Positions 1 to 38,439 of a DNA stretch of 38,439 nucleotides are shown here, piece after piece. Numbering within the stretch: position 1 is the stretch's first letter; every line of letters starts with the position of its first letter. The DNA lies in the IMG/VR virus record IMGVR_UViG_3300023110_000084, positions 1-38,439 of that record; one strand, given 5' to 3'. The DNA is from a virus. A program made the position numbers and the translations under genes. A model generated the notes under the pieces. That model saw only the letters and a list, made by a program, of their open reading frames with translations. It made no database searches and was not told where the DNA came from.

Positions 1-298
1 GAATCATGCCATGCAATTGAATAGCATATTTTGAAAGTTTATAAAGTTCACTTTTTGCCATCCATCCGTCATCGTCGGTGTCGTCTAGTACACCTTCCAT
101 AATTTCGCTCATATAAACTGTAGGCTCTATGCCTTCTTTTAATTCTGTACTGTGTCTTTTCATCCATGCACGTGCAACATCGATGTCTTCGAACACTTTG
201 CGTTCTACTCCGTTAACATCTAGTACTTTATATTCGCTGCCTTCTTTCACGAGTTGTGGTTTGGCAACTGTGGTTGATTGTAATTTTTCTAATCTCAT
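1..298 (-). CDS. Partial hypothetical protein, C-terminus beyond window
   Basis: An open frame runs from an ATG at 298 to the window edge, giving 99 residues with no stop, so the 3' end is missing. The start has a good ribosome site (GGAG, 8 bases upstream) and sits about 30 bases below a late promoter motif at 326-333. The protein is acidic and soluble, beginning MRLEKLQSTTVAKPQLVKEG, with a DDTDDDGW stretch near residues 75-82. I do not recognise the family. The promoter suggests late expression, so a virion or assembly role is possible but not shown. Confidence 0.7.
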   Translation of the reverse strand, partial: MRLEKLQSTTVAKPQLVKEGSEYKVLDVNGVERKVFEDIDVARAWMKRHSTELKEGIEPTVYMSEIMEGVLDDTDDDGWMAKSELYKLSKYAIQLHGMI

Positions 299-325
299 TG
301 AGACGCTCCAAAAGTTATATACACT

Positions 326-333
326 TATTTATC
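326..333 (-). promoter_or_regulatory. T4-type late promoter motif GATAAATA
   Basis: GATAAATA on the minus strand lies about 30 bases upstream of the partial gene at 298 and overlaps the stop codon of the preceding gene. T4-like phages use TATAAATA-like elements as late promoters read by a gp55-type sigma. The leader would be about 20 bases and contains the ribosome site. Confidence 0.6.
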
Positions 334-1204
334 TTGTTGCTTGATGAACCCAGAACTTTTCAACTAATGTGTCGAATGTTTCTTCTTGTATATTGTAATC
401 GTCTCTAATTAATGTACTTGCATATGGTGTGGGCCACACAACATGAAAACTTAGCCAATCTGTACGACTTACCACACTTAAATTTGTCCAAGTTTTGTGT
501 GGAAATAGCGTATCGCCCTCTGGAGTTGCTGTTTCATCGTACCATAGCAAACAATTTTCTGTTGCAATATTTACACAATTATTATACATATTTTTTGCAA
601 AATCATACCAAACATGCGGTTTAGCAAAGAAAGCAAAGTCACCTATCAATCCTCTGCCATTTTGAATATGCAACCAATCTGCAAAAACTTTATCTGTAAA
701 TGTAGGATTAGTGTTCATATTATTAAACGTGTTAACCCACATCTTTTCGGACATTGGTTTAAATGCTACATCGGATCTTGTACGTATTACGAAATCATAT
801 TCGCCTGATAAATTTCCTGTTAAATTTGTAACAAGTCCTGCACTTATAAACTGTCCCCAGAAGTTTTTTTGAAACTTACTTGTATTGTTTAAATCGTTAA
901 CGCATAATACATTATGACGAATGTGATTTGGTAGTAACTCTGATATGTCGTTATTTTGATGATATGGATGTACAGTGTTGTAAAATTTTTGCCAATATTC
1001 TTCGTAATTAAAAATATGATATCTGACCGGATTATATGTTTGTTCAATACGTTGTCTTAAATCTGGTGTACCATCATTCCAAAATGCACCGAAATAATCT
1101 ACTTCAATTTCATTAAAGTGCTGCGGAAACACTTTATTCTTGAACCACCAAGCACCTTGTTCTAAATGCCTGGGCTGTCCGTGTAGTAATACTGCTATTT
1201 TCAT
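329..1204 (-). CDS. Glycosyltransferase-like hypothetical protein
   Basis: A soluble 291-residue protein. The N-terminus MKIAVLLHGQPR and the central FVIRTRSDV motif (about residues 137-145) resemble viral and bacterial proteins of the WavE/LPS glycosyltransferase-like group, where an RTR(S/T)D motif sits at the presumed nucleotide-sugar site. No membrane segment is visible. If the assignment holds, it would glycosylate a virion protein or a host surface glycan. It ends next to a late promoter and lies just downstream of the small virion-type gene cluster. Substrate and donor sugar cannot be inferred. The alternative is an unclassified phage protein with a chance motif. Confidence 0.5.
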   Translation of the reverse strand: MKIAVLLHGQPRHLEQGAWWFKNKVFPQHFNEIEVDYFGAFWNDGTPDLRQRIEQTYNPVRYHIFNYEEYWQKFYNTVHPYHQNNDISELLPNHIRHNVLCVNDLNNTSKFQKNFWGQFISAGLVTNLTGNLSGEYDFVIRTRSDVAFKPMSEKMWVNTFNNMNTNPTFTDKVFADWLHIQNGRGLIGDFAFFAKPHVWYDFAKNMYNNCVNIATENCLLWYDETATPEGDTLFPHKTWTNLSVVSRTDWLSFHVVWPTPYASTLIRDDYNIQEETFDTLVEKFWVHQATR

Positions 1205-1213
1205 ATAAAACTC

Positions 1214-1852
1214 TTAGTTTAGCGGAAGTTCTGGGTTAGATGTTCTAAAGTCTTTTTTACGCATAACTGTTTTAGCAATTAAGTCTAATTCTTGTTTGTT
1301 GCTATCCCAGTCTAATGCAAACGGTACGTTTACATCACTGCGCATGTCTTTAATAACTGCTTCAGCGTCTGGACCCATTTGTGCAATTCGCTTACCATAC
1401 TTATTATAAGCATCTTTAAACAAAATTGCAAGCTCTTTTAGTGTAATAGGCTGTTTATTTCTTCTATCATTTACACGATCCAAAAAGTGCCTTGTAAATT
1501 CTACATCAATTCCAACTGCAGCAAATAGTCTATCCAAATGTTTTTCTAATGTATCTAACATCGGCTGTGTAATTTCTGTTGGATAACCTTCGCTTTCAGC
1601 CATGTACTTGTCACGATACATCTGTTCAATTTCTCTGTGATCAAAACCGCCAAACGTTCTACCAATGTCAAATGCATAACTGCTGATACTGCGTCGATTA
1701 CCTTTGCTCATTACAAGACGGTGCATTGCTGCTAACATAGCTTCAATGAACGCTTCTTTTTGTCGTCGTTTTATTTCTGCTTGTATTTCATCTTTGCTCA
1801 TCGCTTCCTCCATATTAGGGAAGTCGATGTTTAAAAGTTCTGATAATTTCAT
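1214..1852 (-). CDS. Hypothetical phage protein with MKLSEL N-terminus
   Basis: A 212-residue, mainly helical, charged protein. It starts MKLSELLN, which fits the L-x-E pattern cut by T4-type prohead proteases, and holds a basic HFLDRVNDRRN segment near residues 127-137. I recall similar sequences as uncharacterised proteins of marine T4-like phages but cannot name a function. Its ATG overlaps the stop of the upstream gene as ATGA, so the two are probably translationally coupled. A head-internal or assembly role is inferred from the N-terminus and neighbours only. Confidence 0.7.
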   Translation of the reverse strand: MKLSELLNIDFPNMEEAMSKDEIQAEIKRRQKEAFIEAMLAAMHRLVMSKGNRRSISSYAFDIGRTFGGFDHREIEQMYRDKYMAESEGYPTEITQPMLDTLEKHLDRLFAAVGIDVEFTRHFLDRVNDRRNKQPITLKELAILFKDAYNKYGKRIAQMGPDAEAVIKDMRSDVNVPFALDWDSNKQELDLIAKTVMRKKDFRTSNPELPLN

Positions 1853-2067
1853 CTTAAATCATCCCTGTACTCTTTCACGTAGTAATTCATTGGTTCGGTG
1901 TTTACTATTTCGAAGGTCTCGCCATCGATATTCACGCCTGCCAACTTTTTTGGTTTTTTGCTTGTGAATTTTACTACGTGTATTCTGCGCTCAATGCCAC
2001 GGTGGTTTACCTCAAGTATATATTGAGGAAACATATTACGCCACCATCTTTTGAGCATATTTTTCAT
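1849..2067 (-). CDS. Small basic hypothetical protein
   Basis: A 72-residue protein rich in Arg, Lys and Trp (MKNMLKRWWRNMFPQ at the start). It is tied into the cluster by ATGA overlaps at both ends, and its ribosome site (AGGA followed by an A-run) lies in the end of the upstream gene. The family is not recognised. Tight coupling argues for a real gene expressed with its neighbours, perhaps a minor virion component. Confidence 0.65.
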   Translation of the reverse strand: MKNMLKRWWRNMFPQYILEVNHRGIERRIHVVKFTSKKPKKLAGVNIDGETFEIVNTEPMNYYVKEYRDDLR

Positions 2068-3116
2068 TTCTTTTTTCCTGCTTTCATATTAGCACACCAG
2101 TGATACATTTTTTGTTTTTCGCCGCTGCTATTTTTTGCTTTACGTCTTAGTTCAGTTACGCTACCATCACAACTAGCGCCTGCTGCTTTTACACGCCCTG
2201 GTCTGCTTTTGCCTTTTACTTTACCATCAGCAAAGTTTTCTCCCATAACACGTTGTTTAAGAGATTGCCACCAACTTTGATTTTGTTGATTTGTTTTTGT
2301 CTGTTGTTTAGGTTGTTTGTTTTGTCCACCCCAGTTAATTTTATGTGCTAGGCTACCCGGTTCATTTTCGTTAAATGCTGTATCAGCATGTTTCTTAGCA
2401 CTAGCACCATCTGGGTGTTTTGGATTAATACCAACAACTTCGCCGTTTATTAGTTCACTTATATTACTTGCTTTGCCAATTTTGTCAAGCAATTGATGTA
2501 ATGGATCTTCGGGATCATAGTTACCACTTTCGTATCCACTTTTACCTCTTACTTCAGTACGTTTACCTGTTTCACTATCTGTAATATGTAGTACATACAT
2601 ATCATCATCACGTTCTAATTGTAGTTTGTAACCTTCACTAAGTGTTGATTCTGTAAGTGCATTTACTAATTGTGGCACTAGTTCTTTGTCACGTGGTGCT
2701 TCTGGCAAGTCACCTTTTTGTATAGGACGTATGCTTTTAATGTTTGTGTGTTCGTTGTCTTCAAAACGTTTTACAAATTGTTTAACAGGTAGTGCACCAT
2801 CAAAGTCAATCAAGTTGTTGCCTACTTTAACTGCAGCATGGTCTGCAATACCTTTATCGTTTACTAGTACAACAATGTCGCCGCCGTGTATTTGCTGTAA
2901 TGCTTGTGCTACTAGTACACAGCCGCCATCAAACGGGCCGCACTCTACGTTGTCCAGTATGTCATAAACTTCGTCTGCACTTTCTTTAAGATATGGCAAA
3001 CTAAACCACAGTTTGAACCATTCTTCGGTGCCCGGCTTTACTTTGTGCTTACGCTCAATGTCGTGAATACGTTTAGCAGTGTGGCTTATGTTTTCGGCAA
3101 TCTCATTTAGTTTCAT
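2064..3116 (-). CDS. Papain/NlpC-like domain protein, possible virion-internal effector
   Basis: 350 residues from the ATG at 3116. A longer reading from a GTG at 3158 overlaps the upstream gene by 56 bases and is less likely. The N-terminus MKLNEIAENI resembles a prohead-targeting sequence. A domain at about residues 55-110 carries GGC (Cys66), DHA (His93) and LIDFDG (Asp104 or Asp106), the order of a papain/NlpC/transglutaminase-type Cys-His-Asp triad. A Gln/Asn-rich linker follows. The C-terminal module (about 300-350) is basic with paired Cys (GASC, YHWCANMK), a module I associate with marine T4-like phage proteins. Possible roles are a packaged protease or amidase acting on the host, or a head-internal protein. 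Activity is not shown. Confidence 0.6.
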   Translation of the reverse strand: MKLNEIAENISHTAKRIHDIERKHKVKPGTEEWFKLWFSLPYLKESADEVYDILDNVECGPFDGGCVLVAQALQQIHGGDIVVLVNDKGIADHAAVKVGNNLIDFDGALPVKQFVKRFEDNEHTNIKSIRPIQKGDLPEAPRDKELVPQLVNALTESTLSEGYKLQLERDDDMYVLHITDSETGKRTEVRGKSGYESGNYDPEDPLHQLLDKIGKASNISELINGEVVGINPKHPDGASAKKHADTAFNENEPGSLAHKINWGGQNKQPKQQTKTNQQNQSWWQSLKQRVMGENFADGKVKGKSRPGRVKAAGASCDGSVTELRRKAKNSSGEKQKMYHWCANMKAGKKK

Positions 3117-3294
3117 TTGCCAATCCCATGTTTTGAAGTTTATGGGCGTCACTCCCACTCAACGGTTTTGGTTTACCGTTACCACCGAAAAACTTCTTAG
3201 CTTGACGTTCTGTTTCGCCTGGTTTAACATCTACTGTAGTGTTAACACCTGGAACAATTTTTCCATCTTCTGCTAAAATTTCATAAACTTTCAT
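3103..3294 (-). CDS. Small hypothetical protein with capsid-targeting-like N-terminus
   Basis: A 63-residue, Gly/Lys-rich, probably disordered protein. Its start MKVYEILAED closely resembles the T4 capsid-targeting sequence MKTYQEFIAEA, with one residue fewer. The stop codon of the upstream gene directly precedes its ATG. It overlaps the next gene by 14 bases. A small head-internal protein is plausible by analogy with T4 internal proteins, but this is inference from ten residues. Confidence 0.6.
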   Translation of the reverse strand: MKVYEILAEDGKIVPGVNTTVDVKPGETERQAKKFFGGNGKPKPLSGSDAHKLQNMGLANETK

Positions 3295-4119
3295 TTAGGC
3301 CACCATCGTTAATAGTTGTAGCACTGCATTTGGATACAGCGTGTCACGACCGCTAGCTATTGCCTGTGTAGCACGGCGCATCTCATCTGCTTTTTCTGGT
3401 TGTAAATACTGGTCACTTTCTAAACGCTGTATTAATCCATTTATACGTTCCATGTCAATTGGTAATTCTTGTTCTTCAGCTTCACCAAATTTTGATCTAA
3501 GTTGAGTTTGTCTAGCTAAATCGTCGTATGCATCAATTAAACTGTCTAAAAAAACTTGTAGTGTGCCTCTATCTATTAGATATTTGATTTGACGGAAAGC
3601 ATATGGATCTCCAGTTTGTGCTTTTTTAGCTAAGTCTGCAAGTTTATCTGCAATATTTTTTTGTACCGAGCTTAATTTGTAAACACCAACACCACGTACT
3701 TGTACTTCTTTGTCCATAGGATCTTTACGATCTTCTGCTACTCTTGGCTTTTTAGGGGCTGTTCTTGGTGGTTGCACTTGTGGACTAAACTTTGCTTTCA
3801 TAACAGGCGTTTGGTAGCTTGCACCTGGACCTCCGGTTGCATCTGCTTTGTCCTGTGCCGCTCTGGCTTTATCATACATGTCTTTGTATGCTTGTGTGAA
3901 AACTTTTAGTTCTCTTTTGTCTTGTTTTTGATATGGATTATCTAGTCCTGTCATGTGTGGCTGTACAGTTAAACGTTGAGTTGAACCTTGTTCTTCTATT
4001 GATTCTTTTTTCTTGCGTCCAGCACAATGGGCACGTTGCGAAAATCCTTTTGGATTGTCACAGTCAATACTACGTTTGTATTTTTTGCTCCATTTTTCGT
4101 CTATGTGCTTAATCTTCAT
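3295..4119 (-). CDS. Hypothetical virion-type protein with Cys/Lys-rich N-terminal module
   Basis: 274 residues from the ATG at 4119; the frame also opens at a TTG at 4128, which is less likely. The N-terminus (about residues 8-38) is a basic module with IDCDNPKGFSQRAHCAGRKK, a motif I associate with marine T4-like phage proteins. A Pro/Gln/Lys-rich low-complexity stretch (about 45-130) and a helical C-terminal half follow. The two Cys flanking a Gly/Lys/Arg-rich segment could bind metal or nucleic acid, but this is not established. It overlaps the upstream gene by 11 bases. Confidence 0.65.
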   Translation of the reverse strand: MKIKHIDEKWSKKYKRSIDCDNPKGFSQRAHCAGRKKKESIEEQGSTQRLTVQPHMTGLDNPYQKQDKRELKVFTQAYKDMYDKARAAQDKADATGGPGASYQTPVMKAKFSPQVQPPRTAPKKPRVAEDRKDPMDKEVQVRGVGVYKLSSVQKNIADKLADLAKKAQTGDPYAFRQIKYLIDRGTLQVFLDSLIDAYDDLARQTQLRSKFGEAEEQELPIDMERINGLIQRLESDQYLQPEKADEMRRATQAIASGRDTLYPNAVLQLLTMVA

Positions 4120-4384
4120 ATTCTTCAATCTCTATTACTAATTTGCCATCACCTGCAATAAGTCTATGGTATGCTTCTTTTTGTATTGTAAGAGTAGTGC
4201 CGGCGTCAAACGACTGTGGTACCTCGTTATCATACTGAAAACGCCAACCACTACCTTCTATTACTGTTACTTTGCGTGTGTGCCTATCTCTATGCCAAAC
4301 TAATTCTTCTCGATCAACAGAACTTTCAAAAGTTCTTACTCTTTTTCTACCCTGTACTAACTCGTTATACGGCCTTACCACCAC
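4109..4384 (-). CDS. Small cupin-like hypothetical protein
   Basis: A 91-residue beta-rich protein. The order RTFESSVDREELVWHRDRHTR, a WRFQYDNE strand, then KEAYHRLIAGDGKLVIEIEE reads like a single small cupin barrel, with His at the usual metal-binding turns. The start is a GTG at 4384 or 4381; both follow a GGAGG ribosome site inside the end of the upstream gene. Coding overlaps neighbours at both ends. Catalytic or binding function is unknown, and the fold call rests on pattern alone. Confidence 0.55.
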   Translation of the reverse strand: MVVRPYNELVQGRKRVRTFESSVDREELVWHRDRHTRKVTVIEGSGWRFQYDNEVPQSFDAGTTLTIQKEAYHRLIAGDGKLVIEIEEYED

Positions 4385-4935
4385 TGGCCTCCTTTAACGC
4401 CTAAACTCTTATAACGTGGAGTTCTACATGCCCAGTAACCTGCCTTTGTTTTATCATTTTTTTGTTTACATTTGTGTCGTGCTACAAAACTTTTTACAGC
4501 ACCTTTATTACCTGTTTTAGTTTTCAATCCTGTTGTATCACCCCAAGTAACTTTTTTAACTCTACCTGTTTTTGGATTCTTTACATATACATAAAACTTT
4601 TTTGGACCACCTCTTTTAGGTGAATTAAGTTTTACTTTTTTGCCATTGTATTCTGCCTCATCAAGTTCCTCTGCAATAAATGGAACATCTAATGGTACTC
4701 GTTCACCCTCGATGTAGATACATTTACCAATGTCTGTTGCTAATAATTCTTCATCTTGCCAATCTGGAGTTAGCTTCCCCTCGGCTACCATTGCTCTCGC
4801 AATATTGTAAAATTCAGTAAATGCTCTGCTTCCAGGACGAAAAATACACTCGCTAAATGAAATACCTCTTTCGATATGTTCATCAACTGCAATTTGTGCA
4901 GGACTACGTTTTTCTGTAAACTCATATAATTTCAT
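4375..4935 (-). CDS. Hypothetical virion-type protein, basic Cys-rich C-terminus
   Basis: A 186-residue protein starting MKLYEFTEKR, again close to the T4-type head-targeting pattern. The N-terminal 90 residues are acidic and mixed. The C-terminal half is strongly basic, ending in a module with FVARHKCKQKNDK and GYWACRTPRYKSLG, similar in style to the Cys/Lys/Trp modules of the two larger proteins downstream. It is the first gene of the 1.2-4.9 kb cluster, below a CTAAATAC late motif placed inside a hairpin. DNA contact inside the head would suit the charge but is inferred. Confidence 0.65.
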   Translation of the reverse strand: MKLYEFTEKRSPAQIAVDEHIERGISFSECIFRPGSRAFTEFYNIARAMVAEGKLTPDWQDEELLATDIGKCIYIEGERVPLDVPFIAEELDEAEYNGKKVKLNSPKRGGPKKFYVYVKNPKTGRVKKVTWGDTTGLKTKTGNKGAVKSFVARHKCKQKNDKTKAGYWACRTPRYKSLGVKGGQWW

Positions 4936-4940
4936 GATAA

Positions 4941-4977
4941 CACCCTTGGTAATACATATGTATTTAGCCCAAGGGTG
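4941..4977 (-). promoter_or_regulatory. Late promoter motif CTAAATAC within a 9-bp inverted repeat
   Basis: CACCCTTGG (4941-4949) pairs with CCAAGGGTG (4969-4977). Between them is the 14-bp palindrome at 4951-4964, and CTAAATAC reads on the minus strand at 4960-4967. The element sits just upstream of the gene starting at 4935. It could be a late promoter inside an operator-like repeat, or an RNA hairpin ending the upstream transcript. No U-run follows it on the minus strand, so a simple terminator is less likely. Confidence 0.45.
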
Positions 4978-4999
4978 CTAATAAAGTTTTTTTTAAAAC

Positions 5000-5452
5000 T
5001 TATGCGTCTTCTGCGAAATCATCATCAGTTACTGATGCTGCGTCATCTGTTTCACCAGCTTCTTCAACTTCAGCTGCACCGTCTGCTAAGTTAGCATCGA
5101 AGTTCCATGGCACTGACTGTCCGTCATATGCGTTTGAACCTGTACCTGTTGGTGCTGATAGTGTGGCTTTACGGCCTGAGATTTTGCTTGCTAGGTAAGT
5201 CTCTCCATCGTCCATTTTGAACGAAATTGACATCTCGCCTGCTGCTAGGTTTGCTGGAACATCGTCCCATACTAGACTGCATGTAGATTCTGTGTCATCT
5301 GCACCCAGAGGAGCAACAACAAATTTTTTGCTGCCTTTCTGTCTAATGATTGTGCCTTCAACAACACTTGAACCGTCGTGAAAGTTTACTTTGATTTCTT
5401 CACCGCTAGCGGTTGGCTCACCAAAGTGTCTTTTGTTTAGTGGTCTTCCCAT
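5000..5452 (-). CDS. Probable virion structural protein (MGRPLNKRHFG family)
   Basis: 150 residues from the ATG at 5452, chosen because AAAGGAG lies 7 bases upstream and because MGRPLNKRHFG is the start I recall for this marine T4-like phage family. The reading frame extends to 5515 but overlaps the previous gene. Short beta strands dominate the middle (KVNFHDGSSVVEG, MSISFKMDDGETYLAS). The last 25 residues are very acidic (EEAGETDDAASVTDDDFAED). A perfect TATAAATA late promoter at 5519-5526 gives a leader of about 60 bases. Virion location is inferred from promoter and family memory. Confidence 0.7.
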   Translation of the reverse strand: MGRPLNKRHFGEPTASGEEIKVNFHDGSSVVEGTIIRQKGSKKFVVAPLGADDTESTCSLVWDDVPANLAAGEMSISFKMDDGETYLASKISGRKATLSAPTGTGSNAYDGQSVPWNFDANLADGAAEVEEAGETDDAASVTDDDFAEDA

Positions 5453-5504
5453 TTGTTTTCTCCTTTGACGTTCTAGGTCTACGGGGATGGAACCCCATAA
5501 GCCC

Positions 5505-5999
5505 TTATTGGGCATTAGTATTTATATATCTACGTACTCCTAGTGCACGTCTTGGCCTAAACATATCATATCTTACTTCATTGTTTTGATTTCCACCTAG
5601 TATTACCCAGTACTCTTTGTCGTCTATAATTTGTGTTTCAACATAAAAACCTACATGTCCTTTCCAGCCTTCATTGCCTCTTGGAAAGACAACTATGTCT
5701 CCACGTTGTATGTCATCGGTCTCTACACGCTCGCCCCAATAAAGAAAACTACGTGCCATCAATGGCGGATATCTATCTTGATCGTTTAGATTAGGAATTT
5801 GGTCTATTTCTAGCACAGCATTAACAAATGCTGCACACCACTCTGTACGTACAGGATCTACACCTACTAACTCTCGTATTTCTGTGCGATCCTGTCTTTC
5901 TTGCAAACCAATAAAAGGCTGTGCAGTTATAACAGAATCTTTATTGGTGGTTTGGCAGCCAACAAGGGCTGCCGCTAAAACTAAAATAATCACTCTCAT
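5505..5999 (-). CDS. Lipoprotein NlpC/CHAP-type cell-wall peptidase, probable endolysin
   Basis: 164 residues. A signal peptide with lipobox (AAALVGC, Cys15) comes first. A compact cysteine-peptidase domain of the TIGR02594/NlpC-CHAP kind follows: EWCAAFVNAV (catalytic Cys about residue 54), then GHVGFYVE (His about 115) and ILGGNQNNEV (polar third residue). Such enzymes cut peptide bonds or amides in peptidoglycan. A lipid anchor would hold it in the envelope, so it may act as a membrane-tethered endolysin or in superinfection control. The start lies only 5 bases below an AATAAATA motif, with no ribosome site, so translation may be leaderless. Confidence 0.75.
   Translation of the reverse strand: MRVIILVLAAALVGCQTTNKDSVITAQPFIGLQERQDRTEIRELVGVDPVRTEWCAAFVNAVLEIDQIPNLNDQDRYPPLMARSFLYWGERVETDDIQRGDIVVFPRGNEGWKGHVGFYVETQIIDDKEYWVILGGNQNNEVRYDMFRPRRALGVRRYINTNAQ
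5519..5526 (-). promoter_or_regulatory. Late promoter TATAAATA
   Basis: A perfect T4 late consensus on the minus strand, overlapping the last codons of the upstream peptidase gene. The predicted leader to 5452 contains two short GC hairpins (GCCC/GGGC at 5501-5513 and GGGG/CCCC at 5483-5496) before the ribosome site. Confidence 0.65.
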
Positions 6000-6004
6000 C
6001 TGAA

Positions 6005-6012
6005 TATTTATT
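6005..6012 (-). promoter_or_regulatory. Late promoter motif AATAAATA, possibly leaderless
   Basis: AATAAATA on the minus strand ends 5 bases before the ATG at 5999. A transcript started at the usual distance would begin at or very near the start codon. No Shine-Dalgarno sequence is visible. Confidence 0.45.
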
Positions 6013-6807
6013 TTATGGATCTATAAAGAAGTTCTCAATTTTAATAAATGGTGTTCGATTATCAATGTTAAGCAAAATTTTGCTGGTCACAACATTGATT
6101 GTTGTACCATTATTAACCATCTTTTCAAACATTGGTATAAACGCACTATGTTTAGTATGACACCACACTTTAACAGCACCATATTCACTAGCACAAATAT
6201 ACCAACGAATGTCTTTATGTGTATAAGCAAATACATTTTTTATTTTTAATTTACGTGTATCATAGTCAGTAGGATCTTTAAGTTTGTCGTGTATGTTATT
6301 TGAAAAGTAACTGATATAGTTGTTAAATGGCACTGTACCTAAAATACGTTCCGCTTCTTTTTCTAACTTTTCTTTTGTCCAGTTTTCATTGAGTTGTTGT
6401 ATAGTTGTGTCAACATTAAACTGTAACTCAAGCCATCTTGCTATTCCAATATAACCTTTAATGTCATCATGTCTATTGCGATCTGAATTGTTTTCCTCGC
6501 CTGCCCAATTGTAATCCCAATCTGTTTTGCCATTATAACTTTTTTCTTGAATAAACCGTTGCAATGTTTTACGAAAACTACTGAGTCCTTCTCCGCTTAA
6601 CTTATGCACAAGAAATTCACTACGATAGTATTCCCAGATAGATTTACAGCGTTCTTCACTTACATGTGGATTACTTAATCTAAAAACATCAAAATTACTA
6701 GTTTCTTTGGGTACTGTGGTAAAAGAATATTCATCATTAATTGTATAAGTTTGTGGAGTAATATCTTCTTTCATTTTTGATTGTTTGTATTCTTGTTCAT
6801 AACCCAT
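6013..6807 (-). CDS. Hypothetical protein, 264 residues
   Basis: Starts at the ATG at 6807, which overlaps the uvsE stop as TAATG; a GTG at 6819 is in frame but less likely. A soluble, charged protein with aromatic-rich segments (KTDWDYNWAGEE, HKDIRWYICASEYGAVKVW). No known motif is seen. Coupling to uvsE suggests co-expression. Function unknown. Confidence 0.65.
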   Translation of the reverse strand: MGYEQEYKQSKMKEDITPQTYTINDEYSFTTVPKETSNFDVFRLSNPHVSEERCKSIWEYYRSEFLVHKLSGEGLSSFRKTLQRFIQEKSYNGKTDWDYNWAGEENNSDRNRHDDIKGYIGIARWLELQFNVDTTIQQLNENWTKEKLEKEAERILGTVPFNNYISYFSNNIHDKLKDPTDYDTRKLKIKNVFAYTHKDIRWYICASEYGAVKVWCHTKHSAFIPMFEKMVNNGTTINVVTSKILLNIDNRTPFIKIENFFIDP

Positions 6808-7865
6808 TATGCTGCCCACCCAGTAAACGGATCTTTTTGCATAAAGTATTGCTGATACAATTGTGCACTGGCAAGATTTTTCATTTTTGCTTCTACCATA
6901 ATGTCAAAGTCATCCCAAAAGCTCAATGCCCAATCGTTACATGCTGTGTTCCAGCACATATCACTGTGTGCTCTTAGTTTTCCTTTTTTGTATGAGGATT
7001 CAAGTAGTTTATGCATGTTTGGTTGTATATTTGGTGAAGCATCTGTGAGGTAATCTTCACGGCTAATGCTGTAATGCATAGTAGGGCGAACACCCCGCCA
7101 ACTATCAATAATACGGTTAATTCGTTCGTCATTGTTTTGAATGTATTCTCCTGTTTTAACCCAATGGTGGTGTATGTCTACCACCAACGGTACATGTTTA
7201 GCCAATTCGAGGCTAGCATCGAGTCCCCAGGAATTTTCGTCGTTTTCAATGGTAATACAGTTTCGTGCTTCTGTAGACAGTCTTGGAAGGATGTCTTTGA
7301 TACCGGCTGGACCTCTTTTTCCTGAGATGTGGACATTACATTTGAAGTCTTGCCAATTCTGACCGTAGCCCATCCACCTGATGATATCCGCATGATATTC
7401 AAACTCCTCTATTGAACGTTCGACAACTTCGTCACGATCGGAAGCAAGAACGGTAAACTGACCAGGGTGCATAGACAAGCGTACATCAAGCTCACGTGCA
7501 ATGTTGCCAACATGCGAGTACGCTCGCTCGAGCCGTGCTCTGAGATCTGGTTGCCGATAGAAATAAGCCCAATCACTGTGAGTATAAGCAGGAAGCAAAT
7601 TACTACCAACACGTACCATCCGTAATGCATGTGGTAAAGATCCAACATATCTTACTAGCCTTTCTAGATTGTCTACGTTGTCAAACGCAATCTCATATAA
7701 ACGTTGTTCTGCTACATCACGTGTTTGACGGTTAAGCCAAGTAATAGTAGTACTCCGTTCACTGTATTTACGCTGAATGTCTTCTAACAGCTTTTTAGGT
7801 TGTGTTTGGTCCGGGTGCATGTATTTACATGCAAACCCGATACGCTGAATATTTTGATTAAACAT
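6807..7865 (-). CDS. uvsE: UV damage endonuclease UvsE (UVDE)
   Basis: 352 residues, near full family length. UVDE is a TIM-barrel endonuclease that nicks DNA 5' of UV photoproducts, starting alternative excision repair. Visible metal-site motifs are MHPGQF (His133), NVHISG (His179), ITIENDE (Glu207), VVDIHHHW (Asp230, His233), AHSDMCW (His300) and VEAK (Glu325). The N-terminal IGFACKYMHP matches the family's start. A sigma70-like promoter (TTGACA, 17 bases, TATACT) lies at 7904-7932, suggesting early expression, fitting a role in repairing sunlight damage to phage or host DNA in surface water. It is followed by a coupled unknown gene. Confidence 0.93.
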   Translation of the reverse strand: MFNQNIQRIGFACKYMHPDQTQPKKLLEDIQRKYSERSTTITWLNRQTRDVAEQRLYEIAFDNVDNLERLVRYVGSLPHALRMVRVGSNLLPAYTHSDWAYFYRQPDLRARLERAYSHVGNIARELDVRLSMHPGQFTVLASDRDEVVERSIEEFEYHADIIRWMGYGQNWQDFKCNVHISGKRGPAGIKDILPRLSTEARNCITIENDENSWGLDASLELAKHVPLVVDIHHHWVKTGEYIQNNDERINRIIDSWRGVRPTMHYSISREDYLTDASPNIQPNMHKLLESSYKKGKLRAHSDMCWNTACNDWALSFWDDFDIMVEAKMKNLASAQLYQQYFMQKDPFTGWAA

Positions 7866-7903
7866 GTTGTTGTAAATCTTTTGCTAATTACGTTTGTGTG
7901 TTC

Positions 7904-7932
7904 AGTATAGAGTAATGTGTCTTGGTTGTCAA
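7904..7932 (-). promoter_or_regulatory. Sigma70-like promoter for uvsE
   Basis: Minus strand TTGACA (7927-7932), 17-base spacer, TATACT (7904-7909). The -35 box overlaps the stop codon of the radical SAM gene. The leader is about 30 bases. Confidence 0.65.
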
Positions 7933-9080
7933 GCAATAAAATCATAAAGTCTATATATTTTTTCATTATTTTTTTGTTGTGCAAGTTGTTGAAGAAGCGT
8001 ATCGAGTTGACTTTTATTATATGTTTTTGTGTTTAGTATTTTATCAAACTGTTCTGTCCATGATATACAGCTATTGTACCATCTTTCTGTAATAAACAAG
8101 TCACGATTTTGTTCAGCAAGTTTTTTAATTTTTATTGCAGAATCTGTATACTTGGAATATTCAGGACTCAATATACTGTCACTAATCCAATTACCAGTTA
8201 TCATAACACGTTTGTTGTGTTTGCGTATAAGATCCAACGCCCATTCTAAATATTCAACAACACCGTTTACTGTAAACAAACTTATAGTGGGGCATAGCCC
8301 AATAAGTTCTATACGTTCTTGTAACAGGTATTTTTTAAAGTTTTCTTCGTATGTTTTCCAGTCTAGACCCCATCTCACAAGCTCACTAAGTTCTCCAGTT
8401 GACTCATTACTAAAAATAGTTAAAAGAGACCATCCGCTTGGAGTTGTATTATAAAGTTTAAACAATTTGTCTAGCTGTGCTGCATTTGTATTTCCGTTTG
8501 TCATTAATGATAAGTGCATTTGTTTATCTGTTAAACGGTTATCTTGTATTAACAAATTTAGAAAATTATAAAAGTTTTTGCTGTATGTAACTTCACCTCC
8601 AAGAAAACTTAAAACAAATTCGTTATCTACAGTAGAAAGCCAATCTAAAAATACTTTATAGTTTTCTGTACTTGGTGTTTGCATTTTGGTTTGCAAACCT
8701 TTTTCTTGCGCAATTTTGTGGCTACTTTCTTCATTACAATATACACAACTCATATCACATAAGTTGTCTAACATAATTTCAATAAATTCTACATTGTTGT
8801 GAACATCAGAAAGTGACTTCCACTGATTCATATGTTCTCTGTATGCAGTTCCAGTGTTGTGATAACTTTGCCAGCAGTGATTGCATCCAGAATTTTCTAT
8901 TCCAGATAATAAATCCTGTCTACGTTTAATAATATTACTGCTATTATTAAAAAAATCTACTGATAGCTCACTTGGAAAAGATTCGTATGTTGATTTACAA
9001 CAGTGTCTTAGTTGCTTTCTACTAAAACTTATGTTTAAATCGGTCCATGCTTTGCTACATAGTGTTTTATTGAAATGCAT
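7929..9080 (-). CDS. Twitch/SPASM-like radical SAM protein
   Basis: 383 residues. The radical SAM cluster motif CDMSCVYC (Cys108, Cys112, Cys115) is intact, followed by an SAM-binding LGGEVTYS motif. Extra cysteines in the N-terminal part (Cys8, Cys27-28, and Cys66/Cys69 in SGCNHCW) could hold an auxiliary cluster, an arrangement I associate with twitch-domain radical SAM proteins common in marine phages. The substrate is unknown; candidates include peptide or tRNA modification. It overlaps the upstream RyR-domain gene by 14 bases. Base use is more AT-rich than in uvsE, which may indicate separate acquisition. Confidence 0.8.
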   Translation of the reverse strand: MHFNKTLCSKAWTDLNISFSRKQLRHCCKSTYESFPSELSVDFFNNSSNIIKRRQDLLSGIENSGCNHCWQSYHNTGTAYREHMNQWKSLSDVHNNVEFIEIMLDNLCDMSCVYCNEESSHKIAQEKGLQTKMQTPSTENYKVFLDWLSTVDNEFVLSFLGGEVTYSKNFYNFLNLLIQDNRLTDKQMHLSLMTNGNTNAAQLDKLFKLYNTTPSGWSLLTIFSNESTGELSELVRWGLDWKTYEENFKKYLLQERIELIGLCPTISLFTVNGVVEYLEWALDLIRKHNKRVMITGNWISDSILSPEYSKYTDSAIKIKKLAEQNRDLFITERWYNSCISWTEQFDKILNTKTYNKSQLDTLLQQLAQQKNNEKIYRLYDFIA

Positions 9081-9624
9081 TCTGATTTTTTGTATAGTAG
9101 TCTAGTAATTCTTTTTCCTGAGTTACTTGTCTACGTTGATATGATGATGGCAAATCATCCCATGGGCGCATTGCAGGATGTGTTTTTTCATTTAAGTCTA
9201 AATTAAGTCCAAAACGCCATCCTGCCTGCTGTTTTTCTTGGATCCAGCGGTTATGATGTTGTCTAGCCATAGCTAAATGTATAGTTTCACGAGCGCCTTC
9301 ATCCATCTGGATATCATATTCAAATGGATGACCAAAATCTGCATTTGCACGATAAACATTACTTGTTTCAATTTCAAAATCGTGCTCTGTTACACGCATA
9401 TATCCCTCAACGATGCGTTCTGCTTCGTCTGCAGTAAGATGTCTTACCAATGGAAGAATATAAACATACTCTCCATCCTGCATACCCAACATTAGACTAT
9501 TTGTATCATCATCTCCCGCTAAAATATTGTCTGGTCCTAACATTTCTATTGTATAGTACCATTTTTTTACTTGATCAGATGTCAATGTATTGGATGTACG
9601 TTGAAGGATATAAAAATCTTGCAT
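9067..9624 (-). CDS. RyR-domain-containing protein
   Basis: 185 residues. The C-terminal half (about 107-175) matches the RyR repeat pattern: ARETIHLAMARQHHNRW, GWRFGLNLD, EKTHPAMRPWDDLP, SYQRRQ. RyR domains were named from ryanodine receptors and also occur as small bacterial and phage proteins, where they are thought to bind nucleotide-type ligands or proteins. The N-terminal half is of unknown type (VYILPLVRHLTADEAERIV). A ribosome site AAGG precedes the ATG. It lies between an EF-hand membrane protein and the radical SAM gene. No enzymatic role can be assigned. Confidence 0.6.
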   Translation of the reverse strand: MQDFYILQRTSNTLTSDQVKKWYYTIEMLGPDNILAGDDDTNSLMLGMQDGEYVYILPLVRHLTADEAERIVEGYMRVTEHDFEIETSNVYRANADFGHPFEYDIQMDEGARETIHLAMARQHHNRWIQEKQQAGWRFGLNLDLNEKTHPAMRPWDDLPSSYQRRQVTQEKELLDYYTKNQNAFQ

Positions 9625-9632
9625 GTGTTACC

Positions 9633-10100
9633 TTATTTCTTTTTACTTTGCGTAAATGCTTGTCCACCAAAGAATGCTGCAACAATCGCTGCTACTGAAA
9701 CGAAATATGTTGCTGCCATATTGCCTAGTATAGTGCCTGCGCTTTCTAAGTCAAGAAAAACTGCTAGTACCACAGCAAAAGGATATAATAACATACCACC
9801 TAGTGCAAACCAAGCCATTTTACGTTGTGCGTCACGCATTGCATCAGCATCTTCAAACTCTTTACGTCTAAATTCCATGTACATTGCGTGTTCTTCTTCA
9901 GATACCTTTCCATCACCGTTTGTATCTGCTGGGTGATATGTTCCATTTGGTACTGAAGCTGCAGGTGCTGGTGCACTTGCGGGTATTACTGGTGCCGGCG
10001 CTGCTGGCGCTGGACTTGGTGCTGGGGCAGGTGCGGTTGTAGCTTTTGCTTTACCGGGTCCGCCAGCTGATTTGAGCTCTTCAGGCTTTTTTCTTGGCAT
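9633..10100 (-). CDS. EF-hand membrane protein, possible holin
   Basis: 155 residues: a Lys-rich start, a Pro/Ala-rich linker (residues 20-50), a canonical EF-hand calcium loop DTNGDGKVSEEE (about 59-70), a charged helix, then two hydrophobic segments (about 95-113 and 125-145) and a basic SKKK tail. Two membrane helices with a basic tail in a region holding the cell-wall peptidase make a holin or inner-membrane lysis regulator conceivable, but no homology proves it. A good AGAGGGGA ribosome site precedes the ATG. Confidence 0.65.
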   Translation of the reverse strand: MPRKKPEELKSAGGPGKAKATTAPAPAPSPAPAAPAPVIPASAPAPAASVPNGTYHPADTNGDGKVSEEEHAMYMEFRRKEFEDADAMRDAQRKMAWFALGGMLLYPFAVVLAVFLDLESAGTILGNMAATYFVSVAAIVAAFFGGQAFTQSKKK

Positions 10101-10128
10101 TTAAATTCCCCTCTGTCTGCTATCTCTC

Positions 10129-10455
10129 TTAAAGTACGAAGTCTGCTACTGTACACGGTGCCATGTTAAAGTTATTTGACCCAACAGTTGCACCCAATGC
10201 TTGTAGTTCAGCTTCAAGTGTTGCTTGTGTCCATGTGCTATTTTCAATTGCTACACGAAACACCCCTGTGTTTTCTGTACCCAGTGCAATAATAGTGCCT
10301 TTACGTGCCATTAATTCTGTGATAGCTTCTACTGCTTCGCCAGGATTGGTTTCACCTGCAAGGCTTGCACCTGCATCAATTGTAAAATAACTTATTGGTG
10401 CACCGAATTCTTGAATACCGAATTCAATAGTGTTTGTTGCGTTTCTAGTTACCAT
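10129..10455 (-). CDS. Small probable virion structural protein
   Basis: 108 residues of Ala/Thr/Gly-rich, beta-type sequence (MVTRNATNTIEFG... ALGATVGSNNF) like small decoration or fibre-associated proteins. AAAGGAG lies 9 bases before the ATG and an AATAAATA late promoter lies at 10474-10481. An intrinsic terminator separates it from the upstream gene, so it forms its own late unit. Its composition resembles the next gene upstream (10542-10808). Family not recognised. Confidence 0.65.
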   Translation of the reverse strand: MVTRNATNTIEFGIQEFGAPISYFTIDAGASLAGETNPGEAVEAITELMARKGTIIALGTENTGVFRVAIENSTWTQATLEAELQALGATVGSNNFNMAPCTVADFVL

Positions 10456-10473
10456 AGTGTTACTCCTTTAATG

Positions 10474-10481
10474 TATTTATT
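10474..10481 (-). promoter_or_regulatory. Late promoter motif AATAAATA
   Basis: AATAAATA on the minus strand, 19 bases upstream of the ATG at 10455, directly below the terminator at 10493-10518 and above a strong ribosome site. Confidence 0.6.
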
Positions 10482-10492
10482 GCATCAGTCAC

Positions 10493-10518
10493 AAAAAAGC
10501 CCCGCTTAAAGCGAGGCT
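10493..10518 (-). terminator. Rho-independent terminator
   Basis: On the minus strand AGCCTCGC pairs with GCGGGGCT (one G-U or mismatch position) around a short TTTAA loop, followed by six T. It ends the transcript of the gene at 10542-10808. Confidence 0.9.
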
Positions 10519-10541
10519 CCTTGTCTGCTTCACATTCTATA

Positions 10542-10808
10542 TTATGCGAATGTTAGTGTTGTTGCTGATGTAACACCTGTTGCACCGTAGTTTGCACCGT
10601 CTGTGATGCCTGCACCTTGGATTAGGATTGTTACTACGTTAGTGTCTGCAATAACACCTGCAATTGTGTTGCCTTCTTCAGCTGCTGCTTGGATCGCTGC
10701 CGCTGTTTCTGATTCGCTGATGCTTGCTTTGCTTAGAGTTACAACTGAAGTTGCTGAACCTACACCGTTTACATTACTTGCATATACTGCTTTTGTTGTT
10801 AAAGCCAT
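10542..10808 (-). CDS. Small probable virion structural protein
   Basis: 88 residues, Ala/Thr/Val-rich with no Cys or Trp (MALTTKAVYASNVNGVGSAT... TSATTLTFA). The AAGGAG ribosome site and a GATAAATA late promoter (10854-10861) precede it and a strong terminator follows, so it can be made alone in large amounts. This fits an abundant virion protein. Composition is like that of the neighbouring 108-residue protein; they may be distant paralogues. Confidence 0.65.
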   Translation of the reverse strand: MALTTKAVYASNVNGVGSATSVVTLSKASISESETAAAIQAAAEEGNTIAGVIADTNVVTILIQGAGITDGANYGATGVTSATTLTFA

Positions 10809-10853
10809 TTGCTTTCTCCTTAATTAATTTGCACTCCGCTTGTGCTATACTTT

Positions 10854-10861
10854 TATTTATC
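10854..10861 (-). promoter_or_regulatory. Late promoter motif GATAAATA
   Basis: GATAAATA on the minus strand, 46 bases upstream of the ATG at 10808, placed just after (and by transcription below) the tail-fibre-like gene's stop at 10865. Confidence 0.6.
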
Positions 10862-10864
10862 CTT

Positions 10865-12730
10865 TTAGAACGAAATTAGCGTGGTTTTAATAAATCCTAC
10901 CCATTTTATTGTAAGACCAAGTTCTCCTGTGACTGTTACTCTTAAAGAATTTGTTGTATTATCAGCACTTGCCTCTACTGCCCAAAGCTCGTCTGTTTCA
11001 GCAATAATAGTTTCGCTTACATTATTAACCAATACAGTTGTACCTCCTGTATTGCTTATTACTCCAGTAAGTTTAAACGAACAGTGCTTGGTTCCACTAG
11101 TTTCACGCCCAACAATATCTGCTTCAAACATCATTGTTGCATCATTTGTAACGCCAATCTGCTCTGATATACCATCTAAATATAATTCAACAGTTACAGC
11201 ACCAATAGTAGTATTGTATGCTACATACATTGTATGATTAATGTTTGTGTTTAATTGTGTTCCAACTTGCAAAGAGCCTGTACTAAATGCTACACCACTA
11301 CCACCAACTGTTAACTGAGTTCCATCCCAGGTTAAGTTAGCATCATCTTCTAATAATCCGTCTGCTCCAACAACAACAATTCTATTTTCTGTTAGTCCAC
11401 TGGCTTGAACACTTCCAAATCTTACATCTGCGTCAGTTGTTGTTAAAGTCCCTGATGAACTGCCATCAAATGTGCCAGTTCCAACTGTAAATTTATTACT
11501 AGTTTCATCCCAACCAAAAAATAAATTATCTTCCGGTCCACGATTAATAACAATACCACTATCTGAACTCATAGGTGGACCAGTATATCCTTGGTTAAGT
11601 TCTATTAATTGATCTTTTATTCTAGTATTGTCAGTATCAACTGTTGTTGTAGTACCACTTATTACTAAATCACCACCAATGTTAACATTTGCACCAACTG
11701 TTAGCTGAGTTCCATCAAATGTTAGATTGGAGGCATCCTCTAATAATCCGCCATTACCAACAATAACAATTCTATCATTAGTAAGATCTCTTACTTGTGC
11801 GGATTGTACATCTAAGTTAGTAAAACTTGGCGTTTGTGAAAACGACACTTCACCAGTAAAGTCTTTATCACCGGTAATAGTTTGATCTGTACCAACAGTA
11901 ACAAACTGTGCACCAAAGTCTAACGAAGGGTTGTTTGTAAAGAATATAGCTTGGCGATCGCTTAATTTATAGAATGCAAGTACAAGACGTTCGCCTAGTG
12001 CAGGTGTTGTTTCTGTTAGTTTACCTGGATTATCTGGATCCCAATAAAACAATGGGCCTGTTCCGTCTAATGCCAAATCTAAAATTTCACCATTGGGCCT
12101 AAATCTAAACCAACCAGCATATGGTTCATTATGTTCAACAACTATACCAATATAGTTGCTATCTTCTTGCATAAGTTGCCAGCCGTCTGCTTGTGTCCAT
12201 GTAATCAAATCGCCGGGTGCAAATGTGTGTCCTGCTTGATAAATGTCAACTAGTGTGTGTTGTCTTAAATAGTTAAATCTTGAAAACAACTCTGCAGCAT
12301 AATCTTTAACAAATCCTATAACTGCAGTACTGTACTCTGTATATGGAAATAATACTGGCTTACCTTCTACAACTTCGAATACAATACCATTTTGGCTTTC
12401 AATCCAAGGTATATTATCGCCACTACTGTCTTGTATTTGGTTTAATCTATAATCATCCTCAACAACGATTTGTGCATCATACGGAGTTACATCATTAATA
12501 GTAACAATTTTCATAATGCGACCGTTGCCAGTTGTACTTACATAGTCTCCCACTAACAAGTCTTCTAGTGTGTATTGTTTATTACCATGAACAACACTAC
12601 TATGACGTTGTGGATTAGCCATAGTAAGTTGTGCATTGTACTGATAGACACGACCATTTGGATCTGGCGGTAACGCAGATCTCAAGTTAAACTTAACTGG
12701 TAATAGTTTGGCCGGTCTTCTGTTACTCAT
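10865..12730 (-). CDS. Tail-fibre-like structural protein with internal repeats
   Basis: 621 residues. The first 270 hold mixed beta modules (YTLEDLLVGDYVSTTGNGR; PGDLITWTQADGW; YIGIVVEHNEPYAGWFRFRP). From about 300 the chain becomes fibre-like, Thr/Gly/Asp-rich, with a repeat: NDRIVIVGNGGLLEDASNL then TFDGTQLTVG, seen again as ENRIVVVGADGLLEDDANL then TWDGTQLTVG about 115 residues later. The last 130 residues form a distinct beta domain, possibly a receptor-binding tip. Such repeats are usual in trimeric phage fibres. It starts 1 base after the stop of the upstream fibre-like gene, so both are probably made together. Confidence 0.75.
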   Translation of the reverse strand: MSNRRPAKLLPVKFNLRSALPPDPNGRVYQYNAQLTMANPQRHSSVVHGNKQYTLEDLLVGDYVSTTGNGRIMKIVTINDVTPYDAQIVVEDDYRLNQIQDSSGDNIPWIESQNGIVFEVVEGKPVLFPYTEYSTAVIGFVKDYAAELFSRFNYLRQHTLVDIYQAGHTFAPGDLITWTQADGWQLMQEDSNYIGIVVEHNEPYAGWFRFRPNGEILDLALDGTGPLFYWDPDNPGKLTETTPALGERLVLAFYKLSDRQAIFFTNNPSLDFGAQFVTVGTDQTITGDKDFTGEVSFSQTPSFTNLDVQSAQVRDLTNDRIVIVGNGGLLEDASNLTFDGTQLTVGANVNIGGDLVISGTTTTVDTDNTRIKDQLIELNQGYTGPPMSSDSGIVINRGPEDNLFFGWDETSNKFTVGTGTFDGSSSGTLTTTDADVRFGSVQASGLTENRIVVVGADGLLEDDANLTWDGTQLTVGGSGVAFSTGSLQVGTQLNTNINHTMYVAYNTTIGAVTVELYLDGISEQIGVTNDATMMFEADIVGRETSGTKHCSFKLTGVISNTGGTTVLVNNVSETIIAETDELWAVEASADNTTNSLRVTVTGELGLTIKWVGFIKTTLISF

Positions 12731-12731
12731 A

Positions 12732-13661
12732 TTAGAAAATCACATTCACTTTTGCTTCCGAACTCGCATCCGCACCAGCTGCAGTGGAGTTTACATCTAT
12801 TTTAAATTCGTTTAGTTCGTCTCCTGCATCCATTGTTGCTTGATAACCTGCAGTAGGTATTCTGTACTGCCACCCATTTACTGAGTCTTTGCCCCAGTAG
12901 CTAATACTTTTTGGATATCTGTTAATTGGGTGTTGTACTGTAACAATGTTACCTGTACGTGTTATAGTCCATCCGCTTGGAATGTTTGTAATGGTGTCAA
13001 TATCGCCACTACCATCAAATGTTAAACCAAATTGATAACTGTATGCAGTGTTAGCTTCCGCTGCGCTTGCAATAGTTACAGTAGTAGCATCACTGGTAAC
13101 TGTTATGTTATCGCCACCAATTATACTTTTAAATGTTAAATCTTCACCATCTTTAAGTGCAAATATACCTTCTCCAGCACCTAAGTTGCTAGCAGTGTTA
13201 ATTTCTGCAGTGTTTATAAAATGTACTTCATCTGCAACTGTTGTAACTGAAAGATTTATATTACCAGCGCCTTCAGTTAGTGTTCTAAATTGAAAGTCAC
13301 CTGCAACTTTACTGCTGAAAACTTGTTCACCAGTTCCTAAGTTACTGGCAGTGTCTGTTGCACCAGTTGCAGTTATCTGCACATCATCTGCATTTGCAGT
13401 TAGTGTAATTCCAGCGCCTGCTGTTAATGATTTAAATTCTAAATCTTGAATATTCTTTTGTTTAAATAAACCGTCACCTGTTCCTACATTACTTGCTGTA
13501 GTCACAAGAGTAGTACCGCCACTTGACAGTGGTTGGTTTTCAAATTTTCCCGAAGACTCGTTATACTGTAGCAAATCGTCATCTGCTAGTGTAGTTTGAT
13601 CGATTTTAACTAAGGGAATTGTTAAATTTCTTAATGTTGAGCTTTGTGCATATATCGGCAT
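12732..13661 (-). CDS. Tail-fibre-like structural protein with three tandem repeats
   Basis: 309 residues. After a 50-residue head (SSTLRNLTIPLVKIDQTTLA) come three imperfect repeats of about 45-50 residues, each opening TASN(V/L)G(T/A)G(D/E) and containing (L/F)(E/Q/T)F(K/R)(S/T)(L/I) then a G-(N/I)-(I/L)-T strand. The C-terminal 110 residues differ and carry WTITRTGNIVTVQHPINRYP and Tyr/Trp-rich strands. The repeat style matches trimeric fibre shafts. A perfect TATAAATA promoter lies 34 bases upstream. Confidence 0.72.
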   Translation of the reverse strand: MPIYAQSSTLRNLTIPLVKIDQTTLADDDLLQYNESSGKFENQPLSSGGTTLVTTASNVGTGDGLFKQKNIQDLEFKSLTAGAGITLTANADDVQITATGATDTASNLGTGEQVFSSKVAGDFQFRTLTEGAGNINLSVTTVADEVHFINTAEINTASNLGAGEGIFALKDGEDLTFKSIIGGDNITVTSDATTVTIASAAEANTAYSYQFGLTFDGSGDIDTITNIPSGWTITRTGNIVTVQHPINRYPKSISYWGKDSVNGWQYRIPTAGYQATMDAGDELNEFKIDVNSTAAGADASSEAKVNVIF

Positions 13662-13694
13662 TGATCAATCCTAAACGTTTACTGTTATATACAG

Positions 13695-13702
13695 TATTTA
13701 TA
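13695..13702 (-). promoter_or_regulatory. Late promoter TATAAATA
   Basis: Perfect T4 late consensus on the minus strand, 34 bases upstream of the fibre-like gene at 13661 and overlapping the stop codon of the upstream structural gene. Confidence 0.7.
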
Positions 13703-14108
13703 GGTTTAGGAGTATCTTGTCTACCGTTCCATGTTCTAGAGCATCATAGGATTGCTGAATGTTTAAGTAGTCTCTATCTACACGTGCTCTAATCCATAAA
13801 ATGTTTGCACGAAATGTCCAAGCTTCAGTGGTTGTATCCCCTACATTATTTGTACCACTAGGTGTACTAGTTACTGGGTATTGTCTAAAATCATTACCAC
13901 TTGTTAAGTAAATTGGAAACCAATCGCTATCACCAGGTGTAGTTGCAAGCGATGCTTCAATATGTATTCTTCCTTGGAAATTAGTTATAGTTGACGATAC
14001 AGTATGAACACCGTCAGTGTGTCCGTACCATCCGTCTGCTTTAACTTTATCACCAACATATGTTAGTTCATTTTTATTTGTTAATAATGTTACGCTCGTT
14101 GTGCTCAT
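13698..14108 (-). CDS. Probable virion structural protein
   Basis: 136 residues, beta-rich with many Thr (MSTTSVTLLTNKNELTY; FQGRIHIEASLATTPGDSDW; WTFRANILWIRARVDRDY). The pattern of a strand-rich core with a conserved WIRARV segment resembles small tail or baseplate-associated proteins, but I do not recognise the family. Its ATG overlaps the stop of the 55-residue gene upstream, and a TATAAATA motif lies 65 bases upstream inside that gene. Confidence 0.65.
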   Translation of the reverse strand: MSTTSVTLLTNKNELTYVGDKVKADGWYGHTDGVHTVSSTITNFQGRIHIEASLATTPGDSDWFPIYLTSGNDFRQYPVTSTPSGTNNVGDTTTEAWTFRANILWIRARVDRDYLNIQQSYDALEHGTVDKILLNL

Positions 14109-14272
14109 TGTTCTTTTATAATTTCTACTAATTTGCCGGCACCAGCTAATTCCTGGATGACTTGTTCAATACTATTTATAGTATCTTCGTCAAAAATTGG
14201 TGTAGCTGGTTGGTCGTCTTTTAGTAGTTCACTAACTTTCACAACAAACATTGATTCATTTAGTTTAGCCAT
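14105..14272 (-). CDS. Short hypothetical protein, 55 residues
   Basis: Starts MAKLNESMFVVKVSELLKDD and ends KLVEIIKEQ. It is acidic and probably two helices. GGGAG lies 10 bases before the ATG, an AATAAATA late promoter lies at 14297-14304, and its TGA overlaps the ATG of the downstream structural gene. These signals support a real small gene. Function unknown. Confidence 0.65.
   Translation of the reverse strand: MAKLNESMFVVKVSELLKDDQPATPIFDEDTINSIEQVIQELAGAGKLVEIIKEQ
14173..14180 (-). promoter_or_regulatory. Late promoter TATAAATA inside a gene
   Basis: A perfect consensus on the minus strand within the 55-residue gene, 65 bases upstream of the structural gene at 14108. It could give that gene its own transcript. 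Because it also encodes T-I-N-S, chance occurrence is possible. Confidence 0.45.
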
Positions 14273-14296
14273 AGAATAATACTCCCATTATAACAG

Positions 14297-14304
14297 TATT
14301 TATT
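14297..14304 (-). promoter_or_regulatory. Late promoter motif AATAAATA
   Basis: AATAAATA on the minus strand, 25 bases upstream of the ATG at 14272, overlapping the stop of the upstream unknown gene. Confidence 0.6.
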
Positions 14305-15019
14305 CTATTTCTTCAATTAAAACTACTTTTGATGTACTTGTAATTATGTGCTTAAACATTAAATGCATTGCACAAACATCATCGTATTCTTTAAAATATA
14401 CTGTTCCAGTTGCACTATATGGAATATGCCGCCAACCATATGTAGGTGCTAAGGAGTTATGTGTCCTAGAAGTATATTTTTGTTCAAGCTCTTTCCATTT
14501 TGAATAATGTTTAAGTGTGCTGTTTAGCATGTAATTATTTTCTTCAAAACTGTCAACAATAAATTCAGATATGTTAATAAATTCATCCATGTTATCATGA
14601 TAACGATATAATTTTGTACTTACTTTGTATCTGTATACATTATAATATAATCTTTTTCGAAAACTTTGTGTCAGGTCAGAAATCATCATGTCGTTATGAG
14701 TTTTACTAAGCGGACCTGAAATAGCAGTTACAATATCATCAAATTCTTCAATTAAACATTGCACAGAGTTTAAATCTTTAAGGTATACATTAAATGTTGT
14801 ATCATTTCTAAAACGATAATCTTTTTCATTTTCTTGCAAAAATTTTAATACTTTTCTATTTTGCCAAAATGTTTCATGGAACCCTTGACTAAAAAGTGTA
14901 TTTTGTCGCCAATTGTGTCCTTGGAATGAAATCCTAAAAGGAAAGGATCCATACCAAGGTTTTGTGGCAAGTGTAAATCTACTGTCTTTATTAAGTTGTT
15001 CGTATGTTAATGTCGTCAT
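14300..15019 (-). CDS. Hypothetical protein, 239 residues
   Basis: A soluble protein rich in Tyr, Phe, His and Asn (PWYGSFPFRISFQGHNWRQN near the start; YGWRHIPYSATGTVYFKEYD near the end). Its GAGG ribosome site lies within the end of clpA, which it overlaps by 29 bases, so it probably shares the clpA transcript. Base composition is AT-rich. No motif recognised. Being read with clpA, it might be an adaptor or substrate selector for the protease, but that is speculation from position alone. Confidence 0.65.
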   Translation of the reverse strand: MTTLTYEQLNKDSRFTLATKPWYGSFPFRISFQGHNWRQNTLFSQGFHETFWQNRKVLKFLQENEKDYRFRNDTTFNVYLKDLNSVQCLIEEFDDIVTAISGPLSKTHNDMMISDLTQSFRKRLYYNVYRYKVSTKLYRYHDNMDEFINISEFIVDSFEENNYMLNSTLKHYSKWKELEQKYTSRTHNSLAPTYGWRHIPYSATGTVYFKEYDDVCAMHLMFKHIITSTSKVVLIEEIE

Positions 15020-17228
15020 CCTTTACCTCAATGTCAACTCTTGTAATGTTATTTCCAAACAAAAGTTGTTTTGCCAATGGCTTTTTAATTTTTTCATTGA
15101 TAAGTCTACCCATTGGTCGTGCACCCATACTTACTGTAAATCCATTTTCAGTTAACCAATCAATTACTTCTTGATTCCAATGCATACCAATATCTCTTGG
15201 TAACAACATTTCTACAACTTCTTGTAAAAACTTAATTGTAATTTGTTTTGTAAGTTCTTTGTCTAGTTTAGTAAATTGTACCACTGCATCTAGTCGGTTT
15301 CTAAATTCTGGTGCAAAGAAACGCTTAACAGCTTCTTCACTTGCACTTGTGTTATCATTGTCACCAAAGCCAATTGTGTTACGTTCTGCATCACGTGCGC
15401 CTAAATTTGAAGTTAAGATAATAATTGCATTACGTGCACTTACACTTTTACCTTCGCTATTGGTAATCATACCATTGTCCATAAGTTGCAATAGCACATT
15501 ACTTACATCTGGATGTGCTTTTTCAATTTCATCCAGCAGTAGGATACAGTTAGGGTGTTCTTCAAGTTTGTTGACAAGTAGTCCACTTCCTTGACCGCCT
15601 TCACCATATCCTACATACCCTGGGGGAGCACCGATAAGTTTGGCGACTGTGTGACGCTCTTGATATTCACTCATATCAAAACGTACAAGTTCCATACTCA
15701 TTGCGTTACTTAATTGTTTTGCTGTTTCTGTTTTACCAACACCTGTTGGTCCTGTAAACAAATAACAACCAATTGGCTTACTAGGATCTTTTAGTCCAGC
15801 CTTGGCAATATAAATGCTATCTGCAAGTCTAGTAATGGCTTCGTCTTGACCAAATACTTTCTTTTTAACAACTGATTCAATGTCTATTGGTTTTTCAGTT
15901 TTGTATTCACTGTCTTTTGTTAGCACTAATTGGTCAACTGGAATACGTGTTAGTTTAGCAACTTCATAACGAATATCATCTAACTCAAGTACGCTTTTAC
16001 GTGACTCCATAGGCAACAGTTTTTGTCTTGCTGCCGCAGCATCCAATACATCAAACGCTTTATCCGGCAATTGTCTATTGTGCCAGTATTGATGTGTTAA
16101 GTCTACTGCACCTTCAAGTGCTTGTTTTTCATATGCAATTTCATGATACAATTCATATGCTGGAATAGCTGCTTGAATAATACGCTTTGCGTCAGCAACA
16201 CTTGGTTCAGGCACATCTACTTTGTAAAATCTTCTATTAAGTGCTTTGTCTTTTTCAAAATTTTCACGATACTCGTCGTATGTTGTTGATCCAATACAAC
16301 GCAATTTGCCTTTTTGTAGTGCTGGTTTTAACAAGTTAGCAACATCCATGTTACCTTGTCCTGCATTACCTGCACCCATAATCATATGAATTTCGTCAAT
16401 AAAGAGGATAACATCATCTCTGCGTTCTAGTACATCAAGCACTTCTTTAAGACGTTCCTCAAAATCACCTCTAAATTTTGTACCAGCTAGTAGTGCACCA
16501 ATATCCAAACTGTAAATTGTATGGTCTTTAATTACATCTGGTACACGATCTTCATTAATCAAATGCGCAAGACCTTCTGCAATTGCTGTTTTACCAACAC
16601 CAGCTTCGCCAACAAGAATAACGTTATTCTTTTTACGACGAGCGATAGTTTGTACTAGTTGCTCAAGTTCTTGTTCACGACCAATCATTGGATCAATAGT
16701 GCCTTCTTCAGCTTGCTCGTTTAAATTATCACAAAATTTACGCAAGATTCTTTCTTGTTTAAGTGGCTTATCAGTTACTCTTTCTTCAACGTCATCTGTA
16801 GCATTATTGCTCAAATATCCTACTAATGTGTCTCTTGTAATATTATTTTGGTTAAGCAAAAATACTGCAGGGCTTTGTTCTTCTGTTAAAATACTAATTA
16901 ACAAATCACGTGGATCTAATGTATTGCGTCCGTTAAACAATGCCTGTGTAAATGCACGATTGAAAACACGCTCTAGCATAACTGTTTTTTTAGGCTGAAA
17001 TTCTTCATCTACTATCAAACTGTCTACTTCATTTTCTAAATAATGAATTATGTTGTCACGAATAATTTTAGGGTCTTTCTCAATATCATAAAGTATGTCT
17101 TGTACTTCAGTTGTTTCCAATAGTACAGCTAGTAAATGTTCAAGAGTTACATACTCATGTTTATAGCCACGGGTAAGTGCAAATAACTTTTCTACTAGTG
17201 CTTCAATTTTTGGGTCTTGTTGTGACAT
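14991..17228 (-). CDS. clpA: ClpA, ATP-dependent Clp protease ATPase subunit
   Basis: 745 residues, close to E. coli ClpA (758). Order: ClpN double-repeat domain (1-140), first AAA+ domain with Walker A GEAGVGKT (207-214) and Walker B LFIDE (275-279), second AAA+ domain with GPTGVGKT (493-500) and LLLDE (563-567). There is no long ClpB-type middle coiled coil. The ClpP-docking tripeptide IGF is present at 619-621, so the protein should dock on ClpP and feed unfolded substrates to it. A clpP gene lies at 37837-38424, so the phage may build its own ClpAP. A TTGACA/TATTAT promoter lies directly upstream (17261-17289). Confidence 0.95.
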   Translation of the reverse strand: MSQQDPKIEALVEKLFALTRGYKHEYVTLEHLLAVLLETTEVQDILYDIEKDPKIIRDNIIHYLENEVDSLIVDEEFQPKKTVMLERVFNRAFTQALFNGRNTLDPRDLLISILTEEQSPAVFLLNQNNITRDTLVGYLSNNATDDVEERVTDKPLKQERILRKFCDNLNEQAEEGTIDPMIGREQELEQLVQTIARRKKNNVILVGEAGVGKTAIAEGLAHLINEDRVPDVIKDHTIYSLDIGALLAGTKFRGDFEERLKEVLDVLERRDDVILFIDEIHMIMGAGNAGQGNMDVANLLKPALQKGKLRCIGSTTYDEYRENFEKDKALNRRFYKVDVPEPSVADAKRIIQAAIPAYELYHEIAYEKQALEGAVDLTHQYWHNRQLPDKAFDVLDAAAARQKLLPMESRKSVLELDDIRYEVAKLTRIPVDQLVLTKDSEYKTEKPIDIESVVKKKVFGQDEAITRLADSIYIAKAGLKDPSKPIGCYLFTGPTGVGKTETAKQLSNAMSMELVRFDMSEYQERHTVAKLIGAPPGYVGYGEGGQGSGLLVNKLEEHPNCILLLDEIEKAHPDVSNVLLQLMDNGMITNSEGKSVSARNAIIILTSNLGARDAERNTIGFGDNDNTSASEEAVKRFFAPEFRNRLDAVVQFTKLDKELTKQITIKFLQEVVEMLLPRDIGMHWNQEVIDWLTENGFTVSMGARPMGRLINEKIKKPLAKQLLFGNNITRVDIEVKDDDINIRTT

Positions 17229-17260
17229 TAATTTGTTTAATCCTCTGTTATATTTTAATC

Positions 17261-17289
17261 ATAATATTATGACAATTTTTAGTTGTCAA
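17261..17289 (-). promoter_or_regulatory. Sigma70-like promoter for clpA
   Basis: Minus strand TTGACA (17284-17289), 17-base spacer, TATTAT (17261-17266). It lies in the only gap between dnaJ-like and clpA genes. The leader is about 25 bases. Confidence 0.65.
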
Positions 17290-18074
17290 TTTAAAATTTC
17301 GTTAAGTGGTTTGTTTAGATCTTCTTGTGACAGTTTTGGAATTTTTACGTTTAATTCAACATATAAATTTCCATTTGGCATGTCACGTCTTGGAAGCCCG
17401 CCTTCAGGTATACGCAACCTAGTTTTAGACTGCGTTCCTGGTTTTATGTTAAGTTTTAGTGTACGTCCCTCTAATGTATTAATAACTTTTTCTGTCCCTA
17501 ACATAGCTTCTCTTATAGTAATATTTAACCTTTTTACTAGATCAAATTCTTCTACATCATACTCTAAATGTTTCTTAAAACGATAAGTTACAAACAAATG
17601 TCCTGGCTGACCAGGATAATTATCTGCACCATAACCTGCATATCTTACTTCTGTGCCATCACCAATGCCTCTTGGTATCCTAATTGAAACTTGTTTTGTT
17701 GTACCACTGTATTGTACTTGTATGTCTTTTAATGCATTCTTATATACATCTTCTAGTGTTACATATACAGTTACTTTAATCGAAGCATTTCTTGGTTCAG
17801 CACGTTGTCGGTGTTGTGTAAATGGATTGTGTCCTCCGAAATGTTGTGCAAACATATCATCAAAACCATTCCAAGGGTTATGTGTATTTTGGGCATATGG
17901 TTCTTCAGGAGGAGGATTCTTAATATAGTCGTATGCTTCGTTTATAGCCTTAAACTTATTTTCATCACCACCCCTATCAGGATGATGTTGTTTAGCTAGT
18001 TTACGATATGCTTGTTTAATTTCATCCTCGGAAGCAGATTTGCTTACACCTAAGACACTATACGGATCATTCAT
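17286..18074 (-). CDS. DnaJ/CbpA-like Hsp40 cochaperone
   Basis: 262 residues. An N-terminal J domain (1-55, HPD at 31-33) should stimulate Hsp70 (DnaK) ATPase. A short Gly/Phe/Pro-rich linker with FGGHNPF follows, then two beta-rich substrate-binding domains (about 95-262) ending in a dimerisation-type tail. The CxxCxGxG zinc-finger repeats of DnaJ are absent, so it is the CbpA (type II) form, slightly shorter than E. coli CbpA (306). No phage DnaK is seen, so it would work with the host Hsp70. Its start overlaps the o-spanin stop by 8 bases. Confidence 0.92.
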   Translation of the reverse strand: MNDPYSVLGVSKSASEDEIKQAYRKLAKQHHPDRGGDENKFKAINEAYDYIKNPPPEEPYAQNTHNPWNGFDDMFAQHFGGHNPFTQHRQRAEPRNASIKVTVYVTLEDVYKNALKDIQVQYSGTTKQVSIRIPRGIGDGTEVRYAGYGADNYPGQPGHLFVTYRFKKHLEYDVEEFDLVKRLNITIREAMLGTEKVINTLEGRTLKLNIKPGTQSKTRLRIPEGGLPRRDMPNGNLYVELNVKIPKLSQEDLNKPLNEILN

Positions 18075-18486
18075 TTACTGATTGGTTATGTTCTTCAATT
18101 GCTTCTTCAGCTTGTTTATAATAGTTTTCATATGCAGCAATGATCGCTTGTTGTTGCTGTACCATAGCACGTATATCACTAAAGTTTAAGCCTAAGTTGC
18201 CATAACCTTCGCCAGTTAGTGCATATACTGCAAAAGCCCCATCACTTGTTTTTAATTTAGCAATTACTGCTTCTACGTTACTTTCGTTAATAACGACCCA
18301 TTCTACATCACGCATACGAAGTTCGTCAACAGGAGGTAATGTTAAGTCAGGTTTTTGAATTGGTTCTGCTTTAATAATGACCGGGGGTTCAATTTGCGGC
18401 TGGTTGTTCCCCAGACACCCCGCCAGCAGGAGGACCAGGCCAAAGCCAAGGGCACTCTTTATTAAAAGCGTTTTCGTTCTCTGCAT
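18067..18486 (-). CDS. Putative o-spanin-type outer-membrane lipoprotein
   Basis: 139 residues with a lipoprotein signal peptide (GFGLVLLLAGC, mature Cys24), then a Pro-rich stretch (QPQIEPPVIIKAEP; PDLTLPPVDEL) and a folded part ending in a Gln-rich helix (about 105-139). The gene starts inside the 3' end of the upstream membrane/coiled-coil gene in another frame (98-base overlap), the classic Rz/Rz1 arrangement. Spanins join inner and outer membranes and disrupt the outer membrane in lysis. It is longer than typical Rz1 proteins (about 60 residues), so the extra C-terminal domain is unusual. Confidence 0.72.
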   Translation of the reverse strand: MQRTKTLLIKSALGFGLVLLLAGCLGNNQPQIEPPVIIKAEPIQKPDLTLPPVDELRMRDVEWVVINESNVEAVIAKLKTSDGAFAVYALTGEGYGNLGLNFSDIRAMVQQQQAIIAAYENYYKQAEEAIEEHNQSVNE

Positions 18487-18889
18487 TTAGTTCTTCCTCA
18501 GTTAATGGTGACCCACTCAGTATTTCAAAACACCTACCAGCATTTTTTGTGCCTCTGTTTACTGCACGTTCAATGCCTTCTGCATTTGCAATAGCGGCTG
18601 CTTCTAAATCAATTTGTTCTAGTTTTGCTGCTAGCCTGCTGTTTTGTCTACGGATAGCAGTGTATGCTTCTTGTAGTGCTGCATTCTCTGCGGCTGCAGC
18701 TTCAAAGTCAGCTTGTAGTTGTGCCATTGTGTCTTGTTGTGTAGCAATGGCTTGTTCTAGGTTTGCTTGATTTGCTTTTAGTGTGGCATTATTTTCTTGT
18801 AATATTTTCATACGCTCTTGACTATCGTTATAATACCAATAGCCAATGCCGCTCATCATAATAATAACAACTATTAGTATCTTGCTCAT
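18389..18889 (-). CDS. Putative i-spanin (Rz-like) inner-membrane protein
   Basis: 166 residues from the ATG at 18889, which overlaps the infA stop as TGATG. An N-terminal membrane anchor (ILIVVIIMMSGIGYWYY) is followed by a long Ala/Gln/Glu-rich coiled coil (about 25-100). The tail has two Cys and a Pro/Gly-rich end, WLWPGPPAGG. This is the layout of Rz: N-in anchor, periplasmic coiled coil, tail that binds the lipoprotein partner encoded in the overlapping frame. Cys in the tail could link dimers. Confidence 0.75.
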   Translation of the reverse strand: MSKILIVVIIMMSGIGYWYYNDSQERMKILQENNATLKANQANLEQAIATQQDTMAQLQADFEAAAAENAALQEAYTAIRRQNSRLAAKLEQIDLEAAAIANAEGIERAVNRGTKNAGRCFEILSGSPLTEEELNAENENAFNKECPWLWPGPPAGGVSGEQPAAN

Positions 18890-19107
18890 CACTTATGCCT
18901 ATAAACTATGCGACCTTTGTCTAAATCATATGGAGTCATCTCTACATCTACTCGGTCGTCTTGTAGTATGTTAATATTAAATCTTCTAATCTTACCACTA
19001 ATAGTTGCAATTATTTGATGACCATTTTCTAGTTCAACTTTAAAAAGAGCATTAGGAAGGCAGTTGATCACTTTACCAAGAAAAACCAATGTATCTTCTT
19101 TTGCCAT
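18889..19107 (-). CDS. infA: Translation initiation factor IF-1
   Basis: 72 residues, exactly the E. coli IF-1 length. An S1-like OB fold with family signatures [51 protein letters not shown] and [11 protein letters not shown]-1 binds the ribosomal A site on the 30S subunit and helps IF-2/IF-3 in initiation. A phage copy could favour phage mRNAs or replace falling host supply. It is coupled by TAATG and TGATG overlaps to neighbours on both sides, so it is a settled member of the phage operon. Confidence 0.95.
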
Positions 19108-19580
19108 TAGAGACCAGCCAGTTCTTTCACTCTTTCTAATGATTCGTTAGTCTCATCGTTATTACTATATCTTAACACATATTCATCTGAATTGTCAAGA
19201 ACTGTTTCGCCTAAATTTTCTAATGTAAGTTCTCTTGATTGATCACCTTTAAAATAACTGTAATTCCATTCAGTGATAGCTGTTACTTGACTTACAACTT
19301 TCATGATGTCCATAATTTTTTCAAACAGTTTTTCATCACGATTAACTTCTAAAAATACCATGTACTTGCCGTTGGAATTTGGTCCTTCACTAACATCAAC
19401 ATCTAAGTGATCAGTTACGTCAGTTTCAATAAGGTTACTCAAGTCTTTTGCTGGCTGCTCAAAAGCAACTTCAAACGCAATAACAACTGTTTCGTTTGCT
19501 TCACCAATTTTTGGCTTATATTGATCAATGCTAATAGTTGGAGTTACTAAGTTTTCCATTTCGCCATACTTTACTGTCAT
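19107..19580 (-). CDS. Hypothetical phage protein ending RVKELAGL
   Basis: 157 acidic residues. [19 protein letters not shown] followed by [20 protein letters not shown] is a pattern I recall from uncharacterised T4-like marine phage proteins. Its C-terminus [10 protein letters not shown] resembles the LNRLTQLAGL segment of the next small protein upstream. A structural or assembly role is possible, not shown. Confidence 0.65.
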
Positions 19581-19583
19581 AAT

Positions 19584-19775
19584 TTAGTCCTCAAACTCTG
19601 CACGGTTTAAAAAGTCTTGAATTACATCAGCATCTAATTTTAATAGTAGTTCAGCCATTACTTTTTCATAACCATGCTTTTCAATCATATCATATACTGG
19701 CTGTGTATAATATCCACCTGCTTCTGTTAATCCAGCTAACTGTGTTAACCTATTTAATTCTGTATTATCTGTCAT
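19584..19775 (-). CDS. Small hypothetical protein with LAGL motif
   Basis: 63 residues, acidic and helical. LNRLTQLAGLTEAGG at the start is similar to the tail of the neighbouring 157-residue protein. The rest, TQPVYDMIEKHGYEKVMAEL, looks like a short helical bundle. Its ATG overlaps the upstream stop as ATGA. Function unknown. Confidence 0.65.
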   Translation of the reverse strand: MTDNTELNRLTQLAGLTEAGGYYTQPVYDMIEKHGYEKVMAELLLKLDADVIQDFLNRAEFED

Positions 19776-20314
19776 TCTAAATCACCCATTAAGTCATTTT
19801 TGTCTGGCGCAATATCATTATCATAATCGCTGTCGTATGCACTGTCAACATCGCTCATATCAATATCGATTCCATTAATACTAACTTTTGAACTTTCAAA
19901 CTCGTTAACAAAATCACGTGGCATTTCGATAGTTACAATCCAAACTGGAGTTTTCTTTTTCTTAGGTTTACGTTCGCCAGTCTTGGGATCTGGCTCGCCT
20001 AGGTCTTCTGGCTTGGTAATTTTAACTGGCTCAATTAGTTCATCTTTTTTAAAGTAAACCTTTGCACCGTGTTTGATTAATCTTAATGCTGCATCTGGAT
20101 CTGGCATCATGTTTCTTGGATACATTAATGCAATTGTAATCCAATAGCGACTTACATCTGGTCCAGCAATAACTTCACCATACTCCCAATTTTTATAGGA
20201 ATAGATGTGAAGACTATCTAATACTTCCTCGAAATCAAGCAGGACATTTAAGTCACTACTTGAGTCAACTAAGTTATCAAGTGTTTGTTTTAATTGTTCT
20301 AATTCTGTGCTCAT
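19772..20314 (-). CDS. Hypothetical phage protein, 180 residues
   Basis: Starts at the ATG at 20314 (MSTELEQLKQTLDNLVDSSS); a longer frame would run into the divergent phoH leader. Helical N-terminus, a middle part with NWEYGEVIAGPDVSRYWITI and LMYPRNMMPDPDAALRL, a Lys/Pro-rich loop (KTGERKPKKKKTPVW), and a very acidic Ser/Asp tail. I recall this type from marine T4-like phages without a function. It heads the operon that runs to the dnaJ-like gene. Confidence 0.7.
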   Translation of the reverse strand: MSTELEQLKQTLDNLVDSSSDLNVLLDFEEVLDSLHIYSYKNWEYGEVIAGPDVSRYWITIALMYPRNMMPDPDAALRLIKHGAKVYFKKDELIEPVKITKPEDLGEPDPKTGERKPKKKKTPVWIVTIEMPRDFVNEFESSKVSINGIDIDMSDVDSAYDSDYDNDIAPDKNDLMGDLE

Positions 20315-20322
20315 CTTACTAT

Positions 20323-20346
20323 TATTTAGCACCTTTCTAATAAATA
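20323..20346. promoter_or_regulatory. Divergent late promoter pair
   Basis: GCTAAATA reads on the minus strand at 20323-20330, towards the gene at 20314. AATAAATA reads on the plus strand at 20339-20346, towards phoH. The plus-strand motif leaves a leader of about 40 bases holding the phoH ribosome site. The minus-strand one is only 8 bases from its ATG, so that transcript would be nearly leaderless or start elsewhere. Confidence 0.5.
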
Positions 20347-20391
20347 CCTTTGTAGGCAACGTTGGGCTCACCTTAACCAATGGAGTACTAC

Positions 20392-21105
20392 ATGGCTAGA
20401 AGAGCGAGAAAACAAAATAGCAAGAGTTCATTTAACGACATGGTAGTAGAATTAAAAAACTACCAAAAAAAGAAAATTACTATTTTACCACGCAATGTAC
20501 ATCAAGAAGATTACATTGAATTACTAACTGATCACCAAAAATCTATTGTATTTGCAACCGGTCCTGCGGGTACTGGTAAAACAATGTTGGCTGTACAAAT
20601 GGGTATTAGCAAGTTTGAGTCTGGCGAAATTAGTAAAATAGTTGTTACAAGACCTGCTGTTTCAGTAGACGAACAACACGGTTTCCTTCCAGGCGATCTT
20701 AAAGATAAGATGGCGCCTTGGACACGACCAATTTTTGATGTATTAGAAGAACATTGGACACCAAAACAAGTAGAGCGTATGATTGAAAGTAAAGAAATCG
20801 AAATTGCTCCACTTGCTTACATGCGTGGCAGAACATTTAAAGAGTGCTGGATTGTAGCGGACGAAATGCAAAATGCTACACCAGAACAAATGAAAATGTT
20901 ACTAACACGCATTGGTACCGGTTCTAAAATTATCGTGACAGGAGACCTAGCACAACATGATAGAGGATTTCAAAATAATGGTCTTAAAGACTTTACAACA
21001 AAGTTAACTGAAAATCACAGTACCATAGGCTGTGTACATTTTACAAAAAAGGATGTCGAAAGACATCCTGCAGTTGTTGATGTTTTGAGTATTTACGGCG
21101 AATAA
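20392..21105 (+). CDS. phoH: PhoH-like ATPase
   Basis: 237 residues from the ATG at 20392, chosen because GGAG lies 6-7 bases before it; an ATG at 20380 has no such site. A P-loop ATPase with GPAGTGKT (57-64), an SF1-like motif region VVTRPAVSVDE, a Walker B WIVADEMQN and a sensor IIVTGDLAQHD. PhoH is a Pho-regulon protein in E. coli and very common in marine phages; its role in infection is unsettled, with RNA-linked ATPase or helicase activity proposed. It is one of only two plus-strand genes here, with its own late promoter, and ends abutting the HAD gene's stop. Confidence 0.93.
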   Translation: MARRARKQNSKSSFNDMVVELKNYQKKKITILPRNVHQEDYIELLTDHQKSIVFATGPAGTGKTMLAVQMGISKFESGEISKIVVTRPAVSVDEQHGFLPGDLKDKMAPWTRPIFDVLEEHWTPKQVERMIESKEIEIAPLAYMRGRTFKECWIVADEMQNATPEQMKMLLTRIGTGSKIIVTGDLAQHDRGFQNNGLKDFTTKLTENHSTIGCVHFTKKDVERHPAVVDVLSIYGE

Positions 21106-21678
21106 CTAAGACTTAATAATTAAATTAGCAATTTGAGTCCAGTTGTCTACCTTAGTTACACCGCTGTAGTCAAAATAAGCATTGTGCTCATGCCGCACAA
21201 GAACTGACTTTAGTCCTAAGTCAGCACCGAGTTTTGCATTGGAAGGCTTATCTTCGATCCACCACATGCCACTATCTTTGTAAGGCAACAGTGCTTCGTC
21301 CTTGTCAGCACCAGTGTCCAAACAAGTAACAAAGTCAAACACATCTCCAAAGTGCTTAACCAAGTTTTCTTCACGTAACTTACCAGCATAAGGATCCAAG
21401 CTCAAGCTAGTAATAGCACCAAACCGGTAACCAGCATCAGCAAGCATTTGCACACCTTGTACCGCATCCCGTAAAGGATTCAAACAACACATCCAAGCAC
21501 TGTTGTTGTACTCACGAACAAGTTCCTTTACATGCTCTTTACGTTGGTTATAAACTTTGTGCATATCATAGCTAGCAATAGCATTCCGAACAAAACCTTT
21601 TGACTCCATCCAATCATGAAAGCCAGTTTCCCAATCAAGCATTACGCCATCAATGTCAGTGAGTATTAATTTAGTCAT
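21106..21678 (-). CDS. HAD-superfamily phosphatase
   Basis: 190 residues. HAD motif I is ILTDIDGVMLDW (nucleophile Asp8, acid/base Asp10), motif II TS in AITSLSL, and motif III/IV WWIEDKPSNAKLGADLG with paired acidic residues. Such small phage HADs often act as 5'(3')-deoxynucleotidases or sugar-phosphate phosphatases; the substrate cannot be told. Driven by a TTGACA/TATATT promoter at 21707-21735. Confidence 0.82.
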   Translation of the reverse strand: MTKLILTDIDGVMLDWETGFHDWMESKGFVRNAIASYDMHKVYNQRKEHVKELVREYNNSAWMCCLNPLRDAVQGVQMLADAGYRFGAITSLSLDPYAGKLREENLVKHFGDVFDFVTCLDTGADKDEALLPYKDSGMWWIEDKPSNAKLGADLGLKSVLVRHEHNAYFDYSGVTKVDNWTQIANLIIKS

Positions 21679-21696
21679 TTTTTTTCTTTCTTCTTA

Positions 21697-21735
21697 TTAC
21701 ATATATAATATAGTAAAAGACATTGGTGATGTCAA
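21697..21735 (-). promoter_or_regulatory. Early-type sigma70 promoter with conserved -10 palindrome
   Basis: TTGACA (21730-21735), 17 bases, TATATT (21707-21712) on the minus strand. The -10 lies in the 20-bp element TTACATATATAATATAGTAA (plus strand, 21697-21716), found identically at five places. GACAT/ATGTC form an inverted repeat across the -35. Confidence 0.8.
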
Positions 21736-21748
21736 GTACTTTTTTGAA

Positions 21749-22333
21749 TTATTTTACGTCTGGCCACAAATAATTATAAAAATATTCGTTGGACGCATCT
21801 TCTCCAATGTGTGCACTGAGCATTTTACGTGTTTGCGGGTTAGCACGTTGTCCTTCAATGTATGCTTGTTGTTGTGTGGTGTAATTTTCCATGGTCATAT
21901 TAGGTAACCAAGTCAGATATTGTTCCAATACATCAACTGCAATCATCACTTCGTCTACGTTGTTAGGTTTGCAACATACGAAGCTAGGACTAAAGAACCC
22001 GCCCCAATCAGGTACAGGGCGAGGAACACCAATCTCTGGGATGTCGAACGTCTTGCCATTGACGGGAGTAAGATCCAAAAACATGCCAGTAAGATTACCG
22101 CTAATATTGATAACGTCAAAACCATAAATTGGTGCCTCCGAGTTAGAGTATGGCATTACAACTAAGTGTACAATTTCTACTTTGTCAGTTGTGTAATGCT
22201 CAAAGTGTGCCCAACGAAACCGTTCGTTAGACCATTTACGATGATGAAAGCCAAAGTCTTGTACTGGCATTTCATCTTTAAGTTCAAAATTTGATAGTAT
22301 TCTATCAATTATTGGTTTCAGATTGTTGTTCAT
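21749..22333 (-). CDS. Ferredoxin-dependent bilin reductase (PcyX/PebS/PcyA family)
   Basis: 194 residues, shorter than cyanobacterial PcyA (about 245). Family core seen: EIVHLVVMPYSNSEAPIYGF, then DVINISGNLTGMFLDLTPV (with His56 and the conserved Asp73, spaced 17 apart like PcyA His88 and Asp105), a WGGFFSP loop, and the C-terminal AHIGEDASNEYFYNYLWPD. These enzymes reduce biliverdin, using ferredoxin, to phycobilins. PcyX, described from oceanic phages, makes phycoerythrobilin; motif reading cannot separate products. No heme oxygenase is seen in the window. A 7Fe ferredoxin at 36058-36393 could be the electron donor. The gene overlaps the upstream small gene by 29 bases. Confidence 0.85.
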   Translation of the reverse strand: MNNNLKPIIDRILSNFELKDEMPVQDFGFHHRKWSNERFRWAHFEHYTTDKVEIVHLVVMPYSNSEAPIYGFDVINISGNLTGMFLDLTPVNGKTFDIPEIGVPRPVPDWGGFFSPSFVCCKPNNVDEVMIAVDVLEQYLTWLPNMTMENYTTQQQAYIEGQRANPQTRKMLSAHIGEDASNEYFYNYLWPDVK

Positions 22334-22529
22334 CTTCCATCATTTTCTTACATTGTAAGATAACTTTACGTTGAAAAGGCGTGTAATGCTCCCAACGTTT
22401 TGCAAACGGTGTATCCATCTCCGTTAATTCCTCGCCAAGATAACTTAGCAAGTTTGCTAACTCAAAATTGTCACCTGTTTTATAGGTTAAGTTCATCATA
22501 TAACGACCAAGTGCAGGTGCTGAAATCAT
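22305..22529 (-). CDS. Small hypothetical protein
   Basis: 74 residues, helical: YKTGDNFELANLLSYLGEE, then FAKRWEHYTPFQRKVILQCK and an acidic Gln/Asn tail. Coupled by ATGA to the gene upstream and overlapping the bilin reductase start. Not a heme oxygenase by length or motif. Function unknown. Confidence 0.6.
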   Translation of the reverse strand: MISAPALGRYMMNLTYKTGDNFELANLLSYLGEELTEMDTPFAKRWEHYTPFQRKVILQCKKMMEDEQQSETNN

Positions 22530-22807
22530 ACTCTGTGTTCCACTTCTTTGAATGTTTTGTCAAAACGGTTAATTGTACCAACCAATGCATGGTGGTCATT
22601 TTCATCAATAGCATAAATCATTGCAGCACGAACACGATTGGGTTCGTCTAGTACAACTTTTCCATACTCTACTGCCATAGTCAGGTTGTCAAAACTCATG
22701 CCCACACGACTATTACGCATGGGCTGAAATAATACAACATTGTATTTTACAGGATTATCAATGATCTCTTTTTCGAAAAGATCTTGTGGACTTGGTTTTC
22801 TAGCCAT
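22526..22807 (-). CDS. Small hypothetical protein
   Basis: 93 residues (MARKPSPQDLFEKEIIDNPV). An alpha/beta pattern with KYNVVLFQPMRN and DHHALVGTINRFDKTF. It overlaps the upstream stop by 1 base and the downstream start as ATGA, inside an early-type operon of small genes led by the promoter at 23420-23458. No family recognised. Confidence 0.65.
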   Translation of the reverse strand: MARKPSPQDLFEKEIIDNPVKYNVVLFQPMRNSRVGMSFDNLTMAVEYGKVVLDEPNRVRAAMIYAIDENDHHALVGTINRFDKTFKEVEHRV

Positions 22808-23043
22808 TACACATCCATTTCAAGTTGAGTGTTCATTAGTTCTACAGGCTGTTCAGCAATAACTTTTTCAACAGCTTCGTCCCATGCTTCGTAGTATGCT
22901 GTGTCATCTTTGAAGAACTTGTTTACTCCGCTCATATAGCAATCACTATCAACAAAGTTCCAGTTGATAGAACCATCATAGTCGATGTTCTCTGGATTAG
23001 CTGCTGCTTCACGAACTTGAGCTTCTACTAGTGAGTAAATCAT
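22807..23043 (-). CDS. Small hypothetical protein
   Basis: 78 residues from the ATG at 23043, which shares a base with the upstream TAA (TAATG). The longer open frame reaches 23169 but overlaps the upstream gene fully there. Acidic, with SINWNFVDSDCYMSGVNKFF and AYYEAWDEAVEKVI. Function unknown. Confidence 0.65.
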   Translation of the reverse strand: MIYSLVEAQVREAAANPENIDYDGSINWNFVDSDCYMSGVNKFFKDDTAYYEAWDEAVEKVIAEQPVELMNTQLEMDV

Positions 23044-23399
23044 TATACCAATCCTTGTTCTTTTGCTGCGTTTATGATAATTGGAGTAAAATCTTCTTCT
23101 ACACGGTCTTCCCAATATGCCCACTGCATACGTGAAGCATCCCAAGTGCTTCTTTGTGTTGGAGCCCAACCAAAAATGTTTACAAACAAACCACGCTTGT
23201 TACCTAGTCCGTTGTTAAACAAATCATAAACCGCATTTTGCGCTCTACGAAACTTATCAAGATGCTTGTTAGTACTACGAGCATTTTCACATGCGCCTTG
23301 TGCTGGAAGCATTTCTGTCAGCTTATTTGCTAAGTGCTCAAACCCACTGTTAACACCCCATTCGTTGCTAAACAGTTTTTCTTGATAACCTTTGTACAT
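23043..23399 (-). CDS. Hypothetical early protein
   Basis: 118 residues (MYKGYQEKLFSNEWGVNSGF). First gene after promoter cassette copy 1, with AAGGAAAC before the ATG. A helical middle part (KHLDKFRRAQNAVYDLFNN) is followed by WAPTQRSTWDASRMQWAYWE. No family recognised; position suggests an early host-takeover or regulatory role. Confidence 0.65.
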   Translation of the reverse strand: MYKGYQEKLFSNEWGVNSGFEHLANKLTEMLPAQGACENARSTNKHLDKFRRAQNAVYDLFNNGLGNKRGLFVNIFGWAPTQRSTWDASRMQWAYWEDRVEEDFTPIIINAAKEQGLV

Positions 23400-23410
23400 G
23401 TTGTTTCCTT

Positions 23411-23508
23411 TTTATCAACTTACATATATAATATAGTAACTCTAGACCAAAAGGTCAAGAGAAAAAGGCAAAAAAGTTTTCTTTGTTTTCAATGAGTTGT
23501 AATTTTTT
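23411..23508 (-). repeat. Promoter cassette repeat, copy 1
   Basis: About 95 bases nearly identical to copies at 26369-26463 and 26850-26942. It holds TTGACC, a 17-base spacer and TATATT (23430-23458) inside the conserved 20-bp -10 element (23420-23439). A GACC-N4-GGTC inverted repeat overlaps the -35. The upstream terminator arm is altered: where the other copies have TGCC in the stem, this one has no pairing, so termination is probably lost here. Confidence 0.85.
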
Positions 23509-23688
23509 TTAAAGTCCTAAAACTCTACCTACGTCTTCTTGTAATCCTTTGTGTGGATTTCTGCGTATGTAGTCAGAAACTTGTTCAAAATAAAAGGCAG
23601 CATCATCTTCATTTTGGTCTCTGAGCTTAATTGTGCAACTTTCCATAAATGCAATAAGCTCTTTTAGGCTAACACGTCCATCAGTCAT
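23509..23688 (-). CDS. Short hypothetical protein, 59 residues
   Basis: MTDGRVSLKELIAFMESCTI at the start, a middle with RDQNEDDAAFYFEQVSDYI, and an end VGRVLGL. Helical and acidic. It overlaps the MazG-like gene stop by 8 bases and ends directly at promoter cassette copy 1. A GGAG lies 11 bases before the ATG. Function unknown. Confidence 0.6.
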   Translation of the reverse strand: MTDGRVSLKELIAFMESCTIKLRDQNEDDAAFYFEQVSDYIRRNPHKGLQEDVGRVLGL

Positions 23689-23968
23689 TGATCATAGTAC
23701 TCCATGTTTTAAGTTTTTCACGTTTTACTTGTGCTCTTTGATATACTTGATCTTCATCAAGTAAACCATGGTCAAGCATCAAGTCAATCATACAATAAAC
23801 ATCGCCAACTTCTTCAAGAAGTTTTGATTTGTATTTGGGATCATCAAGTGCTGCTTCAATTGTGTCATACTTCCGAAGTATTTTCATACACACCTGAGTA
23901 AGTTCGCCGCACTCTTCGGCTGTAATTGCCATTAGTTGTTGCAGAGTGTTTATCGGTGTCTTGTCCAT
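23681..23968 (-). CDS. MazG-like nucleotide pyrophosphohydrolase
   Basis: 95 residues from the ATG at 23968 (AAGGAA 7 bases upstream). Metal-site motifs of all-alpha NTP pyrophosphatases: ITAEECGELTQ, then LLEEVGDVYCMID (EExxD). Such enzymes hydrolyse (d)NTPs or ppGpp-like nucleotides to monophosphates; phage MazG has been proposed to alter host nucleotide signalling or dNTP pools. A second, different MazG/HisE-like protein lies at 34743-35099. Confidence 0.78.
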   Translation of the reverse strand: MDKTPINTLQQLMAITAEECGELTQVCMKILRKYDTIEAALDDPKYKSKLLEEVGDVYCMIDLMLDHGLLDEDQVYQRAQVKREKLKTWSTMIND

Positions 23969-24086
23969 CATAAAATTCCTTATCATCAATCATCTGGAAT
24001 GCTCGTTCGAATAACGGATGGTTGTAGTTATTCAAAATTTCTGCAATATCAGTTCCTAGATCCTTAGTCTTCAACGTTGCCTCCAA
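23865..24086 (-). CDS. Doubtful small gene overlapping mazG-like gene
   Basis: A 73-residue frame starting MEATLKTKDLGTDIAEILNN. Its first 35 residues look like normal coding sequence and would fill the 95-base gap between the flanking genes, but its last 34 codons overlap the MazG-like gene in another frame and read as low-quality sequence (NYSRRVRRTYSG). It could be a real gene, or a decayed one. Confidence 0.35.
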   Translation of the reverse strand: MEATLKTKDLGTDIAEILNNYNHPLFERAFQMIDDKEFYDGQDTDKHSATTNGNYSRRVRRTYSGVYENTSEV

Positions 24087-24309
24087 GTTTTTTAACTATT
24101 TGTTTTTCTCTTCTGAGATCTTTCAAGTCATCTTCTATTGTACCATATATGCTACAATCATTTAATTTATCTTCTATATACCAATATAGACTATATAAAT
24201 CTTCCTTACAACGCCACGTAACATAACCATCCATACGTGGATCTGATTCGGCCCAGGCGATTTTGTCTACCTGAGCCTTGATATCTGATATAGACCAGTC
24301 TTTAATCAC
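24064..24309 (-). CDS. Small hypothetical protein, uncertain start
   Basis: 81 residues if started at the GTG at 24309, which just overlaps the upstream stop. An ATG at 24360 would overlap the upstream gene by 59 bases. Sequence KDWSISDIKAQVDKI, then YVTWRCKEDLYSLYWYIEDK and a Lys/Arg-rich end. Function unknown. Confidence 0.55.
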   Translation of the reverse strand: MIKDWSISDIKAQVDKIAWAESDPRMDGYVTWRCKEDLYSLYWYIEDKLNDCSIYGTIEDDLKDLRREKQIVKKLGGNVED

Positions 24310-24580
24310 TAAGTGCTTCTTGCAATTTACGCTGGACTTCACGCTCGATACGAGCTTCATCGCTTACACGACTTTTTGCACTAAACCAGCTCATCATGCC
24401 AACAATGTAAACAAACAAGCCAAGCATAGAAAGTGCAAACACATTATCATCTCCAAAGTAATGTGATGCAACTTGTAGCAGAGCAATTACCGCTACAATT
24501 CCAATTGCGGTTACTGCAAAATATCCTGCTGCATATACAACAGTGCGATGGTTTTCATTAAGATTACGAATCATGTTCAT
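24302..24580 (-). CDS. Small two-helix membrane protein
   Basis: 92 residues. Two hydrophobic segments (VVYAAGYFAVTAIGIVAVIA, about 14-36, and FALSMLGLFVYIVGMMSWF, about 48-66) are followed by a charged helix EARIEREVQRKLQEAL. GGAG precedes the ATG. It could act in membrane remodelling or exclusion; function unknown. Confidence 0.65.
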   Translation of the reverse strand: MNMIRNLNENHRTVVYAAGYFAVTAIGIVAVIALLQVASHYFGDDNVFALSMLGLFVYIVGMMSWFSAKSRVSDEARIEREVQRKLQEALSD

Positions 24581-24591
24581 GGGAGTCTCCT

Positions 24592-24774
24592 TTATACTGG
24601 AACATTATCAAACATTTGTTCGAGGTCAGCCTCAAACATTTCTACTTCACGCTCTTTGCGCTCGATCATCCGACGAAGTTGTTCCCGTGCCATGCGCTTC
24701 TCATCCGAAGCACCTTCCTCCCATGCAATGAGAACGTCTTTAAGAGTTTCGATATCTGCGAAAACTTCTGTCAT
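24592..24774 (-). CDS. Short acidic coiled-coil protein
   Basis: 60 residues from the ATG at 24774 (GAGG 8 bases upstream); the frame opens earlier at 24816 within the terminator, less likely. Strongly helical: EKRMAREQLRRMIERKEREV. Function unknown. Confidence 0.6.
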   Translation of the reverse strand: MTEVFADIETLKDVLIAWEEGASDEKRMAREQLRRMIERKEREVEMFEADLEQMFDNVPV

Positions 24775-24800
24775 TTTAAACCTCGTTTTTAGTGGATTAC

Positions 24801-24832
24801 AAAAACACTGTAGCACAACTGCGCTACAGTGT
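24801..24832 (-). terminator. Terminator-like hairpin overlapping a possible promoter
   Basis: ACACTGTAGC and GCTACAGTGT form a perfect 10-bp stem with an 8-base loop, followed on the minus strand by five T. The same DNA reads TTGACA (24830-24835), 17 bases, TACAGT (24807-24812), so it may also be a promoter whose spacer is an operator-like inverted repeat. Confidence 0.7.
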
Positions 24833-24838
24833 CAATAA

Positions 24839-25186
24839 TTATTTCAAGTAATGTGGACCAGTCCAGTTAATGCTGAAACCATCAAACACATTACCACGTG
24901 CAGCGTTCGTCGCAGGCGCATTCCATCCTGCTGCTTTTAAGATGTCGCCTTTTTTAAACTTAGGACCATCTTCTTTAACAACAAAGCCCCAAACACAGCC
25001 GTTATTCTCTTTGGTAATCTTGATATATTTCTTACCAACAGTATAACCAATGCCATCTTCGAACCGGTCAACCATGTCTTTTTGAACACTAGTATACTCA
25101 TCGTCACGTAGCATCCAGCCACGATAATCAGTTTTGATAGCTTCGACAAGTGTTTCAACAGCGGTTGTGATATCAGTGATTTGCAT
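24839..25186 (-). CDS. Hypothetical phage protein, 115 residues
   Basis: A beta-rich C-terminal part with IGYTVGKKYIKITKENNGCV, WGFVVKEDGPKFKKGDILKA and APATNAARGNVFDG, a pattern I recall from uncharacterised marine T4-like phage proteins. A single-gene unit: early promoter at 25217-25245 and a terminator directly after the stop. Function unknown. Confidence 0.7.
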   Translation of the reverse strand: MQITDITTAVETLVEAIKTDYRGWMLRDDEYTSVQKDMVDRFEDGIGYTVGKKYIKITKENNGCVWGFVVKEDGPKFKKGDILKAAGWNAPATNAARGNVFDGFSINWTGPHYLK

Positions 25187-25206
25187 AGTAACCTCTTTTT
25201 TTCTGC

Positions 25207-25245
25207 TTACATATATAATATAGTAAGACGTCTTGGTGATGTCAA
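25207..25245 (-). promoter_or_regulatory. Early-type sigma70 promoter with conserved -10 palindrome
   Basis: TTGACA (25240-25245), 17 bases, TATATT (25217-25222) on the minus strand, with the 20-bp element at 25207-25226. Its -35 flank matches the promoter at 21730 over TTGACATCACCAA. Confidence 0.8.
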
Positions 25246-25264
25246 GTGTTTTTTTAAAAAAAAT

Positions 25265-25561
25265 TCACTTTTTTTTCATCTTTTTTTGGTGTTCAAGTAA
25301 GTTTTCGAGGCCGCCTTCGACACGACTGGGATAGTCGCCAAGATAGGTTCCGGCTTGTAAGTCATCAACAGTAATAAGGTGCTTGTGAAAATGATCAATG
25401 TCATCCCATCTCTCCAACATAGTTTTACCCATTGAGTCAAAAAACGCATCACTGAGTATAGGTTCATCTTTTTTGTAGTAAGCATATGATGCCATCAAAT
25501 ACCATGGCACCATCATGTTTATATTTTCAGCAAATATTTCGGCTGCAGAATCGTCTAGCAT
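25265..25561 (-). CDS. Hypothetical protein with ligase-Ia-like segment
   Basis: 98 residues. VPWYLMASYAYYKKDEPILS followed by DAFFDSM resembles the YY..D.P..SD..YD motif of the small N-terminal domain of NAD-dependent DNA ligases, as seen in stand-alone cyanophage proteins. The C-terminus is Lys-rich. No adenylation domain is present, so it is not an active ligase by itself. Overlaps the upstream gene by 7 bases. Confidence 0.6.
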   Translation of the reverse strand: MLDDSAAEIFAENINMMVPWYLMASYAYYKKDEPILSDAFFDSMGKTMLERWDDIDHFHKHLITVDDLQAGTYLGDYPSRVEGGLENLLEHQKKMKKK

Positions 25562-25785
25562 TTTACACCGATATTACGTAGCATGTTTTTTGCAAGATTA
25601 GTATCTTTTTCAGCATCCTGCTCTAACATAGAATCGATTACCATTTCTTGCAGTGTTACTGCCATACGAAATGTGTCATCATCTAGTGATGTCATCCATT
25701 CAAATACTTCTTCTGTTGTGTCATATGACCACAACTTGTCTAGAATTTCAACCTGTTCGTTAGTAAGTCCATCAATACGTATCAT
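25555..25785 (-). CDS. Small acidic hypothetical protein
   Basis: 76 residues from the ATG at 25785, which shares a base with the upstream TAA (TAATG). MIRIDGLTNEQVEILDKLWS at the start, helical and acidic throughout. Function unknown; part of the operon begun at the promoter at 26386-26414. Confidence 0.65.
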   Translation of the reverse strand: MIRIDGLTNEQVEILDKLWSYDTTEEVFEWMTSLDDDTFRMAVTLQEMVIDSMLEQDAEKDTNLAKNMLRNIGVKC

Positions 25786-25994
25786 TATTCCACCCATATA
25801 TGATAGTACTTATTAGGAAGGTGCTCACAACTATAATTATGATGTTCTGCATAATTAATAACCTTGACACATTCCTGGGTACTATTACTAAAGTGTACAT
25901 CAGGCAAAGAAACAGCATGATTAAAGGCATACATTAATGTACCACCAATGTATATACCACATGCTAATACAAATATAAGTCTTCCCCAATTCAT
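25785..25994 (-). CDS. Small membrane-anchored protein
   Basis: 69 residues. One N-terminal hydrophobic segment (LIFVLACGIYIGGTLMYAF, about 6-24), then a polar His/Asn-rich part with two Cys (QECVKV and YSCEHL) that could form a disulfide outside the cytoplasm. Function unknown. Confidence 0.62.
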   Translation of the reverse strand: MNWGRLIFVLACGIYIGGTLMYAFNHAVSLPDVHFSNSTQECVKVINYAEHHNYSCEHLPNKYYHIWVE

Positions 25995-25995
25995 A

Positions 25996-26358
25996 TTATG
26001 ACCCCGTTACTAATTCAAAGCCAGTTTCAGTAGCTTCAAAGTTTTCGATAAAGTAGTGCCAGTCGCCTTGCTGTTTAGCTTGTTGGTAGCAAGATTCTGC
26101 AGCACGCCAAAAGTCAAGAACTGTTCCACCAGCAGTAAAAGCACTAACTTCTACCCACGCAGTGTCGTTCTGAATTTCTTCCATTGTAGCATCGCCACGA
26201 ATGAAACGATAAAACACACGGTGTGATTTATTCTTAAACAACTGTGTGTTGACGCTATCGGCTTCCCAAATGCTCCAAACAGTTTCAAAACCTAGTTCTT
26301 GCTGTTGTGCATCCCAGTACTGGATTGCTTGCATTTCTGTGTCAACTGCTACTGTCAT
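25996..26358 (-). CDS. Hypothetical early protein, 120 residues
   Basis: Acidic, with AIQYWDAQQQELGFETVWSI and HRVFYRFIRGDATMEEIQND. AAGGAG lies shortly before the ATG. First gene below promoter cassette copy 2. It may be an early regulator, but no motif is recognised. Confidence 0.65.
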   Translation of the reverse strand: MTVAVDTEMQAIQYWDAQQQELGFETVWSIWEADSVNTQLFKNKSHRVFYRFIRGDATMEEIQNDTAWVEVSAFTAGGTVLDFWRAAESCYQQAKQQGDWHYFIENFEATETGFELVTGS

Positions 26359-26368
26359 TTAGTATCTC

Positions 26369-26463
26369 CTTCTGCTTACATATATAATATAGTAATTCCA
26401 GACCAAAAGGTCAAGAGAAAAAGGCAAAAAAGTTTTCTGCCTTTTCAATGGGTTGTAATTTTT
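26369..26463 (-). repeat. Terminator-promoter cassette repeat, copy 2
   Basis: In transcription order: AAAAGGCA/TGCCTTTT terminator hairpin (26418-26445) with T-run, then TTGACC (26409-26414), 17 bases, TATATT (26386-26391) inside the 20-bp -10 element (26376-26395), then a ribosome site. A GACC-N4-GGTC repeat overlaps the -35. It ends one transcript and starts the next. Confidence 0.88.
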
Positions 26464-26835
26464 TTACTTTACAACAATTTTAATGTTACCTGAACGTGGA
26501 GAATACTTTGCAGTAAATCCTAGCTGTTCCATTACAGCAACAACGTCAGACGAACGAACATAACGGTTTGGCATAAACTTGAAAACAGTTACATCTGTAA
26601 ACACGCCGTTTGCCTTCTGTTCACGTGCAGTTTCAAAGATCTTCTCAAAGTAAGCAACATTGTTAACACGCAACATGCTACGCAACGTATCCATTACTGC
26701 GTTAACCTTGCTCTTGTGGCTATGTGAAGTGAAAAACTTGACGTTAGCATCATATGCTGCACGTGAACGCATTTCTGCATCTACTGCAAAAAACTTGGCT
26801 TGCTTTTCGTCTGCTGCTGGCTTCTGATGTGTCAT
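26464..26835 (-). CDS. Hypothetical early protein, 123 residues
   Basis: Starts at the ATG at 26835 because GGAG lies 6 bases before it; the ATG at 26847 overlaps that ribosome site. Basic and helical (AAYDANVKFFTSHSHKSKVN; VMDTLRSMLRVNN) with a C-terminal winged-helix-like pattern (VVAVMEQLGFTAKYSPRSGN). DNA or RNA binding is possible from the charge. Single-gene unit between cassette copies 2 and 3. Confidence 0.65.
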   Translation of the reverse strand: MTHQKPAADEKQAKFFAVDAEMRSRAAYDANVKFFTSHSHKSKVNAVMDTLRSMLRVNNVAYFEKIFETAREQKANGVFTDVTVFKFMPNRYVRSSDVVAVMEQLGFTAKYSPRSGNIKIVVK

Positions 26836-26849
26836 ATCTAACTCCATTT

Positions 26850-26942
26850 TTTCAACTTACATATATAATATAGTAAATCAAAACCTATTGGTCAAGTAAA
26901 AAAGGCAAAAAAGTTTTCTGCCTTTTCAATGGGTTGTAATTT
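26850..26942 (-). repeat. Terminator-promoter cassette repeat, copy 3
   Basis: Terminator stem AAAAGGCA/TGCCTTTT with six T (26898-26926), then TTGACC (26890-26895), 17 bases, TATATT (26867-26872) in the 20-bp element (26857-26876). The bases between -35 and -10 differ from copies 1 and 2, but an ACC-N4-GGT repeat at the -35 is kept. Confidence 0.88.
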
Positions 26943-27392
26943 TTATCCCACAGTAAACTGATTGCTTGGAGACAATGTGTCTCCATTAATCACAGTTTTA
27001 ATGCTGTGACAACGGCTGCACAATGTTTGCAAGTTTTCAGGGGCATTGTTTTCATGGTTACCATCAATATGATCTACATGCAATACATAGCGAATGATCT
27101 GATTACGCATTTTAGGATCTTCTACTGATTGTATCATTTCATCACTATATGGTGTATACCCACAACTTGAACAATGTGTTTCACGACTCTGGCTATATGA
27201 TTTTTTGGTAGTTGCCATACCGCCATATTCAGATAAGTTTTTCTGATGTTCACGACACAGTGTGTCACTTCCAGGTCCTTGATATGCTGTTAAAAATTTA
27301 TTACAGCCCTCGATTGTGCAACGAGTTTTTCTTGCTTTCCGGAGGGCAAGGCCCTCCTTTAGCAAGTCCATTTTAGGATCACGCAATGTCAT
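26943..27392 (-). CDS. HNH endonuclease
   Basis: 149 residues. The HNH core is HVDHIDGNHENNAPENLQTL followed by CSRCHSIKT: metal His-Asp, central Asn and the CxxC/H zinc knuckle, with another CSSCGY knuckle upstream and a third pair in the N-terminus (CTIEGC, then C-x2-H). The 5' neighbour stop lies 2 bases away. It may be a free-standing homing endonuclease or a packaging-type HNH; no intron borders are seen. Its stop meets cassette copy 3. Confidence 0.85.
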   Translation of the reverse strand: MTLRDPKMDLLKEGLALRKARKTRCTIEGCNKFLTAYQGPGSDTLCREHQKNLSEYGGMATTKKSYSQSRETHCSSCGYTPYSDEMIQSVEDPKMRNQIIRYVLHVDHIDGNHENNAPENLQTLCSRCHSIKTVINGDTLSPSNQFTVG

Positions 27393-27394
27393 TT

Positions 27395-28615
27395 TTAAAC
27401 TCCCAATTCTTTATTGTTAAAGTCATATGCATACTTGCCAATAAACACTGGCAATTCATATGGGAAGCCTGCAGCCGCCATTGCTTGACACAACCAAGTT
27501 GGAGCAACTTCTGTTTGGTTACAACGTGTGTTGTAATTTTCACGGATACGGTAATGTTGGCGCTTCAACCAACTTTGGTATGCATCCATAATCATTTTAT
27601 GTTTGCGGTTACGTGATGAATTGTAGCCTTTAGCCCAAGTATTGTTTGTTACAACACCCAAGTATTTTACTACTGCCTTTACATAATCGTCATCAACTGT
27701 GATACCTTGTTGGTCACATGCCCGGAAAATATGTGCCATGTTATCAATTTCTAGGGGCTCAACTGGAGCATCTGGATTGCTTAGATTATGATATTGGAAT
27801 ACTCGACGTAGTACACTACTTTTCCATTTGTTAACATCACGTCCTGTAGGAAAGATTTCTGAAGGACGGCTAATAGCACCTGGCATATCAGTGTCACCAA
27901 ATTTGCTGTGTGTAAAGAAGCAATCAAACTCTTCCATTGCAGTCTGAATTTCTTCAAAACGCATTGACCAAGGGTCTGTATCTCCGTTGTTACGTACTGC
28001 CCATACATACTGCATGTACAAGTCAATCTTGTCAAGAGGCTTAGTCATTGTGTTATCATGTACACCAATAAAACGTTGGCGTAGTTTAGCAACTCGCTTG
28101 CCTGGATAGATAGCAACTGGTACTTCAAGTTCCATTGCTTCTTCCCATGACATGCCAAATGCATACATAGCTAAACAAATTAGTGTATATGTTGTGTGTG
28201 CACCATCCCAAATAAGGTACTTGTCTTTTTCTTCACTAGGGTAGATACGGATGATGTTTACAAAGAACGGGTCAAATTTGCCCAGAATATCTACAATCCA
28301 ATCAATATCTGTTTCTCGCTGGATAGTAGCATTAATTAGTAATTGCCCAAGTTTAATACGGTCCTTTTTATTAGGAGCCATTTGTACCATGTCCGGGTAC
28401 ATATCTGTAAACTTTTCATATTGGGGGTAACGATCCCGGAATTCTTGTAACATTCCTGTTAGCCATTCAGCTAAATCTGGATCTTTTGCCATTAGTGATT
28501 CAGTGAATCGTTTTTCTAATGTTAAGATGTCATCTTTGTCTGTATTAAACTTGTCGTTGACACCTGCGGCGTATGTCGCACTTTTCGTGCGTGTTTGTGC
28601 TTGCATAAACTGCAT
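27395..28615 (-). CDS. ParB-like N-terminal domain protein
   Basis: 406 residues. A ParB/sulfiredoxin-fold segment at about 100-170: DWIVDILGKFDPFFVNIIRI, then YLIWDGAHTTYTL (as in the DGxHR motif, here DGAH) and VPVAIYPG. The remainder is helical with DMPGAISRPSEIFPTGRD and a basic region GYNSSRNRKHKMIMDAY. ParB-fold proteins may be CTPases, nucleases or DNA-modification partners; the specific role is unknown. Own sigma70-like promoter at 28691-28719. Confidence 0.68.
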   Translation of the reverse strand: MQFMQAQTRTKSATYAAGVNDKFNTDKDDILTLEKRFTESLMAKDPDLAEWLTGMLQEFRDRYPQYEKFTDMYPDMVQMAPNKKDRIKLGQLLINATIQRETDIDWIVDILGKFDPFFVNIIRIYPSEEKDKYLIWDGAHTTYTLICLAMYAFGMSWEEAMELEVPVAIYPGKRVAKLRQRFIGVHDNTMTKPLDKIDLYMQYVWAVRNNGDTDPWSMRFEEIQTAMEEFDCFFTHSKFGDTDMPGAISRPSEIFPTGRDVNKWKSSVLRRVFQYHNLSNPDAPVEPLEIDNMAHIFRACDQQGITVDDDYVKAVVKYLGVVTNNTWAKGYNSSRNRKHKMIMDAYQSWLKRQHYRIRENYNTRCNQTEVAPTWLCQAMAAAGFPYELPVFIGKYAYDFNNKELGV

Positions 28616-28690
28616 TTGTATTTCCTTATACGGTTTGTGTTAATGCTCTGGAATGAGCAGTTATTGTAAACTTCATTGCTTACATTTATT

Positions 28691-28719
28691 AATATAGTAT
28701 ATTTAAATACATTTGTCAA
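28691..28719 (-). promoter_or_regulatory. Sigma70-like promoter
   Basis: TTGACA (28714-28719), 17 bases, TATATT (28691-28696) on the minus strand, with a weaker form of the -10 element. The leader carries a TGCTC/GAGCA hairpin (28643-28658) before AAGGAAAT. Drives the ParB-like gene and the HNH gene. Confidence 0.72.
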
Positions 28720-28721
28720 CA

Positions 28722-29270
28722 TTAAAATATAATATTTTTAAACTTTTTTGCACCTTTTGCTACATTTTCTTTCCAGGCTTTACCAGGATCTTCATCGCTA
28801 TCAGTGTCACTAATATACTTGTAGCAATAAAAAGGAATATCAAAGCTAAGACAAACTCTAGCAATTGCATATGCTTCCATGTCTACAATATGATAATCTG
28901 GAGGGTTGGGTCTTGCAAAACTGTCTCCAGTACCACAAATAATTTCAGTGTCACGATTTGATGTGTATATATGTGGTAGTTGATTTTGTTCAGTAATATA
29001 TCGATCTAATCCAAGTGGTGTTAGATCCATATCACGCTCTAGTACAGCACCTACTTCAAGTAATTCTCCAGCCACACTATCGTCTGCTGCACCCGCTGTT
29101 CCGTAATTATAAACACGATCAACATGTGGGTTTGCTGTTAAAAATTTTGCAGCACACATTGCGGCATTTGTTTTTCCTATACCAGTATAGACAATATTAT
29201 ATCCTGGTAGTTTCCATTCAAAAGGATACTCTTCTTTAAGTGCGACAAAAATTACTCTATTGTATTTCAT
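28722..29270 (-). CDS. Nucleoside phosphorylase / MTA-SAH nucleosidase-like protein
   Basis: 182 residues, shorter than MtnN (about 230). PNP/UDP-phosphorylase fold signs: YTGIGKTNAAMCAAKFL, VYNYGTAGAADDSVAGELLE, then HIVDMEAYAIARVC (the ribose-binding Met-Glu) and a catalytic-type Asp in ISDTDSDED. It could cleave purine nucleosides or SAH/MTA, recycling bases or lifting SAH inhibition. Coupled to the clamp loader by ATGA. Confidence 0.82.
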   Translation of the reverse strand: MKYNRVIFVALKEEYPFEWKLPGYNIVYTGIGKTNAAMCAAKFLTANPHVDRVYNYGTAGAADDSVAGELLEVGAVLERDMDLTPLGLDRYITEQNQLPHIYTSNRDTEIICGTGDSFARPNPPDYHIVDMEAYAIARVCLSFDIPFYCYKYISDTDSDEDPGKAWKENVAKGAKKFKNIIF

Positions 29271-30196
29271 ATCATTTGTAACTCAACAAGCGTAGCACTT
29301 AAATTAATTTCCACATCTGCAACTTGACTGTGTTTAACAAGCCCGTCACGAATAATAATAACTGCATTGTCTTGTTTTTCTGGTGTGTCACCAAACCAAT
29401 CAATGTTTTCATATAGTTTACGATAGATATCTTCATACTCGTCTGGACGAGCATTAGCAACAACCAATTTACGTGCATCTCTAATATTACCACTTTTAAA
29501 CAAATCCACCATTTTAACAAGCCATGCACTGTCATCACTACTTTGCTCAGGTGTAGTTAGCTTGCCATCAATTATATTTTGTTGCAAGTTGTTAATTGTT
29601 TTGCGCATATCTGGCGCAGTAGCAGCAACAAACGTAGCCAACAAGTATTCTTCGTATTTTACTTCTTCTAAATCGAGAATATGTTTCATTCTTGCAAAGA
29701 ATTCATCAATGTCTTGTTTCTGAATTTGAAATACCTGACAACGACTTTTAAGTGCTGGAATAATTTTGTTGTCATAGTTACAAGTAAGAATAAAACGCAC
29801 GTTAGCGTAATATTCTTCCATAACACCACGCAATGCTGCCTGTGCGTTTGGCGACAAATAGTCAGCCTCGTCTAGTAAAACAATTTTAAAGTCACCCCAG
29901 GGAATTGTACTACTAAATGTAACAATTTTATCCCTAACATCTTCAACACTGTTAGTACGACTTGCGTTAATAAACATTACATCGCTAGCCTGCACATCAA
30001 GCTCGTTAATCAAAACCTTTGCTAGTGTAGTTTTACCTGTGCCCGCACTGCCAGCAAATAAAAGATGTGGAATACTTTTATCTTTAATCCATCCTTGTAT
30101 TAGACGTTTTTGTTGTTCGTCTTTAAACACATAATCTTTAATAGTTTTAGGGCGATACTTTTCTACCCAGAGCTCTTTAAGTTTAACTTCTCTCAT
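29267..30196 (-). CDS. T4 gp44-like sliding clamp loader ATPase
   Basis: 309 residues. AAA+ motifs: WVEKYRPKTI at the start, Walker A FAGSAGTGKTT (47-57), Walker B VLLDEADYL, and the SRC motif in ALKSRCQVF. The C-terminal collar domain follows. It loads the DNA polymerase processivity clamp (gp45 type) onto primed DNA with a gp62-type partner, not seen here. Translationally coupled to a 42-residue upstream gene; last but one gene of the operon starting at 32791. Confidence 0.92.
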   Translation of the reverse strand: MREVKLKELWVEKYRPKTIKDYVFKDEQQKRLIQGWIKDKSIPHLLFAGSAGTGKTTLAKVLINELDVQASDVMFINASRTNSVEDVRDKIVTFSSTIPWGDFKIVLLDEADYLSPNAQAALRGVMEEYYANVRFILTCNYDNKIIPALKSRCQVFQIQKQDIDEFFARMKHILDLEEVKYEEYLLATFVAATAPDMRKTINNLQQNIIDGKLTTPEQSSDDSAWLVKMVDLFKSGNIRDARKLVVANARPDEYEDIYRKLYENIDWFGDTPEKQDNAVIIIRDGLVKHSQVADVEINLSATLVELQMI

Positions 30197-30321
30197 TTGT
30201 ATATTCCATCGATAGTATAATGTTTACTATTGTACACTGCCCAGCATAAACAGTCAAATCTTTTATAGCCTTGACTACGTAGTTTTTTATACCATGCTAC
30301 GTAATTTTCCAATCGTTTCAT
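30193..30321 (-). CDS. Short hypothetical protein, 42 residues
   Basis: Reads MKRLENYVAWYKKLRSQGYK, then RFDCLCWAVYNSKHYTIDGI and YK. Both ends are ATGA overlaps, with the gene upstream (stop 30318) and with the clamp loader start (30196). Perfect fit in an otherwise unexplained 120-base gap and a sensible amino-acid mix support a real gene. Function unknown. Confidence 0.62.
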   Translation of the reverse strand: MKRLENYVAWYKKLRSQGYKRFDCLCWAVYNSKHYTIDGIYK

Positions 30322-30542
30322 ATGGCATTTACTTCAATAATAATACATTTAGGAAAAATTTTTTTTAATTGCTTTTCAGCTGAATGCTTGGTTGTAGCTT
30401 TTAATTGAGCAGACCCATGTTGCCCATCTATGTGTATTTCAACATTATCTTTACTACTTTTTTTCATATGTATTATTTTTTCGTCAGGAAGATTAAACAA
30501 TATATTAAACGTTCTTGGCGAAAATGTAACTATATTACTCAT
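30318..30542 (-). CDS. Small basic hypothetical protein
   Basis: 74 residues (MSNIVTFSPRTFNILFNLPD), Lys-rich, beta-alpha pattern with VEIHIDGQHGSAQLKATTKH and CIIIEVNAI. In the replication operon, coupled to the 42-residue gene. Function unknown. Confidence 0.62.
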   Translation of the reverse strand: MSNIVTFSPRTFNILFNLPDEKIIHMKKSSKDNVEIHIDGQHGSAQLKATTKHSAEKQLKKIFPKCIIIEVNAI

Positions 30543-30545
30543 TGT

Positions 30546-30869
30546 TTATACTATATTTTCGACTGGACCATCGTAAACACCCAAGATATCTTTATCATCT
30601 AATGCATACATTTTTTTACCTTCGGGATGATCAACGTCAAATCCTCGACTCCAGCGTCCATGAGACACAGCAACAATATCGCCTTTTTTAATGTCTTGAT
30701 ATACTTCTGTACGCTCACCTACATCATGTATTTCAAAAAAACGAGTACGAATACCGTCAGTTTTTCCATCATCATCTAACATAATAACCCCACCTGCACT
30801 TTTGTGCTCACCTGGAGGGTTTACAAAAAATCCTAGTACACTAGTTGCTGTTGCTTTTACTTGTTTCAT
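30546..30869 (-). CDS. GroES/gp31-like cochaperonin
   Basis: 107 residues, T4 gp31 size. Cpn10-type order: KATATSVLGFFVNPPGEHKS (strand plus mobile loop with SAGGVIML), VGERTEVYQDIKKGDIVAVS and a closing KMYALDDKDILGVYD like the family's EYLIL..DDILAV. It would cap host GroEL, perhaps widening the cage for the phage capsid protein as gp31 does. Sequence match is weak, so it might be another small beta-barrel. Confidence 0.62.
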   Translation of the reverse strand: MKQVKATATSVLGFFVNPPGEHKSAGGVIMLDDDGKTDGIRTRFFEIHDVGERTEVYQDIKKGDIVAVSHGRWSRGFDVDHPEGKKMYALDDKDILGVYDGPVENIV

Positions 30870-31274
30870 TTATTCCTCATCTATTTCGATTGTTTCCATA
30901 CTTCCATCGTCGTATTCGATTTCCATATATTTTGATCCATCTTCTCTTGTTCTAGTAATTCTACTAATCGGTTCTGGATCTAATTCAACAGTAGGAAGTT
31001 CTGTTTCAACTACTGGTTCTGGTTCTGGCGCAGGTGCTTTGGGTTGTGATATAGGTTTAGGATCACTGATAGCAGTTTCTACTGGAGGCTGTTTTGTATT
31101 TTGATCCGCACGTGCAATTTCTTCTGCTGTAAAACGAACACTACCGTCTGGATTTAATCTATCTCCACGTGCATTCATAAGAACATTACCTACAGCTTTT
31201 GTTGTTTCATTTTTTGCAGCAAGAGCGGCCATATCAATCATTTTGCCTCTTGCTGTTCGCACACTTCTGCTCAT
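30870..31274 (-). CDS. Hypothetical phage protein with conserved N-terminus
   Basis: 134 residues. MSRSVRTARGKMIDMAALAA is a start I recall from uncharacterised T4-like marine phage proteins. A Pro/Glu-rich disordered middle (PKAPAPEPEPVVETELPTVE) leads to a short beta pair (KYMEIEYDDGSMETIEIDEE). The ATG overlaps the DnaE-fragment stop. Function unknown. Confidence 0.68.
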   Translation of the reverse strand: MSRSVRTARGKMIDMAALAAKNETTKAVGNVLMNARGDRLNPDGSVRFTAEEIARADQNTKQPPVETAISDPKPISQPKAPAPEPEPVVETELPTVELDPEPISRITRTREDGSKYMEIEYDDGSMETIEIDEE

Positions 31275-31786
31275 CTAAAGAATTCCTTGTAATCTAATTC
31301 GTATTTAATACTATCTATTTTGTGTACACCTATCAAATATAGAACATAACTAGCAACACTTGATCCACGTCCTACACCCCATACAATGTCGTTTTCACGC
31401 ATTGTGTCGACCAAATAAATCATAAACCTTAATAGGGGCATTAGTCCTCGTTCTTCATATTCGTAGAGTTCTTCCCATACACGATTTTGTACTACTTCAG
31501 GACAAGGCGTTTTTGCTTTTCCTATTACGTACTTAAAAACATTTATATCTTGATATTCTGGAGGCATGTACCAATTTGCATCAATTTCCTTATTGTACTT
31601 ATCCGATCCATCTTCAGGAGTATCTACGTCTATGCTAGTGTCCATTAAAAATAGACTACAAAAATGGTTATATTTGTCAATTGCGCTCGTGTCTGTCATT
31701 GTCACCGTATGTGGAGTTACATCTAGTAGCATCATTTCTACCAGGTCATTTTCTGTAACGATAATTTCGTTATTACTATTCAACAT
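31271..31786 (-). CDS. DnaE-like (DNA polymerase III alpha) fragment protein
   Basis: 171 residues from the ATG at 31786. The C-terminal part, IVWGVGRGSSVASYVLYLIG followed by HKIDSIKYELDYKEFF, matches the GRGSxxxSLVxYxLGIxxIDPLxY..FERFL segment of bacterial PolIII alpha, at the palm entry after the PHP domain. The N-terminal 100 residues do not clearly match. Catalytic aspartates of the palm are absent, so it is not a polymerase. It may be a domesticated fragment that contacts the clamp or replisome. It lies in the operon with the clamp loader. Confidence 0.7.
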   Translation of the reverse strand: MLNSNNEIIVTENDLVEMMLLDVTPHTVTMTDTSAIDKYNHFCSLFLMDTSIDVDTPEDGSDKYNKEIDANWYMPPEYQDINVFKYVIGKAKTPCPEVVQNRVWEELYEYEERGLMPLLRFMIYLVDTMRENDIVWGVGRGSSVASYVLYLIGVHKIDSIKYELDYKEFFR

Positions 31787-32036
31787 CGCCAATATTCAAA
31801 ATGTTATCTTCGTCGGGATCACGATTTTCTTCAATAGCACGTTCACGCCGCTGTTGTTCAGCTTCTAATGCTACTTTAGTACGATACTCTACCATAAGTT
31901 GATCCAACATGTTTTGCATTTGATCAATTAGTTGTGGACTCATACCACTACTCATAGCCTGTGCTACTTTTTGTTTAAGCTCAATTTGTTTTTCAAGCAT
32001 TTGCTCAACTGTCATATCTTCGAAATTTGCAAACAT
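31776..32036 (-). CDS. Small coiled-coil protein
   Basis: 86 residues, Met/Gln/Glu-rich, nearly all helix (MFANFEDMTVEQMLEKQIEL; DQMQNMLDQLMVEYRTKVAL) with an acidic tail. Its last codons overlap the DnaE-fragment start by 11 bases and its ATG abuts the dehydrogenase stop. Function unknown. Confidence 0.62.
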   Translation of the reverse strand: MFANFEDMTVEQMLEKQIELKQKVAQAMSSGMSPQLIDQMQNMLDQLMVEYRTKVALEAEQQRRERAIEENRDPDEDNILNIGDVE

Positions 32037-32791
32037 TATTCTTTCCTTATGCGCTTGTTGTATTCTACTGCTTCTTTAAGAATTGTCAAATCTACATTAA
32101 ATTTTTCTGCTGTACAGCAAATAGCACTTGTATCTTTTGGAAAACAGTGTCCGCCATAGCCACGCTCAGGTGTTACGTCTATATGGCTTGCGCCAATACG
32201 AGTATCTAGAGCTACTATATTTGCTACTGATTCATATCCTACACCACTTGCTTTACACAAATCATATATTTGATTAAAAAAGTTTACTTTTGTTGCCAAG
32301 AAGCTATTACGAAAATACTTAGCAAGAATTAATTCTTCAGGGTCAGCAATTTGCGAAGTAAAGTTAGGATCATCAAATGACATTCTAAATAAACTGTGCC
32401 AAAATGCTACACTATGTCCGCCAATATAAATTGTTCTAGTATGCAAGAAGTCTTGAATAGCTGTTGCAGCACGTAAAAACTCAGGACTAAATGCCAGTTT
32501 GTGATTGGGAAACATAAACTTTAGTTGTCTCCAACCTTCTAAACTGATTGTACTTTTGATCAATACAGGAACATCATCGTTAACTGTATTAACAATATCA
32601 ATTACATTTTCAATATTACAACTACCATCGTTATTTGGTGGTGTGCTTACACAAATAATAACTCCATCAGGATTGTCGCACCAATTAGTGTAGCCTAATC
32701 CAGGATCATAGATGTGTACATCGTGTTTTTCTGTTATAACAGAGTCATGTGCTTTACCTACAAAGCCATAACCAGCAATTAAAATTTTCAT
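32036..32791 (-). CDS. UDP-glucose/GDP-mannose dehydrogenase family protein, short form
   Basis: 251 residues from the ATG at 32791 (GGAG 7 bases upstream); full-length enzymes exceed 400. NAD-binding GYGFVGKA (about 6-13), a Rossmann-type STPPNN motif, a conserved FSPEFLR segment and the catalytic cysteine motif GYGGHCFPKD near residue 218 are present. The C-terminal UDP-binding domain is missing. The oxidation site is intact, so a trimmed phage enzyme acting on nucleotide sugars is possible. First gene of the replication operon. Confidence 0.82.
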   Translation of the reverse strand: MKILIAGYGFVGKAHDSVITEKHDVHIYDPGLGYTNWCDNPDGVIICVSTPPNNDGSCNIENVIDIVNTVNDDVPVLIKSTISLEGWRQLKFMFPNHKLAFSPEFLRAATAIQDFLHTRTIYIGGHSVAFWHSLFRMSFDDPNFTSQIADPEELILAKYFRNSFLATKVNFFNQIYDLCKASGVGYESVANIVALDTRIGASHIDVTPERGYGGHCFPKDTSAICCTAEKFNVDLTILKEAVEYNKRIRKE

Positions 32792-32810
32792 AATAACTCC
32801 TATTAGTACC

Positions 32811-32845
32811 AATATACGACATTTTTACGTGTATGTCAATAAATA
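32811..32845. promoter_or_regulatory. Overlapping divergent early and late promoters
   Basis: Minus strand: TTGACA (32834-32839), 17 bases, TATATT (32811-32816), for the dehydrogenase operon. Plus strand: late AATAAATA (32838-32845), for the lipase. The late motif overlaps the early -35 box by two bases, so both cannot be occupied at once. Confidence 0.7.
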
Positions 32846-32863
32846 ATTTTGAGGAGAATGACA

Positions 32864-33628
32864 ATGATATCGGACATGAATTTTAGACAGCGGAGCCTTC
32901 TATTCGCTAAACTTGCTAGTATTGCATATAGTGATGATACTAAACAAGTCAAAAAAGATGTAAAAGCATTAGGTTTTACCGAAATAGAATTTTACAACAA
33001 AGCAGGTGCACAAGCATACAGATTCCAAAACAAGGATGATATTGTAATTGCTTGCCGTGGCACACAGCCCAGTGAATTTAATGACATTAAAGCAGATTTA
33101 AAAGCGGCACCAGTTATGGCAGAAACAGTAGGTCGTGTGCATCATGGATTTAAAGCAGAAGTAGACGAGCTTTGGCCAATGGTACTAGAAGATTTACGTG
33201 AGTGTGGAAAAACTCGCAAGGCTTGGTTTTGTGGACACAGCCTAGGTGCTGCTATGACAACTATCATGGCAAGCCGTTGTGAAGATGACCCAGACATGCC
33301 AAACATTGAAGAAGTTTATACATACGGATCACCACGCACAGGTTGGCGTAAATTTGTAAACAGTCTTAACTGTAAACATCAGCGTTGGGTTAACAACAAT
33401 GATATTGTTACACGGGTACCGTTTGCTATTATGGGATACAAACATGATGGCTGCGAACACTATATGGACTCAAACGGAGATTATCGTCCAAACTTAAAAG
33501 GTTTGCGCAGAGTAAAAGATCGTTGGCGTGGAATGTGGATGGGTCTAAAACAAGGCGGAGTTGATAACTTTTCAGATCATTCAATGACAAATTATATTGC
33601 TAATTTAGAAAAGATTCAGGAGGGCTAA
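32864..33628 (+). CDS. Class 3 lipase-like alpha/beta hydrolase
   Basis: 254 residues from the ATG at 32864 (GAGGAG 7 bases upstream). Lipase_3 features: VIACRGTQPSEFND (oxyanion region), FCGHSLGAAM (nucleophile Ser126), NNNDIVTRVP (Asp180) and FSDHSMTNYI (His239), so the triad is complete. No signal peptide or membrane segment. It would hydrolyse lipid esters; release from the cytoplasm could occur at lysis, or it may act on inner-membrane lipids. Alone on the plus strand, with its own late promoter and terminator. Confidence 0.85.
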   Translation: MISDMNFRQRSLLFAKLASIAYSDDTKQVKKDVKALGFTEIEFYNKAGAQAYRFQNKDDIVIACRGTQPSEFNDIKADLKAAPVMAETVGRVHHGFKAEVDELWPMVLEDLRECGKTRKAWFCGHSLGAAMTTIMASRCEDDPDMPNIEEVYTYGSPRTGWRKFVNSLNCKHQRWVNNNDIVTRVPFAIMGYKHDGCEHYMDSNGDYRPNLKGLRRVKDRWRGMWMGLKQGGVDNFSDHSMTNYIANLEKIQEG

Positions 33629-33648
33629 AAAGCCCCCCTTATTTTTTT
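33622..33648 (+). terminator. Rho-independent terminator after lipase gene
   Basis: GGGCT and AGCCC pair around AAAA, followed by CCCTTA and seven T on the plus strand. It separates the convergent lipase and phosphate permease genes. Confidence 0.82.
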
Positions 33649-34618
33649 ATAGTCCGTTTGGTAGAATAATATAATGTATGGCAAGTACCAGTGCAACACT
33701 AGCACCAAGTCCTACCATCATCTTACCAAAGTCTTTTGCGACTAGTGGGAACACTGATTTGGTTTTCTTTTTACCAAAGTATGTTGCCATTGCTAACTCA
33801 CGACCCGCTAACAAACCTACGAACACCCAGGTTGTCGACATCGGAATGTCGTTGAGTTCTTTGAAGAAGTACAAGCATAACCAATAGAACAAGTCAATCA
33901 GTGTTGCACTACGCACATATCTTGTATTGTGTTTTTCTAGAACAATCTGTTGTATCTTGCCGCCACGCTCTCTAAACATAAAGAACAATCCAGCGACAAA
34001 CACAATGCTGATAAACACCATTAGGTCCACAGGCACTTGTCTTGGTAAGAACACTGCGATGTTTGCTACATCATGTGATAACCAAGTAAACCATAGTCCG
34101 CCTGTAGCTACCCATTGTGCTACACGCCAAAACTTTTTATTGCCTTCGCTTACTGGCTGTGTTTCATCATACCACTTACCAAAGAACTTGTGTATTGCAA
34201 ACCATACTGTATATGCAAATGCGGCTGCAACACCATATCCCATAATTGATTTCATAAGCATCTTCTCTAGCACAAAGGTACTAGCAAACACTGACAGCAC
34301 TAGGAAACTTGTGCTAACTGGCACACCCATTCGTGTCAATAAAACAAGTATGGCAGGTGCGGCTGCGTGATACCATTGCACTTCTTGGAATGGTATTTTG
34401 TTTAGGCGACCATATGAAATATCGCCTCCGTTCATATACCACCCATACCAGAGTGTATATAATAAAACAGCCGAAGCGGCTGCCCATAGTACTTTATAAT
34501 TAAATCGCTCATTATTTGATGCCATCCAAGTACCGAGCGTTTGTACTGAATCGTTTGCTATAACTGCATAGGCAGCAAGCAGGAAGCCAACAAGGCTCCA
34601 CATAGTGAGTAGTTCCAT
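33647..34618 (-). CDS. PiT-family phosphate permease
   Basis: 323 residues with about eight to nine membrane segments. The two inverted PiT signatures are recognisable: VIANDSVQTLGTWMAS near residue 19 (for GANDVANA..G) and WLSHDVANIAVFLPR near 197, each followed by a (V/I)P(V/M)ST motif (GVPVSTSFLVLS and DIPMSTTWVFVGLLAG). PiT proteins carry phosphate with Na+ or H+. It is shorter than host PitA (about 500). A Pho-box-like array lies upstream, so host PhoB may induce it under phosphate limitation. GGAG precedes the ATG. Confidence 0.85.
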   Translation of the reverse strand: MELLTMWSLVGFLLAAYAVIANDSVQTLGTWMASNNERFNYKVLWAAASAVLLYTLWYGWYMNGGDISYGRLNKIPFQEVQWYHAAAPAILVLLTRMGVPVSTSFLVLSVFASTFVLEKMLMKSIMGYGVAAAFAYTVWFAIHKFFGKWYDETQPVSEGNKKFWRVAQWVATGGLWFTWLSHDVANIAVFLPRQVPVDLMVFISIVFVAGLFFMFRERGGKIQQIVLEKHNTRYVRSATLIDLFYWLCLYFFKELNDIPMSTTWVFVGLLAGRELAMATYFGKKKTKSVFPLVAKDFGKMMVGLGASVALVLAIHYIILPNGL

Positions 34619-34686
34619 TTCTTTCTCCTTTGCTTGACGGCTTTACCCCGTCGCTCACAAATGTAGTATTACTACACGATTACTTA

Positions 34687-34726
34687 GTAACCGTCTAGTA
34701 TAAGTTTTGTAACAGTTTTGTAAAAA
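34687..34726 (-). promoter_or_regulatory. Pho-box-like array, four 7-bp units at 11-bp period
   Basis: Minus strand units TTTTTAC, CTGTTAC, CTTATAC and CGGTTAC start every 11 bases, separated by AAAA, AAAA and TAGA. Known PhoB boxes are CTGTCAT-type 7-mers at 11-bp spacing with A-rich linkers. The array lies 70-108 bases upstream of the phosphate permease start. TATACT within it may serve as a -10. Confidence 0.6.
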
Positions 34727-34732
34727 GATTCC

Positions 34733-34746
34733 GTAAGACGTCTTAC
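34733..34746. repeat. Perfect 14-bp palindrome GTAAGACGTCTTAC
   Basis: It overlaps the stop codon of the MazG/HisE-like gene and lies next to the Pho-box-like array. GTAAGACGTCTT also occurs at the early promoter at 25222-25233. It may be an operator. Confidence 0.5.
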
Positions 34747-35099
34747 TTTATAAATTGTTCAAGTTGTGGTGCTTTCCAGCCTTCTGGCTTCAGTACCTTG
34801 CCGTCTTCACGTTTGCGCACTTTGCCTGTGTCTGGATCAATCTTAGCAAAGTTTGTGTTCATTACTTCACGCCAAGCACCTTCTCCGTCAAAGCCGCCTG
34901 CACGAATAGCACCCATAGTAACAACAAGAATGTCAATCAGTGCATCAAGTTGTTCTACACGGTCATCTGCTGCTATAGCATCTGCAAGCTCATTGTATTC
35001 TTCTGCAATAAGACCGAGATACATATCATAGTTTGCTTCTGATGGCTCTTGGTCACACGCTGTTTGAAACGTGTCAATGTCTTTAAATGGATTAGTCAT
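34743..35099 (-). CDS. HisE/MazG-like pyrophosphohydrolase
   Basis: 118 residues. GLIAEEYNELADAIA and LDALIDILVVTMGAI give the EExxE/ExxD metal sites of the all-alpha NTP pyrophosphatase fold; a C-terminal KIDPDTGKVRKREDGKVLKP is typical of phage HisE-like (phosphoribosyl-ATP pyrophosphohydrolase-like) proteins. Likely acts on nucleoside triphosphates. It precedes the phosphate permease unit. Confidence 0.78.
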   Translation of the reverse strand: MTNPFKDIDTFQTACDQEPSEANYDMYLGLIAEEYNELADAIAADDRVEQLDALIDILVVTMGAIRAGGFDGEGAWREVMNTNFAKIDPDTGKVRKREDGKVLKPEGWKAPQLEQFIK

Positions 35100-35103
35100 T
35101 TTA

Positions 35104-35529
35104 TTAATACTTTCTTGGTAATTTAGGCATTGTGAATAATGCTCTTACGTGATGAGGATGATCATAGCAAGGTTGTCTTGCAAACACAACCCAGCGATAT
35201 CCTTGTCCAGCAGTCCAGTCTGGATATTCTTCTTTAATAAACTCTTGCATACTTGTACCTGTAGTAAACACATCATCACAAATCATAATCTGATCGTTTG
35301 GATCTCCACTGGCATATTCATTCATAGCACTAGCAAAAGGTAATCCGCCTCTTGGAATACCTACTGCTTTATAAAAAGGACGTTCTTGGTAGTCCATTAC
35401 CATTTTTGCAATTGCTTTCCATTCATCAGGATGTATTGCATCACACTCGAGTTTCCAACTAAGCGGAAGTCCTGCGTGTGATATAAAATCGCCAGATTCA
35501 AATAATCTAGCATTTGTTCTGTGGGGCAT
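35104..35529 (-). CDS. Phosphoribosyltransferase-like protein
   Basis: 141 residues. The PRPP-binding loop IMICDDVFTTGTSM (about 82-95) is intact, with a preceding AVGIPRGGLPFASAM segment, as in orotate or purine phosphoribosyltransferases. It could salvage bases with PRPP. The reduced size fits the phage forms of the family. Coupled to the 59-residue gene upstream (1-base gap). Confidence 0.8.
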   Translation of the reverse strand: MPHRTNARLFESGDFISHAGLPLSWKLECDAIHPDEWKAIAKMVMDYQERPFYKAVGIPRGGLPFASAMNEYASGDPNDQIMICDDVFTTGTSMQEFIKEEYPDWTAGQGYRWVVFARQPCYDHPHHVRALFTMPKLPRKY

Positions 35530-35709
35530 TTAGTCCTCTTTTTGATTGTTTAATTCTGTAATACGATTGTCGAACCATTTTTCAACAACACTCATTTCGT
35601 TGTCGTTTAAATCCCATCGTTCTTTAGCATGTCCATTAACTGTTTTTAACATTCTTTGTTCATAAGTCAAGTATGCTAGTATATTCATATCAATACTATT
35701 CAATGCCAT
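35530..35709 (-). CDS. Small hypothetical protein
   Basis: 59 residues from the ATG at 35709, chosen for the near-perfect AGGAGG 6 bases upstream; the frame opens to 35745 over the Fe-S carrier gene. MALNSIDMNILAYLTYEQRM at the start, acidic end. Function unknown. Confidence 0.65.
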   Translation of the reverse strand: MALNSIDMNILAYLTYEQRMLKTVNGHAKERWDLNDNEMSVVEKWFDNRITELNNQKED

Positions 35710-35722
35710 GCTAATCCTCCTC

Positions 35723-36031
35723 TTAAACGGCAAAACTTTCGCCACAACCGCAACTAGCAGTGGCGTTTGGATTGACGACGGTTAGATAACTTCCGCCGAG
35801 TTCTGTTATATAGTCTACTGTACAGCCAAAAAGAAACATCTCGGCCATTACGTCAACGACCAAGATGTCTTCAATTAGTGTTCCATTTTCTGCTGTATCT
35901 GCAAAGTCCCATTCGTATTTGAAACCGCTACACCCGCCGCCTTTAACGCTGAGAGTAACATATTTTTTACTATGATTTATTGTCATTTCTGACAAATAAT
36001 CATAAGCCTTTTCAGTAACGTTTAAATTCAT
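35723..36031 (-). CDS. A-type iron-sulfur carrier (IscA/ErpA/SufA-like)
   Basis: 102 residues. GGGCSGFKY (Cys34) and ASCGCGESFAV (Cys94, Cys96) give the three conserved cysteines of A-type carriers, which pass Fe-S clusters to apo-proteins. Next to a ferredoxin gene and near a SufT-like gene, it may help mature the phage ferredoxin. A CATAAATA late motif (36055-36062) lies upstream. Confidence 0.92.
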   Translation of the reverse strand: MNLNVTEKAYDYLSEMTINHSKKYVTLSVKGGGCSGFKYEWDFADTAENGTLIEDILVVDVMAEMFLFGCTVDYITELGGSYLTVVNPNATASCGCGESFAV

Positions 36032-36054
36032 TTTCTGTCCTGGAGTGTTAAAGT

Positions 36055-36062
36055 TATTTATG
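36055..36062 (-). promoter_or_regulatory. Late promoter motif CATAAATA
   Basis: CATAAATA on the minus strand, 24 bases upstream of the A-type carrier ATG at 36031, overlapping the ferredoxin stop. Confidence 0.5.
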
Positions 36063-36393
36063 AGCCTGGGCCTGGGTTTTCACTAAAATGTTCCATTTTA
36101 TTTTCAATACCTTCCCAATCGTCAGCATCAGGGAATGGTTCTTTTTGTTCAAAAATAACTGGCCAAAGTTCGCTATATTTTCGATTAAAATCTACCCATT
36201 CTGATGCCCCAGGTGCAGTGTCTGGTTTAATTGCGTCTGCTGGGCATTCAGGCTCGCATACACCGCAATCAATACATTCATCAGGATTAATTACAAGCAT
36301 GTTTTCGCCTTCATAAAAACAGTCTACTGGACAGACAGCCACACAGTCTGTATACTTGCATTTAATACAAGAATCGTTTACGATATATGTCAT
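36058..36393 (-). CDS. fdxA: 7Fe ferredoxin, FdxA type
   Basis: 111 residues. Cysteines C9, C17, C21, C25 and C40, C43, C46, C50 in [19 protein letters not shown] and [14 protein letters not shown] match the [3Fe-4S][4Fe-4S] ferredoxins of Azotobacter FdI/FdxA type, common in Alphaproteobacteria. The C-terminal 50-residue extension ([15 protein letters not shown]) is also typical. It can carry electrons at low potential; the bilin reductase at 21749-22333 and the radical SAM protein are possible clients. Unlike the plant-type PetF ferredoxin of cyanophages. Confidence 0.94.
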
Positions 36394-36396
36394 ATA

Positions 36397-36720
36397 TTAT
36401 TTGGCTTTCTTTTGTGCTGACATAAAATCTTCAATCATGTCTGCTTTAGTTTTACGGCGGTCTAACTCTGCACCAAAACGTTCTAGTGCAAGATCGTCAA
36501 TAGCTTTCTTAGTCAGTTTATCTAAACTTTTACGTGTTTCTCGTTTAGGTTTTTCTGTTGTGCTTTTTTTAGGTTTTACTGTTACTGGTGAAACAGCTTC
36601 AGCATTTTCAATTTTTTGCTCTGGTGTTAAAACCAATGTGTCTTGCTTTTCTTCATTAAACTCATAAGGTCTGACACTTTTAACACCTAAAAGTTCTTTT
36701 ATCCTGTTGATCCATACCAT
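36397..36720 (-). CDS. Hypothetical protein with HeH/SAP-like C-terminus
   Basis: 107 residues. A variable N-terminus, a Lys/Thr/Pro-rich linker (KPKKSTTEKPKRETRKS), and a C-terminal helix pair LTKKAIDDLALERFGAELDR followed by RKTKADMIEDF, like HeH/LEM or SAP-type small domains that contact nucleic acid or termini of virion proteins. Exact role unknown. Lies between ferredoxin and SufT-like genes. Confidence 0.62.
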   Translation of the reverse strand: MVWINRIKELLGVKSVRPYEFNEEKQDTLVLTPEQKIENAEAVSPVTVKPKKSTTEKPKRETRKSLDKLTKKAIDDLALERFGAELDRRKTKADMIEDFMSAQKKAK

Positions 36721-36730
36721 AATAATCTCC

Positions 36731-37009
36731 TTAAAATATTCCTAGTAAAAGTTTTGCATCGTCGCTCATTAACTCAGGTCCCCATTGGGGATTGAATGTA
36801 ACATCAACGTTTACACTTTCAATGCCGACGACATTAAAGGCAGCACCACGAACATCATTTACGATGTCATCTGCTGCAGGACAAAACGCACTAGTTAAAC
36901 TCATTGTAATATTACACTTACTTTCTTGAATGTCAATATTATAAATCAATCCTAAGTCATAAATGTTGACACTTATTTCAGGATCATATACTTGCTTTAA
37001 ATTTTCCAC
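36731..37009 (-). CDS. SufT-like (MIP18/DUF59) Fe-S assembly factor
   Basis: 92 residues if started at the GTG at 37009, which overlaps the upstream TAG. No in-frame ATG exists before the conserved core, and the frame opens at a TTG at 37078. Core motifs: VYDPEISVNIYDLGLIYNI, MSLTSAFCPAAD and VTFNPQWGPELMSDDAKLLL, as in SufT/PaaD-type proteins that aid cluster insertion. With the A-type carrier and ferredoxin it forms a small Fe-S module. Confidence 0.85.
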   Translation of the reverse strand: MENLKQVYDPEISVNIYDLGLIYNIDIQESKCNITMSLTSAFCPAADDIVNDVRGAAFNVVGIESVNVDVTFNPQWGPELMSDDAKLLLGIF

Positions 37010-37263
37010 TATTGCATTGTGTATTGTGTTTGTGCTAACATCTTGAATGTCAGCATGTCCTCTTTTTTCTTGAACCAAACTTCTACTCCATGTATGTGTT
37101 TATCATATTTCCATGCGCCATAATCATTACCAAACGTGTCTATTAAAAATTCAGCAAATGAATTATTGTCAAAATAGTCACGTTTTATTGATAGGGTGCA
37201 ATGATAATGACTATTTTGTGTCCAACTTGCACCCCACTGTAAACTTATGCTCAAGTTTCCCAT
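37009..37263 (-). CDS. Small hypothetical protein
   Basis: 84 residues (MGNLSISLQWGASWTQNSHY), with paired His/Cys (HYHCTL) and aromatic-rich strands (WKYDKHIHGVEVWFKKKEDM). It sits 3 bases after the QueD-like stop and overlaps the SufT-like start. Function unknown. Confidence 0.6.
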   Translation of the reverse strand: MGNLSISLQWGASWTQNSHYHCTLSIKRDYFDNNSFAEFLIDTFGNDYGAWKYDKHIHGVEVWFKKKEDMLTFKMLAQTQYTMQ

Positions 37264-37266
37264 ATT

Positions 37267-37764
37267 TTATTCAAACAGATCTTCATTCCATTCTCTATGG
37301 CCTTCACGATATGCCATGTTAGCGATTGTTTCACGCACTTCTACTTTAAAGCACCACAAACGATCAGCTTCTGCCGGACCCCACATATCTGGAATATAAA
37401 CACCATTTACATATTTGTAGATTTGATCTGCCAATCCTTCACAACCCAAACGTGGAAGAATTGTTAGTTTTGCAATGCCACGTTCTTGCATTGTTTTATA
37501 CAGTTCTAGTTCAGGATCATCTTCTGCTACCAACAATGTATGATCAAATTGATCTTCCATCTGAGCTTTTAGTTCTCTTAGTCCACCATAATCAGCTACC
37601 CAGTTACGAGCATCTAGTGTGTCAGTTCCAAAATAAAACTTCATACTAAACGAGTAACCGTGTATTTGATTACAATGACTGTCAGCTTTCCACTGTCTAT
37701 ATGCACATGGAAAAGCATTGTGATATTCTTTTGTACTTACATATTTGTATGTTACTGGTTGCAT
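37267..37764 (-). CDS. queD: QueD-like 6-carboxytetrahydropterin synthase (PTPS family)
   Basis: 165 residues. YHNAFPCAYRQW (His15), the catalytic-Cys segment SHCNQIHGYSF (Cys31, His35), VADYGGLRELK and FDHTLLVAEDDP (His75) match the T-fold family. The usual HGH zinc motif reads HGY here, so the third zinc ligand is replaced by Tyr37. QueD makes the 7-deazaguanine precursor for queuosine or DNA modification. Its AGAGG ribosome site lies in a small hairpin. The other queuosine genes are not in the window. Confidence 0.82.
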   Translation of the reverse strand: MQPVTYKYVSTKEYHNAFPCAYRQWKADSHCNQIHGYSFSMKFYFGTDTLDARNWVADYGGLRELKAQMEDQFDHTLLVAEDDPELELYKTMQERGIAKLTILPRLGCEGLADQIYKYVNGVYIPDMWGPAEADRLWCFKVEVRETIANMAYREGHREWNEDLFE

Positions 37765-37770
37765 TTTATA

Positions 37771-37785
37771 CCTCTATTTTAGAGG
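37771..37785 (-). promoter_or_regulatory. Hairpin covering the queD ribosome-binding site
   Basis: CCTCTA and TAGAGG pair around AAA directly before the queD start, with AGAGG (the ribosome site) in the 3' arm. It could make queD translation dependent on unfolding. Upstream, GATAAATA (37834-37841) would be its late promoter. Confidence 0.5.
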
Positions 37786-37833
37786 GGGCGGAATGTTTAT
37801 AGTGGGTCGATCCCTGTTTAGTCCACTGATTCA

Positions 37834-37841
37834 TATTTATC
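37834..37841 (-). promoter_or_regulatory. Late promoter motif GATAAATA
   Basis: GATAAATA on the minus strand, about 70 bases upstream of the queD ATG and overlapping the clpP stop. Confidence 0.55.
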
Positions 37842-38424
37842 GTTTTTCAATTACTTGATCTGCAAGACCGTAATCAACTGCTTCTTGTGCTGTCATAAAA
37901 TTATCTCTATCCATGTCACGTTCAAAGTCAGCATAAGTCTTGCCTTTAGTATTATGTTTAACATACAAATCTGTCAACATCTTTTTCATATGTGTGATTT
38001 CTTTGTATTGAATTTCAATGTCACTTTGCATACCACGTGCACCTCCGCTTGGTTGGTGAATCATTGTACGACTGTGTGGCAATACATAGCGTTTGCCAGG
38101 CGCACCTGCTTGTGCAAGGAAACTACCCATGCTACATGCTTGTCCCATTACAACCGTAGTTACATCTGGTTTAATATATTGCATAGTATCATAGATGCTC
38201 ATACCAGCTGTAATAACACCGCCTGGACTGTTAACATAAAGTGTAATATCTTTATCTGGATTTTCACTTTCTAAAAATAATAGTTGGCTAACAACTAGAT
38301 TAGCCATATAATCTTCTACTGCACCGTTTAGCATTACTACACGGTCTTTTAATAGGCGACTGTAGATGTCATAACTACGTTCACCTTGACTTGTTTTATC
38401 AACTACAATAGGCACTAACGCCAT
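37837..38424 (-). CDS. clpP: ClpP protease
   Basis: 195 residues, full length. The serine protease triad is intact: [10 protein letters not shown] (Ser98), [10 protein letters not shown] (His123) and [11 protein letters not shown] (Asp172). The N-terminal strand and hydrophobic pocket residues needed for ClpA/ClpX loops are present in outline. ClpP forms a 14-mer chamber that degrades proteins delivered by ClpA. With the phage ClpA at 14991-17228 it could form a phage ClpAP. AGGAG lies before the ATG. Confidence 0.95.
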
Positions 38425-38439
38425 TTATTATACTCCTGT

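Follow-up and report, generated by a model that had tools for sequence, protein, structure and literature searches.

A dyad between the -35 and -10 boxes of phage promoters as a probable operator for a dimeric repressor

Why do five promoters on one strand of a viral genome fragment carry an identical 20 bp around the -10 box, and what reads them? The DNA analysed here (the window) is a linear virus record of 38,439 bases. It probably represents part of the genome of a marine jumbo phage; the jumbo assignment follows from its clamp loader, nearest to that of Pseudomonas phage PA5oct (53%), and its ClpA, nearest to those of phages Phosso and Atu_ph07 (about 45%), all three of which are jumbo phages. 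An initial annotation of the window reported five exact copies of TTACATATATAATATAGTAA, each with a 17-base spacing to TTGACA or TTGACC, and proposed that a bound regulator or a phage-specific polymerase recognizes them. We find the copies at 21697, 23420, 25207, 26376 and 26857, where 0.01 are expected (100 shuffles), and no further site within 3 mismatches in the window. The 17-base spacing is present at all five sites when they are read on the minus strand. In this direction, the order is TTGACA or TTGACC, 17 bp, TATATT and ATATATGTAA; an ATG follows after about 30 nt. The -35 box is TTGACA at 21735 and 25245, and TTGACC at 23458, 26414 and 26895. Small genes on the minus strand lie downstream of all five promoters, which, judging from their layout and strength, would belong to the early class. 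The copies, the promoter cores and a sixth member of the set are as follows.

21697-21716, minus strand: 20-mer copy 1 (-10 plus start region), exact match
21707-21735, minus strand: promoter core of the NT5C-like gene 21106-21678 (PF06941), -35 TTGACA at 21730-21735, -10 TATATT at 21707-21712
23420-23439, minus strand: 20-mer copy 2, exact match
23430-23458, minus strand: promoter core of gene 23043-23399, -35 TTGACC, -10 TATATT
25207-25226, minus strand: 20-mer copy 3, exact match, its TTAC forming the right arm of the operator described below
25217-25245, minus strand: promoter core of gene 24839-25186, -35 TTGACA, -10 TATATT
26376-26395, minus strand: 20-mer copy 4, exact match
26386-26414, minus strand: promoter core of gene 25996-26358, -35 TTGACC, -10 TATATT
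26857-26876, minus strand: 20-mer copy 5, exact match
26867-26895, minus strand: promoter core of gene 26464-26847, -35 TTGACC, -10 TATATT
7904-7932, minus strand: TTGACA-17-TATACT promoter of the UvdE gene 6807-7865 (PF03851), the sixth member, without the 20-mer

The extended conservation had also been described as near-palindromic. The 20-mer is indeed identical beyond the -10 hexamer, but its palindrome is weak and consists only of a TTAC/GTAA pair around an AT-rich core. The element is a composite: TTAC (the right arm of an operator in the 25207 copy) is followed by a sigma70-type -10 box and by GTAA of a conserved start region, which reads GTAAGTTAA or GTATAAGTTAA among the phage promoter members. 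Read in this way, the 20-mer is not the regulatory unit.

A TTGACA-like -35 box and a TATAAT-like -10 box, 16-18 bp apart and before a gene, are found in the five window promoters and in about 100 relatives. The exact conservation beyond -10 might point to a phage-specific RNA polymerase contacting the 20-mer. However, a -35 box is never missing and its spacing is precisely 17 bp, as with the host sigma70 RNA polymerase, and the -10 region of the relatives varies while the sigma70 layout stays. The polymerase proposal thus finds no support, and we consider it very improbable. The T4 MotA middle promoter, in which a MotA box replaces the -35 box, was set aside as a model, a -35 box being present in all five window promoters. 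The T4 early promoters (sigma70, with UP, -35, TGn and -10 elements) are closer; they too are very strong promoters for the host polymerase with conservation beyond the hexamers (PMC2988021).

Recent duplication of whole cassettes, named in the annotation as the finding that could undo its reading, is not the explanation. Comparing the ten pairs of cassettes gives a mean identity of 1.0 within the 20-mer, against 0.58 upstream, 0.38 over the 14 leading bases of the spacer and 0.47 over 20 nt on the downstream side; since the flanks are far less alike, the 20-mer is kept beyond cassette duplication. The cassettes at 23420, 26376 and 26857 are evident relatives of one another, with 85-95% upstream identity, and the remaining ones have hardly more than the core in common.

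A regulator-free origin has to be weighed here, in which spacer and 20-mer are a favoured strong promoter sequence spread by recombination of promoter-terminator cassettes, like the PeSLs of T4-type phages. Terminator-like hairpins stand ahead of 2 of the 5 window promoters and of 26 of the 88 operator promoters in relatives, and the uniformity of the 20-mer within the genome suggests homogenisation. The two window hairpins lie directly upstream of their promoters, with approximate limits.

26415-26450, minus strand: terminator-like hairpin (AAAAGGCAGAAAACTTTTTTGCCTTTTT), fold z -4.2
26896-26931, minus strand: terminator-like hairpin, fold z -4.8

PeSL cassettes likewise combine repeated sigma70-like promoters with stem-loop terminators between small genes (cited in PMC4503421); the difference is that only part of the promoters here have a hairpin (26 of 88) and that the spacer operator is extra. 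An unrelated 410-kb contig also has a similar extended -10, so that this part need not involve a regulator. The regulator-free origin nevertheless leaves four of the observations below unexplained, namely the dyad symmetry, the occurrence of symmetric variants from phage to phage, an operator position that shifts at fixed -35/-10 spacing, and the near-universal link to one gene. We regard it as quite unlikely.

The unrelated contig, G045 (IMGVR_UViG_2799112330_000002, 410 kb), and a second one, G046 (IMGVR_UViG_3300031867_000212, 38.8 kb), hold a promoter-like family (loci L615-L643) with 29 matches within 3 mismatches overall. The extended -10 of this family (ACTATATTAT-N3-TGTAA) is very similar, but TTGAAT stands at 16 bp instead of TTGAC at 17, and no spacer operator is seen in this family. 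A repeated terminator block (TTACAACCYATTGAAA, a hairpin and a T-run) often lies ahead of the promoters of the present set, at window 26362-26470 and 26843-26950 and at many of the relatives' loci.

The annotation had suggested a motif search in relatives. The closest relative found, the 133-kb contig G008, is collinear with the window, and most orthologs are 45-95% identical. Several of the shared genes are preceded in G008 by promoters in which the 20-mer is missing; what these have in common instead is the spacer sequence, ACCAAGACGTCTTACT or ACCAAGACGTTTTGGT, a dyad between -35 and -10. We scanned viral contigs with the pattern TTGACN{0,2}CCAAGACGTNTT and pooled the matches with those of an earlier scan. 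Among the matches listed, a -10 box follows at precisely 17 bp in 102 of 141, and at 16 or 18 bp in none. When bacterial genomes are scanned with this pattern, the matches listed comprise 118 sites, of which 1 has the 17-bp spacing and 4 have 16 or 18 bp, a background level. About 100 non-redundant promoters share one layout, in which the operator is a roughly 16-bp dyad in the 17-bp spacer, with a half-site of about A[C/G][C/T]AAGAC and the core AAGACGTCTT. The operator looks like an independent element, because its start offset from the -35 box varies (5, 6, 7, 8) while the 17-bp spacing is constant. Contigs G003, G004, G006, G007 and G027, which may be fragments, have neither the exact operator pattern nor the 96-aa protein discussed below, an absence that counts for little in possible fragments. 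No operator match is found in isolate phages, and the clade has no match among 50,697 phage records with blastn at the sensitivity chosen. We discarded a less stringent operator scan of whole contigs, in which chance matches were too numerous.

Using a matrix built with the window left out, we scored the window promoters and found the following operators.

25222-25237, minus strand: spacer operator ACCAAGACGTCTTACT, full consensus, promoter 25207, p<5e-5
26877-26892, minus strand: spacer operator ACCAATAGGTTTTGAT, beginning inside the -35 box, promoter 26857, p=1e-4
7911-7926, minus strand: spacer operator ACCAAGACACATTACT, promoter 7932 before the UvdE gene, p<5e-5
21712-21727, minus strand: degenerate spacer operator ACCAATGTCTTTTACT, promoter 21697, p=0.0014

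The matrix scan detects no full operator at 23420 (p=0.41) or 26376 (p=0.25). Unlike the uniform 20-mer, the operator in the window is thus clear, degenerate or undetected depending on the promoter. A second promoter class in relatives, TTGACATCTTGGTCTAGAACTGCTAGA (L142, L147, L196, L295, L331), resembles the window promoters 23420 and 26376, and promoters of this kind may hold a different site.

The symmetry of the operator was examined in several sets of spacers. Of 108 promoters at the same loci that the search pattern does not match, 4 contain a perfect 16-bp dyad, compared with about 0% of shuffles. Six contigs were retrieved through the protein and not through the operator; in these, 10 of 148 spacers have a perfect 10-bp dyad (shuffles: mean 1.7, maximum 8). 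The sequence of these ten is AAGACGTCTT or AAGATATCTT in every case, with its centre at spacer position 7-8. None is found in the 44 spacers of G006 and G027, contigs without the protein. The divergent contig G005 has a symmetric variant, AAGGCGCCTT or AAGGATCCTT, at the same spacer place, and its summed dyad score is 91 versus 76.1 for shuffles (sd 3.9, maximum 90 of 2000). Site-by-site covariation of the left and right arms is absent in the main register (p = 0.96), and the case for symmetry therefore rests on the recurring perfect dyads and the symmetric variants. Both arms are built largely from a small common set of triplets (ACC, AGT, AGC), a pattern that would fit a dimer whose subunits read the half-sites separately.

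These observations argue for the bound regulator of the initial annotation as likely, but they move its site from the -10 20-mer to the -35/-10 spacer dyad, which is conserved across phages. We consider it probable, by a modest degree, that host RNA polymerase of the sigma70 type uses the five sites as strong promoters and that a dimeric repressor, for which a 96-aa protein is the lead candidate, has its operator in the spacer. Such an operator is not described for T4 early promoters in the available text of PMC2988021, and the spacer dyad sets the promoters here apart from them. The operators and stoperators of mycobacteriophage L5 are similar in that many copies of one repressor site occur, some of them in promoters and tied to the direction of transcription (PMC9283540). 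They differ in being asymmetric 13-mers bound by an HTH monomer, whereas the site here is a dyad fixed in the spacer, and the L5-type 13-bp site was rejected on this ground. By analogy, the present set would work like a phage-wide repressor operator set, as in L5, within strong T4-like early promoters, and it would be a member of neither system.

The dimer could also be supplied by the host, with the phage borrowing a host operator and its early genes following a host signal. Neither HTH_3 nor RHH_1 proteins are found in 17 phage contigs, all fragments, and the core AAGACGTCTT contains the 8-bp AGACGTCT, the MET-box of gammaproteobacterial MetJ (PMC4239095). In bacterial genomes, however, the operator pattern occurs without the promoter spacing (the 1 of 118 above, among the matches listed). 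The MetJ operator requires two or more tandem AGACGTCT boxes, whereas each promoter here has a single one. The operator also differs between phages (AAGACGTCTT, AAGATATCTT, AAGGCGCCTT), as for a phage-specific pair, and it travels with a phage gene. A host factor is therefore an unlikely reader of the dyad. The candidate was compared with MetJ by hhalign and rejected as a homolog (probability 1.6, with an approximate MetJ sequence). Membership of the ribbon-helix-helix group was provisionally set aside, with no RHH_1 match in the 17 contigs and no PDB fold match for the candidate.

In virulent phages, the mechanism by which early promoters are shut off is often unclear. In T4, early shut-off persists without AsiA (PMC2988021). 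On the preferred repressor reading, a DNA-binding protein, most probably encoded by the phage, would occupy the spacer dyad as a dimer and block the polymerase, so that the early genes would be turned off once the regulator is plentiful. The lead candidate for this dimer is the 96-aa protein, which would limit its own synthesis, as its gene lies behind the same operator-promoter. We infer protein binding, repression rather than activation, the timing and the identity of the binder from the sequences.

A protein in the spacer might instead activate transcription, binding between -35 and -10 together with the polymerase. Spacer-bound activators exist in the MerR family, but MerR-type activation uses 19-20 bp spacers, and the near-consensus -35 and -10 boxes at the optimal 17-bp spacing make activation unneeded. 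Activation is thus improbable to a marked degree.

The annotation had also proposed a search for a phage DNA-binding protein that co-occurs with the motif. A linked gene was found, although its product has no recognisable DNA-binding domain. The 96-aa family is among those whose genes most frequently follow operator promoters. When loci were collected with this protein as the query, 136 relatives came up, and we retained 80. All 41 distinct upstream regions of the gene contain a TTGA-17 type promoter, and 40 of the 41 have an operator-like spacer at p < 0.005. An operator promoter lies upstream of the gene in 98% of 61 loci; the figure is 75% for the next family and averages 6% over 51 families. 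The leader of the gene contains a second operator-like site (GGTAAGACGTCATGGC) in the G008-like group, and in G005 the homolog follows the operator promoter by about 680 bp, in an apparent operon. The gene is absent from the 38-kb window, itself a fragment.

Searches by family, sequence and fold give no match for the candidate. Two AlphaFold models (pLDDT 80.7 and 81.5) find no fold match in the PDB; the N-terminal strands and helices are short and of low confidence. A Pfam/PHROG scan of 92 small conserved proteins shows no known regulator in the 25 families listed, and a divergent homolog of the candidate has no relative among isolate phages. A 76-aa gene adjoining the candidate is present in 58 of the loci, and its product is an alternative candidate regulator. 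More tentatively, and with odds that we would put below even, the 96-aa proteins may form a new family of small phage transcription factors without a known fold, which use their own dyad operator in sigma70 spacers as an autoregulated early-gene off-switch in a widespread clade of uncultured marine large phages. With a defined operator and a named candidate gene, early shut-off becomes directly testable in this clade; they also provide a sequence marker by which metagenomic fragments of such phages could be connected.

The leader of the 96-aa gene (L535-L614), 70-90 nt long, is conserved, with GATGTCATGGCA ... AGGCA ... AAAGGCA ahead of the ATG. An RNA element is one possibility, further protein sites another.

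Several other genes of these phages deserve mention. The window encodes ClpP (PF00574, E 7e-80) at 37837-38424 and ClpA at 14991-17228, and G008 61018-62803 encodes an IF-1-like protein (Pfam) together with ClpS-, Hsp20- and IF-3-like proteins recognized by eye only. A ferredoxin-dependent bilin reductase (PF05996), a 4Fe-4S ferredoxin, two Fe-S assembly proteins and a PTPS/QueD-like enzyme are encoded at window 21749-22333 and 35723-37764; a protein scan of viral contigs found no relatives of the bilin reductase. PhoH-like and class-3 lipase-like genes, at 20380-21105 and 32849-33628, lie on the plus strand, in contrast to nearly all of their neighbours.

Follow-up and report, generated by a model that had tools for sequence, protein, structure and literature searches.

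Ferredoxin-dependent bilin reductases (FDBRs) of phages that infect non-photosynthetic hosts are already known, as are the heme oxygenase cassettes to which they belong. Their role in phages of non-photosynthetic bacteria has been described as enigmatic (PMC11480375). The described systems closest to the locus studied here are PcyA of cyanobacteria and cyanophages (PDB 2d1e, 2g18, 4qcd), PcyX, the phage phycoerythrobilin synthase (PDB 5owg), and the freshwater phage FDBR CB_2, a vPcyA/X enzyme also termed 'PcyA*' (PMC11480375). In PcyA, the residues Glu76, His88 and Asp105 are essential (PMC9800206), and Glu76, which is PcyA-specific and missing from PcyX, is needed for 18-vinyl reduction (PMC10151467). 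CB_2, which has no Asp55, has been shown to produce phycocyanobilin (PMC11480375). We add here a clade of compact, Glu-type FDBRs and a slot exchange with PcyX between related phages.

The window, i.e. the whole stretch of 38,439 bases that was analysed, is the complete IMG/VR virus record IMGVR_UViG_3300023110_000084, which is classed as linear, so that the phage genome is probably larger than this piece of it. The gene of interest was recognized by Pfam family PF05996, by alignment, by a structure model with its PDB match and by its place in a tree:

21749..22333, minus strand: compact ferredoxin-dependent bilin reductase (FDBR), 194 aa

The open frame is intact. Its product matches PF05996 (Fe_bilin_red) with E=6.5e-16 and 59.1 bits (cut-off 31), PHROG 7278 'ferredoxin oxidoreductase' with 3e-15, and the solved chains of PcyA (1e-8) and PcyX (7e-8), at 24-26% identity to characterised enzymes. 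An AlphaFold model, built on an alignment of 35 rows, has a mean pLDDT of 93.8, and its best PDB matches are all FDBRs of alpha/beta/alpha fold (Z up to 22.1). With PcyA all 194 of 194 residues are aligned (Z 22, rmsd 2.2 A), while the match to PcyX has Z 18.7 over 164 residues, in a chain of which 181 residues are resolved. As the earlier note had claimed, the gene thus encodes a real FDBR, on which sequence, model and tree agree. The note had also placed His56 and Asp73 like His88 and Asp105 of PcyA, and the alignment bears this out.

Residues were compared in an alignment with phage PcyA, PcyX and PebS and, separately, in one of 104 collected FDBRs. His43, Glu45, Ile54, His56 and Asp73 of the window FDBR correspond to His74, Glu76, Ile86, His88 and Asp105 of PcyA; His56 and Asp73 are common to the PcyA- and PcyX-type sequences collected. 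The protein hence shares with PcyA the Glu-His-Asp triad, the equivalents of Ile86 and His74 and a fold match over its full length. It differs from PcyA in overall sequence (20-26% identity), in having Gln167 at the position of Lys221, and in the motif PIYGFD in place of P-[IL]-F-G-x-D. With PcyX it has in common that it is a phage-borne FDBR of the kind found in phages of non-photosynthetic hosts, and it shares the PIYGFD motif, the active-site His and Asp and the fold; the PcyX of Pelagibacter phage Mosig is 25% identical to it. However, the PcyX-specific Asp55, which is Asp in 57 of 57 PcyX-clade rows of the tree, is replaced by Glu45, the PcyX motif N-P-H-T reads N-P-Q-T, and the window FDBR is about 30 residues shorter, belongs to a separate clade and has no heme oxygenase beside it. 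The loop ahead of Arg105 is shorter than the loops of both PcyA and PcyX. By its description, CB_2, which makes phycocyanobilin, is similar in being a phage FDBR that stands between PcyA and PcyX without Asp55, but it is accompanied by a heme oxygenase and AlaS, neither of which is in the window record. Three phage contigs of 262-280 kb (G050, G484 and G496, with loci L270, L269 and L268) carry AlaS and, at another place in the record, an FDBR, which recalls the published three-gene set. In the 262-kb contig G496 (L268) there is an in-frame TAA inside AlaS, owing to stop-codon reading, an intron or a sequence error.

The phylogeny was computed from 78 FDBRs, PebS having been dropped because of its very long branch. 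A PcyX branch of 57 rows (support 100/99) does not include the window clade, and the window FDBR also lies outside the cyanobacterial and cyanophage PcyA branch (11 rows, 100/100). Its own clade (100/98) unites it with four phage proteins, L170-L173, which are its closest relatives at 44-52% identity and keep the triad of Glu, His and Asp. A search of viral contigs with the single window sequence found no relative; the alignment-based search recovered these four. The window FDBR has a long branch of about 1.0 change per column, so that a relaxed or changed function is possible. In this tree, which is without alphaproteobacterial PcyA, the window clade is joined weakly to PcyA (78/39). A grouping with PcyX is not rejected (AU p 0.48), nor is one with a fourth group, L174-L180 (support 91/87; AU p 0.44). 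Judged from these sequences, the window FDBR is not a PcyX; its phage lineage stands apart both from PcyX and from the PcyA of cyanobacteria and cyanophages. The protein stays within the FDBR family, but a placement with PcyX is not supported. A divergent PcyX that makes phycoerythrobilin despite the Asp-to-Glu change is in our view unlikely. The motifs PIYGFD, R-x-A-H and N-P-x-T, common to the window FDBR and PcyX and not to PcyA, would fit such an enzyme, as does the AU test, but the position outside the PcyX branch and Glu45 in place of Asp55 argue against it. The window clade or L174-L180 may be the published PcyA* group, given that the CB_2 sequence and alphaproteobacterial PcyA are not in the tree.

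In the fourth group the position of PcyA Glu76 is Glu in L174 and L180 and Gln in L175-L179. The latter five FDBRs (e.g. L177:2423-3037) adjoin a heme oxygenase and are otherwise intact, and since the structure of a PcyA E76Q mutant has been solved (3i95), an altered product can be predicted for them. A search of plasmids for FDBRs gave no match, and a search for alphaproteobacterial PcyA in 385 genomes from the class of one MAG gave very distant matches only. A scan of genome contigs found PcyX-type genes on four MAG contigs; the one that was read, L252, has phage-like gene content and a heme oxygenase, and the four were therefore not counted as bacterial FDBRs.

The gene slot of the window FDBR can be compared with that of a sister phage, G003 (133 kb), which shares the gene order of the window between ClpP and PhoH and has a PhoH 87% identical to that of the window, and with L101 and L102, which are closer than G003 as judged by the NT5C gene (91%). 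The slot is flanked by:

22305..22529, minus strand: 74-aa ORF, conserved slot flank on the upstream side, sharing 29 bases with the start of the FDBR; 53% identical to its orthologue in G003, 79% to that in L101
22526..22807, minus strand: 93-aa ORF, conserved slot flank; 58% identical to G003, 60% to L101
21106..21678, minus strand: 5'-nucleotidase (NT5C)-like gene, PF06941, downstream slot flank; 76% identical to G003, 91% to L101

In the same slot G003 carries a full-length PcyX, which belongs to a different clade and is 29% identical to the window FDBR (BLASTP), whereas the genes of the slot region are 53-87% identical between the two phages. This identity of 29% beside more conserved neighbours weakens the idea of a divergent PcyX, to which the presence of a PcyX in the very same slot might otherwise lend weight. 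L101 and L102 have an unrelated 108-aa ORF there. Different genes have thus come to occupy the slot, among them, in two cases, FDBRs from separate clades, which is replacement or independent gain and not divergence in place. The window FDBR and the PcyX of G003 form a clean pair for asking whether the product matters or merely the removal of biliverdin.

Further genes of the window were noted during these comparisons. A class 3 lipase gene (32849-33628, plus strand), among the few genes on that strand, is about 90% identical in G003 and in the nearest collinear relative, G052 (89 kb), where many neighbours are 60-75% identical. A 173-aa ORF (31271-31792, minus strand), conserved in G003 and G052, matches only the NTPase domain of DNA polymerase III alpha (PF07733), and the window DNA polymerase may be split or interrupted there. 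A UV-damage endonuclease UvdE is encoded at 6807-7865, minus strand (1.9e-44). No tRNA genes were found in the window. Its clamp loader is nearest to those of Pseudomonas PA5oct-like jumbo phages, but a similarity of 53% is too low for assigning a host.

The usual neighbour of the FDBRs collected is a heme oxygenase, which lies inside the fetched flank in 84 of the 94 non-cyanophage loci. This neighbourhood does not strictly define PcyX, as some PcyX loci are without it. A well supported PcyX subgroup (L220, L226, L229, L231, L235, L246 and L249), with the motif R-R-A-H-I-D-S-V, lacks a heme oxygenase both in the flanks that were fetched and, on a profile search, in the whole records. In L170-L173 the FDBR directly follows a heme oxygenase gene, overlapping it or nearly so, which ties the window clade to biliverdin. 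The earlier note had proposed to look for a heme oxygenase in the rest of the genome; none was found in the 38 kb of the window record by Pfam, by a six-frame profile of phage heme oxygenases or by alignment search. A hidden copy was rejected on the negative Pfam result and the best profile match of E 0.8; the same Pfam search was positive in 5 of 21 comparable records and hence works. There is likewise no heme oxygenase in the 133 kb of G003.

One could argue that bilin reductase activity has been lost, the gene decaying or having been recruited as a tetrapyrrole-binding protein, since no heme oxygenase lies nearby, the branch is long, the protein is the shortest member and the slot of the nearest relatives is without an FDBR. 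We regard this as improbable: the frame is intact, the catalytic residues are retained, as are the columns that do not vary across the family, and the full-length fold is predicted very confidently.

The reading that we favour, and hold to be fairly probable, is that of a compact FDBR from a lineage apart from PcyX that carries out PcyA-type reduction of biliverdin by a low-potential ferredoxin. Biliverdin IXalpha would bind in the usual FDBR cleft and would be supplied by a heme oxygenase, either that of the host or one that the phage encodes outside the fragment. A reduced ferredoxin, whichever low-potential one is present, would donate single electrons, with Glu45, His56 and Asp73 acting as a putative PcyA-type proton-handling triad. 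Because Glu at the position of Glu76 is tied to 18-vinyl reduction, the predicted product is phycocyanobilin or an 18-ethyl intermediate and not the phycoerythrobilin of PcyX. Against a PcyA-type enzyme stand the identity of 24-26%, Gln167 at the place of Lys221, the shorter loop, the long branch and the lack of a heme oxygenase in the fragment record. The benefit to the phage is likely the removal of biliverdin, which would allow heme breakdown and iron release to continue, and not light harvesting. That FDBRs of two clades occupy one slot suggests that the exact product may not be critical, which fits with biliverdin removal. We tentatively consider, as a possible though doubtful extension, that closely related phages, without a heme oxygenase, exchange in a single slot FDBR clades with probably different products, of phycocyanobilin type in the window and of phycoerythrobilin type in G003. 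If true, selection would act on biliverdin disposal and not on a particular pigment, and the question of what FDBRs do in non-photosynthetic hosts would be answered.

The window further encodes an iron-sulfur block:

36058..36393, minus strand: FdxA-type 7Fe ferredoxin (AvFdI-like), nine Cys, PF11953
35723..36031, minus strand: A-type Fe-S carrier, adjoining FdxA, PF01521, with Cys34, Cys94 and Cys96
36731..37078, minus strand: SufT/MIP18-family Fe-S assembly protein, PF01883 (1e-17)

FdxA matches Azotobacter FdI chains in the PDB (E=6e-42), has all nine Cys as in AvFdI and carries a C-terminal DUF3470 (PF11953, 4e-16). The presence of an FdxA-type ferredoxin, an A-type carrier and a SufT-like protein, as named in the earlier note, is thereby confirmed. 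FdI-type ferredoxins have low-potential clusters, and it is conceivable that the FDBR works together with the Fe-S genes as a unit in which FdxA is its dedicated electron donor. Both genes occur in one phage, and phage-borne donors can be envisaged, considering that the PcyX phage Mosig encodes a 2Fe-2S ferredoxin. G052 runs collinearly with the window as far as position 34,618, where it diverges, and has neither the Fe-S block nor an FDBR; in the window and in G003, FDBR and FdxA are both present. This contrast leans toward a link between the two genes, but it is a single contrast and could be due to chance.

The distribution of the two genes makes a dedicated unit very improbable. About 14 kb with many unrelated genes separate FDBR and Fe-S genes in the window, and in the five other records that contain the pair the spacing is 19, 48, 52, 65 and 96 kb. 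IMG/VR contains at least 598 relatives of FdxA, and among the best 80 the gene lies mostly between clamp loader and PhoH, adjoining replication genes, and not near an FDBR. It is thus a usual gene of the window's phage group. An FDBR is present in 5 of 50 FdxA-bearing records and none is shown in the other 45. Conversely, the C-terminal domain of FdxA is found in none of the 49 other FDBR records, which include contigs of 215, 262, 267 and 280 kb and four isolates, the SAR11 phage Mosig being among these records; a direct FdxA protein search agrees with this domain search and recovers all six known copies. Among contigs of at least 70 kb, compared in order to correct for length, FDBRs are equally frequent with FdxA (5 of 12) and without it (5 of 11, a set that was found via NT5C). 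These records are samples of fragments found via particular seed genes, do not amount to a census, and a gene missing from a fragment need not be missing from the phage. The earlier proposal of a linked electron supply is accordingly not upheld: FdxA gives no sign of a dedicated partnership with the FDBR, and before a ferredoxin gene of such a phage is taken for the electron supply, the distribution of both genes should be checked. It is likelier that the Fe-S genes serve general iron-sulfur supply, for example to a radical SAM protein. This possible client of Fe-S assembly (7929-9080, minus strand) has the motif CDMSCVYC (CxxxCxxC) and scores just under the Pfam cut-off. In a 251-kb phage contig (G017, L263) an in-frame TAG lies inside FdxA, reflecting stop-codon reading, an intron or a sequence error. 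Of 32 records searched for the 2Fe-2S ferredoxin family, 1 had it, that of Mosig, where the protein (MT647606.1, about 2758-3000) is encoded together with PcyX and heme oxygenase and would be a more promising candidate when a donor of electrons to an FDBR is sought among phage genes.
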